A DNA stretch of 64,000 nt from Lentisphaerae bacterium GWF2_45_14 (GTDB lineage: Bacteria > Verrucomicrobiota > Lentisphaeria > Victivallales > GWF2-45-14), in NCBI GenBank assembly GCA_001804785.1, contig MHBG01000005.1, forward strand, positions 1 to 64,000. The letters run 5' to 3'. Of the stretch, positions 1 through 64,000 are shown piece after piece; position 1 is the first letter of the stretch; each line of letters opens with the position of its first letter. The notes beneath the pieces were generated by a model that searched no databases, was not told the DNA's origin, and saw nothing but the letters and a program-made list of their open reading frames with translations. The translations under genes were made by a program, and so were the position numbers.

Positions 1-360
1 AGAAATTGGATGGCACCTGCGGAAGCCCCGGTGTAAAAGGCGGCGACATGCTGAGAAAGGATTCTGATGCAACTGGAGAGAGCCCATAGTAGCGAGGATA
101 CGCCGGCAACAGAAACGGCGTTATGCAAAGGGGCGTTAGCCTGTCGGGGTATGGAATACAATGAGGTGGCCAGCGGTGAAAGCGGAAAGCGGAAAGCGGA
201 AACGCAAAACCGACTGAAATGGAAAAGAAGGGATTTGATGAAATGAACAACTATCCATCCGGAGATAAACGAATGGTCTGCGAAAAAAGACAGAGGGAAA
301 GCCGTATGAGGGAAAACCTCACGTACGGATTGGTCGATGAGGTGAGATTAACGAGTCGTA
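1..360 (+). mobile_element. 3' portion of a group II intron (truncated by the window edge), domain V at about 299-332
   Basis: AAGCCGTATGAGG-GAAA-ACCTCACGTACGGATT at 299-331 matches the group II domain V layout: AGC triad, GNRA-type tetraloop, two-nt CG bulge and CCGTA/TACGG lower stem. The 5' extent and the exact 3' boundary are not resolved. Confidence 0.7.
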
Positions 361-1079
361 AGTCATTGCGGATTAGAGGTTTTACTTTAATCGAGCTGCT
401 CGTTGTAATTTCGATAATCGCGATTCTGGCGAGCATGCTTCTCCCGGCGCTCAAGCAGTCTCGCGACAAGGCAAAAGAAATACAGTGCCTGAGTAATGTC
501 AGGCAGTGTGTTATGGGCTCCATCCAGTATGCCGGAGATTACTACGGGTTCACGCCTCCGACTTATGTTCCTCTATATACGATTTCTGGACCAAACGGAA
601 GCATAAACAACGGCGACGTCCGATGGGCTGGAATGCTGTACATACTTGGATACATTTCAAATAAGGAGATATTTACCTGTCCGAACGATCTCGCCATCGC
701 AAAAGAAGTCTATCCGGCGTGGCAAGTCGGACAGATGCAGAGCATGACCTACGGGCTGACCCGTAACGATCTCAACCATTTATCCACAGTATTTACTGAT
801 ATATACAAAGAACGCGATCCCTCACAGAAGATTCTGCTGACAGATGCTATTTATTACATGACGTACAACAGCATAAACAAGTGGGTGCCGGCCTCATATA
901 TTTTGTATTACAGCGGGGCCCCGGCATCGGACACAGACAGGGTCCCTCACCTGAAACATTTCGGCAAAGCGAACGCTGCCTATGCCGATGGGCACGCATC
1001 GGGCTCGAAGGCTGAGAATTTCCGTAAAAGCGGGATATTAGGAGGCCGCGACGGTCGCCTTCTGCCGCTCGCCTTCTGA
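342..1079 (+). CDS. prepilin-type N-terminal cleavage/methylation domain protein with H-X9-DG C-terminal motif (pseudopilin-like)
   Basis: [26 protein letters not shown] signal; [12 protein letters not shown] fits H-X9-DG. The ORF is open from 219, but codons before about 342 come from intron sequence; in-frame GTG at 342 gives a basic leader [13 protein letters not shown]. Confidence 0.8.
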
Positions 1080-1166
1080 CCATAAAAAACAGGAATCGCA
1101 GCACGAAATATCAACTAGAAACAAATTACGCAATTTAAAGTTGCAATAAAAAAAGGAAGAGAAGAT

Positions 1167-3158
1167 ATGAAAAATTGTCATTGTTGGAGAAAACTTATGT
1201 TGCTTCTTTGTTTAGCCGCCGCCGCTGGCTGCGTCCAACAGCAACAGGAGAAAAAGGGGAAAATGGAATCTTGGATACATGTGCACCCAGGCGGTTTAAA
1301 ATCGCATTTTGAGGAATACAAGGAATTCGGCAGACGTTCAAAAGAAGCTGGATATACCACAATTATGACCAGGTTTATACATCGTAAGGGCTATGACAAA
1401 GAATTAGCCAGGAAATTGTTGGAATATTATAAAACCGATTTAGGATTGAAAGTCATTCCGGAATTTGAACTTCTCGGCAAAAGCCAAATGACTTTTGGGG
1501 ATGAATTCGTCAAGGAGCATCCGGAACTGTTTGTCGGCCAGGTTATTGATCCTTACGCAAAATACGAGGGGAAACCCGCATTTGATTCATTGATTATTCC
1601 AATGGTTGACGAGCATATAGAACTATTTGGCAATCCTGAATATTTTGGGCTTGGCTGGGATGAGCACGATAACGACAACATCAAAGAAGTTGCGGACAAA
1701 AACGGCAAGACAATCAGCGAAGTGTGGGCGGGAACGCTCAATCGGGTAAACGATTATTTGCTTTCCCAAAATATAACTCCCATAATTTTTGGCGACCAGC
1801 TCATTTCAAAACAGTTGGCAAAAGAAGACAATCCGGTTGGTTACCCGGCAGACAAACGCTTTGAAAATTATTCGGCCACGCATGGAGTCTATCCGCCTCA
1901 GAGTAAAATCGACATGATAGAGTTTGTAAAAGATATCAGGAATATGGATAAGATCGTTATGGCCGACTGGCACTATGGTACTGAAAAGGAATATCCATCA
2001 GTCGACTATTTCAAATGGTTGGGATTCAAGGAAGTTATTCCGGTCACATGGGGAAAAGATAGCAATATGAAATATTTTAGCAAATATGCTGCCAGCAGAG
2101 GATCAACCAAGATGATGGCTTCCGTTTGGCATTATTCCTACCATCCGACAGTGCGCCATTTGCTTTGGCCAACAGTATACAACAGCATCCTCTATTTTGA
2201 GAATCCTGACATGGCAATTCCCGTCAAACCCAAAATAAACGTTTTAAAAGACGGTAAGCCCATAATATCGGCGGAACCAGGAGAGACTATAACATTGAGC
2301 ATGTCGGAGGCTGGAAAAGATGTCGAATTTGAAGTCTATCCCGCAAACAAAATGTTGAGAGAAGATGTCATCACAATAAAGGGAGATAAATGGAAGCTTC
2401 CCGATAACGTAAAAGAGGGGCTGTGGACAATACAGGGGTACTCCAGGCGCAAAGATGGTTATCTTCTGCATGGAATGCTTGAGGCAGGATTGTATATCGG
2501 GAAACAACAGCTCGCTGTCGAACGCGAAAAAACCTCTTTTATCAGCGTTGATTTTTCCAAATGCGCAAGGTTTGGAAAGAATAATCAATATGTGATTTTG
2601 AACGGAATCAGCGCAACAAACTTCGGAATAATTGAGGATGACACCTCTATCAAAGATGGCGCGCTTGTATGCAAAAAGGGAGGAATGCGGGCAGGACGTT
2701 CCAACTCTGACTGCGACTCCATGAGCGGGAATAAAACCGTGATGGTAGAATTCAAAGTGGACAAATTCCCCGGAGAAGAACAGGAGGAAGGGGCCAGCAT
2801 TCTGGGATGGGGGTGTTTCAACGATGGATTCAGAATAATCCTCTGGCATAAGAAATTATACGTGCAGATATTCGGGGTAGGGAACAGGAAAGTCTACCTC
2901 ATTAGCAAAAGCGACCTTGAACTTGGGGGGAAATATCTGGCGGTGTTCAACATGAATGACAAGAAAGCGACCCTGTTTCTGAACGGGGTGGAGCAAGCAG
3001 AGGAACAGGTCGATTTACACAATGAAATCCCGATAACCTTTCCGCTTTCTGTGGGCTGCTCTTACAAAAAAGACCGACTCGTGAGTTGTTTTGACGGAGC
3101 AATTTACCGCTTCGCTATCTGGAATAAATTTATAGATGAAAAAACCGCAGGCAAATAA
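1167..3158 (+). CDS. lipoprotein with GH20-like (beta/alpha)8 domain and C-terminal LamG/concanavalin-like domain
   Basis: Lipobox LCLAAAAGC; YTTIMTRFIHRKGYD...KVIPEFELLG...YFGLGWDEHDND is reminiscent of hexosaminidase-like barrels; C-terminus (GDKTVMVEFKVD-like, LYVQIFG, ATLFLNGVEQ) looks like a LamG jelly roll. Confidence 0.6.
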   Translation: MKNCHCWRKLMLLLCLAAAAGCVQQQQEKKGKMESWIHVHPGGLKSHFEEYKEFGRRSKEAGYTTIMTRFIHRKGYDKELARKLLEYYKTDLGLKVIPEFELLGKSQMTFGDEFVKEHPELFVGQVIDPYAKYEGKPAFDSLIIPMVDEHIELFGNPEYFGLGWDEHDNDNIKEVADKNGKTISEVWAGTLNRVNDYLLSQNITPIIFGDQLISKQLAKEDNPVGYPADKRFENYSATHGVYPPQSKIDMIEFVKDIRNMDKIVMADWHYGTEKEYPSVDYFKWLGFKEVIPVTWGKDSNMKYFSKYAASRGSTKMMASVWHYSYHPTVRHLLWPTVYNSILYFENPDMAIPVKPKINVLKDGKPIISAEPGETITLSMSEAGKDVEFEVYPANKMLREDVITIKGDKWKLPDNVKEGLWTIQGYSRRKDGYLLHGMLEAGLYIGKQQLAVEREKTSFISVDFSKCARFGKNNQYVILNGISATNFGIIEDDTSIKDGALVCKKGGMRAGRSNSDCDSMSGNKTVMVEFKVDKFPGEEQEEGASILGWGCFNDGFRIILWHKKLYVQIFGVGNRKVYLISKSDLELGGKYLAVFNMNDKKATLFLNGVEQAEEQVDLHNEIPITFPLSVGCSYKKDRLVSCFDGAIYRFAIWNKFIDEKTAGK

Positions 3159-3204
3159 AAAATGTTACCATACTGGTATTTTTATCAATGAGCGGAGAAA
3201 AAGA

Positions 3205-5007
3205 ATGAAGCAATATTTCAAACAGGCTGAAATTACGCCTAAACAGGCGCTGGCCGGTGATAGTGTGTGCATCAGCATGCGTCTGGTGATCGGCTTTGAT
3301 TTTATCAGCGAAAAAGCGCGCCTGGTCTTTGACCTTCCCGGCACCCTGAAATTTTCCCGTCCAACCTGTTTTTTACAATCGGAAGATGGTTTTGTGGAAG
3401 TGTATTGTTCCAATCCCGATGTCGTTTATTCCAAAAAAATATGGGATATAGAGAAAGGCGTATTTATCGAAAAGGGCCCGCAAGCTGGCAATGGCGGCAG
3501 AGCGCAGCGATTTTTTATTCTTGATATTGAGGAAGGGCAGCTGGCGGAGAATGACGAAATCGAAGTGCGCTGGGGCGATACGGTTTACGGTTTCGGCACC
3601 GGTACCAAGGTAGCCTCGGTCATAACATTCCCCGATTACAAAGCCATAGTAGATGTCAGGTATTTTATCGATCGTGAAAAATCCCTGCCTGACTGGGGGC
3701 GTGATTTCAAGGGATACCGCAGGCCAACGCCGGATTGGGAAACGCCGCTGGAAATGGCGCTTTTGCCGCGCGAGCCGGAAACTTTTCGCCAGATCCGCAA
3801 ATTCGGCAAGTCTTATCTGCAGTTGCGTGACCGCTTTTACAATATCTGCGCGGTTAATGACCCGGCGCCTTTTGTCAAAGAGAAAATCAGCGCGAAAAAA
3901 AATGAAGCCGGAGTTTTTGAGATTACATCAACAGCGGCTGTTACCTCCCGTTGCCTGCCAGCTGCCAGTACACCGGATATGCGGAAGGTTTATCAGGGAA
4001 ATAATATTTATTTCGGAGATCTGCATACGCATTCCTCCATTTCCAATGATGTTGTTGACCGGCAGAAAGGCCTCAGCACTCCGCTGCGTCATTTTTCTTA
4101 TGCCCGCTATGGAGCCGCGCTTGATTTTTGCGCACTCACGGATCATCATCAGCCCTGGGATATTGAACGCAATAAAATCGGAGAAAAAGGCTGGGAAACT
4201 ATCTGTTCGGCCGTAAAGAAAAATAATCAGCCGGGAGAATTTCTGGCGTTTGCCGGGTTTGAATACCGCTGTCCGCGCGGCGATACGGCCATTGTGCTTA
4301 ATGAACCGTTTTCCTACTATGAAATTGATGATCCGGAAATGAAAGGCATTAAAGACTTGTGGAAAAAATTCAGAAGCCGTGATTATCTTTCTATCCCGCA
4401 TTTTCATAACAGCGGCAATCTTGCGGTAAGTGAGTGGTATGAGTGCCCGTATTCCCAAATTGAGCCGGTACTGGAAATAAATTCCTGTCACGGAAGCTAT
4501 GAGCGGGAAGGTGTGCTGGAATGCGGGCTTTCCCTTTCCAGGCCGTTCCGTCCTGACCGTACAGCAGCCTGGTTTTTACAGAATAATTTTAAATACGGCC
4601 TAGTCTGTAATTCCGATGGGCATATCGGCAACCCGGGAAGCAATGGCCTGATGGCGGTTTATGCCGAAGAACTTTCGGCAGAAGCAATTTTTACCGCCAT
4701 CCGGAAGAGGCAGGTTTACGGAACTACCAATGCCCGGATAAAACTGCTCTTTACCATTAACGGTAACTTAATGGGATCATGCCTTGCTCCTGCGCCGGAA
4801 AAAAACGTGCATATTTCCCTGCAGGGAGAAAGACAGTTTAAAGCTGTAGATTTATATAAAAATGCTGTTTTGTATAAACGCTTCAAGCCATATACTGAAA
4901 TTTTTCAGACCGATATAATAGTTCATGATCAAGAAGCGGCAAACTGGTATGTTCGCGCCGTGCAGCTTGATAATCAGACAGCCTATGCAAGCCCGATCTG
5001 GATTTAA
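3205..5007 (+). CDS. DUF3604/PHP-like domain protein (putative metal-dependent hydrolase)
   Basis: IYFGDLHTHSSISNDVV...LDFCALTDHHQPW...NSDGHIG metal-ligand motifs; ATG at 3205 preceded by GGAGAAAAAG. The ORF opening at 3136 overlaps the previous gene. Confidence 0.75.
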   Translation: MKQYFKQAEITPKQALAGDSVCISMRLVIGFDFISEKARLVFDLPGTLKFSRPTCFLQSEDGFVEVYCSNPDVVYSKKIWDIEKGVFIEKGPQAGNGGRAQRFFILDIEEGQLAENDEIEVRWGDTVYGFGTGTKVASVITFPDYKAIVDVRYFIDREKSLPDWGRDFKGYRRPTPDWETPLEMALLPREPETFRQIRKFGKSYLQLRDRFYNICAVNDPAPFVKEKISAKKNEAGVFEITSTAAVTSRCLPAASTPDMRKVYQGNNIYFGDLHTHSSISNDVVDRQKGLSTPLRHFSYARYGAALDFCALTDHHQPWDIERNKIGEKGWETICSAVKKNNQPGEFLAFAGFEYRCPRGDTAIVLNEPFSYYEIDDPEMKGIKDLWKKFRSRDYLSIPHFHNSGNLAVSEWYECPYSQIEPVLEINSCHGSYEREGVLECGLSLSRPFRPDRTAAWFLQNNFKYGLVCNSDGHIGNPGSNGLMAVYAEELSAEAIFTAIRKRQVYGTTNARIKLLFTINGNLMGSCLAPAPEKNVHISLQGERQFKAVDLYKNAVLYKRFKPYTEIFQTDIIVHDQEAANWYVRAVQLDNQTAYASPIWI

Positions 5008-5128
5008 AAATTATTTACTGCCGTGATAACGGGGGGTCGCACTCTTGCCCGACATTACAGTGATGATTTTTACTTAAATAATTTATGGTTAATGATATAG
5101 CTACGAATATGATGTCAAAAGGCAGCCA

Positions 5129-5403
5129 CAATATATGTTGAGGAAATAAAGAATAAGCAGGGCAGGAAACTCTATCGGACTGTTTTGATCAGGGAAAGCT
5201 ACAAGGAAAAGGGGAAGGTCAAGCATCGGACGATTGCCAATATCAGCCGTCTGCCCGCTTCGCAGATCGTGCAGATAAAGGCAGTGTTGCCTGGAAGGGG
5301 CGCATTCCTGTCGGATGAGGAACTGGAAATCGCCTCTTCCCGCGAGTACGGAGCGTCCGCTGCCTTTCTTGAGCTCGGGAAAATGCATATTGGAGAATCC
5401 TGA
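5129..5403 (+). pseudogene. N-terminal remnant of an IS1634-like (IS4 superfamily) transposase
   Basis: Frame reads YVEEIKNKQGRKLYRTVLIRESYKEKGKVKHRTIANISRLPASQI, typical of IS1634-type transposase N-termini; terminates after about 90 aa, with no DDE domain. Confidence 0.65.
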
Positions 5404-5434
5404 TATATCCTTAATATTGGAGGAGCAAAGACTT

Positions 5435-5993
5435 ATAACGCAGGTAGCTGTATCGATTGTCTTTATTGTGGGCGGCTGTTCCAGTACGCCGCTGCCTCCT
5501 ACCTTGACGACTGAAGAACTCGATTTTATCAGAAACCATAAACCGGTAAATGCGACTGTCGATGTAAAAGAAGACAGCATGTATCCGGCTTATTCGCGGC
5601 AGCTCTATGAGGCGCTGAAAGAGATATAATGTTTTTAGGGAAGTGACGTATCAGGCAGAATCTTCCCATAATAAGGCATCATACACCGCCCAGATAAAAT
5701 GGCGCGAATACGAGACAAAGTCGCCGCAGGCGTTATTGGCTTTCCTGGCATTCGGAATCATTCCTACTTGGGCGAAAGAAGACACCGGAGTGTGTTTTAT
5801 CCTGAAATCAACAGGTAATCCTTCTGAAACATGCAACGTCGAAGTGGCATGGACCGGTACAACTCTTATGGGGTGGGTGATGCTTTTTGCGAATTTGTCT
5901 TCGGACAGGTCATATTCCAGTTCCTGCGATTCGGAGCGCTACCGGGACAGGATGAAGCTCGCGGTGTTGAACGCTTTAGCCGTTGCAAAATGA
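5435..5993 (+). pseudogene. degraded lipoprotein gene (lost start codon plus frameshift)
   Basis: SD-like GGAGGAG followed by in-frame ATA (5435) and lipobox VAVSIVFIVGGCSS; frame 1 stops after ALKEI (about 5629), and the neighbouring frame continues KRYNVFREVTYQAESSHNKASYTAQIKW...MKLAVLNALAVAK to 5993. Confidence 0.5.
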
Positions 5994-6109
5994 CAGGAAT
6001 CCAGAGAAAGCGAATTTTTCCCGGGGAAAAAGTCTTGAAGTTTCGCTGAATGTGGTATATATATAACGTTCCGTATGAAAAAATAATTATAATCAACAGG
6101 TAAAAAACA

Positions 6110-6556
6110 ATGGTAAATACTGTCATAATCATACTTTACGCGCTGGTCGTTCTGATCGCGGTGCTGCTGACCTGCCTTATCCTTATACAGCCATCCAAGA
6201 GCGGCGGCCTCGGAGCATCCTTTGGCGGGGTCGGAGAGAGTGTCTTCGGCGCACATGCGTCATCACACCTTACGAAACTTACTGTTATAATGATAACGGT
6301 TTTCTTTGTCGTCGTGCTTGCTCTGGCCGTTATAAGCGGTCACGCAAGAAAAGAGCCGCAGAGTATTTTGGAGCTTGAAAGCGCGACCGCTGCTCCCGCA
6401 AAGACAGCAAAGACGGCATCGCCCGGGCTTATGGAAGTGACCCCTTCCGGAGAAAAGATTCCTGTTCCCGTTCCCAAAAAGGAAGAAGTTCCCGCGCCCG
6501 CCGTTCCTGTTCAGAAATCTGAGCCGGTATCAGTTCCGGTACCTGTCAAGAAATAA
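6110..6556 (+). CDS. secG: preprotein translocase subunit SecG
   Basis: Two TM segments with LILIQPSKSGGLGASFGG motif; unusual Pro/Val/Lys-rich C-terminal tail. Confidence 0.9.
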   Translation: MVNTVIIILYALVVLIAVLLTCLILIQPSKSGGLGASFGGVGESVFGAHASSHLTKLTVIMITVFFVVVLALAVISGHARKEPQSILELESATAAPAKTAKTASPGLMEVTPSGEKIPVPVPKKEEVPAPAVPVQKSEPVSVPVPVKK

Positions 6557-6570
6557 AAAAGGTGGCGTTG

Positions 6571-7596
6571 ATGGCTTTTGAAAATAGAAGCTTTGACGCC
6601 GTTTTTTACGAGGCCTTCGAGGAAGAGGAAAAAGTACTTAGGGAATTCCTGCCGCAGGACGTGAACTGTCTTTTTACCTGGAAGACGATACAGGAGAGCG
6701 GACACGAACTTCCGCCTTCACCCATAATCAGCACAAGGACACAGTCGGAGTTTCCCGACGCCTGGAGCCCCCACCTAAAAGCCATCATGACAAGATCGAC
6801 CGGTTATGATCATGTGTCCTCTTATATAATAAGGAATGGGATGCGGGACAGGATAAGTTGCGCATATCTGCCGGACTATGCGGCGCGGGCCGTCGCGGAA
6901 CAGGCAATGCTTTTGTGGACCGCTCTTTCGAGAAAAATGAAAAAACAGATGAAGTCCTTCGAGTCGTTCAACAGGGATGGTCTTACCGGGGGCGAGGTTT
7001 TTGGGAAAACGATACTCGTTGCCGGGGTCGGCAGGATTGGTTCAAAGATAGTCGAAATCGCCTCAGGGCTGGGGATGAAGGTACTTGGTTTCGACATAAA
7101 GCCGCAGAAAGTCCTTGAGGAAAAATTTTTCCTTAAATACGTAAGTCTTGAAGATGCTTTGCCAACGGCGGATATTGTCGTATGTGCGCTGCCTCTTACT
7201 TCCGGTACCGAAGGGCTGTTCAACTACGCTCTTCTTTCAAAAGTCAAAAAAGGCGCTTTTTTCATAAATATCGCAAGGGGTGAGATTTCTCCCTCAATAG
7301 ACATACTGAAACTTCTTGATGAGTCCCGTCTCGGCGGAGCGGGCCTTGACGTATACGACTGCGAAAGGGAACTTGCGCTTTATCTGAGGGGCGGCAGGAG
7401 TGCCGGTGATTTTCCGGATGGGCCGGGAAAAAGGGCAGAGGCTGTATTGAAAATGATGGAGCGCGATGACGTTGTCCTTTTTCCGCACAATGCTTTTAAT
7501 ACTGTTGAATCGGTGAGAAGAAAGTGCTGTCAGGCGGTTGAGAATCTCTCCTGTTTTCTGAATGAGGGGCGCTTTCTGACTCCTGTAGAGTTTTGA
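6571..7596 (+). CDS. D-isomer-specific 2-hydroxyacid dehydrogenase family protein
   Basis: VAGVGRIGSKIVEIASGLGMKVLGFD NAD-binding motif; FINIARGEISPSIDILKLLDESRLGGAGLDVYDCE signature. Confidence 0.85.
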   Translation: MAFENRSFDAVFYEAFEEEEKVLREFLPQDVNCLFTWKTIQESGHELPPSPIISTRTQSEFPDAWSPHLKAIMTRSTGYDHVSSYIIRNGMRDRISCAYLPDYAARAVAEQAMLLWTALSRKMKKQMKSFESFNRDGLTGGEVFGKTILVAGVGRIGSKIVEIASGLGMKVLGFDIKPQKVLEEKFFLKYVSLEDALPTADIVVCALPLTSGTEGLFNYALLSKVKKGAFFINIARGEISPSIDILKLLDESRLGGAGLDVYDCERELALYLRGGRSAGDFPDGPGKRAEAVLKMMERDDVVLFPHNAFNTVESVRRKCCQAVENLSCFLNEGRFLTPVEF

Positions 7597-7757
7597 ATAT
7601 TAAAATAAATATTGCATAGTCTTTATGTTGTAGCAGGCACTTTTTTTTATATAAAAAGCGCAAATATATTAGGATTTCATTTGCAATTTTTCAGACTGCT
7701 AATTATTGTAGGCGGATTATTGAGCTATTAACAGAATAATTTCCGAAAGGAAGGCGT

Positions 7758-8432
7758 ATGAGGAAGATATTCTCTTATTTGTCGGTTCTGATGCTTTTTC
7801 TGGCTTGCCGGGAGCTTTCTGCCCAGTCTAAAATGCCCGTCAGCGATGCCAAAATGGACCTCCGATTCATTGAGACGGTAAGGGTCAAGTCGGATACTGA
7901 TAACGTGAAGATGGGAGGGGAGTCGCGCTGGATAGAGATAACTCTCAGTTATAAACTTCCGAAGCTCATGGAAGGCGCCGATGAAAAGTGGATTGATGAT
8001 GTGGAGGTGATTTGCGAGCTTTTAATGCCTACAAACTACAAGGGCCGTTCCGGTGTCTACGCCCACTTTACCGGGAAATTCACTTACTGGTCACTGCCTT
8101 GTGACGGTAAAACGCATTCCGAGTCAATGTATATCCCCCCCCAGATACTTAGCAGATATAAGAAGGTCGGCGAAAAAATAAAGAGAGAAATGATCAAAGA
8201 GATGTACGCCAAGATTACTTTCTATACGAAGGACAGAAGGGTGATTGGTTATGCGTTTGCCGGTCCCAAAGGCAAGTCAGACAGTACGATAGATTCCGTT
8301 TTTAAGAAAGTCAGCGAACCGGGCGCCATGGTGATAAACGTTGAAAACGTGATAATGCCGAGGAACAAGACCCCGTGGGCGCCGTTTAATTATGACTACT
8401 ATGACCTGATTAAAGAGGACGTGCAGAAATAA
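7758..8432 (+). CDS. exported protein of the pilus-assembly locus (position corresponds to Amuc_1102)
   Basis: Signal peptide MRKIFSYLSVLMLFLACRELSAQ; ends 3 nt before the pilM-like start. Assignment is by synteny only. Confidence 0.55.
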   Translation: MRKIFSYLSVLMLFLACRELSAQSKMPVSDAKMDLRFIETVRVKSDTDNVKMGGESRWIEITLSYKLPKLMEGADEKWIDDVEVICELLMPTNYKGRSGVYAHFTGKFTYWSLPCDGKTHSESMYIPPQILSRYKKVGEKIKREMIKEMYAKITFYTKDRRVIGYAFAGPKGKSDSTIDSVFKKVSEPGAMVINVENVIMPRNKTPWAPFNYDYYDLIKEDVQK

Positions 8433-8434
8433 TC

Positions 8435-10207
8435 ATGGCCGCTATTGAATCAATACTTGCGATAGATGTGGGTGGCGACAGTCTGAAGATGGCGGAGTTC
8501 AGTTATCCTCCGGAAGGCGGCATGGTACTGGAGAAGTTTGCCTTTACCGAGTTTGGCGGGGACCTCAAGGAGGAGCAGTTGCTGGATGCTCTCGGGCAGG
8601 CGTTTAAGAGTACGATTGATGAAAATGGGTTCAGGTCAAAGAAGATACACCTTTCGCTCTCAGGGCAGTCCGCTTTTATTAAAATCGTAAAGCTTCCTTC
8701 GGTAGGCGAGGACGAAAACAAAGTAAGACAGCTCGTCGAGTATGAAGCCAAGCAGAATGTTCCATTCTCTATGGATGAAGTGGTCTGGGATTATCAGCTC
8801 AGACGTAATCCCGATGACGAGACTGAAATAGAAGTGATGTTCGTCGTGATTAAGAATGAAATTATTTCTGAGATCACGAAGGTTATTGAGGAAGTCGGCA
8901 GGGAAGTCGTGCTTATAGAAGTTGCGCCGACCTCATGTTACAATGCGGCCAGGGCCAACGAAATAGGCGACAATGACTGCGAGATGATACTCAATATCGG
9001 CGGTCGTTGTTCAAGCCTTGTCTTTATAGACAGCGGGCGCTTCTTCGTCAGGACCATTCCAATAGCCGGACACTCCGTCACTCAGCAGATAAGCAAAGAG
9101 TTCGGAATACCTTTTGCGGATGCCGAAGAGCTTAAACGCCGCCATGGTTTTGTTGCCTTGGGCGGAGCTTACGAGGAGCCCGACTCAGAAGTAGCGGCGA
9201 CGGTTTCAAAAATAGTCAGAAACGTGATGACCCGTCTTCATGGGGAAATAAACAGGTCGATAAATGTGTATCGCTCCCAGCACAACGGTAAAAAACCCTC
9301 CAAGCTTTATCTTGCGGGCGGCAGTTCCGTTATGGCATTTACTCCCAGGTTCTTTGCTGAAAAGCTGCGTATTCCGGTAGAATATTTCAACCCCTTCCAG
9401 GTGGTTTCAATTTCCGAATCAATAGATAAGAATGAGCTTTCCGAAGTCGCGCACATGTTTTCCGAGGTGATAGGCCTTGGGCTTAGGCATGCCACGGTAT
9501 GTCCGATCGAGATTTCTCTGATGCCGGAACTACTCAAAAAATACCATGAGTTCAGGGCAAAAATACCGTACTTCTACGCCAGCGCGATAAGCCTTGTACT
9601 CTGCTTGCTTATTATGTTCTGGGCCGTCGGAACCATGCTCAGCTTTGACCAAGAGAGAGTTAAGATGGCCAGGCGAGAGGTAAACCAGACAGGAAGCCTC
9701 CTTTCCGATGTAAAGACCGCGACTAATAAGCTCAATAGACATAAAAAGCAATACGATGAGGCTTCTTCAATCCTCCTTCAACGAGGCCAGTGGGTAGACC
9801 TGCTGGACGCGTTGCAGGCATCGCTTCCAGACCAGACGTGGCTTACGAAGGTCACCGCTTCCTCAGATGCCTCAGATGAGGGAAGTGGCTCTGCGGCTGG
9901 ACCTGAAGGGGCACCTTTCGGCGGCGGTTTTCTGCCGATATTCAGGACCCCCGGCAAGCACGGGGAGGGCGGCTCGCAGTCTCGTCAGAGTTCTGAGATA
10001 AACTGGCTTCAAGTGGAAGGCCATTCCTGGGAGGGCGGTCAGAATGTTTCGTATGAAGAACAGTTTAAGGAAAATATGGTTAAGGATCCATTCTTTACGG
10101 ACAGTAAAGATGAAATAAGAACGGTATTTTTTCTTCCAGCCAGAGGGAATAACAATGTTACGACCTTCAAGATGGAAGTAAAGCTTAAAACCCCGATTAA
10201 GAAATAG
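8435..10207 (+). CDS. pilM: PilM-PilN fusion, type IV pilus assembly protein (Amuc_1101-like)
   Basis: ILAIDVGGDSLKMAEF actin-like phosphate loop; VRQLVEYEAKQNVPFSMDEVVWDYQ and LYLAGGSS PilM motifs; then TM (FYASAISLVLCLLIMFWAVG), coiled coil and LLDALQASLPDQTWLTKV PilN-like segment. Confidence 0.85.
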   Translation: MAAIESILAIDVGGDSLKMAEFSYPPEGGMVLEKFAFTEFGGDLKEEQLLDALGQAFKSTIDENGFRSKKIHLSLSGQSAFIKIVKLPSVGEDENKVRQLVEYEAKQNVPFSMDEVVWDYQLRRNPDDETEIEVMFVVIKNEIISEITKVIEEVGREVVLIEVAPTSCYNAARANEIGDNDCEMILNIGGRCSSLVFIDSGRFFVRTIPIAGHSVTQQISKEFGIPFADAEELKRRHGFVALGGAYEEPDSEVAATVSKIVRNVMTRLHGEINRSINVYRSQHNGKKPSKLYLAGGSSVMAFTPRFFAEKLRIPVEYFNPFQVVSISESIDKNELSEVAHMFSEVIGLGLRHATVCPIEISLMPELLKKYHEFRAKIPYFYASAISLVLCLLIMFWAVGTMLSFDQERVKMARREVNQTGSLLSDVKTATNKLNRHKKQYDEASSILLQRGQWVDLLDALQASLPDQTWLTKVTASSDASDEGSGSAAGPEGAPFGGGFLPIFRTPGKHGEGGSQSRQSSEINWLQVEGHSWEGGQNVSYEEQFKENMVKDPFFTDSKDEIRTVFFLPARGNNNVTTFKMEVKLKTPIKK

Positions 10208-10229
10208 AAAAAAAGGCAGTTGTTCACTT

Positions 10230-11426
10230 ATGGATTTCGTTAAGAAAAATGCACTTCTGGCGATAGTTCTGGCAGTTACTTTTGTTATCTGCGCGACTTT
10301 GCTTTTCCTTGTGTATCAGAGGCATGGCGAGTTGAAAAAATCTTTTGCCCAGCTTGAAAGCATAAGGGAAGAGATCAATAACCTTATTAGGCAGTCGCCC
10401 GCTCCTTTGAAGGAAAATCTCGACAGAATCAATGACGACTCTAGGGTTATGAAGGAAAAGGCTGATGAGATAAGCCGGATTTTCGGACAGCCCAACAGGT
10501 TCGCCCTTCAGTCTTTTGCCGCAGAACTGGGTATGACGGAGGATGAAATCTCCGCAAGGTTCAGAGATTTCTGGAGCAGGGAAGCAAGAAAGGGTTCCAA
10601 TCGTTATCAGCTGTTGATAAAATTCAAAAAGGAGTTTGACAGGGCGAAGCTGGCGAAAGCCATTGAAGCGTTCATGAAGATTGCGCAGAAGGAAACAGTT
10701 GAGCCCCTTGATGACGCGAATACAGACGATCTTTTGCTGGCCTCTCTCGGCCTTCCCCGCGCAATGAGCAATGTGAACTGCAAAACATATATGATATCCA
10801 AGATGCAGCCTAATTTGGTGAGATTCCTTGAGGAGGAGCCGTTTACTTCCTGCAATGATGTTGCAAAGTTTTCCTTTGAGGAGTTTGACAACAGAATGCC
10901 GCTTGAAGAGAACATTCCTTATATACTCAGGCACTGGACTGTAATTGATGATCTTGTGAAAAGGATCAAGGCTTCGGGTATCTCCAGTTTTGACAATCTG
11001 ACCAAACTGAACGGTCTTAACGGGGAAATCGACAGGGAATTTCTGAAATTCAGGTATTCTATCACGGTCACGGGGTCGCAGAATTCCATCAGAGCCCTCG
11101 TAAATAGCCTGATGGACGCGTATAAGACCAACAGGGTTTACATCATTAAAAATATTACAATGGAAAAACGGCAGGACGAGATCAAGGAGATAACAGAGGG
11201 GAAAGAGACGAAAACAGCAGCCAGAAATCCCTATCTGCCGCCCGGTATTGGAAGAGAACAGGCGCCGCAGCCGGGAGCACCCGGTTCCAAGCCCGAGGAT
11301 GAAGAAAATCTTCCGTTGCAAAAAAGAAAAGATTATGGCATTATCATTTTCGGTAATGAGAAGAACATAAGGGCCGTTATCGAGTTAGAGTACGTGATAT
11401 ACGTCGCAAGTGAATATAGAATTTAA
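10230..11426 (+). CDS. Amuc_1100-like / PilO-like inner-membrane pilus assembly protein
   Basis: Short cytoplasmic N-terminus, one TM helix, coiled coil; C-terminal YSITVTGSQNSIRALVNSLMDAYKTNRVYIIKNITME ... IFGNEKNIRAVIELEYVIYV matches my recollection of the Amuc_1100 C-terminal pattern; position between pilMN and secretin. Confidence 0.65.
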   Translation: MDFVKKNALLAIVLAVTFVICATLLFLVYQRHGELKKSFAQLESIREEINNLIRQSPAPLKENLDRINDDSRVMKEKADEISRIFGQPNRFALQSFAAELGMTEDEISARFRDFWSREARKGSNRYQLLIKFKKEFDRAKLAKAIEAFMKIAQKETVEPLDDANTDDLLLASLGLPRAMSNVNCKTYMISKMQPNLVRFLEEEPFTSCNDVAKFSFEEFDNRMPLEENIPYILRHWTVIDDLVKRIKASGISSFDNLTKLNGLNGEIDREFLKFRYSITVTGSQNSIRALVNSLMDAYKTNRVYIIKNITMEKRQDEIKEITEGKETKTAARNPYLPPGIGREQAPQPGAPGSKPEDEENLPLQKRKDYGIIIFGNEKNIRAVIELEYVIYVASEYRI

Positions 11427-11446
11427 TAATTGAAGGAGTTGCGGAT

Positions 11447-12676
11447 TTGTCATTCCTCAAGAAACATTACGAGAAAATAATCTTGACAATATTGCTCACT
11501 GTTTTTGTCCTTTCACTTGTTTATCTCATAATAACGATATTGAGCTCCAAGAATATTACGCCCGATATGTTGAAGCTTCCCAAGAAGAACGCCGACTATA
11601 AGAAAATGGACTTTGAAAGTCAGACCTTCAATGTTCTCAAAAATATGGCTTCTCAAAAACAGTGGGTAGTTTCATTGGCAAGAAACAGTGAGGACAAGTT
11701 CTGGACAGATTTCATGGTGCCATTCGCGGCGGCAAGGTCCCCGCACGGCAAGAAAAACATAGTGCCTTTCTATTACTTTGAAAAGAAATCCGGAATCAAT
11801 AAGTGTCCGTTTACCGGCAAGCCGTTGCCCCAGCCGGAAGGGGAAAAGGAGCCGCCGGAAGAAAAAGACAGAGATGCTGACGGTATTCCAAACGATGTAG
11901 AAAAAGAACTCGGACTTAATCCGGATGACCCGGATGACGCGCTCGGTGACATGGACAATGACGGTTTTTCAAATATTGATGAGTTGAAGCAGGATAAGCT
12001 ATGGGTCAATGATGCCAAGTTGCATCCTCCACTGGCGAAGAGGCTATGTGTCGTCAATATCATAAAATCCAAGATCCCCATAAAACTCAAAAGGGTCAGG
12101 GCAGTCGGCAGTAATAAAAAGGACTGGGAAATTCATGCCGAGGTCTTTGAAAAGGGGCGTTGGAGAAGCAAATTTCCAAAACTTAACGAAGTTCTCAATA
12201 TCGGCGGAAGAAATTATACAATAACAGACGTCGTGGATAAAAAGGACAAGGTGTTCGTCAAGTCCCTCAACTCGTGGACGGAAAAAGATTCATCTATCGT
12301 CGTCCTTCAGGATAATGATTCAAAAGACATTATAAAGGCGGAAGTCGGCGAGTCCGTCTTCGCCCCCAGGATGAGGGCCTTGCTTCAGGATGTCCTGACC
12401 GAAAAGAAATATACGCTATCTGTCGGCGATGAGTTTACAATAGGAAGCGAAGAGCAGGGATTTGAGAACTACAAGATTGTAAATGCCGATCCGAAGACGG
12501 AAGAGGTAACTGTGGTAGCTCTTCCCGGCAATACGACGTTCTCCATTACGAGAGAGAAGATGAATCTACCACCCGTATCTTCCATAAAAAAGAAACACGA
12601 AATTATTGACGAGGATCCTATGCGTATGCCACCAGCGGCACCCGGGATCAATCCAAGAGGTAGAAAGCTCCGCTAA
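11447..12676 (+). CDS. single-pass membrane protein, PilP-like / Amuc_1099-like, with thrombospondin type 3-like Ca-binding repeats
   Basis: N-terminal TM; DRDADGIPNDVEKELGLNPDDPDDALGDMDNDGFSNIDEL; C-terminal beta-rich GDEFTIGSEEQGFENYKIVNADPKTEEVTVVAL. Confidence 0.6.
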   Translation: MSFLKKHYEKIILTILLTVFVLSLVYLIITILSSKNITPDMLKLPKKNADYKKMDFESQTFNVLKNMASQKQWVVSLARNSEDKFWTDFMVPFAAARSPHGKKNIVPFYYFEKKSGINKCPFTGKPLPQPEGEKEPPEEKDRDADGIPNDVEKELGLNPDDPDDALGDMDNDGFSNIDELKQDKLWVNDAKLHPPLAKRLCVVNIIKSKIPIKLKRVRAVGSNKKDWEIHAEVFEKGRWRSKFPKLNEVLNIGGRNYTITDVVDKKDKVFVKSLNSWTEKDSSIVVLQDNDSKDIIKAEVGESVFAPRMRALLQDVLTEKKYTLSVGDEFTIGSEEQGFENYKIVNADPKTEEVTVVALPGNTTFSITREKMNLPPVSSIKKKHEIIDEDPMRMPPAAPGINPRGRKLR

Positions 12677-12716
12677 AGTTTAAATTCAAATATTGAACAC
12701 ATGAGGAAAATATAAT

Positions 12717-15110
12717 ATGAACAGCTTTGTCTCTATTTTAAGAGTCCTGCAGGAGACGCGAAAACTGATATTAACTGCATTTGTCTGCCTATTTGTTGCA
12801 TTTTCTATGACTGCGGCTGATGAGTCTGCCGCGATGAAAGACGTGGTGCAGTCCGAGCAGGCTTCGAGAAAGGCTGTTGTTGATGACGTTTCCAAGCTAA
12901 TGGACGAAGCCCAGTCATTTATGGTGCAAAATAAATTTTTTGAGGCCAGCAGAAAATGTGTCGCTGCCAGGGCGAAACTCGATAACTTGAGCGGCCCATA
13001 TGCGGAACTCAAAAGACAGAAGCTCAATGAGTTTAACGAAACGCTCAAAAGGCGCTGGGCTTCCGCGCTTATGGTGGATGCAAGAATGGCCATCAGGGAA
13101 AAAAGGTATGACGAGGCTATTTCCATGGCAAAATCTCTATCCAAGATAAATCCCGACCAAGAGGCGGCGGCCAAGAACCTAATAGATATGGCAGGCCGCT
13201 TCAAAAAATCTGACGATTTCAAAGACAAGACAGCTCTTGTCGCGCTAGACCCCGACAACAGCGAAAGAAAGGAGGACGTAAATGTCCTCATTCAGGAAGC
13301 TAGGGTACTATATAAAAATAAGGAATATGACAAGGCTAGGGTAAGTATTGAAAGGGCGTTGCTGAAAGATCCTTACAACGTGGATGCGACTTTTTTGCTG
13401 GATAAGCTCTATAGGCGGGAGTTTAGTGTAGGCAATCAGAGGCGTGAGAACGAGATACTTGAAAGAATGTATGAAGTGGAATGGAAGTGGAATGAGGCCG
13501 TGCTTCCGACAGAAGCGATAAAACCGAAAGGTGAAGGACCTAAGGAAGCCGAAGGCTCCAAAGTCGGTATTTTTGATAAGCTCAATAAAATAGTTTTTGA
13601 CCAGATCGATTTCGATGAGGCATCCATAACCTCAGTTATCACTCACCTTAAGCAGAGAAGCAAACAGCTTGATCCGGACGGTGTTGGCGTAAGCCTTATC
13701 CTCCGCCTCTCAGAGGAGATGGCCAAGTCTGATCCGAGGGTCACCATGAGTTTTGACCAAATTCCGATGTCCGAGGTCCTTCGGTATCTCTGTCAGGGGA
13801 CGGGACTCAAGTACAGAGTGGAAGAGCAGGCTGTACTTATCGGCGATGCGGATATTGACGAGATGGAAACAAAGTTCTTTAAGGTGAGAGCCGAGCTTAT
13901 ATCAAATATTATCACGGGCGGTTCCGGCGGCAAAGATGATGGCGGCGACACTGCCGACACTGCCGTGGCCAGTGTTGACATAACAGCGGTCGACACAACT
14001 TCTACCAAGCCGGCAGCAGCAGCCACTTCTGACGCGTTGAAAAAATATTTTATGGACAGGGGTGTTCCATTCTCGGAGGGCTCGACTGTCGCGTATGAAA
14101 GAAGATCGGGAAAACTTATTGTCAAGAACTCGCTCGAGAATCTTCGCAAACTTGAGTTTCTGCTCCGTGAGCTTGATATACAGAAACCCATGGTGCTTAT
14201 AGAAGCCAAGTTCCTTGAGATTCAGCAGACCGACCTGGAAGAACTAGGCTTTGACTGGATATTCAGCGGTCAAGGTGTGGGATATTCATATGAATCCGAT
14301 AGCCCTGCACAGCAGGCTTTCGGAATTAATGAGACCAATAAGCTTGTTAGAAACGTGGCGGGCACCAATCTTAATAATACAGACAGAGCGGCCAATGCCC
14401 AGGACAGAGTCATAAATAACCTAGCGCTGATTCCCAATTCGGGCGGCGATAATCAGTTCAATCTTTACGTATCTGTTTACGCATTGGATCGGAGCGGACG
14501 TGTGGATACACTTTCATCTCCGAAGGTGATAGCGTCAAGCGGGACTACTGCGACTATTCGAATGGTAAGGGAATATTATTTCCCCGAATCCTGGAATGAA
14601 CCTGAGATATCCATAACAAACTCCGCTATTTCCTATACTCCTGCCTATCCCGCGTTTGGAGAGACTACCGATGTGGGTATAAGGTTTGAAGTTACTCCGA
14701 CCGTGTTTTCCAACAACTACACAATCATGCTTGAGCTTAATCCGCAGGTTATCGCGTTTGTTCAATGGACAGAGTATCCGATTGACGTAGTGGTCGGGGG
14801 TGTTGAAATTGTCCCTCCCCAGGTAATAAGAATGCCTGAACTTTCAAAGCGTGACCTCGTAGCCAAAATAAAAGTATTTGACGGCGAAACTGTAGTTCTC
14901 GGCGGTATGCTGACCAGCACTAACTCATCTAGACAGGACAAGTATCCCGGCCTTGGGGATATTCCAATTGCGGGAAGACTCTTCCAGAGCATTATGGACC
15001 GGAAAATAAAAACGAATCTGATGATTTTTATGACGTGCAGACTCATGAATAATGATGGCGTGCCTGTCCGCAGAAATGTGCTGAGAGGTTTGCCGGAGTT
15101 CAATAGATGA
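12717..15110 (+). CDS. pilQ: TPR-containing secretin, PilQ/GspD-like (first copy, Amuc_1098-like)
   Basis: Signal peptide, TPR-like N-terminus, STN/N1-type domains, secretin motifs (VLIEAKFLEIQQTDLEELGFDW; LSSPKVIASSGTTATIRMVREYYFPESW; FDGETVVLGGMLTS; KYPGLGDIPIAGRLFQS). Confidence 0.9.
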   Translation: MNSFVSILRVLQETRKLILTAFVCLFVAFSMTAADESAAMKDVVQSEQASRKAVVDDVSKLMDEAQSFMVQNKFFEASRKCVAARAKLDNLSGPYAELKRQKLNEFNETLKRRWASALMVDARMAIREKRYDEAISMAKSLSKINPDQEAAAKNLIDMAGRFKKSDDFKDKTALVALDPDNSERKEDVNVLIQEARVLYKNKEYDKARVSIERALLKDPYNVDATFLLDKLYRREFSVGNQRRENEILERMYEVEWKWNEAVLPTEAIKPKGEGPKEAEGSKVGIFDKLNKIVFDQIDFDEASITSVITHLKQRSKQLDPDGVGVSLILRLSEEMAKSDPRVTMSFDQIPMSEVLRYLCQGTGLKYRVEEQAVLIGDADIDEMETKFFKVRAELISNIITGGSGGKDDGGDTADTAVASVDITAVDTTSTKPAAAATSDALKKYFMDRGVPFSEGSTVAYERRSGKLIVKNSLENLRKLEFLLRELDIQKPMVLIEAKFLEIQQTDLEELGFDWIFSGQGVGYSYESDSPAQQAFGINETNKLVRNVAGTNLNNTDRAANAQDRVINNLALIPNSGGDNQFNLYVSVYALDRSGRVDTLSSPKVIASSGTTATIRMVREYYFPESWNEPEISITNSAISYTPAYPAFGETTDVGIRFEVTPTVFSNNYTIMLELNPQVIAFVQWTEYPIDVVVGGVEIVPPQVIRMPELSKRDLVAKIKVFDGETVVLGGMLTSTNSSRQDKYPGLGDIPIAGRLFQSIMDRKIKTNLMIFMTCRLMNNDGVPVRRNVLRGLPEFNR

Positions 15111-15159
15111 TGGTAAATTCAGCAGCTATTACAACGAACCCCAATTCACGGAGGATTAG

Positions 15160-17682
15160 ATGATAAAAACCATATATTTCAAATTTGTTACGGCGGCGGC
15201 CTTTTTCTATGCGTTTTCCCTTCCCTGTCATTCCGCAGATGGCGACACTAATCCTTCGCAGCAGCCGGCGGTGAAAAACCAATATGCCGAGGAAGTCGGC
15301 AAGGATATCGTCCTCCGTGAAGAATATGAGATAAGCGCGGACAATTTCTTCAGGGAAGGAAATGACGCATTTCAGAAGAATGATTTCCAAAAGGCTGTCG
15401 ATTCTTTTCTGAAAGCTCTCGAAAATCTCCGTAAGTGCAGTGATACAAGCGAGTATATAAAGGCAAAAATAGAGTCGACCGACAAGGCGATAGCGAGGTC
15501 CTACTTCTACTGGGCGGAGTCGATTGCCCGTCAAGCTGAAAAAAATATGAAGGCCGAAGATTTCGATATGGCTATAGCCAATTGCAGCGAGGCGATAAAA
15601 GTTTATCCGCCATGCAGAAAGAAAATGGAGGAAATGCTTCAGCGCCTCGAAAAAATGAAAAAAGGCACGGCTTATAAAAGCGAAATCGACGAAGACACTC
15701 TGGACCCTGATAAAAAAGAGAGAGAATATAAAATGGACCTTCTCCTTAAAAAAGGCATGACCTTTTATAAGGACAGGCAGTATGACAGGGCTAGGGATAT
15801 TTTTGAAGAAGTCCTCGTGATTAATCCTTATAATATGACAGCCATTGACAGTTTGAGAAAGACCAACCTGAAACTCCTGGCGACGGGTGAAGCACGCACC
15901 CAGACAACCAGAGCCGAGCGAATTGACGAAGATGAATGGAAAATGGTTTCCCCAATTTTACCAAGAACACTCACCGGCGCAACAGAGTCGGTCATAACTC
16001 CGGTGGACAAGGAGAGTACTTCTGATAAGATACAGCAGAAGCTCAAAAATATTGTCATCGATCGTATTGTTTTTGAAGATGTAACCCTTCCGACAGTTGT
16101 GAAATATCTCAAACAGAGAAGCAAACAGCTGGATCCCGAAAAAACAGGAGTGAACATATTTCTTCGGCTTTCAACTAAGAAGCCAGCTGAAGCGGCGCCG
16201 GATGCGGCCGTGGACGAGTGGGGCGACAACAGCACCGAAGGAGAAAAAGATGACGCGGACACGGAGGAAAAAGACAGTGCGGACACAGACAGCGGAGGAG
16301 AAAGCGACGGCACCAGTACTGAGAACATGTCTGCTGGTGATGTCCCGACAGTTACTCTCGCCGTTGAAAATATTGAACTCGGAGCCGCGATAAATTATAT
16401 ATGCAAGCTTGCAAATGTAAAATACCGCGTGGAAAGATACGCCGTGGTTATCGCCTCAAATGATGTTCCCCTTGAGGACGTGGAAACAAAAATATATCCC
16501 CTTGACCAGGAAGCCATTGACAAGATAGGCGATGACAATGAGGCCGTAAGAAAGCACTTTGAAAATAGAGGTATTCTCTTTCCCGCAGGCGCGAGAATCG
16601 TGTATGACAGCAAGATAAGCCGCCTTATCGCGACCAATACCCCTGACAACCTCAAGAAGGTCGAGGAGATTATTTATAACGAACTCAACGCTGTTGACCC
16701 CCAGGTTCTTATCCAGACAAAGTTCGTGGAAATAGCCCAGAACGACCTCGAAGAACTCGGATTTGAATACTATTATTCAAGATCCGGGACCATCGATGTA
16801 GCTGATATGGGTCATCCTTTTGACAATTTGAGTAATCCACTTGGTCCGATGGTTGATGGCAGTCCTTCGCCAATAACCAAAATAGGCCCGAATTCAACTA
16901 CTTATGATGTAAACGATAGAACAATGCGGGGCGTGAATAATGACGGCATAGGGGATATTACTGCAGGTTCTCGTCCTGACCAAATGTTCAATATGGTATA
17001 TGCGGATGATCGCAACCGGGCATTTCAAGTCATTGTAAACGCGCTCGACCAGTGCGACAGTGCGGACGTTCTTTCTACGCCTAGGGTTACGACGATGAAC
17101 GGTGAGGAAGCGACCATAAGAATGGTAACAGAAGTTTATTATCCCGAATCTTGGACCGAGGCCACGCTTGCCCAGACAACAGGGGCCAATGGCGGTCTCG
17201 GGGCTGGTGTTTTTACATCTTCGGTCCCGGAATTCGGCGAAACGACCGAATTGGGTATAGTTTTGAAGGTAACACCCCAAGTTGACGCTGACAGGTATAC
17301 TATAACCCTTGAGATGAACCCCGTTGTTAAATCGTATGTAGGCGATACCGACTACAGTTATCAGGTTACAGTCAGTGGTGATAACTATACAAATACCCTT
17401 ACGATGCCTATTATAGAATCCAGGACAGTACAGACCTCAGTCACCATCTACGACGGAGAGACGATTGTCCTCGGTGGTATAATAAAGGACAGGGTTAATT
17501 CCTATGATGATAAAATACCGGTACTAGGGGATATTCCCATTGTCGGCAGGGCATTTCAGAGCAAGTCGCAATACAGTGAAAAGGCCAACCTTCTTATATT
17601 CCTTACATGCCGCCTCATAAATCCGAACGGTTCTCCGATAAGGGAGCGTGAGGTCAGAGGTCTTCCATCGTTCAGGCAGTAG
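15160..17682 (+). CDS. TPR-containing secretin, PilQ/GspD-like (second copy)
   Basis: Same architecture and motifs as the preceding gene (VLIQTKFVEIAQNDLEELGFEY; LSTPRVTTMNGEEATIRMVTEVYYPESW; YDGETIVLGGIIKD; KIPVLGDIPIVGRAFQS). Confidence 0.9.
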   Translation: MIKTIYFKFVTAAAFFYAFSLPCHSADGDTNPSQQPAVKNQYAEEVGKDIVLREEYEISADNFFREGNDAFQKNDFQKAVDSFLKALENLRKCSDTSEYIKAKIESTDKAIARSYFYWAESIARQAEKNMKAEDFDMAIANCSEAIKVYPPCRKKMEEMLQRLEKMKKGTAYKSEIDEDTLDPDKKEREYKMDLLLKKGMTFYKDRQYDRARDIFEEVLVINPYNMTAIDSLRKTNLKLLATGEARTQTTRAERIDEDEWKMVSPILPRTLTGATESVITPVDKESTSDKIQQKLKNIVIDRIVFEDVTLPTVVKYLKQRSKQLDPEKTGVNIFLRLSTKKPAEAAPDAAVDEWGDNSTEGEKDDADTEEKDSADTDSGGESDGTSTENMSAGDVPTVTLAVENIELGAAINYICKLANVKYRVERYAVVIASNDVPLEDVETKIYPLDQEAIDKIGDDNEAVRKHFENRGILFPAGARIVYDSKISRLIATNTPDNLKKVEEIIYNELNAVDPQVLIQTKFVEIAQNDLEELGFEYYYSRSGTIDVADMGHPFDNLSNPLGPMVDGSPSPITKIGPNSTTYDVNDRTMRGVNNDGIGDITAGSRPDQMFNMVYADDRNRAFQVIVNALDQCDSADVLSTPRVTTMNGEEATIRMVTEVYYPESWTEATLAQTTGANGGLGAGVFTSSVPEFGETTELGIVLKVTPQVDADRYTITLEMNPVVKSYVGDTDYSYQVTVSGDNYTNTLTMPIIESRTVQTSVTIYDGETIVLGGIIKDRVNSYDDKIPVLGDIPIVGRAFQSKSQYSEKANLLIFLTCRLINPNGSPIREREVRGLPSFRQ

Positions 17683-17775
17683 AGGTCGTTTTCGGTTCTG
17701 AAATATTATGGCTCCCAAGAGGCTTGACCTTGAATAGACATGCGCGATTTTATCATCCGCATACCAGGAACGCAC

Positions 17776-18636
17776 ATGGAAAAGAAACCTATCACGCTGC
17801 CATACGTTTGGAATACGCCTGTAAACTGCGTCCATCCGCTGACGGCATTTCCATATCCTCTCGGCATAGCCGCGCAGTCCATAACTACGTGCGATTACTA
17901 CTTTGAAGGCAGATTGAGAAATGACGGGAATAGGCGCTGCGGTTTTCAGTACACTCTTGACGGCTCCGGGATATTTCAGGACTCCGGGGGGGAATACGAA
18001 ATAGGTCCAGGAAAAGGCTTTCTTTGGCAAATAGATGATCCTGAAACAATATATTATTACCCGGAAAATTCACGGAAGCCGTGGCGCTTTATCTTCATAA
18101 CATTCTACAATGCAATGGACATGACAATGGAAATGTGTTCACGTTTCGGACACGTCTATCATCTTGCTCCAGAAAATCCCATGATTGCGAATCTCAGGAG
18201 TTTCAGCCGATTCGACGGGACGATGATTGAGATGTCGTCCGGTGAATGCCTGAATCTTATAAGCGGTATATTTGCGGAGCTTCTTGCGTCTGCCCAGGAA
18301 AATGTCCATGAGAGTCCGTCAACCAGCATCGCAAGGCGCGTGAAAAAATATATTCATGAGCATCTCGGAGACTCCTTTACCTTGAAGGATGCGGCGGATT
18401 TTTTGAAAATATCTCAGGAACATCTTTCCCGAACATTCAAAAAAGAGACTGGAATGAGTCCAGTCGAATACGTAAAAAATGAGAAGATAAAAATGGCATG
18501 TGAGCTTCTTAAATCAAGCCCGCTGAGCTGTAAGGAAATACTTACGGAACTTGGTTACGAAAACTCGTCCTACTTTACACGGATATTCAGGAAAGCCGTT
18601 GGCAAATCCCCAAGCGAATACAGGCTCAAAAGGTAA
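17776..18636 (+). CDS. AraC family transcriptional regulator (cupin-like sensor + HTH)
   Basis: C-terminal FTLKDAADFLKISQEHLSRTFKKETGMSPVEYVKNEKIKMACELLKSSPLSCKEILTELGYENSSYFTRIFRKAVGKSPSEYR; SD-like AGGAA before ATG 17776. Confidence 0.9.
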   Translation: MEKKPITLPYVWNTPVNCVHPLTAFPYPLGIAAQSITTCDYYFEGRLRNDGNRRCGFQYTLDGSGIFQDSGGEYEIGPGKGFLWQIDDPETIYYYPENSRKPWRFIFITFYNAMDMTMEMCSRFGHVYHLAPENPMIANLRSFSRFDGTMIEMSSGECLNLISGIFAELLASAQENVHESPSTSIARRVKKYIHEHLGDSFTLKDAADFLKISQEHLSRTFKKETGMSPVEYVKNEKIKMACELLKSSPLSCKEILTELGYENSSYFTRIFRKAVGKSPSEYRLKR

Positions 18637-18639
18637 AGT

Positions 18640-19902
18640 ATGAACAGGGAACAAAAAAGCTGGATACTCTACGATGTCGGAAACTCAGCATATATTCTCA
18701 TCGTAACAACCGCTCTGATGCCAGTTTTTTATAAGAGTTATGCCGCCGTGGGAATGTCTGACAGTGCGTCGACGGCCCAATGGGGGTTCGCTAACAGTGC
18801 CGCCTCACTTGTCCTTGCGCTTGCGGCACCGATACTGGGGACGCTTTCGGACTATAATGGGAACAAGCTCAGATTTCTCAAGTTTTTCATTCTGGCTGGT
18901 ACATTTTCAACGCTTCTGCTTACTCTGATAACGAAGAGTTCGTGGCTCACTGCCCTAATCATATACGCCGTAAGCATGATTGGATATTCCGCGGCAAATA
19001 TATTTTACGACTCACTTCTTCCAGATGTCGCGCAGGGTAAAGACATGGACAGGGTATCCGCTCTCGGTTATGCATGGGGCTACATTGGCAGTGTTATCCC
19101 CTTTGTTCTTGTGATTGGGCTTCTCTTCGCGGGGGAGAAGTTGGGTCTCCAGGCAGAGGCTGTGAAGACGGCCTTCGTCATAACCGCCGCGTGGTGGCTT
19201 CTTTTCTCGCTGCCTCTCCTGAGAAATGTAAAGCAGAAGTATTTCCTGAAAAAGAGAAAAAGATATATTACCCATTCTTTTCTCAGGTTGATTTCCATAT
19301 CCAAAGAGATAGGGAAAAACAAAAACGCGTTTATCTTCATGGCTGCCTATTTTTTCTACATCGACGGGGTCGATACGATAATTAGAATGGCAGTTCCATA
19401 CGGAAAAGATGCCGGGCTGGGAACGGGCGAGCTTCTACTGGCGGTTCTTTTTATTCAGATATTGGCCTTTCCCTTTGCGCTGGCGTACGGGAAAATGTCT
19501 GAATTCTTCGGAGCTAAAAAACTTATTTTCATAGCCATTACTATATATCTTCTCACGGTACTGCTGGGCTTTTTTCTGCCGCAGATACCGGATATCAGGG
19601 TCAAGTCGTGGGTATTCTGGCTGCTGGCCTTTCTGATAGCCACGTCGCAGGGGGGAATTCAGTCGCTGAGCCGTTCGCTTTTCGGGCGGATAATTCCGAA
19701 AGAAAAGTCCGGCGAATTCTTCGGATTCTACAATATCTTTGGCAAGTTTGCGGCGATTGCGGGCCCGTTTATAATGTCGATGGCGATATGGATTACCGGC
19801 GAATCGAAGTACGGAATACTGAGTTTATCGATTCTTTTCCTCGTGGGGGCTGGCCTCCTCTATTTCGTAAAGGAGGAGCATTCCCGAACTATTTCCAAGT
19901 GA
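18640..19902 (+). CDS. MFS transporter, UMF1/Atg22-like
   Basis: WILYDVGNSAYILIVTTALMPVFYK; 12-TM hydrophobicity; SLFGRIIPKEKSGEFFGFYNIFGKFAAIAGP. Confidence 0.85.
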   Translation: MNREQKSWILYDVGNSAYILIVTTALMPVFYKSYAAVGMSDSASTAQWGFANSAASLVLALAAPILGTLSDYNGNKLRFLKFFILAGTFSTLLLTLITKSSWLTALIIYAVSMIGYSAANIFYDSLLPDVAQGKDMDRVSALGYAWGYIGSVIPFVLVIGLLFAGEKLGLQAEAVKTAFVITAAWWLLFSLPLLRNVKQKYFLKKRKRYITHSFLRLISISKEIGKNKNAFIFMAAYFFYIDGVDTIIRMAVPYGKDAGLGTGELLLAVLFIQILAFPFALAYGKMSEFFGAKKLIFIAITIYLLTVLLGFFLPQIPDIRVKSWVFWLLAFLIATSQGGIQSLSRSLFGRIIPKEKSGEFFGFYNIFGKFAAIAGPFIMSMAIWITGESKYGILSLSILFLVGAGLLYFVKEEHSRTISK

Positions 19903-20365
19903 GTGTGTGTGGCTTGGCGCCGTCCTTGAACATGTCGGGGTAGAGCTGCTGGGCGCATTTTGGACAGAGACTGTGCGAAAAGTCCGTATCGGAAAGGTTC
20001 TGTATATATTCCTCTATGGGGTACCAGTAGCCCTCGGCATTGCGGATGTCTTTGCACTGGGAGCAGATGGGGAAACGCCCGTCAAACGAGTTAGGATTAA
20101 TCTCGCTTTTCAAACCTTCAATCTGCTTCAAGTGTTTTTCAGATGTTCTCTTGATCTCTCTTATTTCCTTATCCATGACCTCAATTTTTTCGTTGAGTAC
20201 GGATATTTTTTCATTTTTTTCCTTGAGTTCCTGCTCTGATTTCAAGGTTGATTCGCTGATTTCACGGAGCTTGGACCGCAATTTCAGAGCATGCAGAAAG
20301 ATGAATATCCCTGCCGCCAGGAAAAATAAGGAAGAAAATGCAATTATGTATAGAGCGAAATTCAT
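19889..20365 (-). CDS. TM + coiled-coil protein with C-terminal zinc-ribbon-like domain of signalling proteins
   Basis: N-terminal TM, long heptad region, then FPICSQCKDIRNAEGYWYPIEEYIQNLSDTDFSHSLCPKCAQQLYPD (CxxC...CxxC). Confidence 0.75.
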   Translation of the reverse strand: MNFALYIIAFSSLFFLAAGIFIFLHALKLRSKLREISESTLKSEQELKEKNEKISVLNEKIEVMDKEIREIKRTSEKHLKQIEGLKSEINPNSFDGRFPICSQCKDIRNAEGYWYPIEEYIQNLSDTDFSHSLCPKCAQQLYPDMFKDGAKPHTLTWK

Positions 20366-20464
20366 AAATAAACATGTCCGTTAAATTATTGATACAATAG
20401 CACGCTTGGGAGAAAGTAATATCTCAGAATCTAAAAAAAAGAATGGTGCTGAGAAGTATTTTAC

Positions 20465-21493
20465 TCAGAGAAGCCCTTCTTTTTCGTCTATGCCGAATCG
20501 GATATTCATGCATTGTACGGCCTGACCGGAAGCGCCCTTCGTCAGATTGTCGATGGCGCTTGCCACGATAAGCCTGCCTGTGTGATCATCCAGCACGAAG
20601 CCCATTTCACAGAAGTTTGTCATCGTTACATTTTTAGTGTCGGGAAGTTTGCCATGGGGAAGCACTCTTGCGAAAAATTCATTATCATAGGCTTTCTGAT
20701 AAACCTCTGCCACCTTTTCCTGAGTGCAGCCGGAAGCCGTCTTGAAAAAAATGGTCGAATTTATGCCGCGGTTTACAGGGACAAGATGCGGCACGAAATT
20801 CATCTTTATCTCATCTCTGCCTGCGGCGAACGCAAGCTCCTGCTCTATCTCGGGAAGATGCCGGTGGCCCTTTATTGCGTAAGACCTTACGCTTTCGTTG
20901 CATTCCGGGAAAATATAGGCAAGGTCAACTTTGCGGCCCGCGCCTGAGACTCCGCTCATGCTGGAGGCAATGATTTCCTCATGGGATACTAAACCCGACG
21001 CTAGCAGCGGCGCGCTCGGCATTATGATACTTGTGGGATAACAGCCGGGACACGCGATGAGATCGGCTGTTTTTATGGCGTGCCTGTAGCATTCAGGAAG
21101 ACCGTAGACCGCAGTACTGAGGAGCTCAGGTGCCGGATGATCTTCCTTATAATATTGCTTGTATTTCTCCGGACTTTTTATCCTGAAATCGGCGCTGATA
21201 TCTATTACCTTTACGCCGGAGTTCAGGAGTGGTAGCGCAAATTCGGAGGCGAGTCCATGCGGGAGCGCCAAAAAGGCGACATCGCACTCGGCTGCTATTT
21301 TTCCGGCATCAGGAGCAGAAAACTTTATTTTCTGCTCCATAAAGCGGGGAAAAACCTCCCCTATCGGCTTGTCCGCATACTGACGCGACGTAATTATCTT
21401 TACATCGCAACTTTTGTGGCGGAAAAGAAGACGAAGAAGCTCCTCGCCGGAATAACCCGAGGCACCAACAACCGCGACTCGCACCTTTGACAT
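20465..21493 (-). CDS. argC: N-acetyl-gamma-glutamyl-phosphate reductase
   Basis: VAVVGASGYSGEELLRLL; ACPGCYPTSIIMPSAPLL active-site Cys motif. Confidence 0.95.
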   Translation of the reverse strand: MSKVRVAVVGASGYSGEELLRLLFRHKSCDVKIITSRQYADKPIGEVFPRFMEQKIKFSAPDAGKIAAECDVAFLALPHGLASEFALPLLNSGVKVIDISADFRIKSPEKYKQYYKEDHPAPELLSTAVYGLPECYRHAIKTADLIACPGCYPTSIIMPSAPLLASGLVSHEEIIASSMSGVSGAGRKVDLAYIFPECNESVRSYAIKGHRHLPEIEQELAFAAGRDEIKMNFVPHLVPVNRGINSTIFFKTASGCTQEKVAEVYQKAYDNEFFARVLPHGKLPDTKNVTMTNFCEMGFVLDDHTGRLIVASAIDNLTKGASGQAVQCMNIRFGIDEKEGLL

Positions 21494-21514
21494 AATACGC
21501 TCTGCCGTAGAAGA

Positions 21515-21913
21515 TTAGCGTTTCGAGAACTGGAAACGTTTGCGAGCTCCGGGCTGACCGGGCTTCTTTCTTTCCTTTTCTCTCGGATCGCGAGTAAGCA
21601 TTCCGCTGCTTTTAAGAACAGCGCGCAATGACTCGTCCTGCTTTACAAGAGATCTGGCGATTCCATGCCTTAGCGCGCCGGCCTGTCCGTTTGTGCCGCC
21701 GCCCTTAATAGAGGCTGAAATGTCGAATCTGTCGGTAGAATTTGTCACTGCAAGAGGCTGGAAGATGTATCCGCGGAGCGCTTCCACGGGGAAATACTTC
21801 TTAACATCCATGTCGTTTACTGTGATTTTTCCTGATCCTGGCTGAAGCCTCACGCTTGCGGAAGCGGATTTTCTCCTGCCCGTTGCTTTTATGCAGTCGG
21901 AATTGATAGTCAT
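21515..21913 (-). CDS. rpsI: 30S ribosomal protein S9
   Basis: ATGRRKSASASVRLQPGSGKITVN ... RHGIARSLVKQD ... GMLTRDPREKERKKPGQPGARKRFQFSKR. Confidence 0.97.
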   Translation of the reverse strand: MTINSDCIKATGRRKSASASVRLQPGSGKITVNDMDVKKYFPVEALRGYIFQPLAVTNSTDRFDISASIKGGGTNGQAGALRHGIARSLVKQDESLRAVLKSSGMLTRDPREKERKKPGQPGARKRFQFSKR

Positions 21914-21927
21914 TTCAACTTAACTCC

Positions 21928-22356
21928 TTAAATTTCAAGTTTCTCAGGTTTCTGGGCAGCGTGCGGGTGTTCTCCGCCGGCATATACTTTGAGCTTCCTG
22001 AATACAGCCCTGCCGAGACGACCCTTCGGAAGCATTCCCCATACCGCCTCTTTTACCATGCGCTCTGGCTTTGACTCGCGGATCTGTTCCGCTGTACGCA
22101 GCTTATGGCCGCTTCTGTACCCTGAATATGATTCATAGATCTTATTCTTTTCTTTTGTGCCTGAGAGAGCCACTTTTTCGGCATTGATTATTACAACGAA
22201 TCTGCCCGCGTCAATATGCGGCGTATAAGTTGGAAGGTCTTTTCCGCGGAGGGCATCTGCTATTCTTACCGCCAGCCTGCCGAGTGGAACTCCGGCCGCG
22301 TCAAAAAGAATATATTTGCGTTCGATTTCACCCGGTTTCGCAAGATATGTTTTCAT
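21928..22356 (-). CDS. rplM: 50S ribosomal protein L13
   Basis: VPLGRLAVRIADALRGKDLPTYTPHIDAGRFVVIINAEKVALSGTK; AVWGMLPKGRLGRAVFRKLKVYAGGEHPHAAQKPE. Confidence 0.97.
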   Translation of the reverse strand: MKTYLAKPGEIERKYILFDAAGVPLGRLAVRIADALRGKDLPTYTPHIDAGRFVVIINAEKVALSGTKEKNKIYESYSGYRSGHKLRTAEQIRESKPERMVKEAVWGMLPKGRLGRAVFRKLKVYAGGEHPHAAQKPEKLEI

Positions 22357-22687
22357 TTCGCAATATCTCTGTTGTTCTGTTTTTAATTTTTGTGACCGAT
22401 TTACCTTTGCTTGTCTGGATCGGGATTACAGACTGCAAGGGAACACTAAAAATATCTTCTTTCTTTCGTTTTTCAAACCCCCGTAAACAATTTTCCTTGA
22501 ATATTTATAAGATTTTTAGAAAAAGATGCCGGAGTCAAAGTCAAAGTCCAGATTTAAAGAGCGTCCCCTAATAGGGATCATTAACTGAGATTCGATGTTT
22601 TATGTCTAAAAAAATCAACGTGCAGGCAATAGTTAAATTTCATGCGTAGCTCTGACTCTATCGGCAAAAGACATTCATTCTGGCGGT

Positions 22688-23488
22688 TTAACGAAGAGTC
22701 TTTTTCAAACGCTCTTTGATTATTTCAGCCAATTCGCGAGCCTTTTCCTGCATCGTCCCTACGAGGATACGTGTTTTTCTGGAGATTTCGGGGGCTGAAG
22801 TCTTAATAACCCTCGTGGGAGAGCCTCTGAGTCCGATATTTTCAGAAGAAAGACCGAGCTCTGAGGCGTTGAGTTCTTCAATTCCTTCCTCGAAAAAGCG
22901 GAGGCGCCCTCCAAGTGTACCGAAACGCGGCTCGCAGGCCTCCTTCAGTACGGTCACCAGGGCAGGGAAGAGGATTTCAGTTTCATCGGTGGAGTTTTCG
23001 AAAAGTCTTCTTACCCTGAGTCCTGCGGACGGGCGGTGTATAACTTCAAAGTGACAGACGTTCGCGGCCATTGGAACTCCTAGGTGTTCAGCGACTTCAG
23101 GACCTACCTGGCCGGTGTCGCCGTCTATCGCCTGTTTTCCGCATATTATAAGATCAAAGGGCCCTTTTTTCCTCAAAGCCGTCGAGAGAATAAGCGATGT
23201 CGTCCACGTGTCGCTTCCGGCGAAATGCCTATCGCTGAGAAGAATAACGTTATCGGCTCCTGCCGCCATTGCTCTGGCGAGTACCTCGGAAGAGCGAGGC
23301 GGACCCATTGTAAATACGCTCACTTGCGCGCCGCAGCTATCTTTTATTCTCAATGCGGCCTCCAGCGGAAACTCGTCAAGCGGATTCATAACAGCATCGG
23401 CGCTGCTTCTGACAATCGTTTTTGTTTCAGGGTCTATTGCGACGGAGCCGCTTTCAGGCACCTGTTTTATGCAGACTGCAATTTTCAT
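22688..23488 (-). CDS. etfB: electron transfer flavoprotein subunit beta
   Basis: MKIAVCIKQVPESGSVAIDPET; LIICGKQAIDGDTGQVGPEVAEHLGVPMAANV. Confidence 0.92.
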   Translation of the reverse strand: MKIAVCIKQVPESGSVAIDPETKTIVRSSADAVMNPLDEFPLEAALRIKDSCGAQVSVFTMGPPRSSEVLARAMAAGADNVILLSDRHFAGSDTWTTSLILSTALRKKGPFDLIICGKQAIDGDTGQVGPEVAEHLGVPMAANVCHFEVIHRPSAGLRVRRLFENSTDETEILFPALVTVLKEACEPRFGTLGGRLRFFEEGIEELNASELGLSSENIGLRGSPTRVIKTSAPEISRKTRILVGTMQEKARELAEIIKERLKKTLR

Positions 23489-23568
23489 AGACTTTCAGCG
23501 TTGATTTAAAATTATACGGCAATATAATAATCCACTACATCTAAATCCAGCTAAGTTGCCGGAGAATC

Positions 23569-24336
23569 ATGGGAATCGAAACTATTTCATCTATGCAATG
23601 GGCAGTCTTGGCTCTTTGTGCCCTTCTTACCGGAATAAGCAAAACTGGCGTCCCCGGGATGGGAATACTCTGTGTTCCTTTAATGGCGCTTACTTTTCCC
23701 GCGAAAATGTCTACTGGCCTTCTTCTTCCAATGTTGGCCTTTGCGGATATCGCGGCTGTTTTCTACTACAGACGGCATGGGAACTGGAAACTCGTTTTAC
23801 GGCTGATCCCCTGGGCGCTTGCCGGAATAGTTGCTGCGTCATTGATTATGCCTTTTGTTTCGGACACTCTTCTCCAGCCGGGCATCGGTTTCATTGTGCT
23901 TACAATGCTCGCCCTTAATTTCTGGAGGACCCGAAGTTCAAATGCCTTTTTCGAGAAGCTCCCTCATCACTGGGCATTTTCGGCGGCGATGGGATTTTTT
24001 GCGGGACTCACGACACAGCTTGCCAACGCGGCGGGTCCGGTAATGGCAATATATCTTCTTTCCATGAAGCTTCCGAAAAATGAATTCATCGGTACCGGCG
24101 CTTGGTATTTTCTCATCCTCAACTGGCTGAAGCTCCCGCTTTTTATGGTTGACGGCAGAATATCCTCCTCAACTCTTTCGTGTGACTTCATGCTGATTCC
24201 TATTATTCTTGCGGGGGCCGTCGCCGGGATTTTCCTTCTTAACAAAATCCCTCAAAAATCATTTGAGAAAGTCGTACAATTCCTTGCCGCGGTGGGCGCG
24301 TTAAAGCTGGCCTCTTCGGTATATAAACTTCTGTAA
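23569..24336 (+). CDS. sulfite exporter TauE/SafE family permease
   Basis: ALLTGISKTGVPGMGILCVPLMALTFPAKMSTGLLLPMLAFADIAAVFYYRRH; ANAAGPVMAIYLLSMKLPKNEFIGTGAWYF. Confidence 0.9.
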   Translation: MGIETISSMQWAVLALCALLTGISKTGVPGMGILCVPLMALTFPAKMSTGLLLPMLAFADIAAVFYYRRHGNWKLVLRLIPWALAGIVAASLIMPFVSDTLLQPGIGFIVLTMLALNFWRTRSSNAFFEKLPHHWAFSAAMGFFAGLTTQLANAAGPVMAIYLLSMKLPKNEFIGTGAWYFLILNWLKLPLFMVDGRISSSTLSCDFMLIPIILAGAVAGIFLLNKIPQKSFEKVVQFLAAVGALKLASSVYKLL

Positions 24337-24339
24337 CCT

Positions 24340-26481
24340 TCAGCCGTTAAACCTTATTGCCAGAATTGTCATATCGTCAAACTGGTCTTCGCCGCCTGCA
24401 TGAAGATTTGTCGAGACTTTTACCATGTTTATGAGCTCGGCCGTACTTGAATATTCGGGAGCCTTCGTAAGTTCGGCGATAAGTCTTCCTGTTGTGAACA
24501 TTTCATTGAGCGGGTTCATCGCCTCCGTTATTCCATCGGTATAAAGGAATATAATGGAGCCGGGCGAAAGTTTCAGATCAAATTCGGAAAAGCTTTTTTC
24601 TCCTGCGAGCAGCGGTCCAAGAACTATGCCGGGCGGGATCGAAAGATAGCTGAGACCGTCTGGAACCCTTCCGGCAATCGGCGGATTATGTCCTGCGTTG
24701 CTCATGCGTATCAATCCGGTTTGCAGATCTATTATTCCACAGAGCACTGTGGCAAACATGCAGCTGTCGTTGTCCTGTTCTATCGCGTTATTGACGGTTC
24801 TCAATATCTCGGATGGCGACATCCCGCTCAGCGCTGATGCCTTAAGCAGTGTTTTTACCATGACCATGAAGAGCGCCGCGGGAATTCCCTTTCCAGAAAC
24901 ATCGCCGATACAGAAAAAGAGCTTCGTTTTGGCTGGATCTATGAAGCAGAAATCGTAAAAATCGCCGCCAACTTCTTTTGCCGGTATCATCATGGCATTG
25001 ATGTCGATTTGTTTTATATCGGGGAAGGGCGGGAATATCCGTGGAAGCATTGAGGTCTGTATATCGCTGGCTACCTTAAGTTCCTCGGCCATTCTTTCCC
25101 GGGCGGCGGTAACCTGCTGAAGGTTTTTGATGTAGATTTTTAGGTTGTCGCTCATCTTGTTGAACGTGTCGGCCAGTTCTTCTATCTCGTCTCCGGTGTG
25201 TACTGATATTTTGTAATTGAGGTCTCCTCCGCCTATTCTTGCGGCTCCCGCCTCGAGGGTTCTCACAGGTTCGGTAATCCTGCCTGAGACCATGAGCCCG
25301 GCCCATATTATAAAAGGAATTATTGCCACGCAGATTAGCATATAGAGATACTTGCTTTCCGTAATCTTATCAGCTATGAAATAACTGCTTTTTGTCGATT
25401 CCCCTGATATCTCCTGTTCCATTTTGGATGTGGAGCTCAGGATGTCCTCTTCCGGTATGCCTATTCCGATACTCCAATTTGCGATGTTTACGGGCGCGTA
25501 GGCGGTATAGTAGGTTCCTTTGTCCTGCAGATCACACTTCATTATTCCCGAATGTCCGGCAATCATTTCCGTTCCCAGCCTGCGTATGTCTGGATTTTTA
25601 GAGTTAAGTATATTTATGGAGTTGAATTCATCTTTCCAGTCGAGGAACACGTCATTGAAGTTTTCTTTTGCAATCGCGTTTCCTTTCTCGTCAATCAGGA
25701 AGGCATGTCCGTTCCTTTCGATCTGGTTGGTTATGAATTCGTTATATATGACCTCAATATTAATGTCTATTCCTATCGCAGCGATGGCTTTTCCGTCAAG
25801 GCCGGGGACTGCCTTGCTGCATGTGAGGACGAGCTTGTTGTTTGACGCCGAGGCGTAGGGGCCCGTCCAGACCATCCCGTCGGATTGAATTGTATTCAGA
25901 AACCATTTTCGTTTCCTTGCATCGAATCCGCCCGGCGCGGCAGACCAGGGGTAGACGAAGAATATGCCCGAGGTCGTGGCTATATAGATGTTTTGTATGG
26001 ATGAGTTGTTTGCGCAGATAAACTTAAAGACATTATTCATTCGGGATACGCTTTTCATTTCAGGCATGATGGATTCCTCCTTCACTCCGGGCGCCAGTGA
26101 ATAGTATGAAAATGCCATTCCGTCATCGGGTTTGTTTCGCGATATCTGATGCCATATCACATCCTCAAAAACGGAGTTGTGGCTCGTCAATTCCGCATAG
26201 AGTCTGGTCGCCGCTAAAATCGAAGAAGTTATTCGGAGCAGATTCATGTTGGTTATTACTGCCTGATCCTTTGCCAGATCGATGATTTCTTTTTCAGCCC
26301 TCGCAACCAAGACCTTCTTACTGTCGGCCACGGCGGAATTTCCCAATCGTGAAGATGCCTCAAGCGCAAAGAGACCCAGTTTGTTCATATAGAAGAGGTT
26401 GAGCAGTCCCAGCACTATGAAAATAATGACTGAAAGCAAAAGTAATGCCGCCAGTATTTTATGTCTTATCCTGAGTTTCAT
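24340..26481 (-). CDS. membrane-bound sensor with dCache-like, HAMP and SpoIIE/PP2C phosphatase domains
   Basis: Two TMs flanking a periplasmic Cache-like region; HAMP (ITEPVRTLEAGAARIGGGDLNYKI); DIQTSMLPRIFPPFPD ... EVGGDFYDFCFID ... FFCIGDVSGKGIPAALFMV. Confidence 0.9.
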   Translation of the reverse strand: MKLRIRHKILAALLLLSVIIFIVLGLLNLFYMNKLGLFALEASSRLGNSAVADSKKVLVARAEKEIIDLAKDQAVITNMNLLRITSSILAATRLYAELTSHNSVFEDVIWHQISRNKPDDGMAFSYYSLAPGVKEESIMPEMKSVSRMNNVFKFICANNSSIQNIYIATTSGIFFVYPWSAAPGGFDARKRKWFLNTIQSDGMVWTGPYASASNNKLVLTCSKAVPGLDGKAIAAIGIDINIEVIYNEFITNQIERNGHAFLIDEKGNAIAKENFNDVFLDWKDEFNSINILNSKNPDIRRLGTEMIAGHSGIMKCDLQDKGTYYTAYAPVNIANWSIGIGIPEEDILSSTSKMEQEISGESTKSSYFIADKITESKYLYMLICVAIIPFIIWAGLMVSGRITEPVRTLEAGAARIGGGDLNYKISVHTGDEIEELADTFNKMSDNLKIYIKNLQQVTAARERMAEELKVASDIQTSMLPRIFPPFPDIKQIDINAMMIPAKEVGGDFYDFCFIDPAKTKLFFCIGDVSGKGIPAALFMVMVKTLLKASALSGMSPSEILRTVNNAIEQDNDSCMFATVLCGIIDLQTGLIRMSNAGHNPPIAGRVPDGLSYLSIPPGIVLGPLLAGEKSFSEFDLKLSPGSIIFLYTDGITEAMNPLNEMFTTGRLIAELTKAPEYSSTAELINMVKVSTNLHAGGEDQFDDMTILAIRFNG

Positions 26482-26482
26482 T

Positions 26483-27871
26483 TTATACGTTTTCCTCTTT
26501 TGGAATTTCTATTTCGCAGGCGGGAAGGCTAGCCTCGGAAGAAGCGTCGTCAAGCATCTCCCCGGGGATTTCTTTTCTGACTTTGAGTCCAAGCTTTCGT
26601 ATGTCATCAGCAGTTTTAATGAGGTTGCCGCGTCCGCTCCTCAGTTTTTTTGAAGCCTCTTCATATTTTGAATGTGCCTGATCTATGCTTTTTCCCACGG
26701 ACTCAAGGTCTTCAATGAAGGCACAGAATTTATCGAACATATCGCCTGCTCGTCTCGCTATTTCGGACGCGTTCTTGTTCTGGTACTCCTGACGCCATAT
26801 ATGGGCAATTGTCCTGAGAGTGGCGAGCAGGGTTGACGGGGTCACTATGATAATATTTTTCCGAATAGCCTCTGTGAAAATTTCTTTTTCCGCCGAGACC
26901 GCCGCGGCGAAGGCAGACTCGATGGGGACGAACATCAGAACGAAGTCCAGAGTGTTGAGAGCCTTGAGCGAACTGTAATCCTTTGAACTCAGTCCCGCAA
27001 CGTGGCTTCTTATGGAGGCTATGTGCGCCTTGAGTGCCTTGTCCTTATTCTCCTGGATTTCCGAGGTGCAGAATTTTTCATAGGCGTTGAGTGAGACCTT
27101 GGAGTCGATTACGACACACCTGTTCTCCGGAAGCTTAACGATGATATCCGGCATGAATCTTGAGCCGTCTTCGGCATTCAGTGATTTCTGGGTCTCGTAT
27201 TCATATCCTTCGCGAAGTCCTGACGACTGAAGTATAGTTTCCAGTATCATTTCGCCCCAGTTCCCTTGAGACTTTACATTGCCGCGCAGCGCGCCGCTGA
27301 GATTTTCCGCGTCACGGCTGAGTTGCTTGTTAAGTTCATGAAGCTGACTTATTTTTTCGATAAGCGCGGCACGTTCCTTTATATTTTTCTCGTTGGTTTC
27401 CTCAACTTTTTTCTCAAAGGATTTTATTTTTTCGCCGAGCGGGTTGAGTACGTTTTCGATGTTGGTTTTGCTGATCTCCGAGAATTTCTTATTTTTCTCC
27501 TCGAATATATCGTTTGCGAGATTCTTGAAAAGCTCTGAAAGTTTTTCCTTTGACGCCTCGGTCATCTTCAATTTTTCGGTGCTGAAGTTTTTCTCACTGT
27601 TCAATGCTGTTTCCAGCTCCGCGGCCCTGGCGGTCAGACCTGTGATTTGGCTGGTGAGCTGGTCTTTTTCCGACTCGAGCCCTGAAATCCTTGATTTGAG
27701 TTCCGAGGCCGATTCCGTTTTTTCCCTGAGCCGTTCGTTGGCGACGGATATTTCCGATTGGAAGCGCAGGGATAAGGCTTCCAGCTCGTCTTTGACCCTC
27801 AATCTTATAAAAATATAGGCCGCGAGAGCGCCCGCCGCGCCACCTGATATAAATATGAGAGTGAAAATCAT
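26483..27871 (-). CDS. rmuC: DNA recombination protein RmuC
   Basis: N-terminal TM, coiled coil, QGNWGEMILETILQSSGLREGYEYETQ ... PDIIVKLPENRCVVIDSKVSLNAYE. Confidence 0.93.
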   Translation of the reverse strand: MIFTLIFISGGAAGALAAYIFIRLRVKDELEALSLRFQSEISVANERLREKTESASELKSRISGLESEKDQLTSQITGLTARAAELETALNSEKNFSTEKLKMTEASKEKLSELFKNLANDIFEEKNKKFSEISKTNIENVLNPLGEKIKSFEKKVEETNEKNIKERAALIEKISQLHELNKQLSRDAENLSGALRGNVKSQGNWGEMILETILQSSGLREGYEYETQKSLNAEDGSRFMPDIIVKLPENRCVVIDSKVSLNAYEKFCTSEIQENKDKALKAHIASIRSHVAGLSSKDYSSLKALNTLDFVLMFVPIESAFAAAVSAEKEIFTEAIRKNIIIVTPSTLLATLRTIAHIWRQEYQNKNASEIARRAGDMFDKFCAFIEDLESVGKSIDQAHSKYEEASKKLRSGRGNLIKTADDIRKLGLKVRKEIPGEMLDDASSEASLPACEIEIPKEENV

Positions 27872-27883
27872 AGAAAGATTTCT

Positions 27884-29743
27884 TTAGTTATGGCGTTTTC
27901 GCGCTCCAAGGAGCAACAGTGTCCTCAGATCATCTTCATTTTTTGCTTCTTCCCAGCGTCTTTCAAAGTGGCTGTCGTATGTGATCTGCGCGATGCTGCC
28001 CAGTGTTTTCAGGTGGAAGTTGCGCGTATCCCTGGAGCCGATGATGAAGAATATAGCCTTCACGTCGTTGTTCGTTTCGGAGAAACAGGCTCCGTTGCGG
28101 CACCTTACGACAAGTATCTTGAAAATGCCGCTGCCTTCCGCTATGATATGCGGGATCGCCACGAACGGCGAAATGGCGGTGCTGCTGTCTTCCTCTCTTT
28201 CGGTAAGAAGCCTGTAAAGCTCTTCGGGCTTGAGAGCGATATCCTGCGAGAATTTTTCCGAGATATCCTTGAAGAGGTCGTTCCGCGAGATGCTTTTCTC
28301 GATATCGTAGAATGAGGCCTTTTCGATTATGTGGTCGAACTCGTCTTTCACGATATTGTCGCGCTGGTGTATGACTTCAATAAGCTCTTTTTCGAGATTG
28401 TTGCTGGTCAGCTTCCTGTTCGTTATCCTTTCGAGAAGGTGCAGAAGCGCGTATTCGGTATTGACCTTGCGCCCGTAAATGTAATAGAAAACTACGCTAA
28501 GCCCTATCAGCCCGAGACTTATGAGTATCGTTTCGCGCCCCATGCTGATGATGAGATAGAGAAAAACCACGACGCTCACTATCTGCGTAAACGGATAAAA
28601 AGGCGCCGTGAATGACGGGTGGTAGGTTACTATTTTGCTTTCGCGAAGAATGATCACGCAGAGGTTTGATATTATGTATGAAAGCAGTATAACGGTCGAG
28701 GCCGTCTTTACCAGCATCTCGAGCCTCATCGAAAGTGATATTATAATCAGTATTCCGGTTATGATGATCGCGACTATCGGCGTATCGAATTTCTTGCTGA
28801 CTCCGCCCAGCACGGCCGGCGCAAGTTCGTCCCTGCTCAAGGCCATCGGATAACGCGACGCGGCCATTATTCCCGCGTTCGCCGTCGTTATGAACGCTAG
28901 CATCGCGGCGATGGATATCGCCCAGAAACCGGGGGTGCCGAAAAAGACCGTCGCGGCATCGGCGATCGGAGTCATCGAGCCTTTAAGCTTTTCCGGATCC
29001 ATTACGCCTATCGTGACAAAGAGCATGAATCCGTATATTACAGTGACTACTATTATCGAAAGGATAAGACCTGCCGGTATGTTGCGCTTGGGATTTTTAA
29101 CCTCTTCTGATACGCTTGTTATTTTGAGCAGTCCCCCGAAGGATATGAATACAAAGCCGGCCGTCCACAATATTCCCTCATTTGCGCCCGTCTTGAATAC
29201 GAAAGGTTCGAACTTGGAAAGGCCGACGCTTGGCAGCCCGACCGCAACGAATCCCGCCATTATGATGAACAGGAACACCACAAGGACGATCTGAAAAAAT
29301 GCCGCCTCCTTTACCCCGAAAAAATTGAGCACCGTGAAGATGATCGTTATCAGAACCGAACACGTGAATACCGCATCGATTCCCATAAACGAGTCCCAGC
29401 CCGCCAGCATGCATATTACCTCGCCCATCCCGAATATGGCAAAGGATGTTTTCAGCACGACTGCAAGCCAGCTCAGAAGTCCCGAGACTGTTCCCGCGAG
29501 AGGCCCGAGAGTCCTTGTTATGAAATAATAGTCCCCGCCCGCTTTCGGCATCGCGGTTATTATCTCTATTACGCTGAGTATTCCAACAAGTCCGAATACC
29601 CCTGCCAGAATATAGGACAGTATCACCGCCGGCCCTACGTGGCTGAATGCCATACCCGGCAGGATGAATATCCCGGAGCTGATCATAGCACCCGATGTAA
29701 GACAAAATAAGTCAACGACACTCAGGCTTTTCTTCAGTTCCAT
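27884..29743 (-). CDS. APC superfamily amino acid permease with C-terminal PTS EIIA-like domain
   Basis: MELKKSLSVVDLFCLTSGAMISSGIFILPGMAF; about 12 TM; C-terminus ...AISPFVAIPHIIAEGSGIFKILVVRCRNG resembles EIIA(Fru/Mtl). ATG at 29743 preferred over ORF start 29839, which overlaps the upstream gene. Confidence 0.85.
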   Translation of the reverse strand: MELKKSLSVVDLFCLTSGAMISSGIFILPGMAFSHVGPAVILSYILAGVFGLVGILSVIEIITAMPKAGGDYYFITRTLGPLAGTVSGLLSWLAVVLKTSFAIFGMGEVICMLAGWDSFMGIDAVFTCSVLITIIFTVLNFFGVKEAAFFQIVLVVFLFIIMAGFVAVGLPSVGLSKFEPFVFKTGANEGILWTAGFVFISFGGLLKITSVSEEVKNPKRNIPAGLILSIIVVTVIYGFMLFVTIGVMDPEKLKGSMTPIADAATVFFGTPGFWAISIAAMLAFITTANAGIMAASRYPMALSRDELAPAVLGGVSKKFDTPIVAIIITGILIIISLSMRLEMLVKTASTVILLSYIISNLCVIILRESKIVTYHPSFTAPFYPFTQIVSVVVFLYLIISMGRETILISLGLIGLSVVFYYIYGRKVNTEYALLHLLERITNRKLTSNNLEKELIEVIHQRDNIVKDEFDHIIEKASFYDIEKSISRNDLFKDISEKFSQDIALKPEELYRLLTEREEDSSTAISPFVAIPHIIAEGSGIFKILVVRCRNGACFSETNNDVKAIFFIIGSRDTRNFHLKTLGSIAQITYDSHFERRWEEAKNEDDLRTLLLLGARKRHN

Positions 29744-29754
29744 TTGGGCGACTC

Positions 29755-30183
29755 CTATTCGTAGCGGTCTATATCGCTGCTGAAATGATTGATGATATAA
29801 GAGCACGAACTTTCCAGCGACGGCAGTATCTTGGTGCAATATCTCACCATCCAGGGACTGCAGTCTTTGAATTCAAAGGGCGAAAAGGCCACTACGAACT
29901 TGCCCAGATTGTGCGCGGCATAGAATACCTCCATGCTCGTTCCGATACTGGGCTTGTTATAGTTCACGAGTATTATATCCGCATCGCGTATGTCCTGCAG
30001 GTCGAACTCGACAATTTCATTCGAACTGTCGACCTGATGGTCTTCGAACTTTCTCCTCATCGGATCAAGAAGTTTGAATTCTCCGCGAAGAAGCTCCTTT
30101 GCTTTTTCGCGCCAGGCACGCGCTTCGCCGAGATGTTCATCCATAATCGGCCCGCTCAGATATATAACCTTGTTTTTTGCCAT
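29755..30183 (-). CDS. nucleoside 2-deoxyribosyltransferase-like protein
   Basis: VIYLSGPI...EARAWREKAKELL...LLDPMRRKFEDH...EIVEFDLQDIRDADIILVNYNKPSIGTSMEVFYAAHNLGKFVVAF. Confidence 0.8.
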   Translation of the reverse strand: MAKNKVIYLSGPIMDEHLGEARAWREKAKELLRGEFKLLDPMRRKFEDHQVDSSNEIVEFDLQDIRDADIILVNYNKPSIGTSMEVFYAAHNLGKFVVAFSPFEFKDCSPWMVRYCTKILPSLESSCSYIINHFSSDIDRYE

Positions 30184-30198
30184 TGGGGTTGTCCGTAA

Positions 30199-32652
30199 TT
30201 ATTTGCTTCTCTTTACGTGCACAGGCATGAGATTCCATATCTTTTCTGCGTATTCGCTTATGCTTCTGTCGCTTGAGAACATTCCCATGTTGGCGACATT
30301 GATTATGGCGCGCTTGTCCCACTCGTCCTTCAACGTGAATACGCGGCTTATTTCCCTCTGGGCATTGTGATAAGACTCGAAGTCTGCGCAGACCATGAAA
30401 TGGTCATAGACGAGATTGTCCAGTATCGGTTTGAAAAGATCGGGCTCTTCCTGATTGAAGTAACCGTACTTCAGAAGCTCGAGCGCCTGCTTGAGGCGAG
30501 GTGCCTTTTCAATGAACTCGGCCGGATTGTAGCCGCGCTCTCTGAGCTGTTTGACCTCGTCTACGCCCATGCCGAAGATGAAAATATTTTCCGCTCCCAC
30601 GGCATCGTGTATTTCGATATTTGCGCCGTCCATCGTCCCGACCGTCAATGCGCCGTTGAGCGCGAACTTCATATTGCCTGTTCCGGACGCTTCTGTTCCA
30701 GCCAGTGATATTTGCTCCGAAAGGTCGGCCGCGGGAATGATTTTTTCCGCAAGTGAAACCCTGTAATTCGCAAGAAAGAGTACCTTGAGCTTATCGCCTA
30801 TGGTCTTGTCCGAATTGATAACTTCGCCTACCGCGTTGATAAGCTTTATTATCATCTTGGCGGTGTAATAGCCGGGGGCGGCTTTCGCGCCGAAAAGCAC
30901 AGTCCTGGGCGTAAAGTCGGCATTTGGCGAGTCTTTGAGTTCCAGATACATCGCTATCACATTTATGATGTTGAGAAGCTGGCGCTTATATTCATGAAGC
31001 CTTTTCACCTGTACATCGAAAAGCGAGTCCGGATCGACCTTGACGTTGTTCTGCTCCATGATGTAGTTCGAAAGAACAACCTTGTTCTCGCGTTTTACCT
31101 GTCTGAATGTCTTCCTGAACGCCTTGTTGTCCGCCAGCTTTTCTATATCCTTGAGGGCATCAAGATTTTTTACCCAGTCGTCTCCAATTTTTTTAGTTAT
31201 TATAGAGGAAAGGCCGGGGTTTGCCTTGCGGAGCCAGCGCCTCGGAGTAATGCCATTGGTCACATTTATAAATTTCCCCGGGAAAAGCTCGTAGAAGTCC
31301 TTGAATAGCCCGTTCTTAAGCAGTTCCGTATGCAGCGCGGCTACCCCGTTTACATGATGGCTTACAAGAACGGCCATGTAGGCCATTCTTACTGATTTTT
31401 CCGGGGATTCTTCGATAATCGACAACCTTCCAAGCCTGTCGAGGTCGCCGGGATAACGGTTTGCCACGTCTCTCATAAAACGGTGGTTTATTTCGTAGAC
31501 GATTTCGAGAATACGCGGAAGCAGCTTTTCCATGACCGTTACCGGCCACTTTTCGAGTGCTTCGGACATTAGCGTATGGTTGGTATAGCTGAATGTTTTG
31601 CAACAAATGTCCCAAGACTCTTCCCATGAGAGGCCTTCTTCGTCTATGAGTAATCTCATGAGTTCGGGTACCGAGAGTGCGGGATGTGTGTCGTTCAGCT
31701 GGACGGCACAGTATTTGTCAAACTTTCTTACGTTCATGTCGCAATATTTTATCTTGCCCAAAATGTCCTGCATCGATGCCGAAACAAGGAAATACTGCTG
31801 TTTGAGCCGAAGTTCGCGTCCTTCAAAGTTGTTATCGTTGGGGTACAATACCTTAGTGATGTTTTCGACGAGCGATTTCTCAAGGTTGGCGTTTATATAG
31901 TCGCCCTTGTTGAAGCTGGAGAGGTTGAAGCCGAACATTGATGTAGCGCTCCAGAGCCTGAGCGTGTTGACGTTGTCCGTCTTGTAGCCAGGGATTGGTG
32001 TATCGTATGCCATTGCCAGAACATCTTCCGTATTGACCAGTCGCCGCCTGAACTTGTTTCCGCATTCGGGACATTTTTCAGTTCTGCCGCCGAAGCTGAT
32101 AACTCGCGCGAGTTCAGGACGTCTTATTTCCCACGGATTTCCGTTTCTGAGCCAGTTGTCGGGTTCTTCCACCTGATAGCCGTCTTCGATCTTCTGCTCG
32201 AATATCCCGTAGTCATAACGAATTCCGTAGCCGAAAGCCGGGAGATCAAGTGTGGCCATTGAGTCGAGGAAACATGCGGCGAGCCGTCCGAGACCGCCGT
32301 TACCGAGTCCTGCGTCGACTTCCTGTTCGCGGATTTCTTCTATGTTGAATCCCAGTTCAGCCATCGCTTCGGTCGCGATATCCATGACGTCAAGGTTTAT
32401 CATGGCGTTACCGAGCGCGCGGCCCATCAGAAATTCCAGCGAAATATAATGCACGCATTTATGGTCTACATCATCGTAAGTGTCTTTTGTTTCTATCCAT
32501 TTTTCGACCATCATGTCTCTTATGCTGAGTGAGAGAGCTTGATACCTGTCCAGTTCGCTGGCCTTATCAAAGCGCTTCGCGAGTGTTCTTGTAAGGTGCT
32601 TCCTGAAGGATTGTTTTAACTCTTCTTTCATCTTTTCTCTGTTGCTGCTCAT
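30199..32652 (-). CDS. glgP: glycogen/starch/alpha-glucan phosphorylase
   Basis: CVHYISLEFLMGRALGNAMINL; DAGLGNGGLGRLAACFLDSMATLDLPAFGYGIRYDYGIF; EASGTGNMKFALNGALTVGTMDGANIEI. Confidence 0.97.
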   Translation of the reverse strand: MSSNREKMKEELKQSFRKHLTRTLAKRFDKASELDRYQALSLSIRDMMVEKWIETKDTYDDVDHKCVHYISLEFLMGRALGNAMINLDVMDIATEAMAELGFNIEEIREQEVDAGLGNGGLGRLAACFLDSMATLDLPAFGYGIRYDYGIFEQKIEDGYQVEEPDNWLRNGNPWEIRRPELARVISFGGRTEKCPECGNKFRRRLVNTEDVLAMAYDTPIPGYKTDNVNTLRLWSATSMFGFNLSSFNKGDYINANLEKSLVENITKVLYPNDNNFEGRELRLKQQYFLVSASMQDILGKIKYCDMNVRKFDKYCAVQLNDTHPALSVPELMRLLIDEEGLSWEESWDICCKTFSYTNHTLMSEALEKWPVTVMEKLLPRILEIVYEINHRFMRDVANRYPGDLDRLGRLSIIEESPEKSVRMAYMAVLVSHHVNGVAALHTELLKNGLFKDFYELFPGKFINVTNGITPRRWLRKANPGLSSIITKKIGDDWVKNLDALKDIEKLADNKAFRKTFRQVKRENKVVLSNYIMEQNNVKVDPDSLFDVQVKRLHEYKRQLLNIINVIAMYLELKDSPNADFTPRTVLFGAKAAPGYYTAKMIIKLINAVGEVINSDKTIGDKLKVLFLANYRVSLAEKIIPAADLSEQISLAGTEASGTGNMKFALNGALTVGTMDGANIEIHDAVGAENIFIFGMGVDEVKQLRERGYNPAEFIEKAPRLKQALELLKYGYFNQEEPDLFKPILDNLVYDHFMVCADFESYHNAQREISRVFTLKDEWDKRAIINVANMGMFSSDRSISEYAEKIWNLMPVHVKRSK

Positions 32653-32731
32653 ATGCTAATCTCCCAATGTTAATTTTAATAGAAAATAAAGCTCAGGAAT
32701 TTAGCACATGAAACGCTTTTTGGCAAAGAGA

Positions 32732-33907
32732 TTATGAATTTGTATCCACAATTTCATTGAGGTCGATTATGTAGACCTGCCTTTCGCCCTCGTGTATGGA
32801 GTCGATGCAGACCTGCGAATTGTCCCGCGCCCAGTTTGGGTGAAGGTCGCAGCGCGTCGGGGTCGGATATGATGGATCGGAATAGAAACTTCCAATCTCA
32901 TAGGCGTCACGCCTGGAGAGATTATATAAAAAGAGTTTTCTCTGGTAATCCGGAGCGGATGGATAGCAGTCTGTCAGCATCCATTTACTGTCCGTGGAGT
33001 AAGAGCAGTGCCCATCGCCAGGGAAGACATCCTGTGCTATTGTTTCTATCTTATCTGTCTTGTCTGTAAAAAGATGATACTGCCAGCCATCGGCATGACG
33101 ATTCGAAAAATTAATGATCTGTTTCGCGCTTATCCATGTATAATGCGAGCTCATGTCTTCAAGATTAAGCGGATAGATATCCGAGCCGTCTATATTCGCG
33201 GTGAACATATGAGTGAGATGTCGTGTCCCTACGCGCCATCTATGGAAAAATGCGAAACGCCTTGAGTCGGGACTGAAGAGAATATGATTGAACCAGCTCA
33301 TGACATTGTCCATTTCTTCGCGGTGGAATGTCTGTACAATCTGATCTATCGAAATGACGAGTTTCGCCGTGTTCTTTTTCAGGTCAAGTAGCCATAATCC
33401 GTCAAAATCCGGATGCCAGACTCCTTTGGCAATGTCGGTAAGACCGGGATAGCCGTAACCGGGGCGTTCCGTGTCGAGACGCGAGAAATTCAGGCTGAGA
33501 GCCCATTGTCCGTCGGGGCTGAGGCAGTAGACCGGGCGACAGAGCGTCCTCATCTTTTGCGTCTTTATATTCATGATTCTGGAAACGAAAGAATCGCCTT
33601 CGCGGTCGTTGAAAATGATTTCGTCGTCCGAGTCGTTCAGCCACTGGAGCATCGCTCCCTGCTGCCAACACCAGGCGGAGCTTTCGGCTATCCTCGTGAG
33701 TTTGTTATTGTCGCACAGGTCTATCAGGCATATTCCCGCCTTTTCGCCGGACTCCGGCTGACGCCCGGTAAAGTCTGTTTCATGCGCCAGGAGGTATCTT
33801 CCTGACCTGTCCCAGGGGTATTTGTCAAAATAACCGAAGAAGTGATGTTTCGGCCCGGCGCTTATTTTTTTTACTGGCAGATGCCGTTTTGTAATACCCA
33901 TTTTCAC
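32732..33907 (-). CDS. beta-propeller (TolB/oligogalacturonate lyase-like) protein
   Basis: Repeated blades e.g. PKHHFFGYFDKYPWDRSGRYLLAHE, SPDGQWALSLNFSRL, SPDSRRFAFFHRW, STDSKWMLTDCYPS, HPNWARDNSQVCIDSIHEGERQVYIIDL; no signal peptide. Confidence 0.65.
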   Translation of the reverse strand: MKMGITKRHLPVKKISAGPKHHFFGYFDKYPWDRSGRYLLAHETDFTGRQPESGEKAGICLIDLCDNNKLTRIAESSAWCWQQGAMLQWLNDSDDEIIFNDREGDSFVSRIMNIKTQKMRTLCRPVYCLSPDGQWALSLNFSRLDTERPGYGYPGLTDIAKGVWHPDFDGLWLLDLKKNTAKLVISIDQIVQTFHREEMDNVMSWFNHILFSPDSRRFAFFHRWRVGTRHLTHMFTANIDGSDIYPLNLEDMSSHYTWISAKQIINFSNRHADGWQYHLFTDKTDKIETIAQDVFPGDGHCSYSTDSKWMLTDCYPSAPDYQRKLFLYNLSRRDAYEIGSFYSDPSYPTPTRCDLHPNWARDNSQVCIDSIHEGERQVYIIDLNEIVDTNS

Positions 33908-33998
33908 ATTTCCTGTTTGTTGATATGAACATGAGGATAGCCGTGGTTTTACTTTTAAGCAATAAAAATATTGTTGATTTTCTTGTAAATTTGTTGCG

Positions 33999-34949
33999 TT
34001 AAATGACCGGATGGCTCTGTCTCACCTCGGATAGAAGTGTTTCAAAATCATTTATCGAATTCATGTGCGAAACCCCACATTTAAGCGAACGCTGATAGCC
34101 TCTGCCCTTAAGATAGTCAAGAACAATTTTTCGCGCGATTTTCATCGCCAGGGCCTCTCCGTAATAATCCGCCATATGCAGAACATGTTTTCGCATTTCA
34201 TCTGTAAGTTCGATTGGGGAGGGAATCACGCAGCGTCTTTTCTCTATTTCCTCGAATATCCATGGGTTGCCCATCGCCCCTCGTGCAACCATAACGCAGG
34301 AACAGCCTGTTTTTTCTCTTAGTTCATCATATGATTTCAAGTCCATGACCCCGCCATTTGCGACAATCTGTATATTCATGGCCCCTCGTATTTCTGCAAT
34401 TATCTCATGAAAGACAGGACCCGAATAAAAGGATTTTCTGATCCGTCCGTGGATTGTCACGGCCCTTGCGCCCGCATTCGCCAGCCTTCTTACAAATTCG
34501 AGAGTGGGGCCGGGATCCTGTTCATCCAGTATTCTTATCTTTGCGCTTACCGGATACTTTGAGTTTTTTGAGATTGCTTCGAATACCCTCAACGCGTCAT
34601 CCGGTCTCAGTGCCAGCATGGCGCCTTCTCCCTTTTTTGCTACCTTCGGCGCCGGACATCCCATATTGAAGTCGATTACCGAAAATTCATGATTATTCAG
34701 GATATTGACGGCTCTTGACAGTATATCAGGATCTGAGCCGACGAGCTGCACGCCGAGCCAGTCCTCGTCTTCCGTTCTATCTAGAAATTTTATGGTTTTC
34801 GCGGTTCCGAAGACGAGGGAGCCCGCGTCTATCATTTCCGTGAATGCGTAACGGCAGCCAAATCTTCGTGCGGACGTCCTGAACGGTATATCGGTAAAAC
34901 CGGAAAGAGGCGCGAGAATGACGCTGTTGTCAGGGTATATGTTTTCCAT
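33999..34949 (-). CDS. tRNA-dihydrouridine synthase
   Basis: ILAPLSGFTDIPFRTSARRFG; VQLVGSDPDILSRAV; IDFNMGCPAPKVAKKGEGAML; VTIHGRIRKSFYSG; NGGVMDLKSYDELREKTGCSCVMVARGAMGNPWIFEE. Confidence 0.93.
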   Translation of the reverse strand: MENIYPDNSVILAPLSGFTDIPFRTSARRFGCRYAFTEMIDAGSLVFGTAKTIKFLDRTEDEDWLGVQLVGSDPDILSRAVNILNNHEFSVIDFNMGCPAPKVAKKGEGAMLALRPDDALRVFEAISKNSKYPVSAKIRILDEQDPGPTLEFVRRLANAGARAVTIHGRIRKSFYSGPVFHEIIAEIRGAMNIQIVANGGVMDLKSYDELREKTGCSCVMVARGAMGNPWIFEEIEKRRCVIPSPIELTDEMRKHVLHMADYYGEALAMKIARKIVLDYLKGRGYQRSLKCGVSHMNSINDFETLLSEVRQSHPVI

Positions 34950-34966
34950 TGGATGGGGATATTTCT

Positions 34967-35983
34967 TCAGTTGGAATCTGAGTCCGGGCCGTTATAGTCG
35001 AAATCCTCTGAGTCAGACGCCTCATCATCGTCAAGTTCGCAGTCCCCCTCGCTGGAAGAGTTATCCTGCCTTGATTTGCTGATGTATTTTTTGATCTTTT
35101 CGACGTGAAGAGCCTTAAGTTTTGTTATCGCCTTATTCTGTATCTGGCGTATCCTCTCGCGTGTGCAGCCGAGCGCATTACCAACCTCTTCCAGTGTCAT
35201 CTCCGGATTGTTGTCAAGGCCGAAACGCAGTTTGATTACCTGCTGTTCGCGTTCGTTCAGCTTGGCAAGAAGATCCATCATCCGGTCTATCGATTCTATT
35301 TCGCCGAGCATCATGTCCGGCATCAATGTGAGACTCGGAATCGTATCCTGTACCTCGCCGTCCTCACCCTCTTCTATCGGAGCGTTAAGCGATGCTGTAT
35401 GAACTCCGGCGAAGAGAAGCTCCCTTACCGTTCTCACGCTCAATTCAAGCTCCTTGGCAATCTCTTCCTTGGAGGGCTCTCTGCCAAGTTTCTCGGCAAG
35501 TCGCATTTTAGCTGAATGTATTTTGGATATCTTCTCCATCGACTGGAGGGGAATTCTTATTGTACGACCCTGTTCGGCGAGGGCCCTGCGCATGGCCTGT
35601 TTTATCCACCATGTGGCATAGGTGCTGAATTTCGCGCCTTTGGTGGGATCGAATTTCTCCGCCGCAGTCATGAGACCTATGTTGCCCTCGGATATGAGAT
35701 CGTGCTTCGGAAGCCCTCTTCCCATGAACTCATGACATATTTTAACCACAAGCCTTAGATTCGCCTTTATCAGGCTGGCTTTCGCATCGTGCTGGAGGAC
35801 TTCGTCATTGCAGTGTATCGCTTCGGCGAGAACGACTTCCTCTTCTCTTGTGAGAAGTGAGATGTCGCAGATGTTTTTCATATACATCCTTGACGTGGTC
35901 ATCGGATTTACTCCCATGGCCTTAGGCTTCAAGGGCCTCTTTTTTATCTGGAGGATTTTCTTTTTCTTTATACCGTCGCCCAT
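34967..35983 (-). CDS. RNA polymerase sigma-70 family factor (RpoD/RpoS group)
   Basis: [78 protein letters not shown]. Start at MGDGIKKKK preferred over ORF start 36016, which overlaps purL. Confidence 0.93.
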
Positions 35984-36002
35984 AAAATTCTCCGGTAGCG
36001 AA

Positions 36003-38972
36003 TCAAATGCCGTCAAGCGTGCTTTTGTAGCTTTTTATCATCTCTGTCATAGATATCGATGCTTGACTGCAAGCCACTACACTGTTTAAAATAAGCTCCT
36101 GTTTTGAAATAACAAATCCTATTTTGGCAAAAGACAGCCCTTTAAGTATTTTTTCAACGGATTTTTCATTTTCAGGCTTAATGGTCATCACGAAACGGCT
36201 GTTCGATTCCGAGAAAAGAATCTCTTCGGGAGACATTCCGCTTTCGCACGGTATCTTGTCAATGTCAATCTCAAGCCCCAGCCGGCCGGCCATCGCTTTT
36301 TTCGCGAACGCGCCCGCGAGACCGCCTATGGCAGGCGTATGAAGTGATGAAGCCAGATTATTCTGAGTTATTTCAGAGACAGCCTTATATGTCACCATCG
36401 CCAGTGAAGCGTCGACAACCGGCACATGACAGCCGACGGCTCCCATCATCGCAAAATACTCGCTGCCGCCGAGTTCCTTGCGGGTCTGGCCTATTACATA
36501 AACCGAGTCGCCGGGCCTTTTCACGTCAAGGGTAACAGCCTTTGATACATCGTCCATGCGTGATATCGCGCTGAAGAGAACTGTCGGCGGAATGGATATT
36601 TTTCGCCCGCCGCGCGTGCTGTCATTTTTCATACTGTCTTTTCCGGATATGCAGGGTACACCGAAGGCCTTCGTGTAGTCGTAGAGCGCCTTGTTTGCGC
36701 GCACCAGCTGGGCGAGTTTGTACTCGCCGTCCGGCGTCTTTTCTGATTTTACAGGGTCGGGCCAGCAGAAATTGTCAAGTCCGGCGATATGCTCGGGCTT
36801 ACCGCCCACGGCTATTATTCTTCTTATGCAGAGGTCGATGATGGAGGCCATCATGTGGTAGGTATCTATGTCGCTGTAGCGAGGAAGTATGCCATAGGAA
36901 AGGATTATTCCTTCTTTCCCGAGCGGCTCGGCCATCGTAACGGTCGCGTCCGACGTAACGTCCCGGCATATCCCCGCAAACGGCTTAATTACGCTCAATC
37001 CTTTTACCTCATGGTCATACTGGCGGGATTTGAACTCGTTTGAGCATATGTTCAGCCTGCCCAGCAGCGAAACAACATCATCTTTTATGTTCCTGCCTTT
37101 GAACGCCGGGTCCTTGTGCTTGGGCGGTACCCATTTTGCCTTGAGCTTCAGCTGGGGAAGCCCGTCATGCATGAACTCGATATCGAGCAGAGCCACGGTT
37201 TTCTCTCCGTAAAGCATGTGGAACTTTCCAGTGTCCGTAAATTCTCCGAGCACGGTCACTTCCACATCTCTTGACTCCGCGAGCTTTTTGAACTCTTCGA
37301 TATTTTCGGGCGGTACAGCGAAGCTCATCCGCTCCTGCGCCTCCGAAACAAGTATTTCCCACGGGTCGAGTCCGGCATATTTGAGCGGAGCCTTTTTGAG
37401 GTCCATTCTGCAACCGCCGCTGTAGGTGCACATCTCGCCGATGCTGGAGGAAAGACCGCCCGCGCCGTTGTCAGTCACGAAGCGGTAAAGGCTCTTATCG
37501 CGCGCTTCGTAAATGAAGTCGCCCATTTTCTTCTGAGTTATCGGGTCGCCTATCTGCACCGCCTGATTCGGGCTGTCCTTGTGCAGCTCTTCACTTGAGA
37601 ATGTGGCTCCGTGTATGCCGTCTTTTCCTATTCTTCCGCCAGACATGACGATGAGGTCGCCCGGCTTGATGCTCTTTTCGAACCCTTTGTTTTTCCCTAT
37701 CTTTCTGGGGAGCAGTCCGACCGTCCCGCAATAAACCAGCGGTTTGCCGAGGTAGCGCTCGTCGAAATATTCCCAGCCCGCGCCGTAAGGTATTCCGCTC
37801 TGGTTGCCGCCGTCGATGACTCCACGGTGAATATTGTCCCTTAGTCTTCTCGGATGGAAGAGCCCTTCAGGGACATCTTTTTCGTCTGTGAACGGAGAAC
37901 CGAGGCAGTACCCCCACACGTTTATCAATAGATTCGCGCCGAGTCCTGTCCCCATCGGGTCGCGGTTGACTCCTACTATTCCAGTCATTGCGCCGCCGTA
38001 CGGGTCGAGCGCCGAGGGACTGTTATGCGTTTCGACCTTGTAGACCAGGTCAAGTTTGTCATTGAACGAGATGACCCCCGCATTGTCATGGAATACCGAT
38101 ACCAGCCAGTCTATTTTCTTTGATATCTCGCGGGTACTCTTTTTTATGTATGTGTCGAAACACGATTTTATATTTTCAATGTTTCCCTTTTCGTCCTCGT
38201 AATCTATTTCAGCTGAAAATATCTTGTGCTTGCAGTGTTCGCTCCAGGTCTGTGCTAAGACTTCCAGCTCGACGTCTGTCGGCTTTTTGCCAAGCTTGAA
38301 ATTCTCGCGCCCTTCGGCTCTCCTGAAATAATCCTGGATGGCCTTCATTTCTTCGAGAGTCAACGCCAGAATGCCCTTTTTGCTTATATCGAGAAGCTCG
38401 CCGTCACTGACTTCCAGATCGATTTCCTTCACGTTCCCGCCGCCGCTTTCGCGGACGATGGGCAGCTCCAGCGGAATCGGGTTTTTCAGGAGATCGGCCT
38501 TTGAAAATATTGAAACATTTTCTATAAGTTCATTAGCAAGAAGGTCTTTTGCTATGTGTTCGACTTTTTTCCTGTCGAGCCAGGCGTCGCTCAGCATGTA
38601 CTCCACGGAGCTGAAAACGTATTCGTCGTCCCTGAGCTTGCGACCCACGATATCGCCTATCGCCTCGTGCGCGGAACGCCCCACGTTGTCCGTTACGCCC
38701 TGCCGGAAGCCGACCCTGACAAGCCAGTCGCACGCATTTGATTCATTAAAACGTGTCTCGCCGACAATCCCCTTCTGCAGTACCGGATTGGCTATTTCGC
38801 GCGCCGCTGTTTCGGCCTGCGCCTGACTGATACCCGCGGACATTGTATATACGTCGCGCGTTTTCACATCGGCTATGTCAAGTTTCAGGAAATTCCTGAT
38901 CTGGTTTTTAATCTTTTCAGCGCGCGCGTCTTTCCATTCCGGCAGCGGTGATATTTCTATCCTGTATTCCAT
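36003..38972 (-). CDS. purL: phosphoribosylformylglycinamidine synthase, PurS-PurL fusion without glutaminase domain
   Basis: N-terminal PurS-like region ([34 protein letters not shown]); [40 protein letters not shown]; second AIRS half. Ends LDGI, no GATase. Confidence 0.92.
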
Positions 38973-39089
38973 GGGGTTGTCTTTCAGTATTTGATCTGTT
39001 CTTGTCTTTTATCTAAACTAATACAGATAACAGCCCGCTCGAAATTTGCAATCCCGCTTTCCTTATTTCAACAGCCCTTTTCCTCGCCT

Positions 39090-39281
39090 TTACCCTATTT
39101 TGCGGGTTCTGGTAATTCTTACAGAAGTCTCGATGATATTTTCCATCAATGGATAGATCGTCTTGAATTCCTGCAAGTCTTTTCGGAAGGCCGCAAGTTC
39201 TTTCCTGACTCTGCGCTGTTCAAGCCTCATCGATTCCATGCTGAGACTTTCCGCTTCCGGATACCTGACTTTCTTTTTCAT
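39090..39281 (-). CDS. small basic coiled-coil hypothetical protein
   Basis: MKKKVRYPEAESLSMESMRLEQRRVRKELAAFRKDLQEFKTIYPLMENIIETSVRITRTRKIG; heptad-like; no homology recognised. Confidence 0.3.
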   Translation of the reverse strand: MKKKVRYPEAESLSMESMRLEQRRVRKELAAFRKDLQEFKTIYPLMENIIETSVRITRTRKIG

Positions 39282-39340
39282 CGCAACGCTCCTTTTTGAG
39301 CAAGCATCGCGGAAAAGAAAAAGGCGCATCTCGTCCGCAC

Positions 39341-39444
39341 TCAAACTGAGGTACTGGTATACCCATACACGAATACGGAGAGACACGCCATCATTGGCAT
39401 GTCAACCGCGCTTCGTGTATAAAAATTACCAGTTTTCAGTTTGA
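39341..39444. repeat. large imperfect inverted repeat with nested inner hairpin
   Basis: Arms TCAAACTGA-GGT-ACTGGTA-TACCC-ATACACGAA and TTCGTGTAT-AAAAAT-TACCAGT-TT-TCAGTTTGA; inner GACACGCCA-TCAT-TGGCATGTC. Read directly. Confidence 0.8.
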
Positions 39445-39561
39445 AACGCTTGCTATGGTTTTTAGTTTACTCTATGACTTTTCTATAAGCCCCTTATTAG
39501 ATTTCCTCAATATAACATTATTCTCGGATGATATCAATAGATAAAATACTCCCTCCGGGGG

Positions 39562-39636
39562 GCAGGCCGGGAGCCTGCACATTGCTGTGCCGTTTTCGCT
39601 ACGCTGACGGCACAGCAATGTCCAGGCTCCGCCTGC
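39562..39636. repeat. REP-like inverted repeat / terminator-like hairpin
   Basis: GCAGGCCGGGAGCCTGCACATTGCTGTGCCGT ... ACGGCACAGCAATGTCCAGGCTCCGCCTGC, about 30-bp arms with a 13-nt loop, immediately after the stop codon of the 39637-41136 gene. Confidence 0.85.
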
Positions 39637-41136
39637 TTATTCTGCGACTATTTCGGCATAGAGTTGGCGGCTGTGTTCTTTGAGGGCGTGAGCGAGCGGG
39701 TCAAGAAGGAGGATGCGGTCAAAATCAACGGGGCCGGACAACGCACTGTAAACGATATAGCATTCCTTGGCGGACACTGGTTTAAGTCCGGAAAAGACGG
39801 CGTTGAGTCGTCCCATTTCCATGTCGAGACCGGGGGGGACGGGATGCCAGGCGGGAATGAGGATAATGATAGTCAGCATACCTTTGGCTTTCAGGGCAAA
39901 AACCTTTTTTTGCAGGCGCGTCGTCCAATCCTGTCCCAGCTCGGTAATCATGAGATAGGCGGAGTGTTCGATGTTGTCTTCTTCTACATTAAACTGGGTT
40001 TGTTCCGCGGCGGGGAGAGCCTCTTCCGCTGACAATGGGCAATTGAAGCCCACCTGGGTGACTAATCCTGCCATGACGGCATGGTGCCGCTTCGGGAGAT
40101 AAATTGCCTCCAATTCCGGGGGGTGCGTGAAGCGGACGCAAATGACGAGAGTCTCCCGTTCGGTGGCCGCCAGTTTCATTCCTCGGAAATCCACTACAAT
40201 GCAGACGGCCAGATGCAAGGCCAACGGACTGAAACCTGTTCTGGCTCCCACTTTCTGGGAACCCATGTGTGTGGTAACCGTGGCTCCGTAGCACATATCC
40301 ACGTCCATGGTTCCGCTGGCGATATAACGGTCGATCTCTTTCAGCAGATAAATGATGGCCTTCGACTGGCGGAATGCGGGTTTAATCATCAGGGAACAGG
40401 AGTAGGCGCAGCGGGGCGTCTGTCGGGGGATGGCAAACGACGAATTACCGACGATGACGCCGTCCGACTCGACGACAAGGCTGATGATTTCGCCCTTTGT
40501 CAGCAAGTCCCGGAGTTTTGTTTCATGGTAAAATGCTTCCCCCGGATAGGAATAACGGTACGTGTCGTAAGTCAGATCTACGAGTTCTCCTGCATCTTCC
40601 GGCGTCGCCAGCCGGGTTATGAAAGGCGTTTTTCTATCTGCTGCCACTTCTGCTGTTTTAATCGGCATTTTTACTTCGAATGACGCTACGGCCAGCCGCT
40701 TTCTGATTACGACCCGCCATCCGTCCAGTCCGCGATTTTCGAACGAGAGGTCATCCACTGCCTTGCAAGCCAGAAAGTACCATAGTCCGTCAATCTCGGA
40801 TTCTGACGGAGCCTGAGGATTGTATTGGGGGATTTTGTTCAGGTGTACCGGAGGCCCTGCGTTCGTTACGGCGATTTTAATCATTCCGTCTGTCAGGAGT
40901 ACAAATTCAATGCGAATTTGTTCCCACACTTCGGCGTCCGGATACGAATTTATCAAAAACGTCAGAGTCTCGTCGAGCGCTAAACGCAGTGCGTCCGATT
41001 CTTTCCGGGCGCTGCCCGCCAAGTCGGCGAGTTCAGTCGTCCATTCCAGTGCGACAAGCATAAGCCGCAAGTCATACGGGATTTCAATTGCCGACGAAAG
41101 TTTCGGCATTATGTCAACGTCGGGAATTATCTCCAT
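39637..41136 (-). CDS. HATPase (RsbW/anti-sigma-like) + GNAT-type acetyltransferase fusion
   Basis: N-terminus EIPYDLRLMLVALEWTTELADLAG...ESDALRLALDETLTFLINSYPD (HATPase_c_2-like); middle ITRLATPEDAGELVDLTYDTYRYSYPGEAFYHETKLRDLL...SLVVESDGVIVGNSSFAI (GNAT-like). Confidence 0.7.
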   Translation of the reverse strand: MEIIPDVDIMPKLSSAIEIPYDLRLMLVALEWTTELADLAGSARKESDALRLALDETLTFLINSYPDAEVWEQIRIEFVLLTDGMIKIAVTNAGPPVHLNKIPQYNPQAPSESEIDGLWYFLACKAVDDLSFENRGLDGWRVVIRKRLAVASFEVKMPIKTAEVAADRKTPFITRLATPEDAGELVDLTYDTYRYSYPGEAFYHETKLRDLLTKGEIISLVVESDGVIVGNSSFAIPRQTPRCAYSCSLMIKPAFRQSKAIIYLLKEIDRYIASGTMDVDMCYGATVTTHMGSQKVGARTGFSPLALHLAVCIVVDFRGMKLAATERETLVICVRFTHPPELEAIYLPKRHHAVMAGLVTQVGFNCPLSAEEALPAAEQTQFNVEEDNIEHSAYLMITELGQDWTTRLQKKVFALKAKGMLTIIILIPAWHPVPPGLDMEMGRLNAVFSGLKPVSAKECYIVYSALSGPVDFDRILLLDPLAHALKEHSRQLYAEIVAE

Positions 41137-41183
41137 TGCTTTCTTCTTCTCAAGTTTTTTGCCACAACGTAATGGTGGCCTGC

Positions 41184-43196
41184 TTATTTCTTATCTTTCT
41201 CAGGTTTCTTGCCGGCTTTCTCCATGGCTTCTTTCATGACGCTGTCGAGCACTGCTTTGAGTTCCTGCTGAGAGGTTTTTGATTTGCCCGCTCCTTTTTC
41301 GGAAATATATTCGGCGGCCTTTTTAGAAAGTTCGTCGGCAATAAGCTTCAGGTTTTCGGTTGAGGCGGAAGAATCTTTATTTTTAAGGCTCTGAGAAATT
41401 TCAGTCAGGGTATTTATAACGGCCTCGGCCATTTCCTTCTGTTTTTTCTTTTCATCTTCGCGGGTTCCCGCGGAGCTCATTGATTCTATAAGATTGTTGA
41501 CAAGTTCAATTGCCATATTTTTTGTTTTTTCCATGGGGCCGGGCTCTTTTATCTGGGGCGCGGTCTTTGATTCCACCCACGATATAAGCTCGTCGGAGAT
41601 GAGTACGGCAGCATAGTCGATGATGTCCTTGAATTTTCTTGGCGAACCAAGGTTTTCCTGAGTTACGGCGCTGATATTGCGCCGTCCTACCGTAATGCTT
41701 TCTCCGGCTTTTAGAAGCGCGACGGTGTCACCGACAGGAAACGAGACGTAGTCGCCCTTGAACATATCGGTAAATCTGACGCAGAGAAGGATTGTCATAT
41801 TGTGGATGTCTGAGCTTCCCTCATTGCGCACGGTTACGATTACGCTGTTTGTGAAAAACGCCGGTTCTATCTGAAGGCTTATTTTGCCTTTAAGGTCTGA
41901 GGCATTGATTTCAAGCAGTTCAGTCTCCAGGAAATTATTGCTGTATCTGAAGTCGGCGAGTACCTTGTCCCACTGTCCCTGGAGACGACGCCTGAAGAAG
42001 TGGTCGAATATCTTTTTTCTGGCCATATCTTTTTCGCCCCGTGCCATGTGGACTCTGGCTTTCTGGAAGTCGGGACTGAAATATCCGGAGCCTGTCATTA
42101 TCCCCCTGTAGAGGTTTATAATCACGCGTCCTTCTTTTGATTTATTGAGAAAGCTTCTTTTTTTGTAGAGGTTGAGAAGGTCGAGCAGTTCCTCCTGCTG
42201 CTTCGGGTAATAAGCGGCAGCCTGGTCAAAATCAATCACGGCCTGATCGAATTTCTTCTGCTTCATATTGATTACGCCTTTCAGGAGGTGCGCTGGAGCT
42301 TCCTGCCCGTTGTGCTTTTCAATATATTCACTTATTATAGAGTCGGCCGCGCTGACATCTGTTTCGCCTTTGCGTTCTAGGAGCGACATTGCCAGAAGGA
42401 TATGTGCCTCTTTTTCATGGGGCGCCAATTCTACCGCCGCCGATGCTGATTTTATGGCCTCGTTCCAGTCGTTTTCATAGATGGCGAGGTAGGCCCTGTC
42501 GCGGAGCGAACATAGCTTGTCCCATTCCCTGTAATACTTTGCGCTGAGCCTTAGGAAGTTGGTGTAGAAATCCAGAAGCGCGGCGCGGTGTTTGCTGAGA
42601 CGTTTCCTTATATTTGTGCGCAAATCGTTCTCGTTTATTCTCTTGTCCCATATTTTCCGGGCCTGCTCGTTATTTATGCTGAGAAGCCCGTAGTCGAATG
42701 TCGACAGCAGGTCAAGGAGAGTGCCCGACGCCAAGTTATAGATGGAATTCGTCTCGTCCAGGCTGTCGCTTTCCTCGAGCAGGTTTTTGTAGATATTGAA
42801 AAAACGGTATTTAAGCTCTGCCACTTCAGGCGGGATTTTGTCGGACTCTTTCTGCATGATGAAGGTGGTCAGGTCTTTGAAGTTTTTCGCCTCGGCGATA
42901 GTTTTCTCCATGCTGTAGAAGGCCTGAACAGTCCTGTCTATGTCGTAGGATTTTTTCTTCTCTTTTTCGAGGGCTTTTCTTCTTTCCTCAAGCTGGGAAA
43001 GTTTATCCTTTATCGGCTGCTCAGCGTTCTTTATATAGTCGGGGGGGACGTCCGGCACGGGACTTTTTACCGCAAACCATATCGCGAGAACAACACAGAG
43101 TCCGAGCATCAGGAAGAGCGGCATGACGCATCCCCATAGGAACATTGAACGGTATTTTTTTTCGCCTTTTATGTCCTGAGATGATTCATTCGCCAT
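41184..43196 (-). CDS. TPR-repeat membrane protein with Lys/Glu-rich C-terminus
   Basis: N-terminal TM (MFLWGCVMPLFLMLGLCVVLAIWFAV); TPR-like ENDWNEAIKSASAAVELAPHEKEAHILLAMSLL and KKFDQAVIDFDQAAAYYPKQ. Confidence 0.75.
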   Translation of the reverse strand: MANESSQDIKGEKKYRSMFLWGCVMPLFLMLGLCVVLAIWFAVKSPVPDVPPDYIKNAEQPIKDKLSQLEERRKALEKEKKKSYDIDRTVQAFYSMEKTIAEAKNFKDLTTFIMQKESDKIPPEVAELKYRFFNIYKNLLEESDSLDETNSIYNLASGTLLDLLSTFDYGLLSINNEQARKIWDKRINENDLRTNIRKRLSKHRAALLDFYTNFLRLSAKYYREWDKLCSLRDRAYLAIYENDWNEAIKSASAAVELAPHEKEAHILLAMSLLERKGETDVSAADSIISEYIEKHNGQEAPAHLLKGVINMKQKKFDQAVIDFDQAAAYYPKQQEELLDLLNLYKKRSFLNKSKEGRVIINLYRGIMTGSGYFSPDFQKARVHMARGEKDMARKKIFDHFFRRRLQGQWDKVLADFRYSNNFLETELLEINASDLKGKISLQIEPAFFTNSVIVTVRNEGSSDIHNMTILLCVRFTDMFKGDYVSFPVGDTVALLKAGESITVGRRNISAVTQENLGSPRKFKDIIDYAAVLISDELISWVESKTAPQIKEPGPMEKTKNMAIELVNNLIESMSSAGTREDEKKKQKEMAEAVINTLTEISQSLKNKDSSASTENLKLIADELSKKAAEYISEKGAGKSKTSQQELKAVLDSVMKEAMEKAGKKPEKDKK

Positions 43197-43227
43197 TCTG
43201 CTCTCTCCCTCGTTTTTTTACTCCTGC

Positions 43228-44565
43228 TCAGTTAGCCATTACCTGCTTTGCGAGATAGTGACTGAGCTCTGTCATTGAAATGCGCTCCTGTTCCATTGAA
43301 TCGCGGTGCCTCACGGTCACGGCGTTGTCGTTGAGCGATTCGAAGTCGAATGTGACGCAGAACGGCGTGCCGATCTCGTCCTGACGGCGGTAACGCTTTC
43401 CAATACTGCCTGTTACGTCAAATTCTGAACGGAAGAAAGGGCTTATGTCCTTATAGAGTTTTTCAGCCGGTTCCATCAGTTTCTTGGCGAGCGGCAGTAT
43501 CGCGGCCTGCACCGGCGCAATCCTGGCCGGAAGCCTCAGTACCGCGCGGACGTCTTCTTCCATGCCTTCCTTCTTCGTATCCGCCATATCCTCATCGTAT
43601 GCATGACACAATATCGCGAGTATCGATCTGTCAAGTCCCGCCGACGTCTCGACGACTGTCGGAATCAGCTTGCGGTTGCCGTTGTCCTGATCGAGGTACT
43701 CAAGGTTTTCCCCTGAGAATTCCTGATGGCGGGACATGTCCCAGGTCCCCCTGTGATGGATTCCTTCCAGTTCACCCCAGCCGAACGGGAATTTGAACTC
43801 TATATCGACCGCCGCTTTAGCGTAATGGGCAAGCTCGCCCGGTCCGTGATCCTGGAATTTAAGCTCGTCTTCGCCGAACTTCAGCAAGTCGATGTAATAT
43901 TTTTTTCTTTCGGCCTTCCAGTATTCATACCAGTTCATGGATTCCTCTTCCGTACAGAAGAATTCCATTTCCATCTGGCTGAATTCTCTTGAACGGAAAG
44001 TGAAGTTTCTGGGATTAATCTCATTCCTGAACGCCTTGCCGACCTGCGCTATGCCGAACGGCAGCTTCTTGCGCGCAGCAATCCTCACAAGATGAAAATC
44101 CGCGAATATCGGCTGACATGTCTCCGCTCTGAGGTATGCCGCGTGATCTTCGTCGAAAACGGGTCCTACGAAGGTCTTCATCATGAGATTGAATTCGCGC
44201 GGCTCTGTCACGTTTTTTGAACCGCATGCCGGACACGTCTTCACATCCTCCATCTGATCGGACCTGTGACGCGTCTTGCATTCCCGGCAGTCTACCATCA
44301 TGTCGCCGAACTTGTCGAGGTGCCCGGAGGCCTTCCATATCTTAGGGTTACATATTATGGTCGAGTCCAACCCTTCGACATTTGAACGGCTCTCGACCAT
44401 GTAGTTCCACCACATCTGTTCGACCGCCCTTTTCAACGCTGTTCCGTAAGGACCGTAGTCCCAGAATCCGTTCAGACCGCCATATATTTCCGAACTTTGA
44501 AATATGAAACCTTTTCGCTTGCAGAGGGATACAAGCTTCTCCATGAATTCGGGTCCCTTTTCCAT
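43228..44565 (-). CDS. glyS: glycyl-tRNA synthetase, homodimeric class II type
   Basis: LCKRKGFIFQSSEIYGGLNGFWDYGPYGTALKRAVEQMWW; GKAFRNEINPRNFTFRSREFSQMEMEFF; RYRRQDEIGTPFCVTFDFESLNDNAVTVRHRDSMEQERI. Confidence 0.95.
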   Translation of the reverse strand: MEKGPEFMEKLVSLCKRKGFIFQSSEIYGGLNGFWDYGPYGTALKRAVEQMWWNYMVESRSNVEGLDSTIICNPKIWKASGHLDKFGDMMVDCRECKTRHRSDQMEDVKTCPACGSKNVTEPREFNLMMKTFVGPVFDEDHAAYLRAETCQPIFADFHLVRIAARKKLPFGIAQVGKAFRNEINPRNFTFRSREFSQMEMEFFCTEEESMNWYEYWKAERKKYYIDLLKFGEDELKFQDHGPGELAHYAKAAVDIEFKFPFGWGELEGIHHRGTWDMSRHQEFSGENLEYLDQDNGNRKLIPTVVETSAGLDRSILAILCHAYDEDMADTKKEGMEEDVRAVLRLPARIAPVQAAILPLAKKLMEPAEKLYKDISPFFRSEFDVTGSIGKRYRRQDEIGTPFCVTFDFESLNDNAVTVRHRDSMEQERISMTELSHYLAKQVMAN

Positions 44566-44691
44566 ATCTGAATTTCCTTTTTGTCTTTGTTAAACGCAAT
44601 CCTGATAAGATAGCCGGACTTCGCCCGTTTTGCGAATCAAAAATATGGAATTTACGCCTGCCGGCGGTATTGATTCCCGGGCCTGTTTACT

Positions 44692-45507
44692 TTATTTGCC
44701 CGGCTGCTGGAATTTCAGCGCTGCCGAAACTACGGCGCGGTCGAAGAAATTAGTGGACATTCCGGCGTCAACGACAATCGTCTGAGCAGTTATACCGCTT
44801 GCCCGGGGACTTAGCAGAAAGGCCGCGGCATTGGCGACTTCCTCCGTTTTAAGAGCTTCTTTCCTCAGCGTCAGTTTTTCCGCGAAAAGGTAAGGTTCTA
44901 TATAGCCGGGGATTCCGGCGGAGGAAGATGTCTTGAGAAGTGAGGCGCCTACCGCGTTCACGCGTATTTTTGTATCGGCACTGAGCGACTTGGCGAGGAA
45001 GCAGACACTGGAGTCAAGTGCCGCTTTTATAGGAGCCATGTAGCCGTAATTCTCCGCAGCCATTTTTGTTGATGATATCGATATCGTAAGAAGCGCACCA
45101 TCGTTTTCCATGACGCTTTTGAAGTATTTCGCGATGCTGATAAATGAAAAACACGATATATCCATCGCCTGAAGAAAGTCCGATTTCACCGTTTCGTGAA
45201 AGGGCTTTACCCCTTCCGAATAGTTGGCAAACGCTATCGAATGCAGTATCCCGTAAACCTTCCCATGCTTTTGAGCAATTTCGGAAGCGGTCTTTTCTAT
45301 TTCGCTTTCCTTTGATACGTCACAGATGTATGCGGCGGAATCGGGGAAGAACTTTTCAATCGTTCTTTTCTGCTCTTCACCGAAGACCGAGAAAATCAGC
45401 TCAGCTCCCTCTTCCTTGAGAACCTGCGCGATATGAAAAGCCACGCTTTTTCTGTTAGCCACCCCGAATAGGAGAAATTTCCGGCCTTCAATCAAGAGAA
45501 ACCCCAT
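44692..45507 (-). CDS. fabI: enoyl-[acyl-carrier-protein] reductase (FabI-like SDR)
   Basis: LLFGVANRKSVAFHIAQVLKEEGAELIFS; GYMAPIKAALDSSVCFLAKSLS; FLLSPRASGITAQTIVVDAGMS. Confidence 0.88.
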   Translation of the reverse strand: MGFLLIEGRKFLLFGVANRKSVAFHIAQVLKEEGAELIFSVFGEEQKRTIEKFFPDSAAYICDVSKESEIEKTASEIAQKHGKVYGILHSIAFANYSEGVKPFHETVKSDFLQAMDISCFSFISIAKYFKSVMENDGALLTISISSTKMAAENYGYMAPIKAALDSSVCFLAKSLSADTKIRVNAVGASLLKTSSSAGIPGYIEPYLFAEKLTLRKEALKTEEVANAAAFLLSPRASGITAQTIVVDAGMSTNFFDRAVVSAALKFQQPGK

Positions 45508-45508
45508 C

Positions 45509-46246
45509 TCAAAGCCCTCCCGTAACTTCCAGTACCGCGCCGGTTATATACGAGGCCTCGCGCGATGCCAGGAAAAGTATGGGGCTTGCGACTTCTTCAG
45601 GTTTACCAAAGCGCTTTGCCGGCACCTGGGACTTGTATTCGTTCCTTAGCTCCTCGGAAAGGTCTGCGATAAGATCGGTGTCAATGAAGCCGGGAGAAAT
45701 GCAATTGACCGTTATTGAACGCTTTGCGGTCTCTTTCGAAAGGGATTTTGAGAAGGCCACCTGTCCGGCTTTCGCCGCCGCATAGTTGCACTGACCCGCA
45801 AAGCCGATTCTGCCTGATGGTGATGTTATACTTATAATCCTGCCGAATTTTGAACTCATCATCCTCATCAGAGCAAACTTACTCATATTGAATGTGCCGG
45901 TCAGATTTGTGGATATGACCTTGTTCCAGTCGTTGGGGTTCATCATGCCTGTTATGGCGTCTTTTCTTATCCCCGCGCAGTTTACAAGTACCTGAAGCGA
46001 CGGATATTTCTGGTCGAACTCGGCGTAAAATTTTTCCACCGCGGCATAGTCAGCCACATCAAATTTAAAGATTTCGAGGGGATAATTGCTCCAGGCCGCC
46101 TTGAACTCATCTGCGGATTTCCCGCCGTTTACGCAGGTAGCGACGACTTTCGCGCCGTTTTTCAGAAAGGCCTCCGATGCGGCCTTTCCTATACCCCGTG
46201 TTCCACCTGTGACAATTACGGTGTAATCGCTGAAATCAAATTTCAT
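45509..46246 (-). CDS. fabG: 3-oxoacyl-[acyl-carrier-protein] reductase-like SDR
   Basis: VIVTGGTRGIGKAASEAFLKNGAKVV; NCAGIRKDAITGMM; NYAAAKAGQVAFSKSLSKE; NCISPGFIDTDL; ITGAVLEVTGGL. Confidence 0.9.
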   Translation of the reverse strand: MKFDFSDYTVIVTGGTRGIGKAASEAFLKNGAKVVATCVNGGKSADEFKAAWSNYPLEIFKFDVADYAAVEKFYAEFDQKYPSLQVLVNCAGIRKDAITGMMNPNDWNKVISTNLTGTFNMSKFALMRMMSSKFGRIISITSPSGRIGFAGQCNYAAAKAGQVAFSKSLSKETAKRSITVNCISPGFIDTDLIADLSEELRNEYKSQVPAKRFGKPEEVASPILFLASREASYITGAVLEVTGGL

Positions 46247-46293
46247 TTCCGCTCCCGCTGCTGTAAACTGTCGTAATATAGCTGAAAAGACAT

Positions 46294-46325
46294 AAAAAAA
46301 CCCCGGAGATTCCGGGGTTTTTATG
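46294..46325 (-). terminator. Rho-independent terminator downstream of rplQ
   Basis: AAAAAAACCCCGGAGATTCCGGGGTTTTTAT: ACCCCGGA/TCCGGGGT stem with a T-run on both strands. Confidence 0.85.
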
Positions 46326-46345
46326 ATTTTTTTTTCAAAAAGGAC

Positions 46346-46816
46346 TCACTCGGCCTTTGCTTCGGCCGACGCCTCAACAACTGCCGGAGTCTCAACAACT
46401 GTTGGCTCCTGAGCCTTTTCGACTTTCTTGACTTTCTTCGCAGGCTTGGCCGGGGCCGTGGAATCCTGAACAAGCTGAAGAATACACATATCGGCGGCAT
46501 CGCCTACTCGTGTACCTGTCTTGATGATGCGAGTATAGCCGCCTTTGCGCTCCAAGAATGACGGGGCAACTTTGTCGAAAAGTGTCTTTACCGCCGTTTC
46601 GTCCCTGAGCTTTGAGATTGCAAGGCGACGGTGATGAAGATCGCCTTTTTTCCCATAAGTAATCATTTTGTCGGCTAATCTGCGAGCTTCTTTGGCTTTT
46701 ACCAAAGTCGTTTTTATTTCGCCGCATTCAATGAGGCTTGACACCATATTGGCGAGCATAGCTCTCCTATGTGCACCAGAGCGTCCGATCTTGAAAGTAT
46801 GCTTTCTGTGACGCAT
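46346..46816 (-). CDS. rplQ: 50S ribosomal protein L17 with Ala/Glu/Val-rich C-terminal extension
   Basis: MRHRKHTFKIGRSGAHRRAMLANMVSSLIECGEIKTTLVKAKEARRLADKMIT; GGYTRIIKTGTRVGDAADMCILQLV. Confidence 0.97.
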   Translation of the reverse strand: MRHRKHTFKIGRSGAHRRAMLANMVSSLIECGEIKTTLVKAKEARRLADKMITYGKKGDLHHRRLAISKLRDETAVKTLFDKVAPSFLERKGGYTRIIKTGTRVGDAADMCILQLVQDSTAPAKPAKKVKKVEKAQEPTVVETPAVVEASAEAKAE

Positions 46817-47841
46817 TATTCTTCCTCCTGGCTTTCTGTCTTGAGTTTTTCGGATTCGGTCTCAATCGCTTCGGCGATTTCTTCGCTGAAGGCCATTCCA
46901 AGACCGAGGTCCATGCTTTCGAGTTTTTCCTTGATCTCGTCAAGGGATTTTTTGCCGAAGTTTCTGTATTTGAGCATCCGTGTCTCAGTCTTCATGCAGA
47001 GTTCGCCAATGAGCTTTATATTCGCGTTGTTTAGACAGTTCATTGCGCGGACTGAAAGATCGAGGGAGTCAACATCCTGCGAGAGAAGGCGGAAGAGTTT
47101 CTGATCTTCTTCACTGATGGAGGAAAGCTTGTCCTCTTCGCTAATCTGTGAACCAAGGAAAGGCCTGAGATGATCCTTAAGGATTTTCGCAGCTTTTTCC
47201 ATGACTTCTTCCGGATTGATCCTGCCGTCGGTCCAGACTTCGATTATGAGGCTGTCCATTTCAGTTTCTTCGCCGACACGCGCCGCGCCGACCTGGTATC
47301 TTACCCTCTCCACCGGGCTGAAAAGACAGTCTATTGCAATCGTTCCGAGCGGATGATTCGGGTTTTTATTTTTTTCAGACGGACGGTAACCTCTGCCCTT
47401 TGAGATTTCAAGCTCGGCCCTGAACGGAATGTTCTTGTCGAGCGTGCATATTATCTGTTCGGGATTTACTATTTCAATTGAGCCGTCTGCGACGATATCG
47501 GATGCGGTTACGACACCTGCCTTGTCTTTCCTTATCTCAATTGTCTTTGCCGCTTCCCCACTGTAATGAATTTTGATTTTCTTGAGATTGAGAATAATCT
47601 CGGTAACGTCTTCGATTACGCCGTCGATTGAAGCGAACTCGTGCGAGACCCCATCAATCCTCACGGCGGAAACCGCAGCACCGTCAAGGGACGAAAGAAG
47701 TACCCTTCTTAAAGAGTTGCCCAGTGTATGTCCAAAGCCGCTCTGAAACGGGGCAGCCGTGAATTTCGCGTATCGTTCTGTCGCGGTCGCCGCTTCAACA
47801 TCAAGTTTCTGTGGCATTGGAAAAGAACTTACTGAAGCCAT
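46816..47841 (-). CDS. rpoA: DNA-directed RNA polymerase subunit alpha
   Basis: PFQSGFGHTLGNSLRRVLLSSLDGAAVSAVRIDGVSHEF; LDLSVRAMNCLNNANIKLIGELC (alpha-CTD). ATG 47841 preceded by CCAGGAGGATTTTAAT. Confidence 0.97.
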   Translation of the reverse strand: MASVSSFPMPQKLDVEAATATERYAKFTAAPFQSGFGHTLGNSLRRVLLSSLDGAAVSAVRIDGVSHEFASIDGVIEDVTEIILNLKKIKIHYSGEAAKTIEIRKDKAGVVTASDIVADGSIEIVNPEQIICTLDKNIPFRAELEISKGRGYRPSEKNKNPNHPLGTIAIDCLFSPVERVRYQVGAARVGEETEMDSLIIEVWTDGRINPEEVMEKAAKILKDHLRPFLGSQISEEDKLSSISEEDQKLFRLLSQDVDSLDLSVRAMNCLNNANIKLIGELCMKTETRMLKYRNFGKKSLDEIKEKLESMDLGLGMAFSEEIAEAIETESEKLKTESQEEE

Positions 47842-47906
47842 ATTAAAATCCTCCTGGATTATTAAATCGTTGATTGAATTTGACTTATTGCTTTCCGCGT
47901 TAGACG

Positions 47907-48380
47907 TTAGACGCGGCGTCTCTTCCTTGGCCTGCAACCATTGTGCGGCACCGGCGTAATGTCTCTTATCGCCGAAATTTCGAGCCCGGTCGAGGCTATG
48001 CCTCTTACTGCTGACTCGCGCCCGGCGCCTGGACCCTTTATCCTGACTTCAACTTCCTTCATCCCAAGCGTCTGTGCCTTTTTACCGGCATCCGCCGCGA
48101 TAACCTGTGCTGCATAAGCCGTGCTTTTTCTGGAACCCTTGAAGGCATTTTTGCCCCCGGTGGACCAGCAGAGCACATTCCCGTGCATATCGGTGAAAGT
48201 TACTTTTGTATTGTTAAAGGTTGCCTGTACGTATGCAATTCCATTAGGAACATAACGACCGGCTTTCGATTTTCGCTTGGTAGACTCGTCCGCCGGGGAA
48301 GCACTTTCCGCGCTTTCCACGATTTGAGAATCTGCGGCGAGCTTTTCCTGGCCTTCTGTTTTGACCATTTCTTCAGCCAT
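47907..48380 (-). CDS. rpsK: 30S ribosomal protein S11 with acidic N-terminal extension
   Basis: [65 protein letters not shown]. Confidence 0.96.
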
Positions 48381-48429
48381 AACTTTGTTCGCTGCCTTTC
48401 TGATTTATATATTTACAATGCTTTTTTAT

Positions 48430-48864
48430 TTATTTTTTTGACGCGGGAGCTGATGCTGCTGAAGAAGGTCCTGAACCGGCGACCTTTCTGAGCGACTTAT
48501 CGCGGATCGCGCCGACTGTCTGCTTACGGCCTTTTCTCGTACGTGCGTTGGTCTTAGTCCTCTGACCTCTTACCGGCAGACCTCTCTTGTGTCTTATGCC
48601 GCGGTAGCAGTTTATGGATTGAAGACGGCGGATGTCCGTACCTATTTTACGGCGGAGGTCCCCTTCTACAAGGTATTCCGTCTGGAGGAGCGTTGTGATA
48701 GCGGCGATGTTCTCATCGGTAAGCTGTTCTGCTTTAACACCTTCCTTGATTCTAGCCTTGCGGATAATCTCAAGGGCCATCGTCGGACCGATCCCATAGA
48801 TATAACACAATGCGTACTCTATACGCTTCTTCCCGGGAATGTCTATTCCTATAATGCGCGGCAT
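48430..48864 (-). CDS. rpsM: 30S ribosomal protein S13
   Basis: MPRIIGIDIPGKKRIEYALCYIYGIGPTMALEI; INCYRGIRHKRGLPVRGQRTKTNARTRKG. Confidence 0.97.
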   Translation of the reverse strand: MPRIIGIDIPGKKRIEYALCYIYGIGPTMALEIIRKARIKEGVKAEQLTDENIAAITTLLQTEYLVEGDLRRKIGTDIRRLQSINCYRGIRHKRGLPVRGQRTKTNARTRKGRKQTVGAIRDKSLRKVAGSGPSSAASAPASKK

Positions 48865-48885
48865 GGTATTCCTCTCTATATAAAA

Positions 48886-49002
48886 TTAACCTTGTCTCTG
48901 TTTATGGCGCGGATTTCGTGAGCATATAACCCTTGTATAGCCGTTCCTCTTGATAATCTGGCAGTGTTCGCATCTGCGCTTAATGGAAGCTCTGACCTTC
49001 AT
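48886..49002 (-). CDS. rpmJ: 50S ribosomal protein L36
   Basis: Own translation of the reverse strand: [38 protein letters not shown]; below the ORF-track length cutoff. Confidence 0.96.
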
Positions 49003-49167
49003 TTTTTTCCTCAAAATTTTAAGTTGTAATCATATAAAATAAACAACCGGTCAATCAGTAGAACGGCTGGTTTTCAGACATACAGAGCACATAAAGTATA
49101 TGCCGCTGGCGTAGAATCAAGAAAATAAATAAATTTTTTTATATTTTTTTGCAATTATCGGGGGCTT

Positions 49168-50895
49168 TCATCTAATCGAGCAGTCAAAGATTGTAACGTT
49201 CATGAACTCCGGACCAGGGCTTTTGAGCTCCCGCCAGTGCCTTACATCTATCGACCTCATCGCCTCTGCAAGGTCTTTGTCGCTTATCTTTCGATACCGG
49301 TTGGAGAGGATGAGGCTGACATTCCTTATTCCTTTTGCCTTCAACAGCCTCAGCGCGCCGGCCAGTGTCTTTTCAGGAGATGCGCCCGCCAGCATGAACT
49401 TTTTACCGAAGAAGAGGCACGCGGCGTCTTCCGGAACCCAGAAAATGTCCGTAATAACAAATTCTGAGTTCATTTTTTTCAGGTGTTCAATAATCTGAGC
49501 CGAGCTTTCCTTCTTCAAGTTCAGCGCGTACATCCCCGTTATTTGAATCAGGGCTGAGGAAATGAACAGCAATGCTGTAGCGTATTTCATCAGCGGACTT
49601 ATTTTTCGCCGCAGGAATTTAAACGAGGCAAAGGTCAGTACCGCCAGAAGCGGAACGATAAAGAGAAAATGCCGGGGGCCCCAGATTATTCCGATATCCT
49701 TCTGGTTCAAGGCAAGAGGGGTCATGACGCAATAAGCCGCGGAAATAATCATCATCAGTCTCAGCGCGGGATTTTTCATCGCCCACAGCTTTCTGCCGTA
49801 AACAAGAAGTACTATAAGGAAGGGAAGGAAAGGAAGAAGCGCCTGTGTGAAAATCGTGGAAAAAACAATGTCCGGAGTCCTGATGAGTATTATCACGTTC
49901 ACGAGCGACGCCAGCGCAGCGGCGGGAATTATGGACAACGGCATGGCGTCTCTTATTCTTCCGCGCGGCACTACGAGAGCGATGGTCGCCGCGATAAACG
50001 GGAAGAGCAGCATGCCGTAGAAGGCGCCGCCCACGCGCCAGTCGGGAGTGAACCTTAGAAAATAAACATAGAAATTCATGATTTTGGACATTATTATTTG
50101 AGAGAACGGCATATTGTTCTCCATTGAGCTGTAGGTTTGAAAATGCGAACCCAGCACGTGGCCCCATTCGAGATACTGGAATACCCAGAGGGGCACCATT
50201 CCGGCACTAAAACCCAGAGATATGAAAACGCAGGCTTTCTTGTCACGCGCCTGGAAAAGAAGTCCTGCGAATAACGCTACGAAAAGGATATAGCCTTCTT
50301 CTCTTAAGACCGTTGAAAGTGCAAGAATAAGCCCGGCGGCAATGAAAGGAAGCGAAGTCTTCCTCTTTCTGCGTAGCGGCTTAATGCATATGAGGATGGC
50401 AAGCGTGGCAAGCGCTACGGCAGGCGTTTCCTCCCAGAACACCATGCCGTAGAACAGTATAGGCGTAAGCAGGACTGCCGCCAGAGGCCCGATGATATTC
50501 CAGCGTTTGAGTCCGCTTGAACGGAAGAGCAGCGCGCTAAGTCCGGCGATAAGCGCAGCCGAAAGCGCAGGAATAATATAAAGGCCGAAAAATCCGAAAA
50601 ATCTGTAAAAGGGCGCGGATATCAGAGGGAAGCAGGGCGGATAGAATGAAAAGATTTTTCCGTCTTTTTTCATGAAGTGATGTCCGCCGTAAGGGAAATA
50701 GTTCATGTCAGGGTCGACATCATGCGCCGGATAGTCTATGTTGAGTTTTCCCGTCCTGAGAAAATTTTCGGTTTGAATAAATTTATTGCCGCAGTCGCTT
50801 ATCCAGAAGGAGTCTCTGTGCATGAACGATATTGCCGCAAGGCATATTGATGCGGCAATGATGAAAGGAATAAAAAAGTTTTCCCCGTTTTTCAT
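49168..50895 (-). CDS. multi-pass membrane protein, PMT/ArnT-like glycosyltransferase family
   Basis: About 10+ TM segments; FWISDCGNKFIQTENFLRTGKLNIDYPAHDVDPDMNYFP...FSFYPPCFPLISAPFYRFFG loop typical of GT-C proteins. Confidence 0.65.
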   Translation of the reverse strand: MKNGENFFIPFIIAASICLAAISFMHRDSFWISDCGNKFIQTENFLRTGKLNIDYPAHDVDPDMNYFPYGGHHFMKKDGKIFSFYPPCFPLISAPFYRFFGFFGLYIIPALSAALIAGLSALLFRSSGLKRWNIIGPLAAVLLTPILFYGMVFWEETPAVALATLAILICIKPLRRKRKTSLPFIAAGLILALSTVLREEGYILFVALFAGLLFQARDKKACVFISLGFSAGMVPLWVFQYLEWGHVLGSHFQTYSSMENNMPFSQIIMSKIMNFYVYFLRFTPDWRVGGAFYGMLLFPFIAATIALVVPRGRIRDAMPLSIIPAAALASLVNVIILIRTPDIVFSTIFTQALLPFLPFLIVLLVYGRKLWAMKNPALRLMMIISAAYCVMTPLALNQKDIGIIWGPRHFLFIVPLLAVLTFASFKFLRRKISPLMKYATALLFISSALIQITGMYALNLKKESSAQIIEHLKKMNSEFVITDIFWVPEDAACLFFGKKFMLAGASPEKTLAGALRLLKAKGIRNVSLILSNRYRKISDKDLAEAMRSIDVRHWRELKSPGPEFMNVTIFDCSIR

Positions 50896-53048
50896 AATGA
50901 TTTTATTTTCTTCATTTTGGTTATATTTTTCTGTATATATTTGTGGAAATCCGTTACATCGGCAAGTTCAGGCGGAGACTGACTGAAGCGTAAGGCATAA
51001 TACTTTTCAACGGCCTCGTGAGCGCCGAGTCCGGAAGGCTGGAGCGAGGCCCATTCGCCGAGGGGGACTGTCGTTTTTCTTCTTATGCGGCTGATCCTGG
51101 TGATTTCCTTTTCGAATTTTCTGAAATCTTTTATCACCATAGACGTATGCGGATGGACGCGGGGCACTTTTTTCCCTTTGTGTTTTCTCTTTACGAAAAA
51201 GAATACCAGTGATGATATGATTAGAATTGAGGCGAAGGCCCTCGGGGGGCCGGACATGAAGTCAAATAAGAGTCCGAAAATACCCGATACCGTTCCGATG
51301 ATGGCCTGCGCAAAATATCCCCTGCGCATGTCGGCGAACATTTTTTGCCATATCTGTGAAATCAAATCTGTCCACCTGTCGAATGTTCCCCATTTGTTTT
51401 GTCCGGCAGGTATTCCTGATGGCGGGGTTGGTTCCGCGAGAATCCAGCGGTTAAGGTCGCGCGGATATGCCTCCACCCATGCGTGTGCGTTTCCGAGCCT
51501 TGCCGCATAGTATCGGCCCGACGGATGCGCTTCGTCGCATATGATGCCTGTTACGTAGCGTGCAGGGATTCCATATTCTCGGAGAAGCATCACGAGTGAT
51601 GACGCGAAGAGTTCGCAGTGCCCCTTTTTTGTTTTCGAGAGAAAATGTGAGACTGGGTCGGATTTTCTGGAGTTTTCCTGTTTGAGTGAGTACTCATAAT
51701 TTTTCAGCAGATAGTCTGTGAGTATCGCTATTGCCTCGGAATCTTTGAGTTTTGACTTATCCCTTTTTTTTATGGCTTTTTCAAGTATGCGTCCGGTTTC
51801 ATCTTTTAGACTGTCTGGTGTCTCCAGATATTTGGGGTAGAACGGGTTCGATGGATTTTCGCATGCCGAGTCCTGGCTGTAGGAAGATGTCTTGCATGTG
51901 TAGCCGCCGTCTCTCTGCCATGATTCGGGTATGAGGGTGCCGTCGGGGCTGATGCTGAGTTTTTCGGAGATTATGTCCACTTCGGAGCTTGAGCCGGGGA
52001 CGGGGATGATGTTGCCGATGGAGTTTCCGCACGGGTATATGCTTACGGCGTATTCAGCTTTCTGCTGTTTTTCTGAGATATAAAATGTTGAGAATGAGAG
52101 TGCTCCTGACTTGTGATCCACGCTGAGAGGCTCGGATTTTTCCTCATCGGGCTCGCTCCATTCTCCGGCGTCGTAATGGGTGTATGCTCTTCCGCGCAGG
52201 TAGCCGGGCGGTTTGAGGGCTGCGGCTCGGAGGATGATCGTGTCGAACTTTTCTTGCATGTTGTCAGGCAAGGGGATATTGAGGTTCACATTTTTATCGA
52301 AGGTTACTCTTGCGCCGGCGTCCTTTTTTTTCATTCCCATCCGCAGGAAATAGAGTTCGTATTGTTTGAGATTGTTTTCGTATCGCATGTAAAGCTTGAA
52401 GCCCCCCCAGCAGATAAAAGGCATTATAATCAGTGCCGCGGCCGTGACCAAGGATTTAGTGATGGTGAAGGGTCTTTCCGATTTCTGGAGCCTGGGCCGG
52501 GAGATGTTCAGGGCCCACAGTGTGAAGATGATCTGGAAACCCAGTATGAGCGCGAAAAATGTCTGGGGATATTCTCTTATTTCCGAGATAAAGAATGTCA
52601 TGTTCTTATTTATGAACTTGTAGCTTATTATTTCGCCGCTTAAGAGGTTGGCGGCCAAGGCCATCGAGATGCACGCACCCCTGCTCTCGGGGCCGCTGCG
52701 GAAAAATGCGGACATTGCCGCGAGATATATCAGGAAGGGTGCGCTTATATTTGCCTGGAGAAGCCCACTTATAAGTCCCATGCGTTGAGGATCCATCTTC
52801 ACTACAAGGTCGCCTCCGGCGGCGAGCGCCAGAGCGGTGAGCGCAGCATATATGATGGACCGGTCGCTATATCTGACGCTTTTTGGAACTATCAGTGATG
52901 TGATAAGTATCAATAAGGTAACGACTAATATGTGAGGGAGGTCCGAAGCGTAGGCGAAGAGCACTGCGGAAGGCGTGACGATGAGTCCGCAAAGAAGTAC
53001 GGATGACCTGGATTTTTTTTCAGAGTTGTTCAAGGCAGGTCTGTTCAT
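50892..53048 (-). CDS. transglutaminase-like (TgpA/DUF3488-type) membrane protein
   Basis: N-terminal TM block; SHFLSKTKKGHCELFASSLVMLLREYGIPARYVTGIICDEAHPSGRYYAARLGNAHAWVEAYP (Cys-His-Asp transglutaminase core). Confidence 0.9.
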   Translation of the reverse strand: MNRPALNNSEKKSRSSVLLCGLIVTPSAVLFAYASDLPHILVVTLLILITSLIVPKSVRYSDRSIIYAALTALALAAGGDLVVKMDPQRMGLISGLLQANISAPFLIYLAAMSAFFRSGPESRGACISMALAANLLSGEIISYKFINKNMTFFISEIREYPQTFFALILGFQIIFTLWALNISRPRLQKSERPFTITKSLVTAAALIIMPFICWGGFKLYMRYENNLKQYELYFLRMGMKKKDAGARVTFDKNVNLNIPLPDNMQEKFDTIILRAAALKPPGYLRGRAYTHYDAGEWSEPDEEKSEPLSVDHKSGALSFSTFYISEKQQKAEYAVSIYPCGNSIGNIIPVPGSSSEVDIISEKLSISPDGTLIPESWQRDGGYTCKTSSYSQDSACENPSNPFYPKYLETPDSLKDETGRILEKAIKKRDKSKLKDSEAIAILTDYLLKNYEYSLKQENSRKSDPVSHFLSKTKKGHCELFASSLVMLLREYGIPARYVTGIICDEAHPSGRYYAARLGNAHAWVEAYPRDLNRWILAEPTPPSGIPAGQNKWGTFDRWTDLISQIWQKMFADMRRGYFAQAIIGTVSGIFGLLFDFMSGPPRAFASILIISSLVFFFVKRKHKGKKVPRVHPHTSMVIKDFRKFEKEITRISRIRRKTTVPLGEWASLQPSGLGAHEAVEKYYALRFSQSPPELADVTDFHKYIQKNITKMKKIKSL

Positions 53049-54397
53049 AATTTTTTTACGCGTCCTTCGAGTATGTCGCGTGCGCTCAGCCGCACCGGTC
53101 TTTCAACTCCAGGTTCGTATTCTGAAGCAGTCGCGGCGCCCTCATCGTTCAGGACTATGGTCTTTACGCTGACCCCGAACGATTTGAGATCATTTATAAA
53201 ACTGCCTCTTTCCTCGTCCATCTTAAGCAGTATTATAACAACGCTTCCGATTCCGGCTATTTCGGACATTACGGAGGGCGAGAGTTTTCGTATTGCGTTT
53301 GACGCGCATGGTTTCAGGCATGCAAGAATGTCGAGGATGTTGTCGAAGTATGCCAAGCTTCGGCCTCCCTGAAAGTGATATATCTCAGGGCCGGCCGCAA
53401 AAATATCAACAACAAAATCACCCCTGGCAAGGAAGTCCGAAAGGGCGGCCGTTAGCGATATGGCTGCCTCGAAACTGTCCGATGTCTTTCGTTTTTTGAA
53501 CGGGTGGCGCAGTGGCCTTTCCTTTTCCATGAATGTATCGGTTATTATCGCTATTCTAGTCAGGTGCTCTTCCTGAAACTCCCTTACGATGAGCTCGCCC
53601 GCCCTCGCAGAACTGGGCCAGTGGATGTACTTTGTCTCGTCGCCGTCTCTGAATTCTCTGCATCCGTGGAACTCCATAGACTCACCGACCTTCGAGATCA
53701 TTGACGTACCGTGCGGCTGGTACTTTCTTCCCGATGGAAGCTCCAGTGAGTCAAGGGCAGTAAATGCCGGGTACACCGTGAGCAGGTTATGCTCTTTTGA
53801 TGCGCAATTCCACCTGAAAATGCAGAAAGGGAAGGCGGTGTCAAGTATCGGCGAGGGTATCTTTATGCGTCCTCTTTTCGAGGGCATGAACCATGTTTCG
53901 AGATATGTCGTGCTTCGAGGCGGCAGACAGTCGGTCGATGCGCAGTCTTTCAGCGGAGCCAGTCCTTTTATATTGAATCCGAGGTCTACCGAAACATTCC
54001 ATGCTGGCAGCATGCGTTTGTTGAATATCTCGTAGCGCACCCTGAACGGTGCTCCAGTCCGCACTCGCTCGGGCATACTTCTACGGAATCCGGCTTTTGG
54101 ACGAAACAGCAGTCCGACCACAAAGTCTGTCGCGAATATTCCGGCGACCGTGAAAAAGAGAAGCCTGACAGTCGAATCTATGGCAATAAGATTGTAGCCT
54201 GTTATGACTGCGAGGAGTACAAACATCATTCTCCCCGGCAGCGTCATAAGTCTTCCCGCCCAAGCGCTTGTCCAGAAGACCACAAGGAGTGTTCTTGACT
54301 TGTAATGGTAGTTGAGGAAGGGCGGTGTTTCCACCCATTCGGGGCCTTCCACGAATTTATTCCGGAACTTTCGTATTTTTTCGATGATGTGGTGCAT
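53045..54397 (-). CDS. DUF58 domain-containing protein
   Basis: VGESMEFHGCREFRDGDETKYIHWPSSARAGELIVREFQEE is the DUF58 core motif; two N-terminal TMs. Confidence 0.92.
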   Translation of the reverse strand: MHHIIEKIRKFRNKFVEGPEWVETPPFLNYHYKSRTLLVVFWTSAWAGRLMTLPGRMMFVLLAVITGYNLIAIDSTVRLLFFTVAGIFATDFVVGLLFRPKAGFRRSMPERVRTGAPFRVRYEIFNKRMLPAWNVSVDLGFNIKGLAPLKDCASTDCLPPRSTTYLETWFMPSKRGRIKIPSPILDTAFPFCIFRWNCASKEHNLLTVYPAFTALDSLELPSGRKYQPHGTSMISKVGESMEFHGCREFRDGDETKYIHWPSSARAGELIVREFQEEHLTRIAIITDTFMEKERPLRHPFKKRKTSDSFEAAISLTAALSDFLARGDFVVDIFAAGPEIYHFQGGRSLAYFDNILDILACLKPCASNAIRKLSPSVMSEIAGIGSVVIILLKMDEERGSFINDLKSFGVSVKTIVLNDEGAATASEYEPGVERPVRLSARDILEGRVKKL

Positions 54398-55398
54398 CAG
54401 GCGGGAACTTCCGTCCTGTCTATAATGTCTTCTACTACCGAAGCGCTTGTAACACCGGAATATTTTTCCTTGTTCTCAAGCATGATTCTGTGCGCGAGCG
54501 TGATTACGGAAAGCCTCTTCACGTCGTCAGGGATAACAAAGCTTCTATTGTTTATATATGCTCTTGACTGTGAACACCTTGAGAGGGTGAGTAAGGCCCT
54601 GGGGCTTGCGCCCAGTTTTATCCTGGGGTCGTTTCTGGTACTGTTGATGAGTCTGACCATGTATGCGGCGACGGACTTTTCGATCTCTATTTTGCAGACC
54701 TCGTCCTGAATGGCCGTAATGTCATCGCAGCTTAATACGGGACTTATTTCATGGATGGGATCTTTTTCCTTTCGCGAATAGAGAATTTCCATTTCGTGCT
54801 CCTCGCTGGGGTAACCGAGCGAGAGCTGCATTGCGAAACGGTCGAGCTGCGCCTCGGGCAGGGGATAGGTTCCGTGATATTCAACGGGATTTTCTGTGGC
54901 AATCACGAGAAAGGGCCTTGCGAGATGCATTGTTTTGCCGTCTATCGAGACCTGACGCTCGTTCATAGCCTCGAGAAGAGCTGATTGTGTCCTCGGCGAG
55001 GCCCTGTTTATTTCGTCGGCGAGCAGGATATTGGTAAAGATAGGACCCTTGCGGAAGTGGAATTCGCTGTCTTTTGGGTTGAATATTGAAGAACCGATAA
55101 TATCTGACGGCAGCATGTCCGGCGTGAATTGGATTCTTGAAAACTCTCCGCTTATGGAAAGTGCCAGCGCTTTCGCCAGTGTTGTCTTGCCGACTCCCGG
55201 CACGTCCTCCATCAGAACGTTGCCGCCCGCGTACATCGCTGTTATCAGTGACTCTATTACCTCGTCTTTTCCAAAAATCGTTCGTGAGAGGTTCTGTTTG
55301 AGTGCCTCGATTTTTTTTCTGAGCATTGGAGGGCCCCGCCTTTTTCCGTTATTAACTTCCATGCTAATATAATCCCTCAAAACGAACAGACAATCCAT
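54397..55398 (-). CDS. MoxR family AAA ATPase
   Basis: GGNVLMEDVPGVGKTTLAKALA; ILLADEINRASPRTQSALLEAMNERQVSIDG; NPVEYHGTYPLPEAQLDRF. A later ATG (GKRRGPPMLRKK) may be the true start. Confidence 0.94.
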   Translation of the reverse strand: MDCLFVLRDYISMEVNNGKRRGPPMLRKKIEALKQNLSRTIFGKDEVIESLITAMYAGGNVLMEDVPGVGKTTLAKALALSISGEFSRIQFTPDMLPSDIIGSSIFNPKDSEFHFRKGPIFTNILLADEINRASPRTQSALLEAMNERQVSIDGKTMHLARPFLVIATENPVEYHGTYPLPEAQLDRFAMQLSLGYPSEEHEMEILYSRKEKDPIHEISPVLSCDDITAIQDEVCKIEIEKSVAAYMVRLINSTRNDPRIKLGASPRALLTLSRCSQSRAYINNRSFVIPDDVKRLSVITLAHRIMLENKEKYSGVTSASVVEDIIDRTEVPA

Positions 55399-55454
55399 AA
55401 AGCATTCCCCCCCCCTATGGATGGAAAAATGCGCCTCTTCCCGTGATGCAAGGT

Positions 55455-56072
55455 CTAGATATACGGGTTGCCTGATTTTTCATCGGCGACGGTGGTCGAG
55501 GGGCCGTGTCCGGGATATATAATCGTGTCCTGGGGGAGTGTCATTATTTTTTCATTTATTGATTTGATGAGTGCGTTCTGGTCGCCGCCGGGCAGGTCGG
55601 TGCGCCCGACTGAGTACATGAAGATAGTGTCGCCTGCGAAAAGGGTATTCATATCCTTGAAGTAGAAGCAGCAACCGCCTTTTGAGTGGCCAGGCGTGTG
55701 GATTATTGTGAAGTCGTCAGTATCTGGAGCGGGGGCGGGTTCCGGCAGGTCTTTTGCGGCGGGGACGAAGGGTGTCAGGTTATTGTCCGGACTCTTGTAG
55801 AGAGGTATATCATCTTTATGGATAAATACTTTTGATATTCCGAGCAGATTCATAGTTTCTCTGATTCCGCTGATATGGTCAACGTGTCCATGTGTGAGAA
55901 GAATCATGGTTTCGGGTGCGTTGAACTCCTTTGCCGCCTTTGCTATCTCGTCTGCGTCACCGCCGGGGTCGATGATGTAAAGCGTTCCGCTCTTGCCTGT
56001 TGCGAGGTAGCAGTTTACTTCGAGCATTCCGACAGGGAGCGTGTAGATTCTGTCGCTTATTTTTCTTGCCAT
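55455..56072 (-). CDS. MBL-fold metallo-hydrolase (glyoxalase II-like)
   Basis: ILLTHGHVDHISGI; HTPGHSKGGCCFYF; LFAGDTIF; YPGHGPSTTVADEKSGNPYI. Confidence 0.93.
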   Translation of the reverse strand: MARKISDRIYTLPVGMLEVNCYLATGKSGTLYIIDPGGDADEIAKAAKEFNAPETMILLTHGHVDHISGIRETMNLLGISKVFIHKDDIPLYKSPDNNLTPFVPAAKDLPEPAPAPDTDDFTIIHTPGHSKGGCCFYFKDMNTLFAGDTIFMYSVGRTDLPGGDQNALIKSINEKIMTLPQDTIIYPGHGPSTTVADEKSGNPYI

Positions 56073-56085
56073 AACTGAATTCCTT

Positions 56086-57396
56086 TTATTTTGCGAGTCT
56101 TATTCGTGGGTCGGCCCATGCGTATGCTATGTCGGTAATGAGATTTATAAATATAAAAAGGAAGGCACTTATTATCACAAGTGCCTTCAGCATCTGTATA
56201 TCGGCGTTCATGAGAGCGTTGATTCCCGCGTAGCCGAGACCTGGGATGAGAAAGAAACTTTCAAGTAGGAGGCTCCCCGTAAAAAGGAAGGGAAGTGTAG
56301 TCGATGCCCTCGTAAGTATCGGTACCATCGCGTTTTTCAGCAGATGACGCGAGTAGACGGAAAACGGCGAGCATCCCTTTGCCACAGCGGTCCTCAGATA
56401 TTCCTTGTTCAGCTCGTTTATGAAGACTGTTCTGTAAAAGCGGACGCTTCCGCCAAGCCCGCTTACGATACCGGTTATCACGGGAAGGAAGAGGAAGGTT
56501 ATTCCGCCCCATCCGCAGACGGGGAAGATATTGAAGTAATACCCCAGATACCACTGTGCCGCTATTATGAGGACGAGAAAGCTTATGCTCATTCCGGCGA
56601 CTGAAAGCAGGACGATTGTCCTGTCGGTCCAGCTGTTTCTGAAAGCCGTTGAAATCAGCGCCAGTATTATACCGATTATCATCTCGCCGAAGAATATCGG
56701 AAGCATGAGCGCGAGCGAAGGCCAGAGCCCGCGCCATAGTACGCGGTTGACGGGTTCCTTCGTGACGAGTGTTCTTCCAAAATCAAAAAGCTGTATGTAC
56801 GGGAACTCCCCTTTGAACGAGACTATTTCCTGTATTGCGGAAAGGAACTGGCTGTCGAACGCCGAGTCCTGCGCCCGTAAAAATGCCACTTCAGAAATTT
56901 TCGCATTGCCTTCCGGTGACATGATTTCTACGGTTTCGGCGGAACTTTCCAGCGGCGCCAGTATTTCAGTTTCCGAAGGACTGAAAAAGCTTCTGCCGTT
57001 TACGCTTATCGTTCCCTTAAATTTTATCCGTGACGCGATTGAAATATTATTCATTTTGAAATTCCGCCGAAAGATGATTTTCCCCTCTTTTTCAAGCGCA
57101 ATATATTTATTTTCGAGCGTGTAAGGATTGATTAACTGTATGCCTGGGAAATCCTTTTTTTCTGAAAAATCGGCGGAACAGAATATCTCAGTCTTGCGCC
57201 AGTGCCCCCAGAAGAGCGGTTTGTCGCTGCCGATGGCGGTGCGGAGGTCTTCGACTTCGCGGGGCAGCGGATTTTTCCCGAGCATCGCGGCGGCCGGGTC
57301 GCCGGAGGAAAGACGGAAGAGCGCGAAGGTGAGTATTATCACTCCCGCCATTATAAAAAATGAGTACAGAGTCCTTTTGACTATATAGCCTAGCAT
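56086..57396 (-). CDS. ABC transporter permease, OppB/DppB family, with large insertion
   Basis: MLGYIVKRTLYSFFIMAGVIILTFALFRLSSGDPAAAMLG; C-terminal EYLRTAVAKGCSPFSVYSRHLLKNAMVPILT; about 140 aa non-canonical insert. Confidence 0.88.
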   Translation of the reverse strand: MLGYIVKRTLYSFFIMAGVIILTFALFRLSSGDPAAAMLGKNPLPREVEDLRTAIGSDKPLFWGHWRKTEIFCSADFSEKKDFPGIQLINPYTLENKYIALEKEGKIIFRRNFKMNNISIASRIKFKGTISVNGRSFFSPSETEILAPLESSAETVEIMSPEGNAKISEVAFLRAQDSAFDSQFLSAIQEIVSFKGEFPYIQLFDFGRTLVTKEPVNRVLWRGLWPSLALMLPIFFGEMIIGIILALISTAFRNSWTDRTIVLLSVAGMSISFLVLIIAAQWYLGYYFNIFPVCGWGGITFLFLPVITGIVSGLGGSVRFYRTVFINELNKEYLRTAVAKGCSPFSVYSRHLLKNAMVPILTRASTTLPFLFTGSLLLESFFLIPGLGYAGINALMNADIQMLKALVIISAFLFIFINLITDIAYAWADPRIRLAK

Positions 57397-57556
57397 CGTA
57401 TTCCTTACCTTTTTCCGGAAAAAGTAAGTTATCACTGCAAATTATATTTATCAAAGCCCGGAAGATTTAACATTAAACTAATAGTCTCCTCATAATCGGG
57501 ATATTGAATTTTGAGATAATTCACTGATATTAAAACTTATAAAATAGGAGCATGAT

Positions 57557-58903
57557 ATGCTAAAGAATTCTTTGATATTTGTTTCCATCGCGTTTCTTGC
57601 CGGATTTACCGCTCTTGCCACGGAAGAAATTCACATTGGTGCCCTTATTCCCGAAAAGGGTGTGCTGGAAAAAGAGGGGAAACTTGTCAGGATTGCCCTC
57701 GAACGAGCTAAGGAAAATATTAACGAACGCTTTCAGCAGCGGGATGAATACAAGGTTTATCTCTCATGCGAGGGAACTGACCCCGATACACCCGCCTCTG
57801 CGCTTGAAAAGCTTAAGGCATTGAAGAGTAAGGGTGTAAATGTCGTCGTCGGTCCAGCTACGGATGCCGAACTTGCTGCTGTTAAGGATTTTGCCGACAA
57901 GGAAAAAATAATACTCATAAGCTATGGCTGCACTTCTATGGCTTATGCCGTTGCGGACGATAACATCTTTAGAGTACTTCCCGATGACTGTTCGCCATCC
58001 GCCGGATTGTCGAAGCAGATTTCCACAGACAAGGTGGCAGCCGTTATCATATTGGAGAAGGGCGACGCCTTCGGCAAGGCCCTCGGCGGCGTGCTGAAGG
58101 AATCGCTCGGCAAATCCAAATGCAAAGTCATTGAAGAAATACAATATTCGCCTGATCTTAAAGACATTTCGACTGTTCTCGCGGAACTCGAGAAGAAAGT
58201 GGCGGAAGTTTCAAAAAAATACGGCGAAGGCAAGCTTGCCGTGGTCGTGGCAGCCGCATCCGGAATCCTCTGTCAGGGTGCGTCATGTTCGGTATCCTGC
58301 GATATAAATACTGTCAAGTGCGAAAATCTCTCCATTTTGAAGGAGGCCGCTAAATTTCCAGTTTTTTCGAAGGTCAGATGGTACCTTGCATCTTCTCCGG
58401 ACGAAAAATGCGTCAACATGGTGAATGAGGACAAGGCCCTCGCCGACTTCCTTGTCAGAAGCAGACTCCTCTATCCGGAAATAATATTCAATGAGACTGA
58501 CGAATTTCTTGAACTGCGCACGGAGTTGAAGAAGGCCGCGTCCGGCGAAAGTCTTTCCGCCTATCCCTTCGCGGCATATGATGCCCTCGGGCTTGCGGTC
58601 GATGTAACTAAAAACTGCATAGCCTCCGGCAGAACAGAGTTTCGTTGTCTCAAGGAAGATCTCGGATCAAGAGCAAGGTTCTCCCACGGCATAACCGGTT
58701 TTGCCGAGCTCAATGAAAAAGGCGACAGGGTTGCAGGCGATGTTGATTTTATGCAGTTGATGGCAACCGGTTCTTCATTTGAATGGGTGCCGGTCTCCAG
58801 ATACTTTGCTTCCGGCGACACATGTTTTTCTCTTGAAAAAACGCCCGATGAGAGACCCAAAGCCACCCCTCTCAAAGATAATAAAATGTTCCCCGTAAAG
58901 TAA
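57557..58903 (+). CDS. periplasmic binding protein (LivK / Peripla_BP_6 type)
   Basis: Signal peptide; EIHIGALIPEKGVLEKEGKLVRIALERAKENIN...LKSKGVNVVVGPATDAELAAVKDFADKEKIILISYGCTS. Confidence 0.8.
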   Translation: MLKNSLIFVSIAFLAGFTALATEEIHIGALIPEKGVLEKEGKLVRIALERAKENINERFQQRDEYKVYLSCEGTDPDTPASALEKLKALKSKGVNVVVGPATDAELAAVKDFADKEKIILISYGCTSMAYAVADDNIFRVLPDDCSPSAGLSKQISTDKVAAVIILEKGDAFGKALGGVLKESLGKSKCKVIEEIQYSPDLKDISTVLAELEKKVAEVSKKYGEGKLAVVVAAASGILCQGASCSVSCDINTVKCENLSILKEAAKFPVFSKVRWYLASSPDEKCVNMVNEDKALADFLVRSRLLYPEIIFNETDEFLELRTELKKAASGESLSAYPFAAYDALGLAVDVTKNCIASGRTEFRCLKEDLGSRARFSHGITGFAELNEKGDRVAGDVDFMQLMATGSSFEWVPVSRYFASGDTCFSLEKTPDERPKATPLKDNKMFPVK

Positions 58904-58918
58904 ATACAACGCTTTTTC

Positions 58919-58957
58919 AAAGTCCGCGAAGTTAAATATTCTTCCGCGGACTTTTTT
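58919..58957 (+). terminator. Rho-independent terminator after the binding-protein gene
   Basis: AAAGTCCGCGAAgttaaatattcTTCCGCGGACTTTTTTT stem-loop plus T-run. Confidence 0.85.
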
Positions 58958-59123
58958 TATTTAAACGGCCATTTTTTTGCAGCCAAATCCGGAGATTCGG
59001 AGTCGCTTCTTCAAATCCGCGGTTCGCGTCTTCATTGATTTTTTTGCAAAATGGTTATAAAAAAGGCTTTTGGATGCTATCTTAAGTGCCTTTTGCAGAA
59101 TGTAAATACAAGGAGCCTTTCAG

Positions 59124-61790
59124 ATGAGCAGCGAAGCCGAAATGCCGAAAGCGTATGAACCTTCGGCGGTTGAAGATAAGTGGTACCCGCATTGGGAAAC
59201 TAAAGGATATTTCAGAGGCCGTCCCAACCCCGCTAAAAAACCATATTCCATCGTCATACCGCCGCCGAACGTGACAGGCATCCTGACAATGGGGCACGTG
59301 CTTAACAACACCCTTCAGGACATTCTTATAAGGTGGCACCGGATGCAGGGGCATGAAGTCTGCTGGTTTCCCGGTACCGACCACGCCGGAATCGCCACCG
59401 AAAGCAAAGTCGAAAGAATGCTCAAGGAAAAGGAAAATACCGGACGCGATAAGCTCGGCCGCGAAGAATTTATCAAGCGCGTATGGGAATGGAAAGAGCA
59501 GTACGGCGGCACAATCATTCAGCAACTCCGCAAGCTGGGTACGTCCTGCGACTGGGAAAAAGAACGCTTTACCATGGACGAGGGCTTGAGCCACGCCGTC
59601 CGCAAGGTCTTCGTAGAGCTTTACAACAAGGGTTATATCTATCGCGGCCGCCGCATGATCAACTGGTGTCCGGTCTCAAAAACAGCCCTCTCCGATGAAG
59701 AAGTTATATACAAGGAAAGCAACGGCAAATTCTATCACTTCCGTTACCCGCTGACGGACGGCTCCGGTTTTCTGGCGATTGCGACGACGCGTCCCGAGAC
59801 CATGCTCGGCGACTCCGCTGTGGCTGTTCATCCGGACGATCCGCGGCATAACCATCTTATCGGCAAGACCGTTGACCTTCCTCTTACGAACCGCAAAATC
59901 CCCGTCATCGGAGACGAGCATGCTGACCCCGAAAAGGGTACTGGCTGTGTAAAGATAACTCCCGCCCATGATCCGAACGACTTCGCCGTAGGCCAGCGTC
60001 ATAATCTCGAATTCATCAATGTTATGAACAAAGACGCGTCCATGAACAAGACCGCAGGCCCCGAATTTGAGGGACTCGACCGTTTTGAATGCCGCAAAAA
60101 AGTCCTGAAGATGATGGATGAGCTCGGATTCCTTGATAGAATAGAAGATATTGTCCACAGCGTCGGCCATTCCGAGCGCGGCGACGTGCCGATTGAAACA
60201 ATGCTCAGTGAACAGTGGTTCGTCAACATGTCCGAACTGGCAAAGCCCGCAATGGATGCGGTCAGGACAGGCAAAATAAATTTTCACCCGGACCGCTGGG
60301 CGAAAACCTACTTCCATTGGATGGAGAATATAAAAGACTGGTGTATAAGCCGTCAGATATGGTGGGGCCACCGAATTCCAGCATGGTACAACGAAAAGAC
60401 CGGCGAGACATATGTCGGACTCGAAGAGCCTTCCGCGCCCGGCCCCTGGAGGCAGGACGAGGACGTGCTTGACACCTGGTTCAGCTCATGGCTCTGGCCC
60501 TTTTCGATAATGGGCTGGCCAGACAAAACGGAAGATCTCAAATACTTCTACCCCACAAGCGACCTTGTTACGGGGCCCGACATAATATTTTTCTGGGTCG
60601 CCAGGATGATTATGGCGGGTTACGAGTTCATGGGGGAACTGCCGTTCCGCAACGTCTATTTTACGAGCATTATCCGCGACGATCTCGGACGTAAACTCAG
60701 CAAGTCGCTCGGCAATTCGCCCGATCCGCTAGATGTTATAAAGCAGTACGGCGCGGACGCTCTGCGTTTTTCCATAATCTATATCGCACCCGTTGGCATG
60801 GACATACGTTATAGCAATGATAAGTGCGAGCTCGGCAGGAACTTCGCGAACAAGCTCTGGAACGCGTGCCGTTTCAGAAAGATTCAAGGAGAGCTTTCGC
60901 CGAACTTTAAAGACTTGTCAGGCATAGAGCTGGGCAAGCTTTCCCCCGATGAGACGTGGATAATCTCGCGTCTCGAGGGCTGTGCCGACAGCGTGAACAA
61001 GTCGCTGACGGATTTCCAGTTTCATATGGCGACACATGAAATATACGAACTGGTATGGAGCTCCTTCTGCGACTGGTTTATTGAGTCCTGCAAGGTCCGC
61101 ATACACTCAGGGGGCGAAGAGAAGGTTCAGGCGCTTGCCGTGCTCGACTTCGTGCTTTACAAAATACTCCGGCTCCTCCATCCATTCATGCCGTTCATTA
61201 CCGAAGAACTTGCCCACCAGATGGGCTTCCTGAAGGATGGCGACAGCATAATGTTTGCCGAGTACCCGGGAAGCGGCGATGCCGTCTCCGTAAGTGGAAA
61301 AGACGTCGCGGTCATAGGAATGGTCGAATCGAAGTTCCAGCTCATAAGGGCAGGGCGCAATCTGAGGGTTTCATCCGAGATACCCGCAGGGAAAAAGCTC
61401 AATTATTATATTCAGGCTGTGAATCCGGAAATGGCCGGGTTCCTGAAATCGGAAACCGATTCGCTGAAACGGATGCTGAACGCCGAAAATCTTGAAATAG
61501 CACTCGAGCCTTATCCGGCCGACGACGGGCAGGCTCCGTCGATGATGGTCGATGCCGGAAACATATATCTTCCATTGAAAGGCGCGATAGATGTCGACTC
61601 GGAGCTTAATAAACTCGCGAAACAGCGCGATGATCTCATTAAATGGATAAGTGCTTCAATGGCGAAACTTTCAAACGAGAAATTTGTCGCTAAAGCCCCC
61701 GGGAACGTTGTTGCCGAGGCGAAAGCACACCTCGCCGAGATGGAAGATAAGCTTTTACGAGTAGAAGAACTTATAAAGTCCCTGAGCTGA
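59124..61790 (+). CDS. valS: valyl-tRNA synthetase
   Basis: PPPNVTGILTMGHVLNNTLQDILIRWHRMQGHEVCWFPGTDHAGIATE; GRKLSKSLGNSPDPLDVI; C-terminal coiled coil. Confidence 0.97.
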   Translation: MSSEAEMPKAYEPSAVEDKWYPHWETKGYFRGRPNPAKKPYSIVIPPPNVTGILTMGHVLNNTLQDILIRWHRMQGHEVCWFPGTDHAGIATESKVERMLKEKENTGRDKLGREEFIKRVWEWKEQYGGTIIQQLRKLGTSCDWEKERFTMDEGLSHAVRKVFVELYNKGYIYRGRRMINWCPVSKTALSDEEVIYKESNGKFYHFRYPLTDGSGFLAIATTRPETMLGDSAVAVHPDDPRHNHLIGKTVDLPLTNRKIPVIGDEHADPEKGTGCVKITPAHDPNDFAVGQRHNLEFINVMNKDASMNKTAGPEFEGLDRFECRKKVLKMMDELGFLDRIEDIVHSVGHSERGDVPIETMLSEQWFVNMSELAKPAMDAVRTGKINFHPDRWAKTYFHWMENIKDWCISRQIWWGHRIPAWYNEKTGETYVGLEEPSAPGPWRQDEDVLDTWFSSWLWPFSIMGWPDKTEDLKYFYPTSDLVTGPDIIFFWVARMIMAGYEFMGELPFRNVYFTSIIRDDLGRKLSKSLGNSPDPLDVIKQYGADALRFSIIYIAPVGMDIRYSNDKCELGRNFANKLWNACRFRKIQGELSPNFKDLSGIELGKLSPDETWIISRLEGCADSVNKSLTDFQFHMATHEIYELVWSSFCDWFIESCKVRIHSGGEEKVQALAVLDFVLYKILRLLHPFMPFITEELAHQMGFLKDGDSIMFAEYPGSGDAVSVSGKDVAVIGMVESKFQLIRAGRNLRVSSEIPAGKKLNYYIQAVNPEMAGFLKSETDSLKRMLNAENLEIALEPYPADDGQAPSMMVDAGNIYLPLKGAIDVDSELNKLAKQRDDLIKWISASMAKLSNEKFVAKAPGNVVAEAKAHLAEMEDKLLRVEELIKSLS

Positions 61791-61799
61791 GGAGACGGA

Positions 61800-62780
61800 A
61801 TGTCTTTGGTTGAAGTACAGGATCTTAAAACGTGGTATCCCGTTAAAACCGGGCTCTTCTCTGCTAAAAAGCATGTGAAGGCGCTGGACGGGGTTTCATT
61901 CAATATCGAAAAGGGCGAGACTGTCGGACTCGTGGGCGAGAGCGGATGCGGCAAAAGTACACTCGGCCGCACATTGATGTGCCTTGAACGGCATAAAAGC
62001 GGGGCTTACAGGATAGACGGTGTTGACATAAGCGGACTTTCGGGTTCAGAACTCAGGAAGGCGCGGAGCTCGTTCCAGATGATATTTCAGGACCCTTACG
62101 GCTCTCTGAACCCCAGAATGACGGTGTGCAGGATGCTTGACGAAGTGCTTTGTCTGCATACAAAGTTCTCCACACAGGAAAGAAAAGATAGAATAGCCGA
62201 ACTTTTGAAGATGGTAGGGCTTCCGCTTCAGGCGATGGAGCGTTATCCGCACCAGTTCAGCGGCGGACAGCGTCAGCGGATAGGAATAGCGCGTTCGCTG
62301 GCGGTAAATCCGAAGTTTATCGTCGCGGACGAGCCGGTATCGGCGCTTGACGTAAGTGTCCAGGCACAGATAATAAACCTCCTTAGGGATATACAGTCCA
62401 AGACATCGATAGCATATCTTTTTATAGCGCACGACCTTGCGGTCGTGGAGCACATCAGCAGCAGAATACTCGTGATGTACCTGGGGAGAATCGTTGAAAG
62501 CGGCCCCGCCCGCGAGATATGCTCAAACCCACTCCATCCCTACACAAAGGCGCTTATTTCAGCGGTACCTTCGATTGACCCGGCGACCCGCCGCAACAGG
62601 ATATTTCTTCCCGGCGATGTGCCGTCGCCGCTTGATCCTCCGCACGGCTGCCCCTTTCATCCGCGTTGTCCGATCGCCCGTGCGAGGTGCTCAGAGGAGG
62701 TTCCAGCGCTTTTTCCTGCTGATTCTTCCGGCGAACGTCATTCGGCGTGTTTTTTTGCATCGGAAGTTCCCGCGATGTAG
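61800..62780 (+). CDS. oligopeptide/dipeptide ABC transporter ATP-binding protein (OppF/DppF type)
   Basis: GLVGESGCGKSTLGRTL; RYPHQFSGGQRQRIGIARSLAVNPKFIVADEPVSALDVSVQAQ; C-terminal GCPFHPRCPIARARC. Confidence 0.95.
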   Translation: MSLVEVQDLKTWYPVKTGLFSAKKHVKALDGVSFNIEKGETVGLVGESGCGKSTLGRTLMCLERHKSGAYRIDGVDISGLSGSELRKARSSFQMIFQDPYGSLNPRMTVCRMLDEVLCLHTKFSTQERKDRIAELLKMVGLPLQAMERYPHQFSGGQRQRIGIARSLAVNPKFIVADEPVSALDVSVQAQIINLLRDIQSKTSIAYLFIAHDLAVVEHISSRILVMYLGRIVESGPAREICSNPLHPYTKALISAVPSIDPATRRNRIFLPGDVPSPLDPPHGCPFHPRCPIARARCSEEVPALFPADSSGERHSACFFASEVPAM

Positions 62781-62901
62781 CTCTCTTCGGCAAAGGGCAT
62801 GAAAAGCATCTTGCCGGCTTGAAAATAGGCCCTTCCGGGGCTTAAGTACTGGCTACGTAAATTTTTAGATATTGAGCGCCTGGATCTGAAAGGTTTTTAA
62901 T

Positions 62902-64000
62902 ATGACCAGCTATTCTTGTCCGCACTGCACAACTGACTTTGAGTCGGAAGTTGGTGCCGACGAAGTTATATATTGTCCGCATTGCAATGCCATTGTTGAT
63001 TTCCCTCCCGACGAGGAGTTGACGCCGGGCCGCCGCGTAGGTGGGTTCGAGATTGTTGAGTTCCTCGGGCGCGGCGGCATGGGCAACGTGTATCTTGCCA
63101 CCCAGATTTCGATGGACAGGCCGGTAGCCCTGAAGATTCTGCCAAAAGCCCTTATTGTTGACAGGCCGAGCGTGGAGCAGTTCATGAATGAGGTGAGGAT
63201 GACCGGGCGCATGGAACATCCGAACATAGTTACCGCGCTTGACGCTGGCGAGGACGACGGGCTTTACTATTTCGCAATGTCGTTCGTAAAAGGCGAGGAC
63301 CTTGAGAAGCGGATAGAGCGGATTGGATTTATTCCCGAAAAGACCGCTATGAAATATATCCTTCAGATATCGGAAGCCCTTGATTACGCGCTTAAAAAGC
63401 ATAATCTCATCCACAAGGACATAAAGCCGGGCAATATAATGGTTAACGAGAACGGCGAGGCCTTTCTTCTTGACATGGGAATCGCCCAGAAAATAGGCGA
63501 AGGCGAAAAAAAACTCCATATCGAGGGATCTCCATTTTTTATGAGCCCCGAACAGACAAGAAATGAAACGTTGAACTGGAGCAGCGATCTCTATTCGCTC
63601 GGTGCGACGCTGTACAATATGATCGTGGGGGTTCCGCCCTATGACGACACGGATGTCATGAATATAGTAAGAATGCACAGTGAGGCTCCTTTCCCACCGC
63701 CGGTATCAAGAAACAGGGATGTTGAGATATCGCAGCAATGCGTCAGGCTTCTGCAGACGATGATGGCGAAGAGTCCTCTTGACCGATTTGCTTCCTGGGA
63801 GGAATTCCAGAAGAGTGTAAAAAATATTATAAAGCCCAAAAAGTCCGCCTCCCACAAGAAGGCAATATCCACAAATACCACCAGAGTGATAAAGAATATC
63901 CCGCAAAAAAGACGATCTTTTCATGACAGCTCCAGCCATAGGGTGCTGGTTATAAGAGAAGATAAGAACGCGCTTCTGCCGTTGATAAAAACCCTTGCTT
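62902..64000 (+). CDS. serine/threonine protein kinase with N-terminal zinc ribbon (truncated by window end)
   Basis: MTSYSCPHCTTDFESEVGADEVIYCPHC; FEIVEFLGRGGMGNVYLATQISMDRPVALKIL; NLIHKDIKPGNIMVNENGEAFLLDMGIA; GSPFFMSPEQ. Open to the end of the window. Confidence 0.93.
   Translation, partial: MTSYSCPHCTTDFESEVGADEVIYCPHCNAIVDFPPDEELTPGRRVGGFEIVEFLGRGGMGNVYLATQISMDRPVALKILPKALIVDRPSVEQFMNEVRMTGRMEHPNIVTALDAGEDDGLYYFAMSFVKGEDLEKRIERIGFIPEKTAMKYILQISEALDYALKKHNLIHKDIKPGNIMVNENGEAFLLDMGIAQKIGEGEKKLHIEGSPFFMSPEQTRNETLNWSSDLYSLGATLYNMIVGVPPYDDTDVMNIVRMHSEAPFPPPVSRNRDVEISQQCVRLLQTMMAKSPLDRFASWEEFQKSVKNIIKPKKSASHKKAISTNTTRVIKNIPQKRRSFHDSSSHRVLVIREDKNALLPLIKTLA

Follow-up and report, generated by a model that had tools for sequence, protein, structure and literature searches.

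A two-secretin relative of the Amuc_1098-Amuc_1102 locus as the probable type IV pilus scaffold of a Lentisphaerae bacterium

Six genes at positions 7758–17682 were analyzed in the window, i.e., the whole 64,000-nucleotide stretch of DNA studied here, which is from an uncultured bacterium of the Lentisphaerae type. The locus very probably (probability approximately 0.9) specifies the envelope-spanning scaffold of a type IV pilus machine, the only one with a PilM in the cell. Its least ordinary feature is the two secretins, which are an ancient, order-wide paralogous pair. Homology, the gene 3 fold, gene order, motor synteny, and the age and constraint of the duplication were computed here; the scaffold is predicted to assemble pili. 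The preliminary description had read the region as an Amuc_1098-1102-like pilus scaffold, and that overall reading was upheld, including in the two places where it could have failed: the fold of the gene 3 product and the neighbors of orthologous loci (both below).

The ORF check agreed with the earlier placement of six co-directional genes, all on the plus strand, separated by intergenic gaps of 2–49 bp. From gene 1 to gene 6, the products were assigned to the NCBIfam families Amuc_1102 (NF042424, E-value 1.2e-7), Amuc_1101 (NF045709, 1.3e-132), Amuc_1100 (5.4e-16), Amuc_1099 (NF042425, 1e-9), Amuc_1098 (NF042912, 6.7e-99), and once more Amuc_1098 (2.5e-99). The curated equivalog cut-offs were reached by none of the six proteins, which are thus homologues and not equivalogs, and the term "divergent homologue" of the Amuc_1098-1102 locus, as proposed earlier, is correct: the families and their order are the same and the scores are below the cut-offs. 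Nearly every locus taken from a related genome, that of an Akkermansia genome (L095) among them, had the same gene order, which excludes a chance arrangement. The closest named orthologous loci were mostly from Lentisphaerae/Victivallales. The window genome is a draft (~89% complete, 123 contigs). Just upstream of the locus (6110–6556), a SecG-like protein was recognized by eye from the translation. One orthologous locus (L125:10268-20182) was split into many short frames over PilMN, gene 3, gene 4, and the secretins, owing to decay, sequencing errors, or a different genetic code.

Gene 1 (7758–8432, plus strand) encodes an Amuc_1102-like exported protein with a Sec-type signal peptide, and its family was the first gene in most orthologous loci. 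No conserved lipobox cysteine was found among the gene 1 orthologues; the assignment as a lipoprotein was therefore dropped, and the product is probably not one. Gene 2 (8435–10207, plus strand) encodes a probable PilM-PilN fusion of the Amuc_1101 type. The Pfam domain PilM_2 (PF11104) was matched by residues 10–352 with an E-value of 7e-34, and gene 2 is the single PilM copy of the genome; its family was present in 124 of the 129 genomes of the class. After the PilM domain come the motif EISLMP (9509–9526, plus strand), a single transmembrane segment, and a PilN-like part, in this order. L362 and P364 of this motif were invariant among 18 diverse gene 2 orthologues, and we equate EISLMP with the IN(L)LP motif through which PilN docks on PilM. 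The PilN half itself matched PF05137 weakly (E-value 0.049), and the same model was detected in 7 of 18 orthologues at E-values up to 1 (best 0.0024); this weak match counts against the assignment. The fusion named in the preliminary description is not new, since the Amuc_1101 family already has it. In the proposed machine, the gene 2 product would supply a cytoplasmic PilM and, on the same polypeptide, an inner-membrane PilN.

Gene 3 (10230–11426, plus strand) encodes the protein at the PilO position, which is of the Amuc_1100 type and would act as the PilO partner of the gene 2 product. Its AlphaFold2 model (pLDDT 88, pTM 0.74) consists of a transmembrane segment, a coiled coil, a helical part, and a ferredoxin-like core. 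When the model was compared to the PDB with Foldseek, ranks 1–10 were all Amuc_1100 chains (best E-value 3.3e-6, probability 1.00), followed by Pseudomonas PilO (2rjz; E-value 6.7e-3, probability 1.00). With the alignment profile, the E-value was 2.4e-16 for Amuc_1100 and 0.011 for PilO of Myxococcus. The single-sequence search of the PDB returned chance matches only, and Amuc_1100 emerged by profile and fold. The likeness of this product to Amuc_1100 and PilO, on which the preliminary description had staked its reading, was thus recovered. The topology predicted for the gene 3 product agrees with a PilO in the inner membrane. In the literature, Amuc_1100 is placed in the outer membrane or on the pilus (PMC5332112, PMC10688800), a location that does not fit an inner-membrane PilO; Wang et al. 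2020, quoted in PMC13119276, had already noted that Amuc_1100 is structurally similar to proteins of type IV pili and T2SSs. No report naming Amuc_1100 as PilO was found in a literature search that covered few subscription journals.

Gene 3 has an enlarged helical part (residues 85–225; 10482–10904, plus strand), which separates the coiled coil from the core. Its length was 141 residues here and 141–261 residues in the loci of the order, compared to about 55–65 residues in most loci outside it; a few single-secretin rumen loci likewise aligned with long inserts in this part. The enlarged helical part and the secretin pair arose on the same branch, which counts as one event, and nothing causal between the two is shown.

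Gene 4 (11447–12676, plus strand) is located between the pilO and pilQ positions and encodes a protein of the Amuc_1099 type. It starts with TTG, and the N-terminus aligned with those of the orthologues. The AlphaFold2 model (pLDDT 87, pTM 0.61) comprises an N-terminal transmembrane helix, a flexible part, a TSP3 segment, and two beta domains. The product had previously been called PilP-like, which could not be maintained: Pfam PilP or T2SSC was not found in it, PilP was not retrieved by the PDB profile search, and the Foldseek comparison to solved structures gave no match at E-values up to 0.001. Only the gene position and the single transmembrane segment with a periplasmic beta part fit the name. 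The protein lacks the recognizable PilP domain of the PilP lipoprotein and has the N-terminal transmembrane helix in the model instead. When the beta domains were aligned with the genome's own GspC using hhalign, the probabilities were weak (40 and 10).

Gene 4 contains two calcium motifs of the TSP3 type, DRDADGIPNDVE at residues 141–152 and DMDNDGFSNIDE at residues 168–179 (11867–11983, plus strand). Motifs of this type were present in 80 of 100 gene 4 orthologues, compared to 1 of 439 proteins that these loci encode besides gene 4, and Pfam TSP3_bac matched 45 of 62 orthologues. Many orthologues also have one or two CxxC pairs; these are zinc-ribbon-like, lie in the predicted periplasmic region, and were lost from the window copy. 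In Thermus, PilW occupies the same gene position without sequence similarity to PilP and is regarded as a link to the secretin (PMC13039148). In the same way, the gene 4 product would act as PilP, probably bridging to the secretin via a calcium-stabilized TSP3 segment.

The motor had been expected to be elsewhere or absent, and it was located elsewhere: an operon of PilB, PilB2, PilT, and PilC was found in the same genome (C64:7489-13379), and one prepilin peptidase on another contig (C118). These proteins would be supplied to the scaffold from their own loci. In a genome of the same order (G055), the genes 1102-PilMN-1100-1099-Sec-Sec-PilB1-PilB2-PilT-PilC were contiguous and co-directional, with the motor genes directly after the second secretin. 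The motor proteins adjoining this locus (L196) were 59–63% identical to those of the C64 operon. The contiguity of scaffold and motor in G055 indicates that locus and motor belong to one type IV pilus machine. The same neighborhood bears on the reading that the locus is a divergent T2SS and not a pilus scaffold. The secretins scored about equally with GspD and PilQ models, and the PilO and GspM folds are related. However, the genome already has a T2SS in a separate operon on C81, with the secretin GspD (above cut-off), GspE, GspF, and pseudopilins. No GspE/GspF or pseudopilins were found within window positions 4000–22000, and the genes beside the orthologous locus of G055, where gspE/gspF would, according to the preliminary description, have marked a T2SS, were PilB1-PilB2-PilT-PilC instead. 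PilT retraction ATPases belong to pili and not to T2SSs. The T2SS identity was rejected on the separate C81 system and on the PilT and PilC genes adjoining the locus in G055, and is considered very improbable.

The two PilB-type ATPases of the C64 operon are in tandem (C64:7489-10986, L017). The tandem PilB pair was found phylum-wide, including Akkermansia, in genomes with one secretin or two, and a two-ATPase extension motor may be general in the phylum. Further ATPases were noted. A single 750-residue ORF on the minus strand of C112 (L024:5570-7822) contains two complete PilT-type ATPase domains and matched pilT_fam in two stretches with 798 bits; additional PilT-like ATPases were seen at two sites on C31 and one on C79. 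Proteins with a type IV pilin-type N-terminus numbered at least 58 and were distributed across many contigs (for example, window positions 219–1079), which far exceeds the need of one pilus. Outside the pilus locus and the T2SS, two adjacent proteins of 508 and 664 aa (L022:6361-9881, C66) had partial Secretin-domain matches.

Gene 5 (12717–15110, plus strand) and gene 6 (15160–17682, plus strand) encode copies 1 and 2 of a PilQ/Amuc_1098-type secretin, each with N-terminal TPRs, and the two would both serve the scaffold as PilQ. The Pfam Secretin domain was present in each (14481–15047 and 17041–17619, respectively), which, with NF042912 matches of ~1e-99, substantiates the earlier count of two secretins. 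The tandem pair was found in all 18 sampled loci of the order (L063-L068, L083-L094) and, within the named set, in most of the Lentisphaeria/Victivallales loci that were long enough to show it. The first sample also had 13 single-secretin loci, each of which belonged to another family of the class. Lentisphaera marina has three secretins, several Verrucomicrobiae have two in tandem, and Akkermansia has one inside the locus and one elsewhere.

In both secretin trees, built from a few dozen rows, the copy 1 secretins of the order formed one clade and the copy 2 secretins another, which points to one duplication predating the order. Forcing the two window secretins to be sisters was rejected (dlnL 140, AU p 4e-101). 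Forcing the first copies of Lentisphaerota and Verrucomicrobiae into one clade was rejected as well (dlnL 163, p 9e-52); a duplication common to the two groups was accordingly discarded, and the result argues that they duplicated their secretins separately. Among close relatives, dN/dS was 0.04–0.15 for both secretins, similar to PilMN, with several dS values near saturation. Conserved positions numbered 37 in both copies, 14 in copy 1 only, and 19 in copy 2 only, and several loops differed between the copies. Purifying selection and the copy-specific conserved positions indicate that both secretins are functional, and, as far as their sequences tell, the two have probably diverged in role. 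No report of paired PilQ secretins was found; the search was thin in subscription journals, so this is weak evidence of novelty.

Tandem duplicates are often redundant or decaying, and the second secretin could be read as such a recent copy. This is hardly credible here, as the duplication predates the order and sister placement was rejected, the secretin core is kept under purifying selection in both copies, and neither copy was lost in the 18 loci; tree, AU test, constraint, and retention together refuted it. The use of both secretins jointly, either as a mixed ring or as two obligatory assemblies, is given about even odds, and on one platform such use would be more likely than redundancy. 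The narrower proposal, that the secretin rings of the order are obligate hetero-oligomers in which two PilQ paralogues form one mixed channel on one PilMNO platform, is tentative and rather unlikely. If it were true, the separate duplications of Verrucomicrobiae and the three copies of Lentisphaera would represent other instances of such mixed channels.

Alternatively, the secretins may be separate channels, i.e., homomeric rings docking on a common platform, each dedicated to a particular pilus type or condition. This possibility falls somewhat short of an even chance and is almost as likely as joint use. Several filament kinds are possible given the pilin-type N-termini of the genome, the second Akkermansia secretin is located away from the locus, and loops as well as copy-specific conserved positions set the two copies apart. 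In the order, however, the copies are always adjacent with small gaps, no separate promoter signal above chance was found between them, and the single loss of a copy was never seen in the sample. Moreover, two kinds of pili pass through one secretin in Thermus (PMC13039148), and a second secretin is thus not required for a second pilus.

The tandem PilB pair and the tandem secretin pair occur together in the window genome and in the order, as would be expected if they made up two parallel pilus machines on one platform. Their distribution across genomes makes this improbable. The PilB pair was also found in genomes of the class that have one secretin (G315, G159, G253, G083, G393, and G394) and in Akkermansia, whereas Lentisphaera, with three secretins, showed no tandem PilB pair. 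The coupling of tandem PilB to tandem PilQ was rejected on this distribution, and since the PilB pair occurs with one secretin or two, the ATPases and the secretins do not correspond to each other as pairs.

The locus ties Amuc_1100, the Akkermansia "probiotic" protein, which is studied as a therapeutic, to the PilO position of a phylum-wide machine, and the true location and role of that protein become a testable question. Ever since the order originated, a pair of distinct outer-membrane pore proteins has been retained, next to each other, behind one scaffold. With an ancient, order-wide duplication here and separate duplications elsewhere, this is a natural test of why pilus machines keep two secretins, for which the single-secretin sister families are the controls.

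Among known systems, the Amuc_1098-Amuc_1102 locus of Akkermansia muciniphila shares with the window locus the five families, their order, the PilM-PilN fusion, the Amuc_1100 fold, and the TPR-secretin. Its gene 4 also keeps one motif of the TSP3 type. The window locus differs in having two secretins, compared to one in the Akkermansia locus (the second copy being elsewhere), in the enlargement of the gene 3 helical part, and in scores that are all below the NCBIfam equivalog cut-offs. With the PilMNOPQ system of type IVa pili (Pseudomonas, Myxococcus), the functions and order of PilM, a probable PilN, PilO, and PilQ are shared, and PilB, PilT, and PilC are present in the genome. In contrast to that system, PilM and the probable PilN are fused here, gene 4 has TSP3 motifs and no recognizable PilP, TPRs are fused to the secretin, and there are two secretins. 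The PilMNO-PilW-PilQ locus of Thermus thermophilus also has a protein that does not resemble PilP in sequence between pilO and pilQ (PMC13039148); there is one PilQ in it, and gene 4 and PilW were compared only through Foldseek against solved structures. The T2SS has in common with the window locus the Secretin domain and an inner-membrane scaffold of the PilO/GspM type, whereas the genome's own T2SS is the separate C81 operon, with a GspD bearing a signal-peptide cysteine, GspE/F, and pseudopilins.
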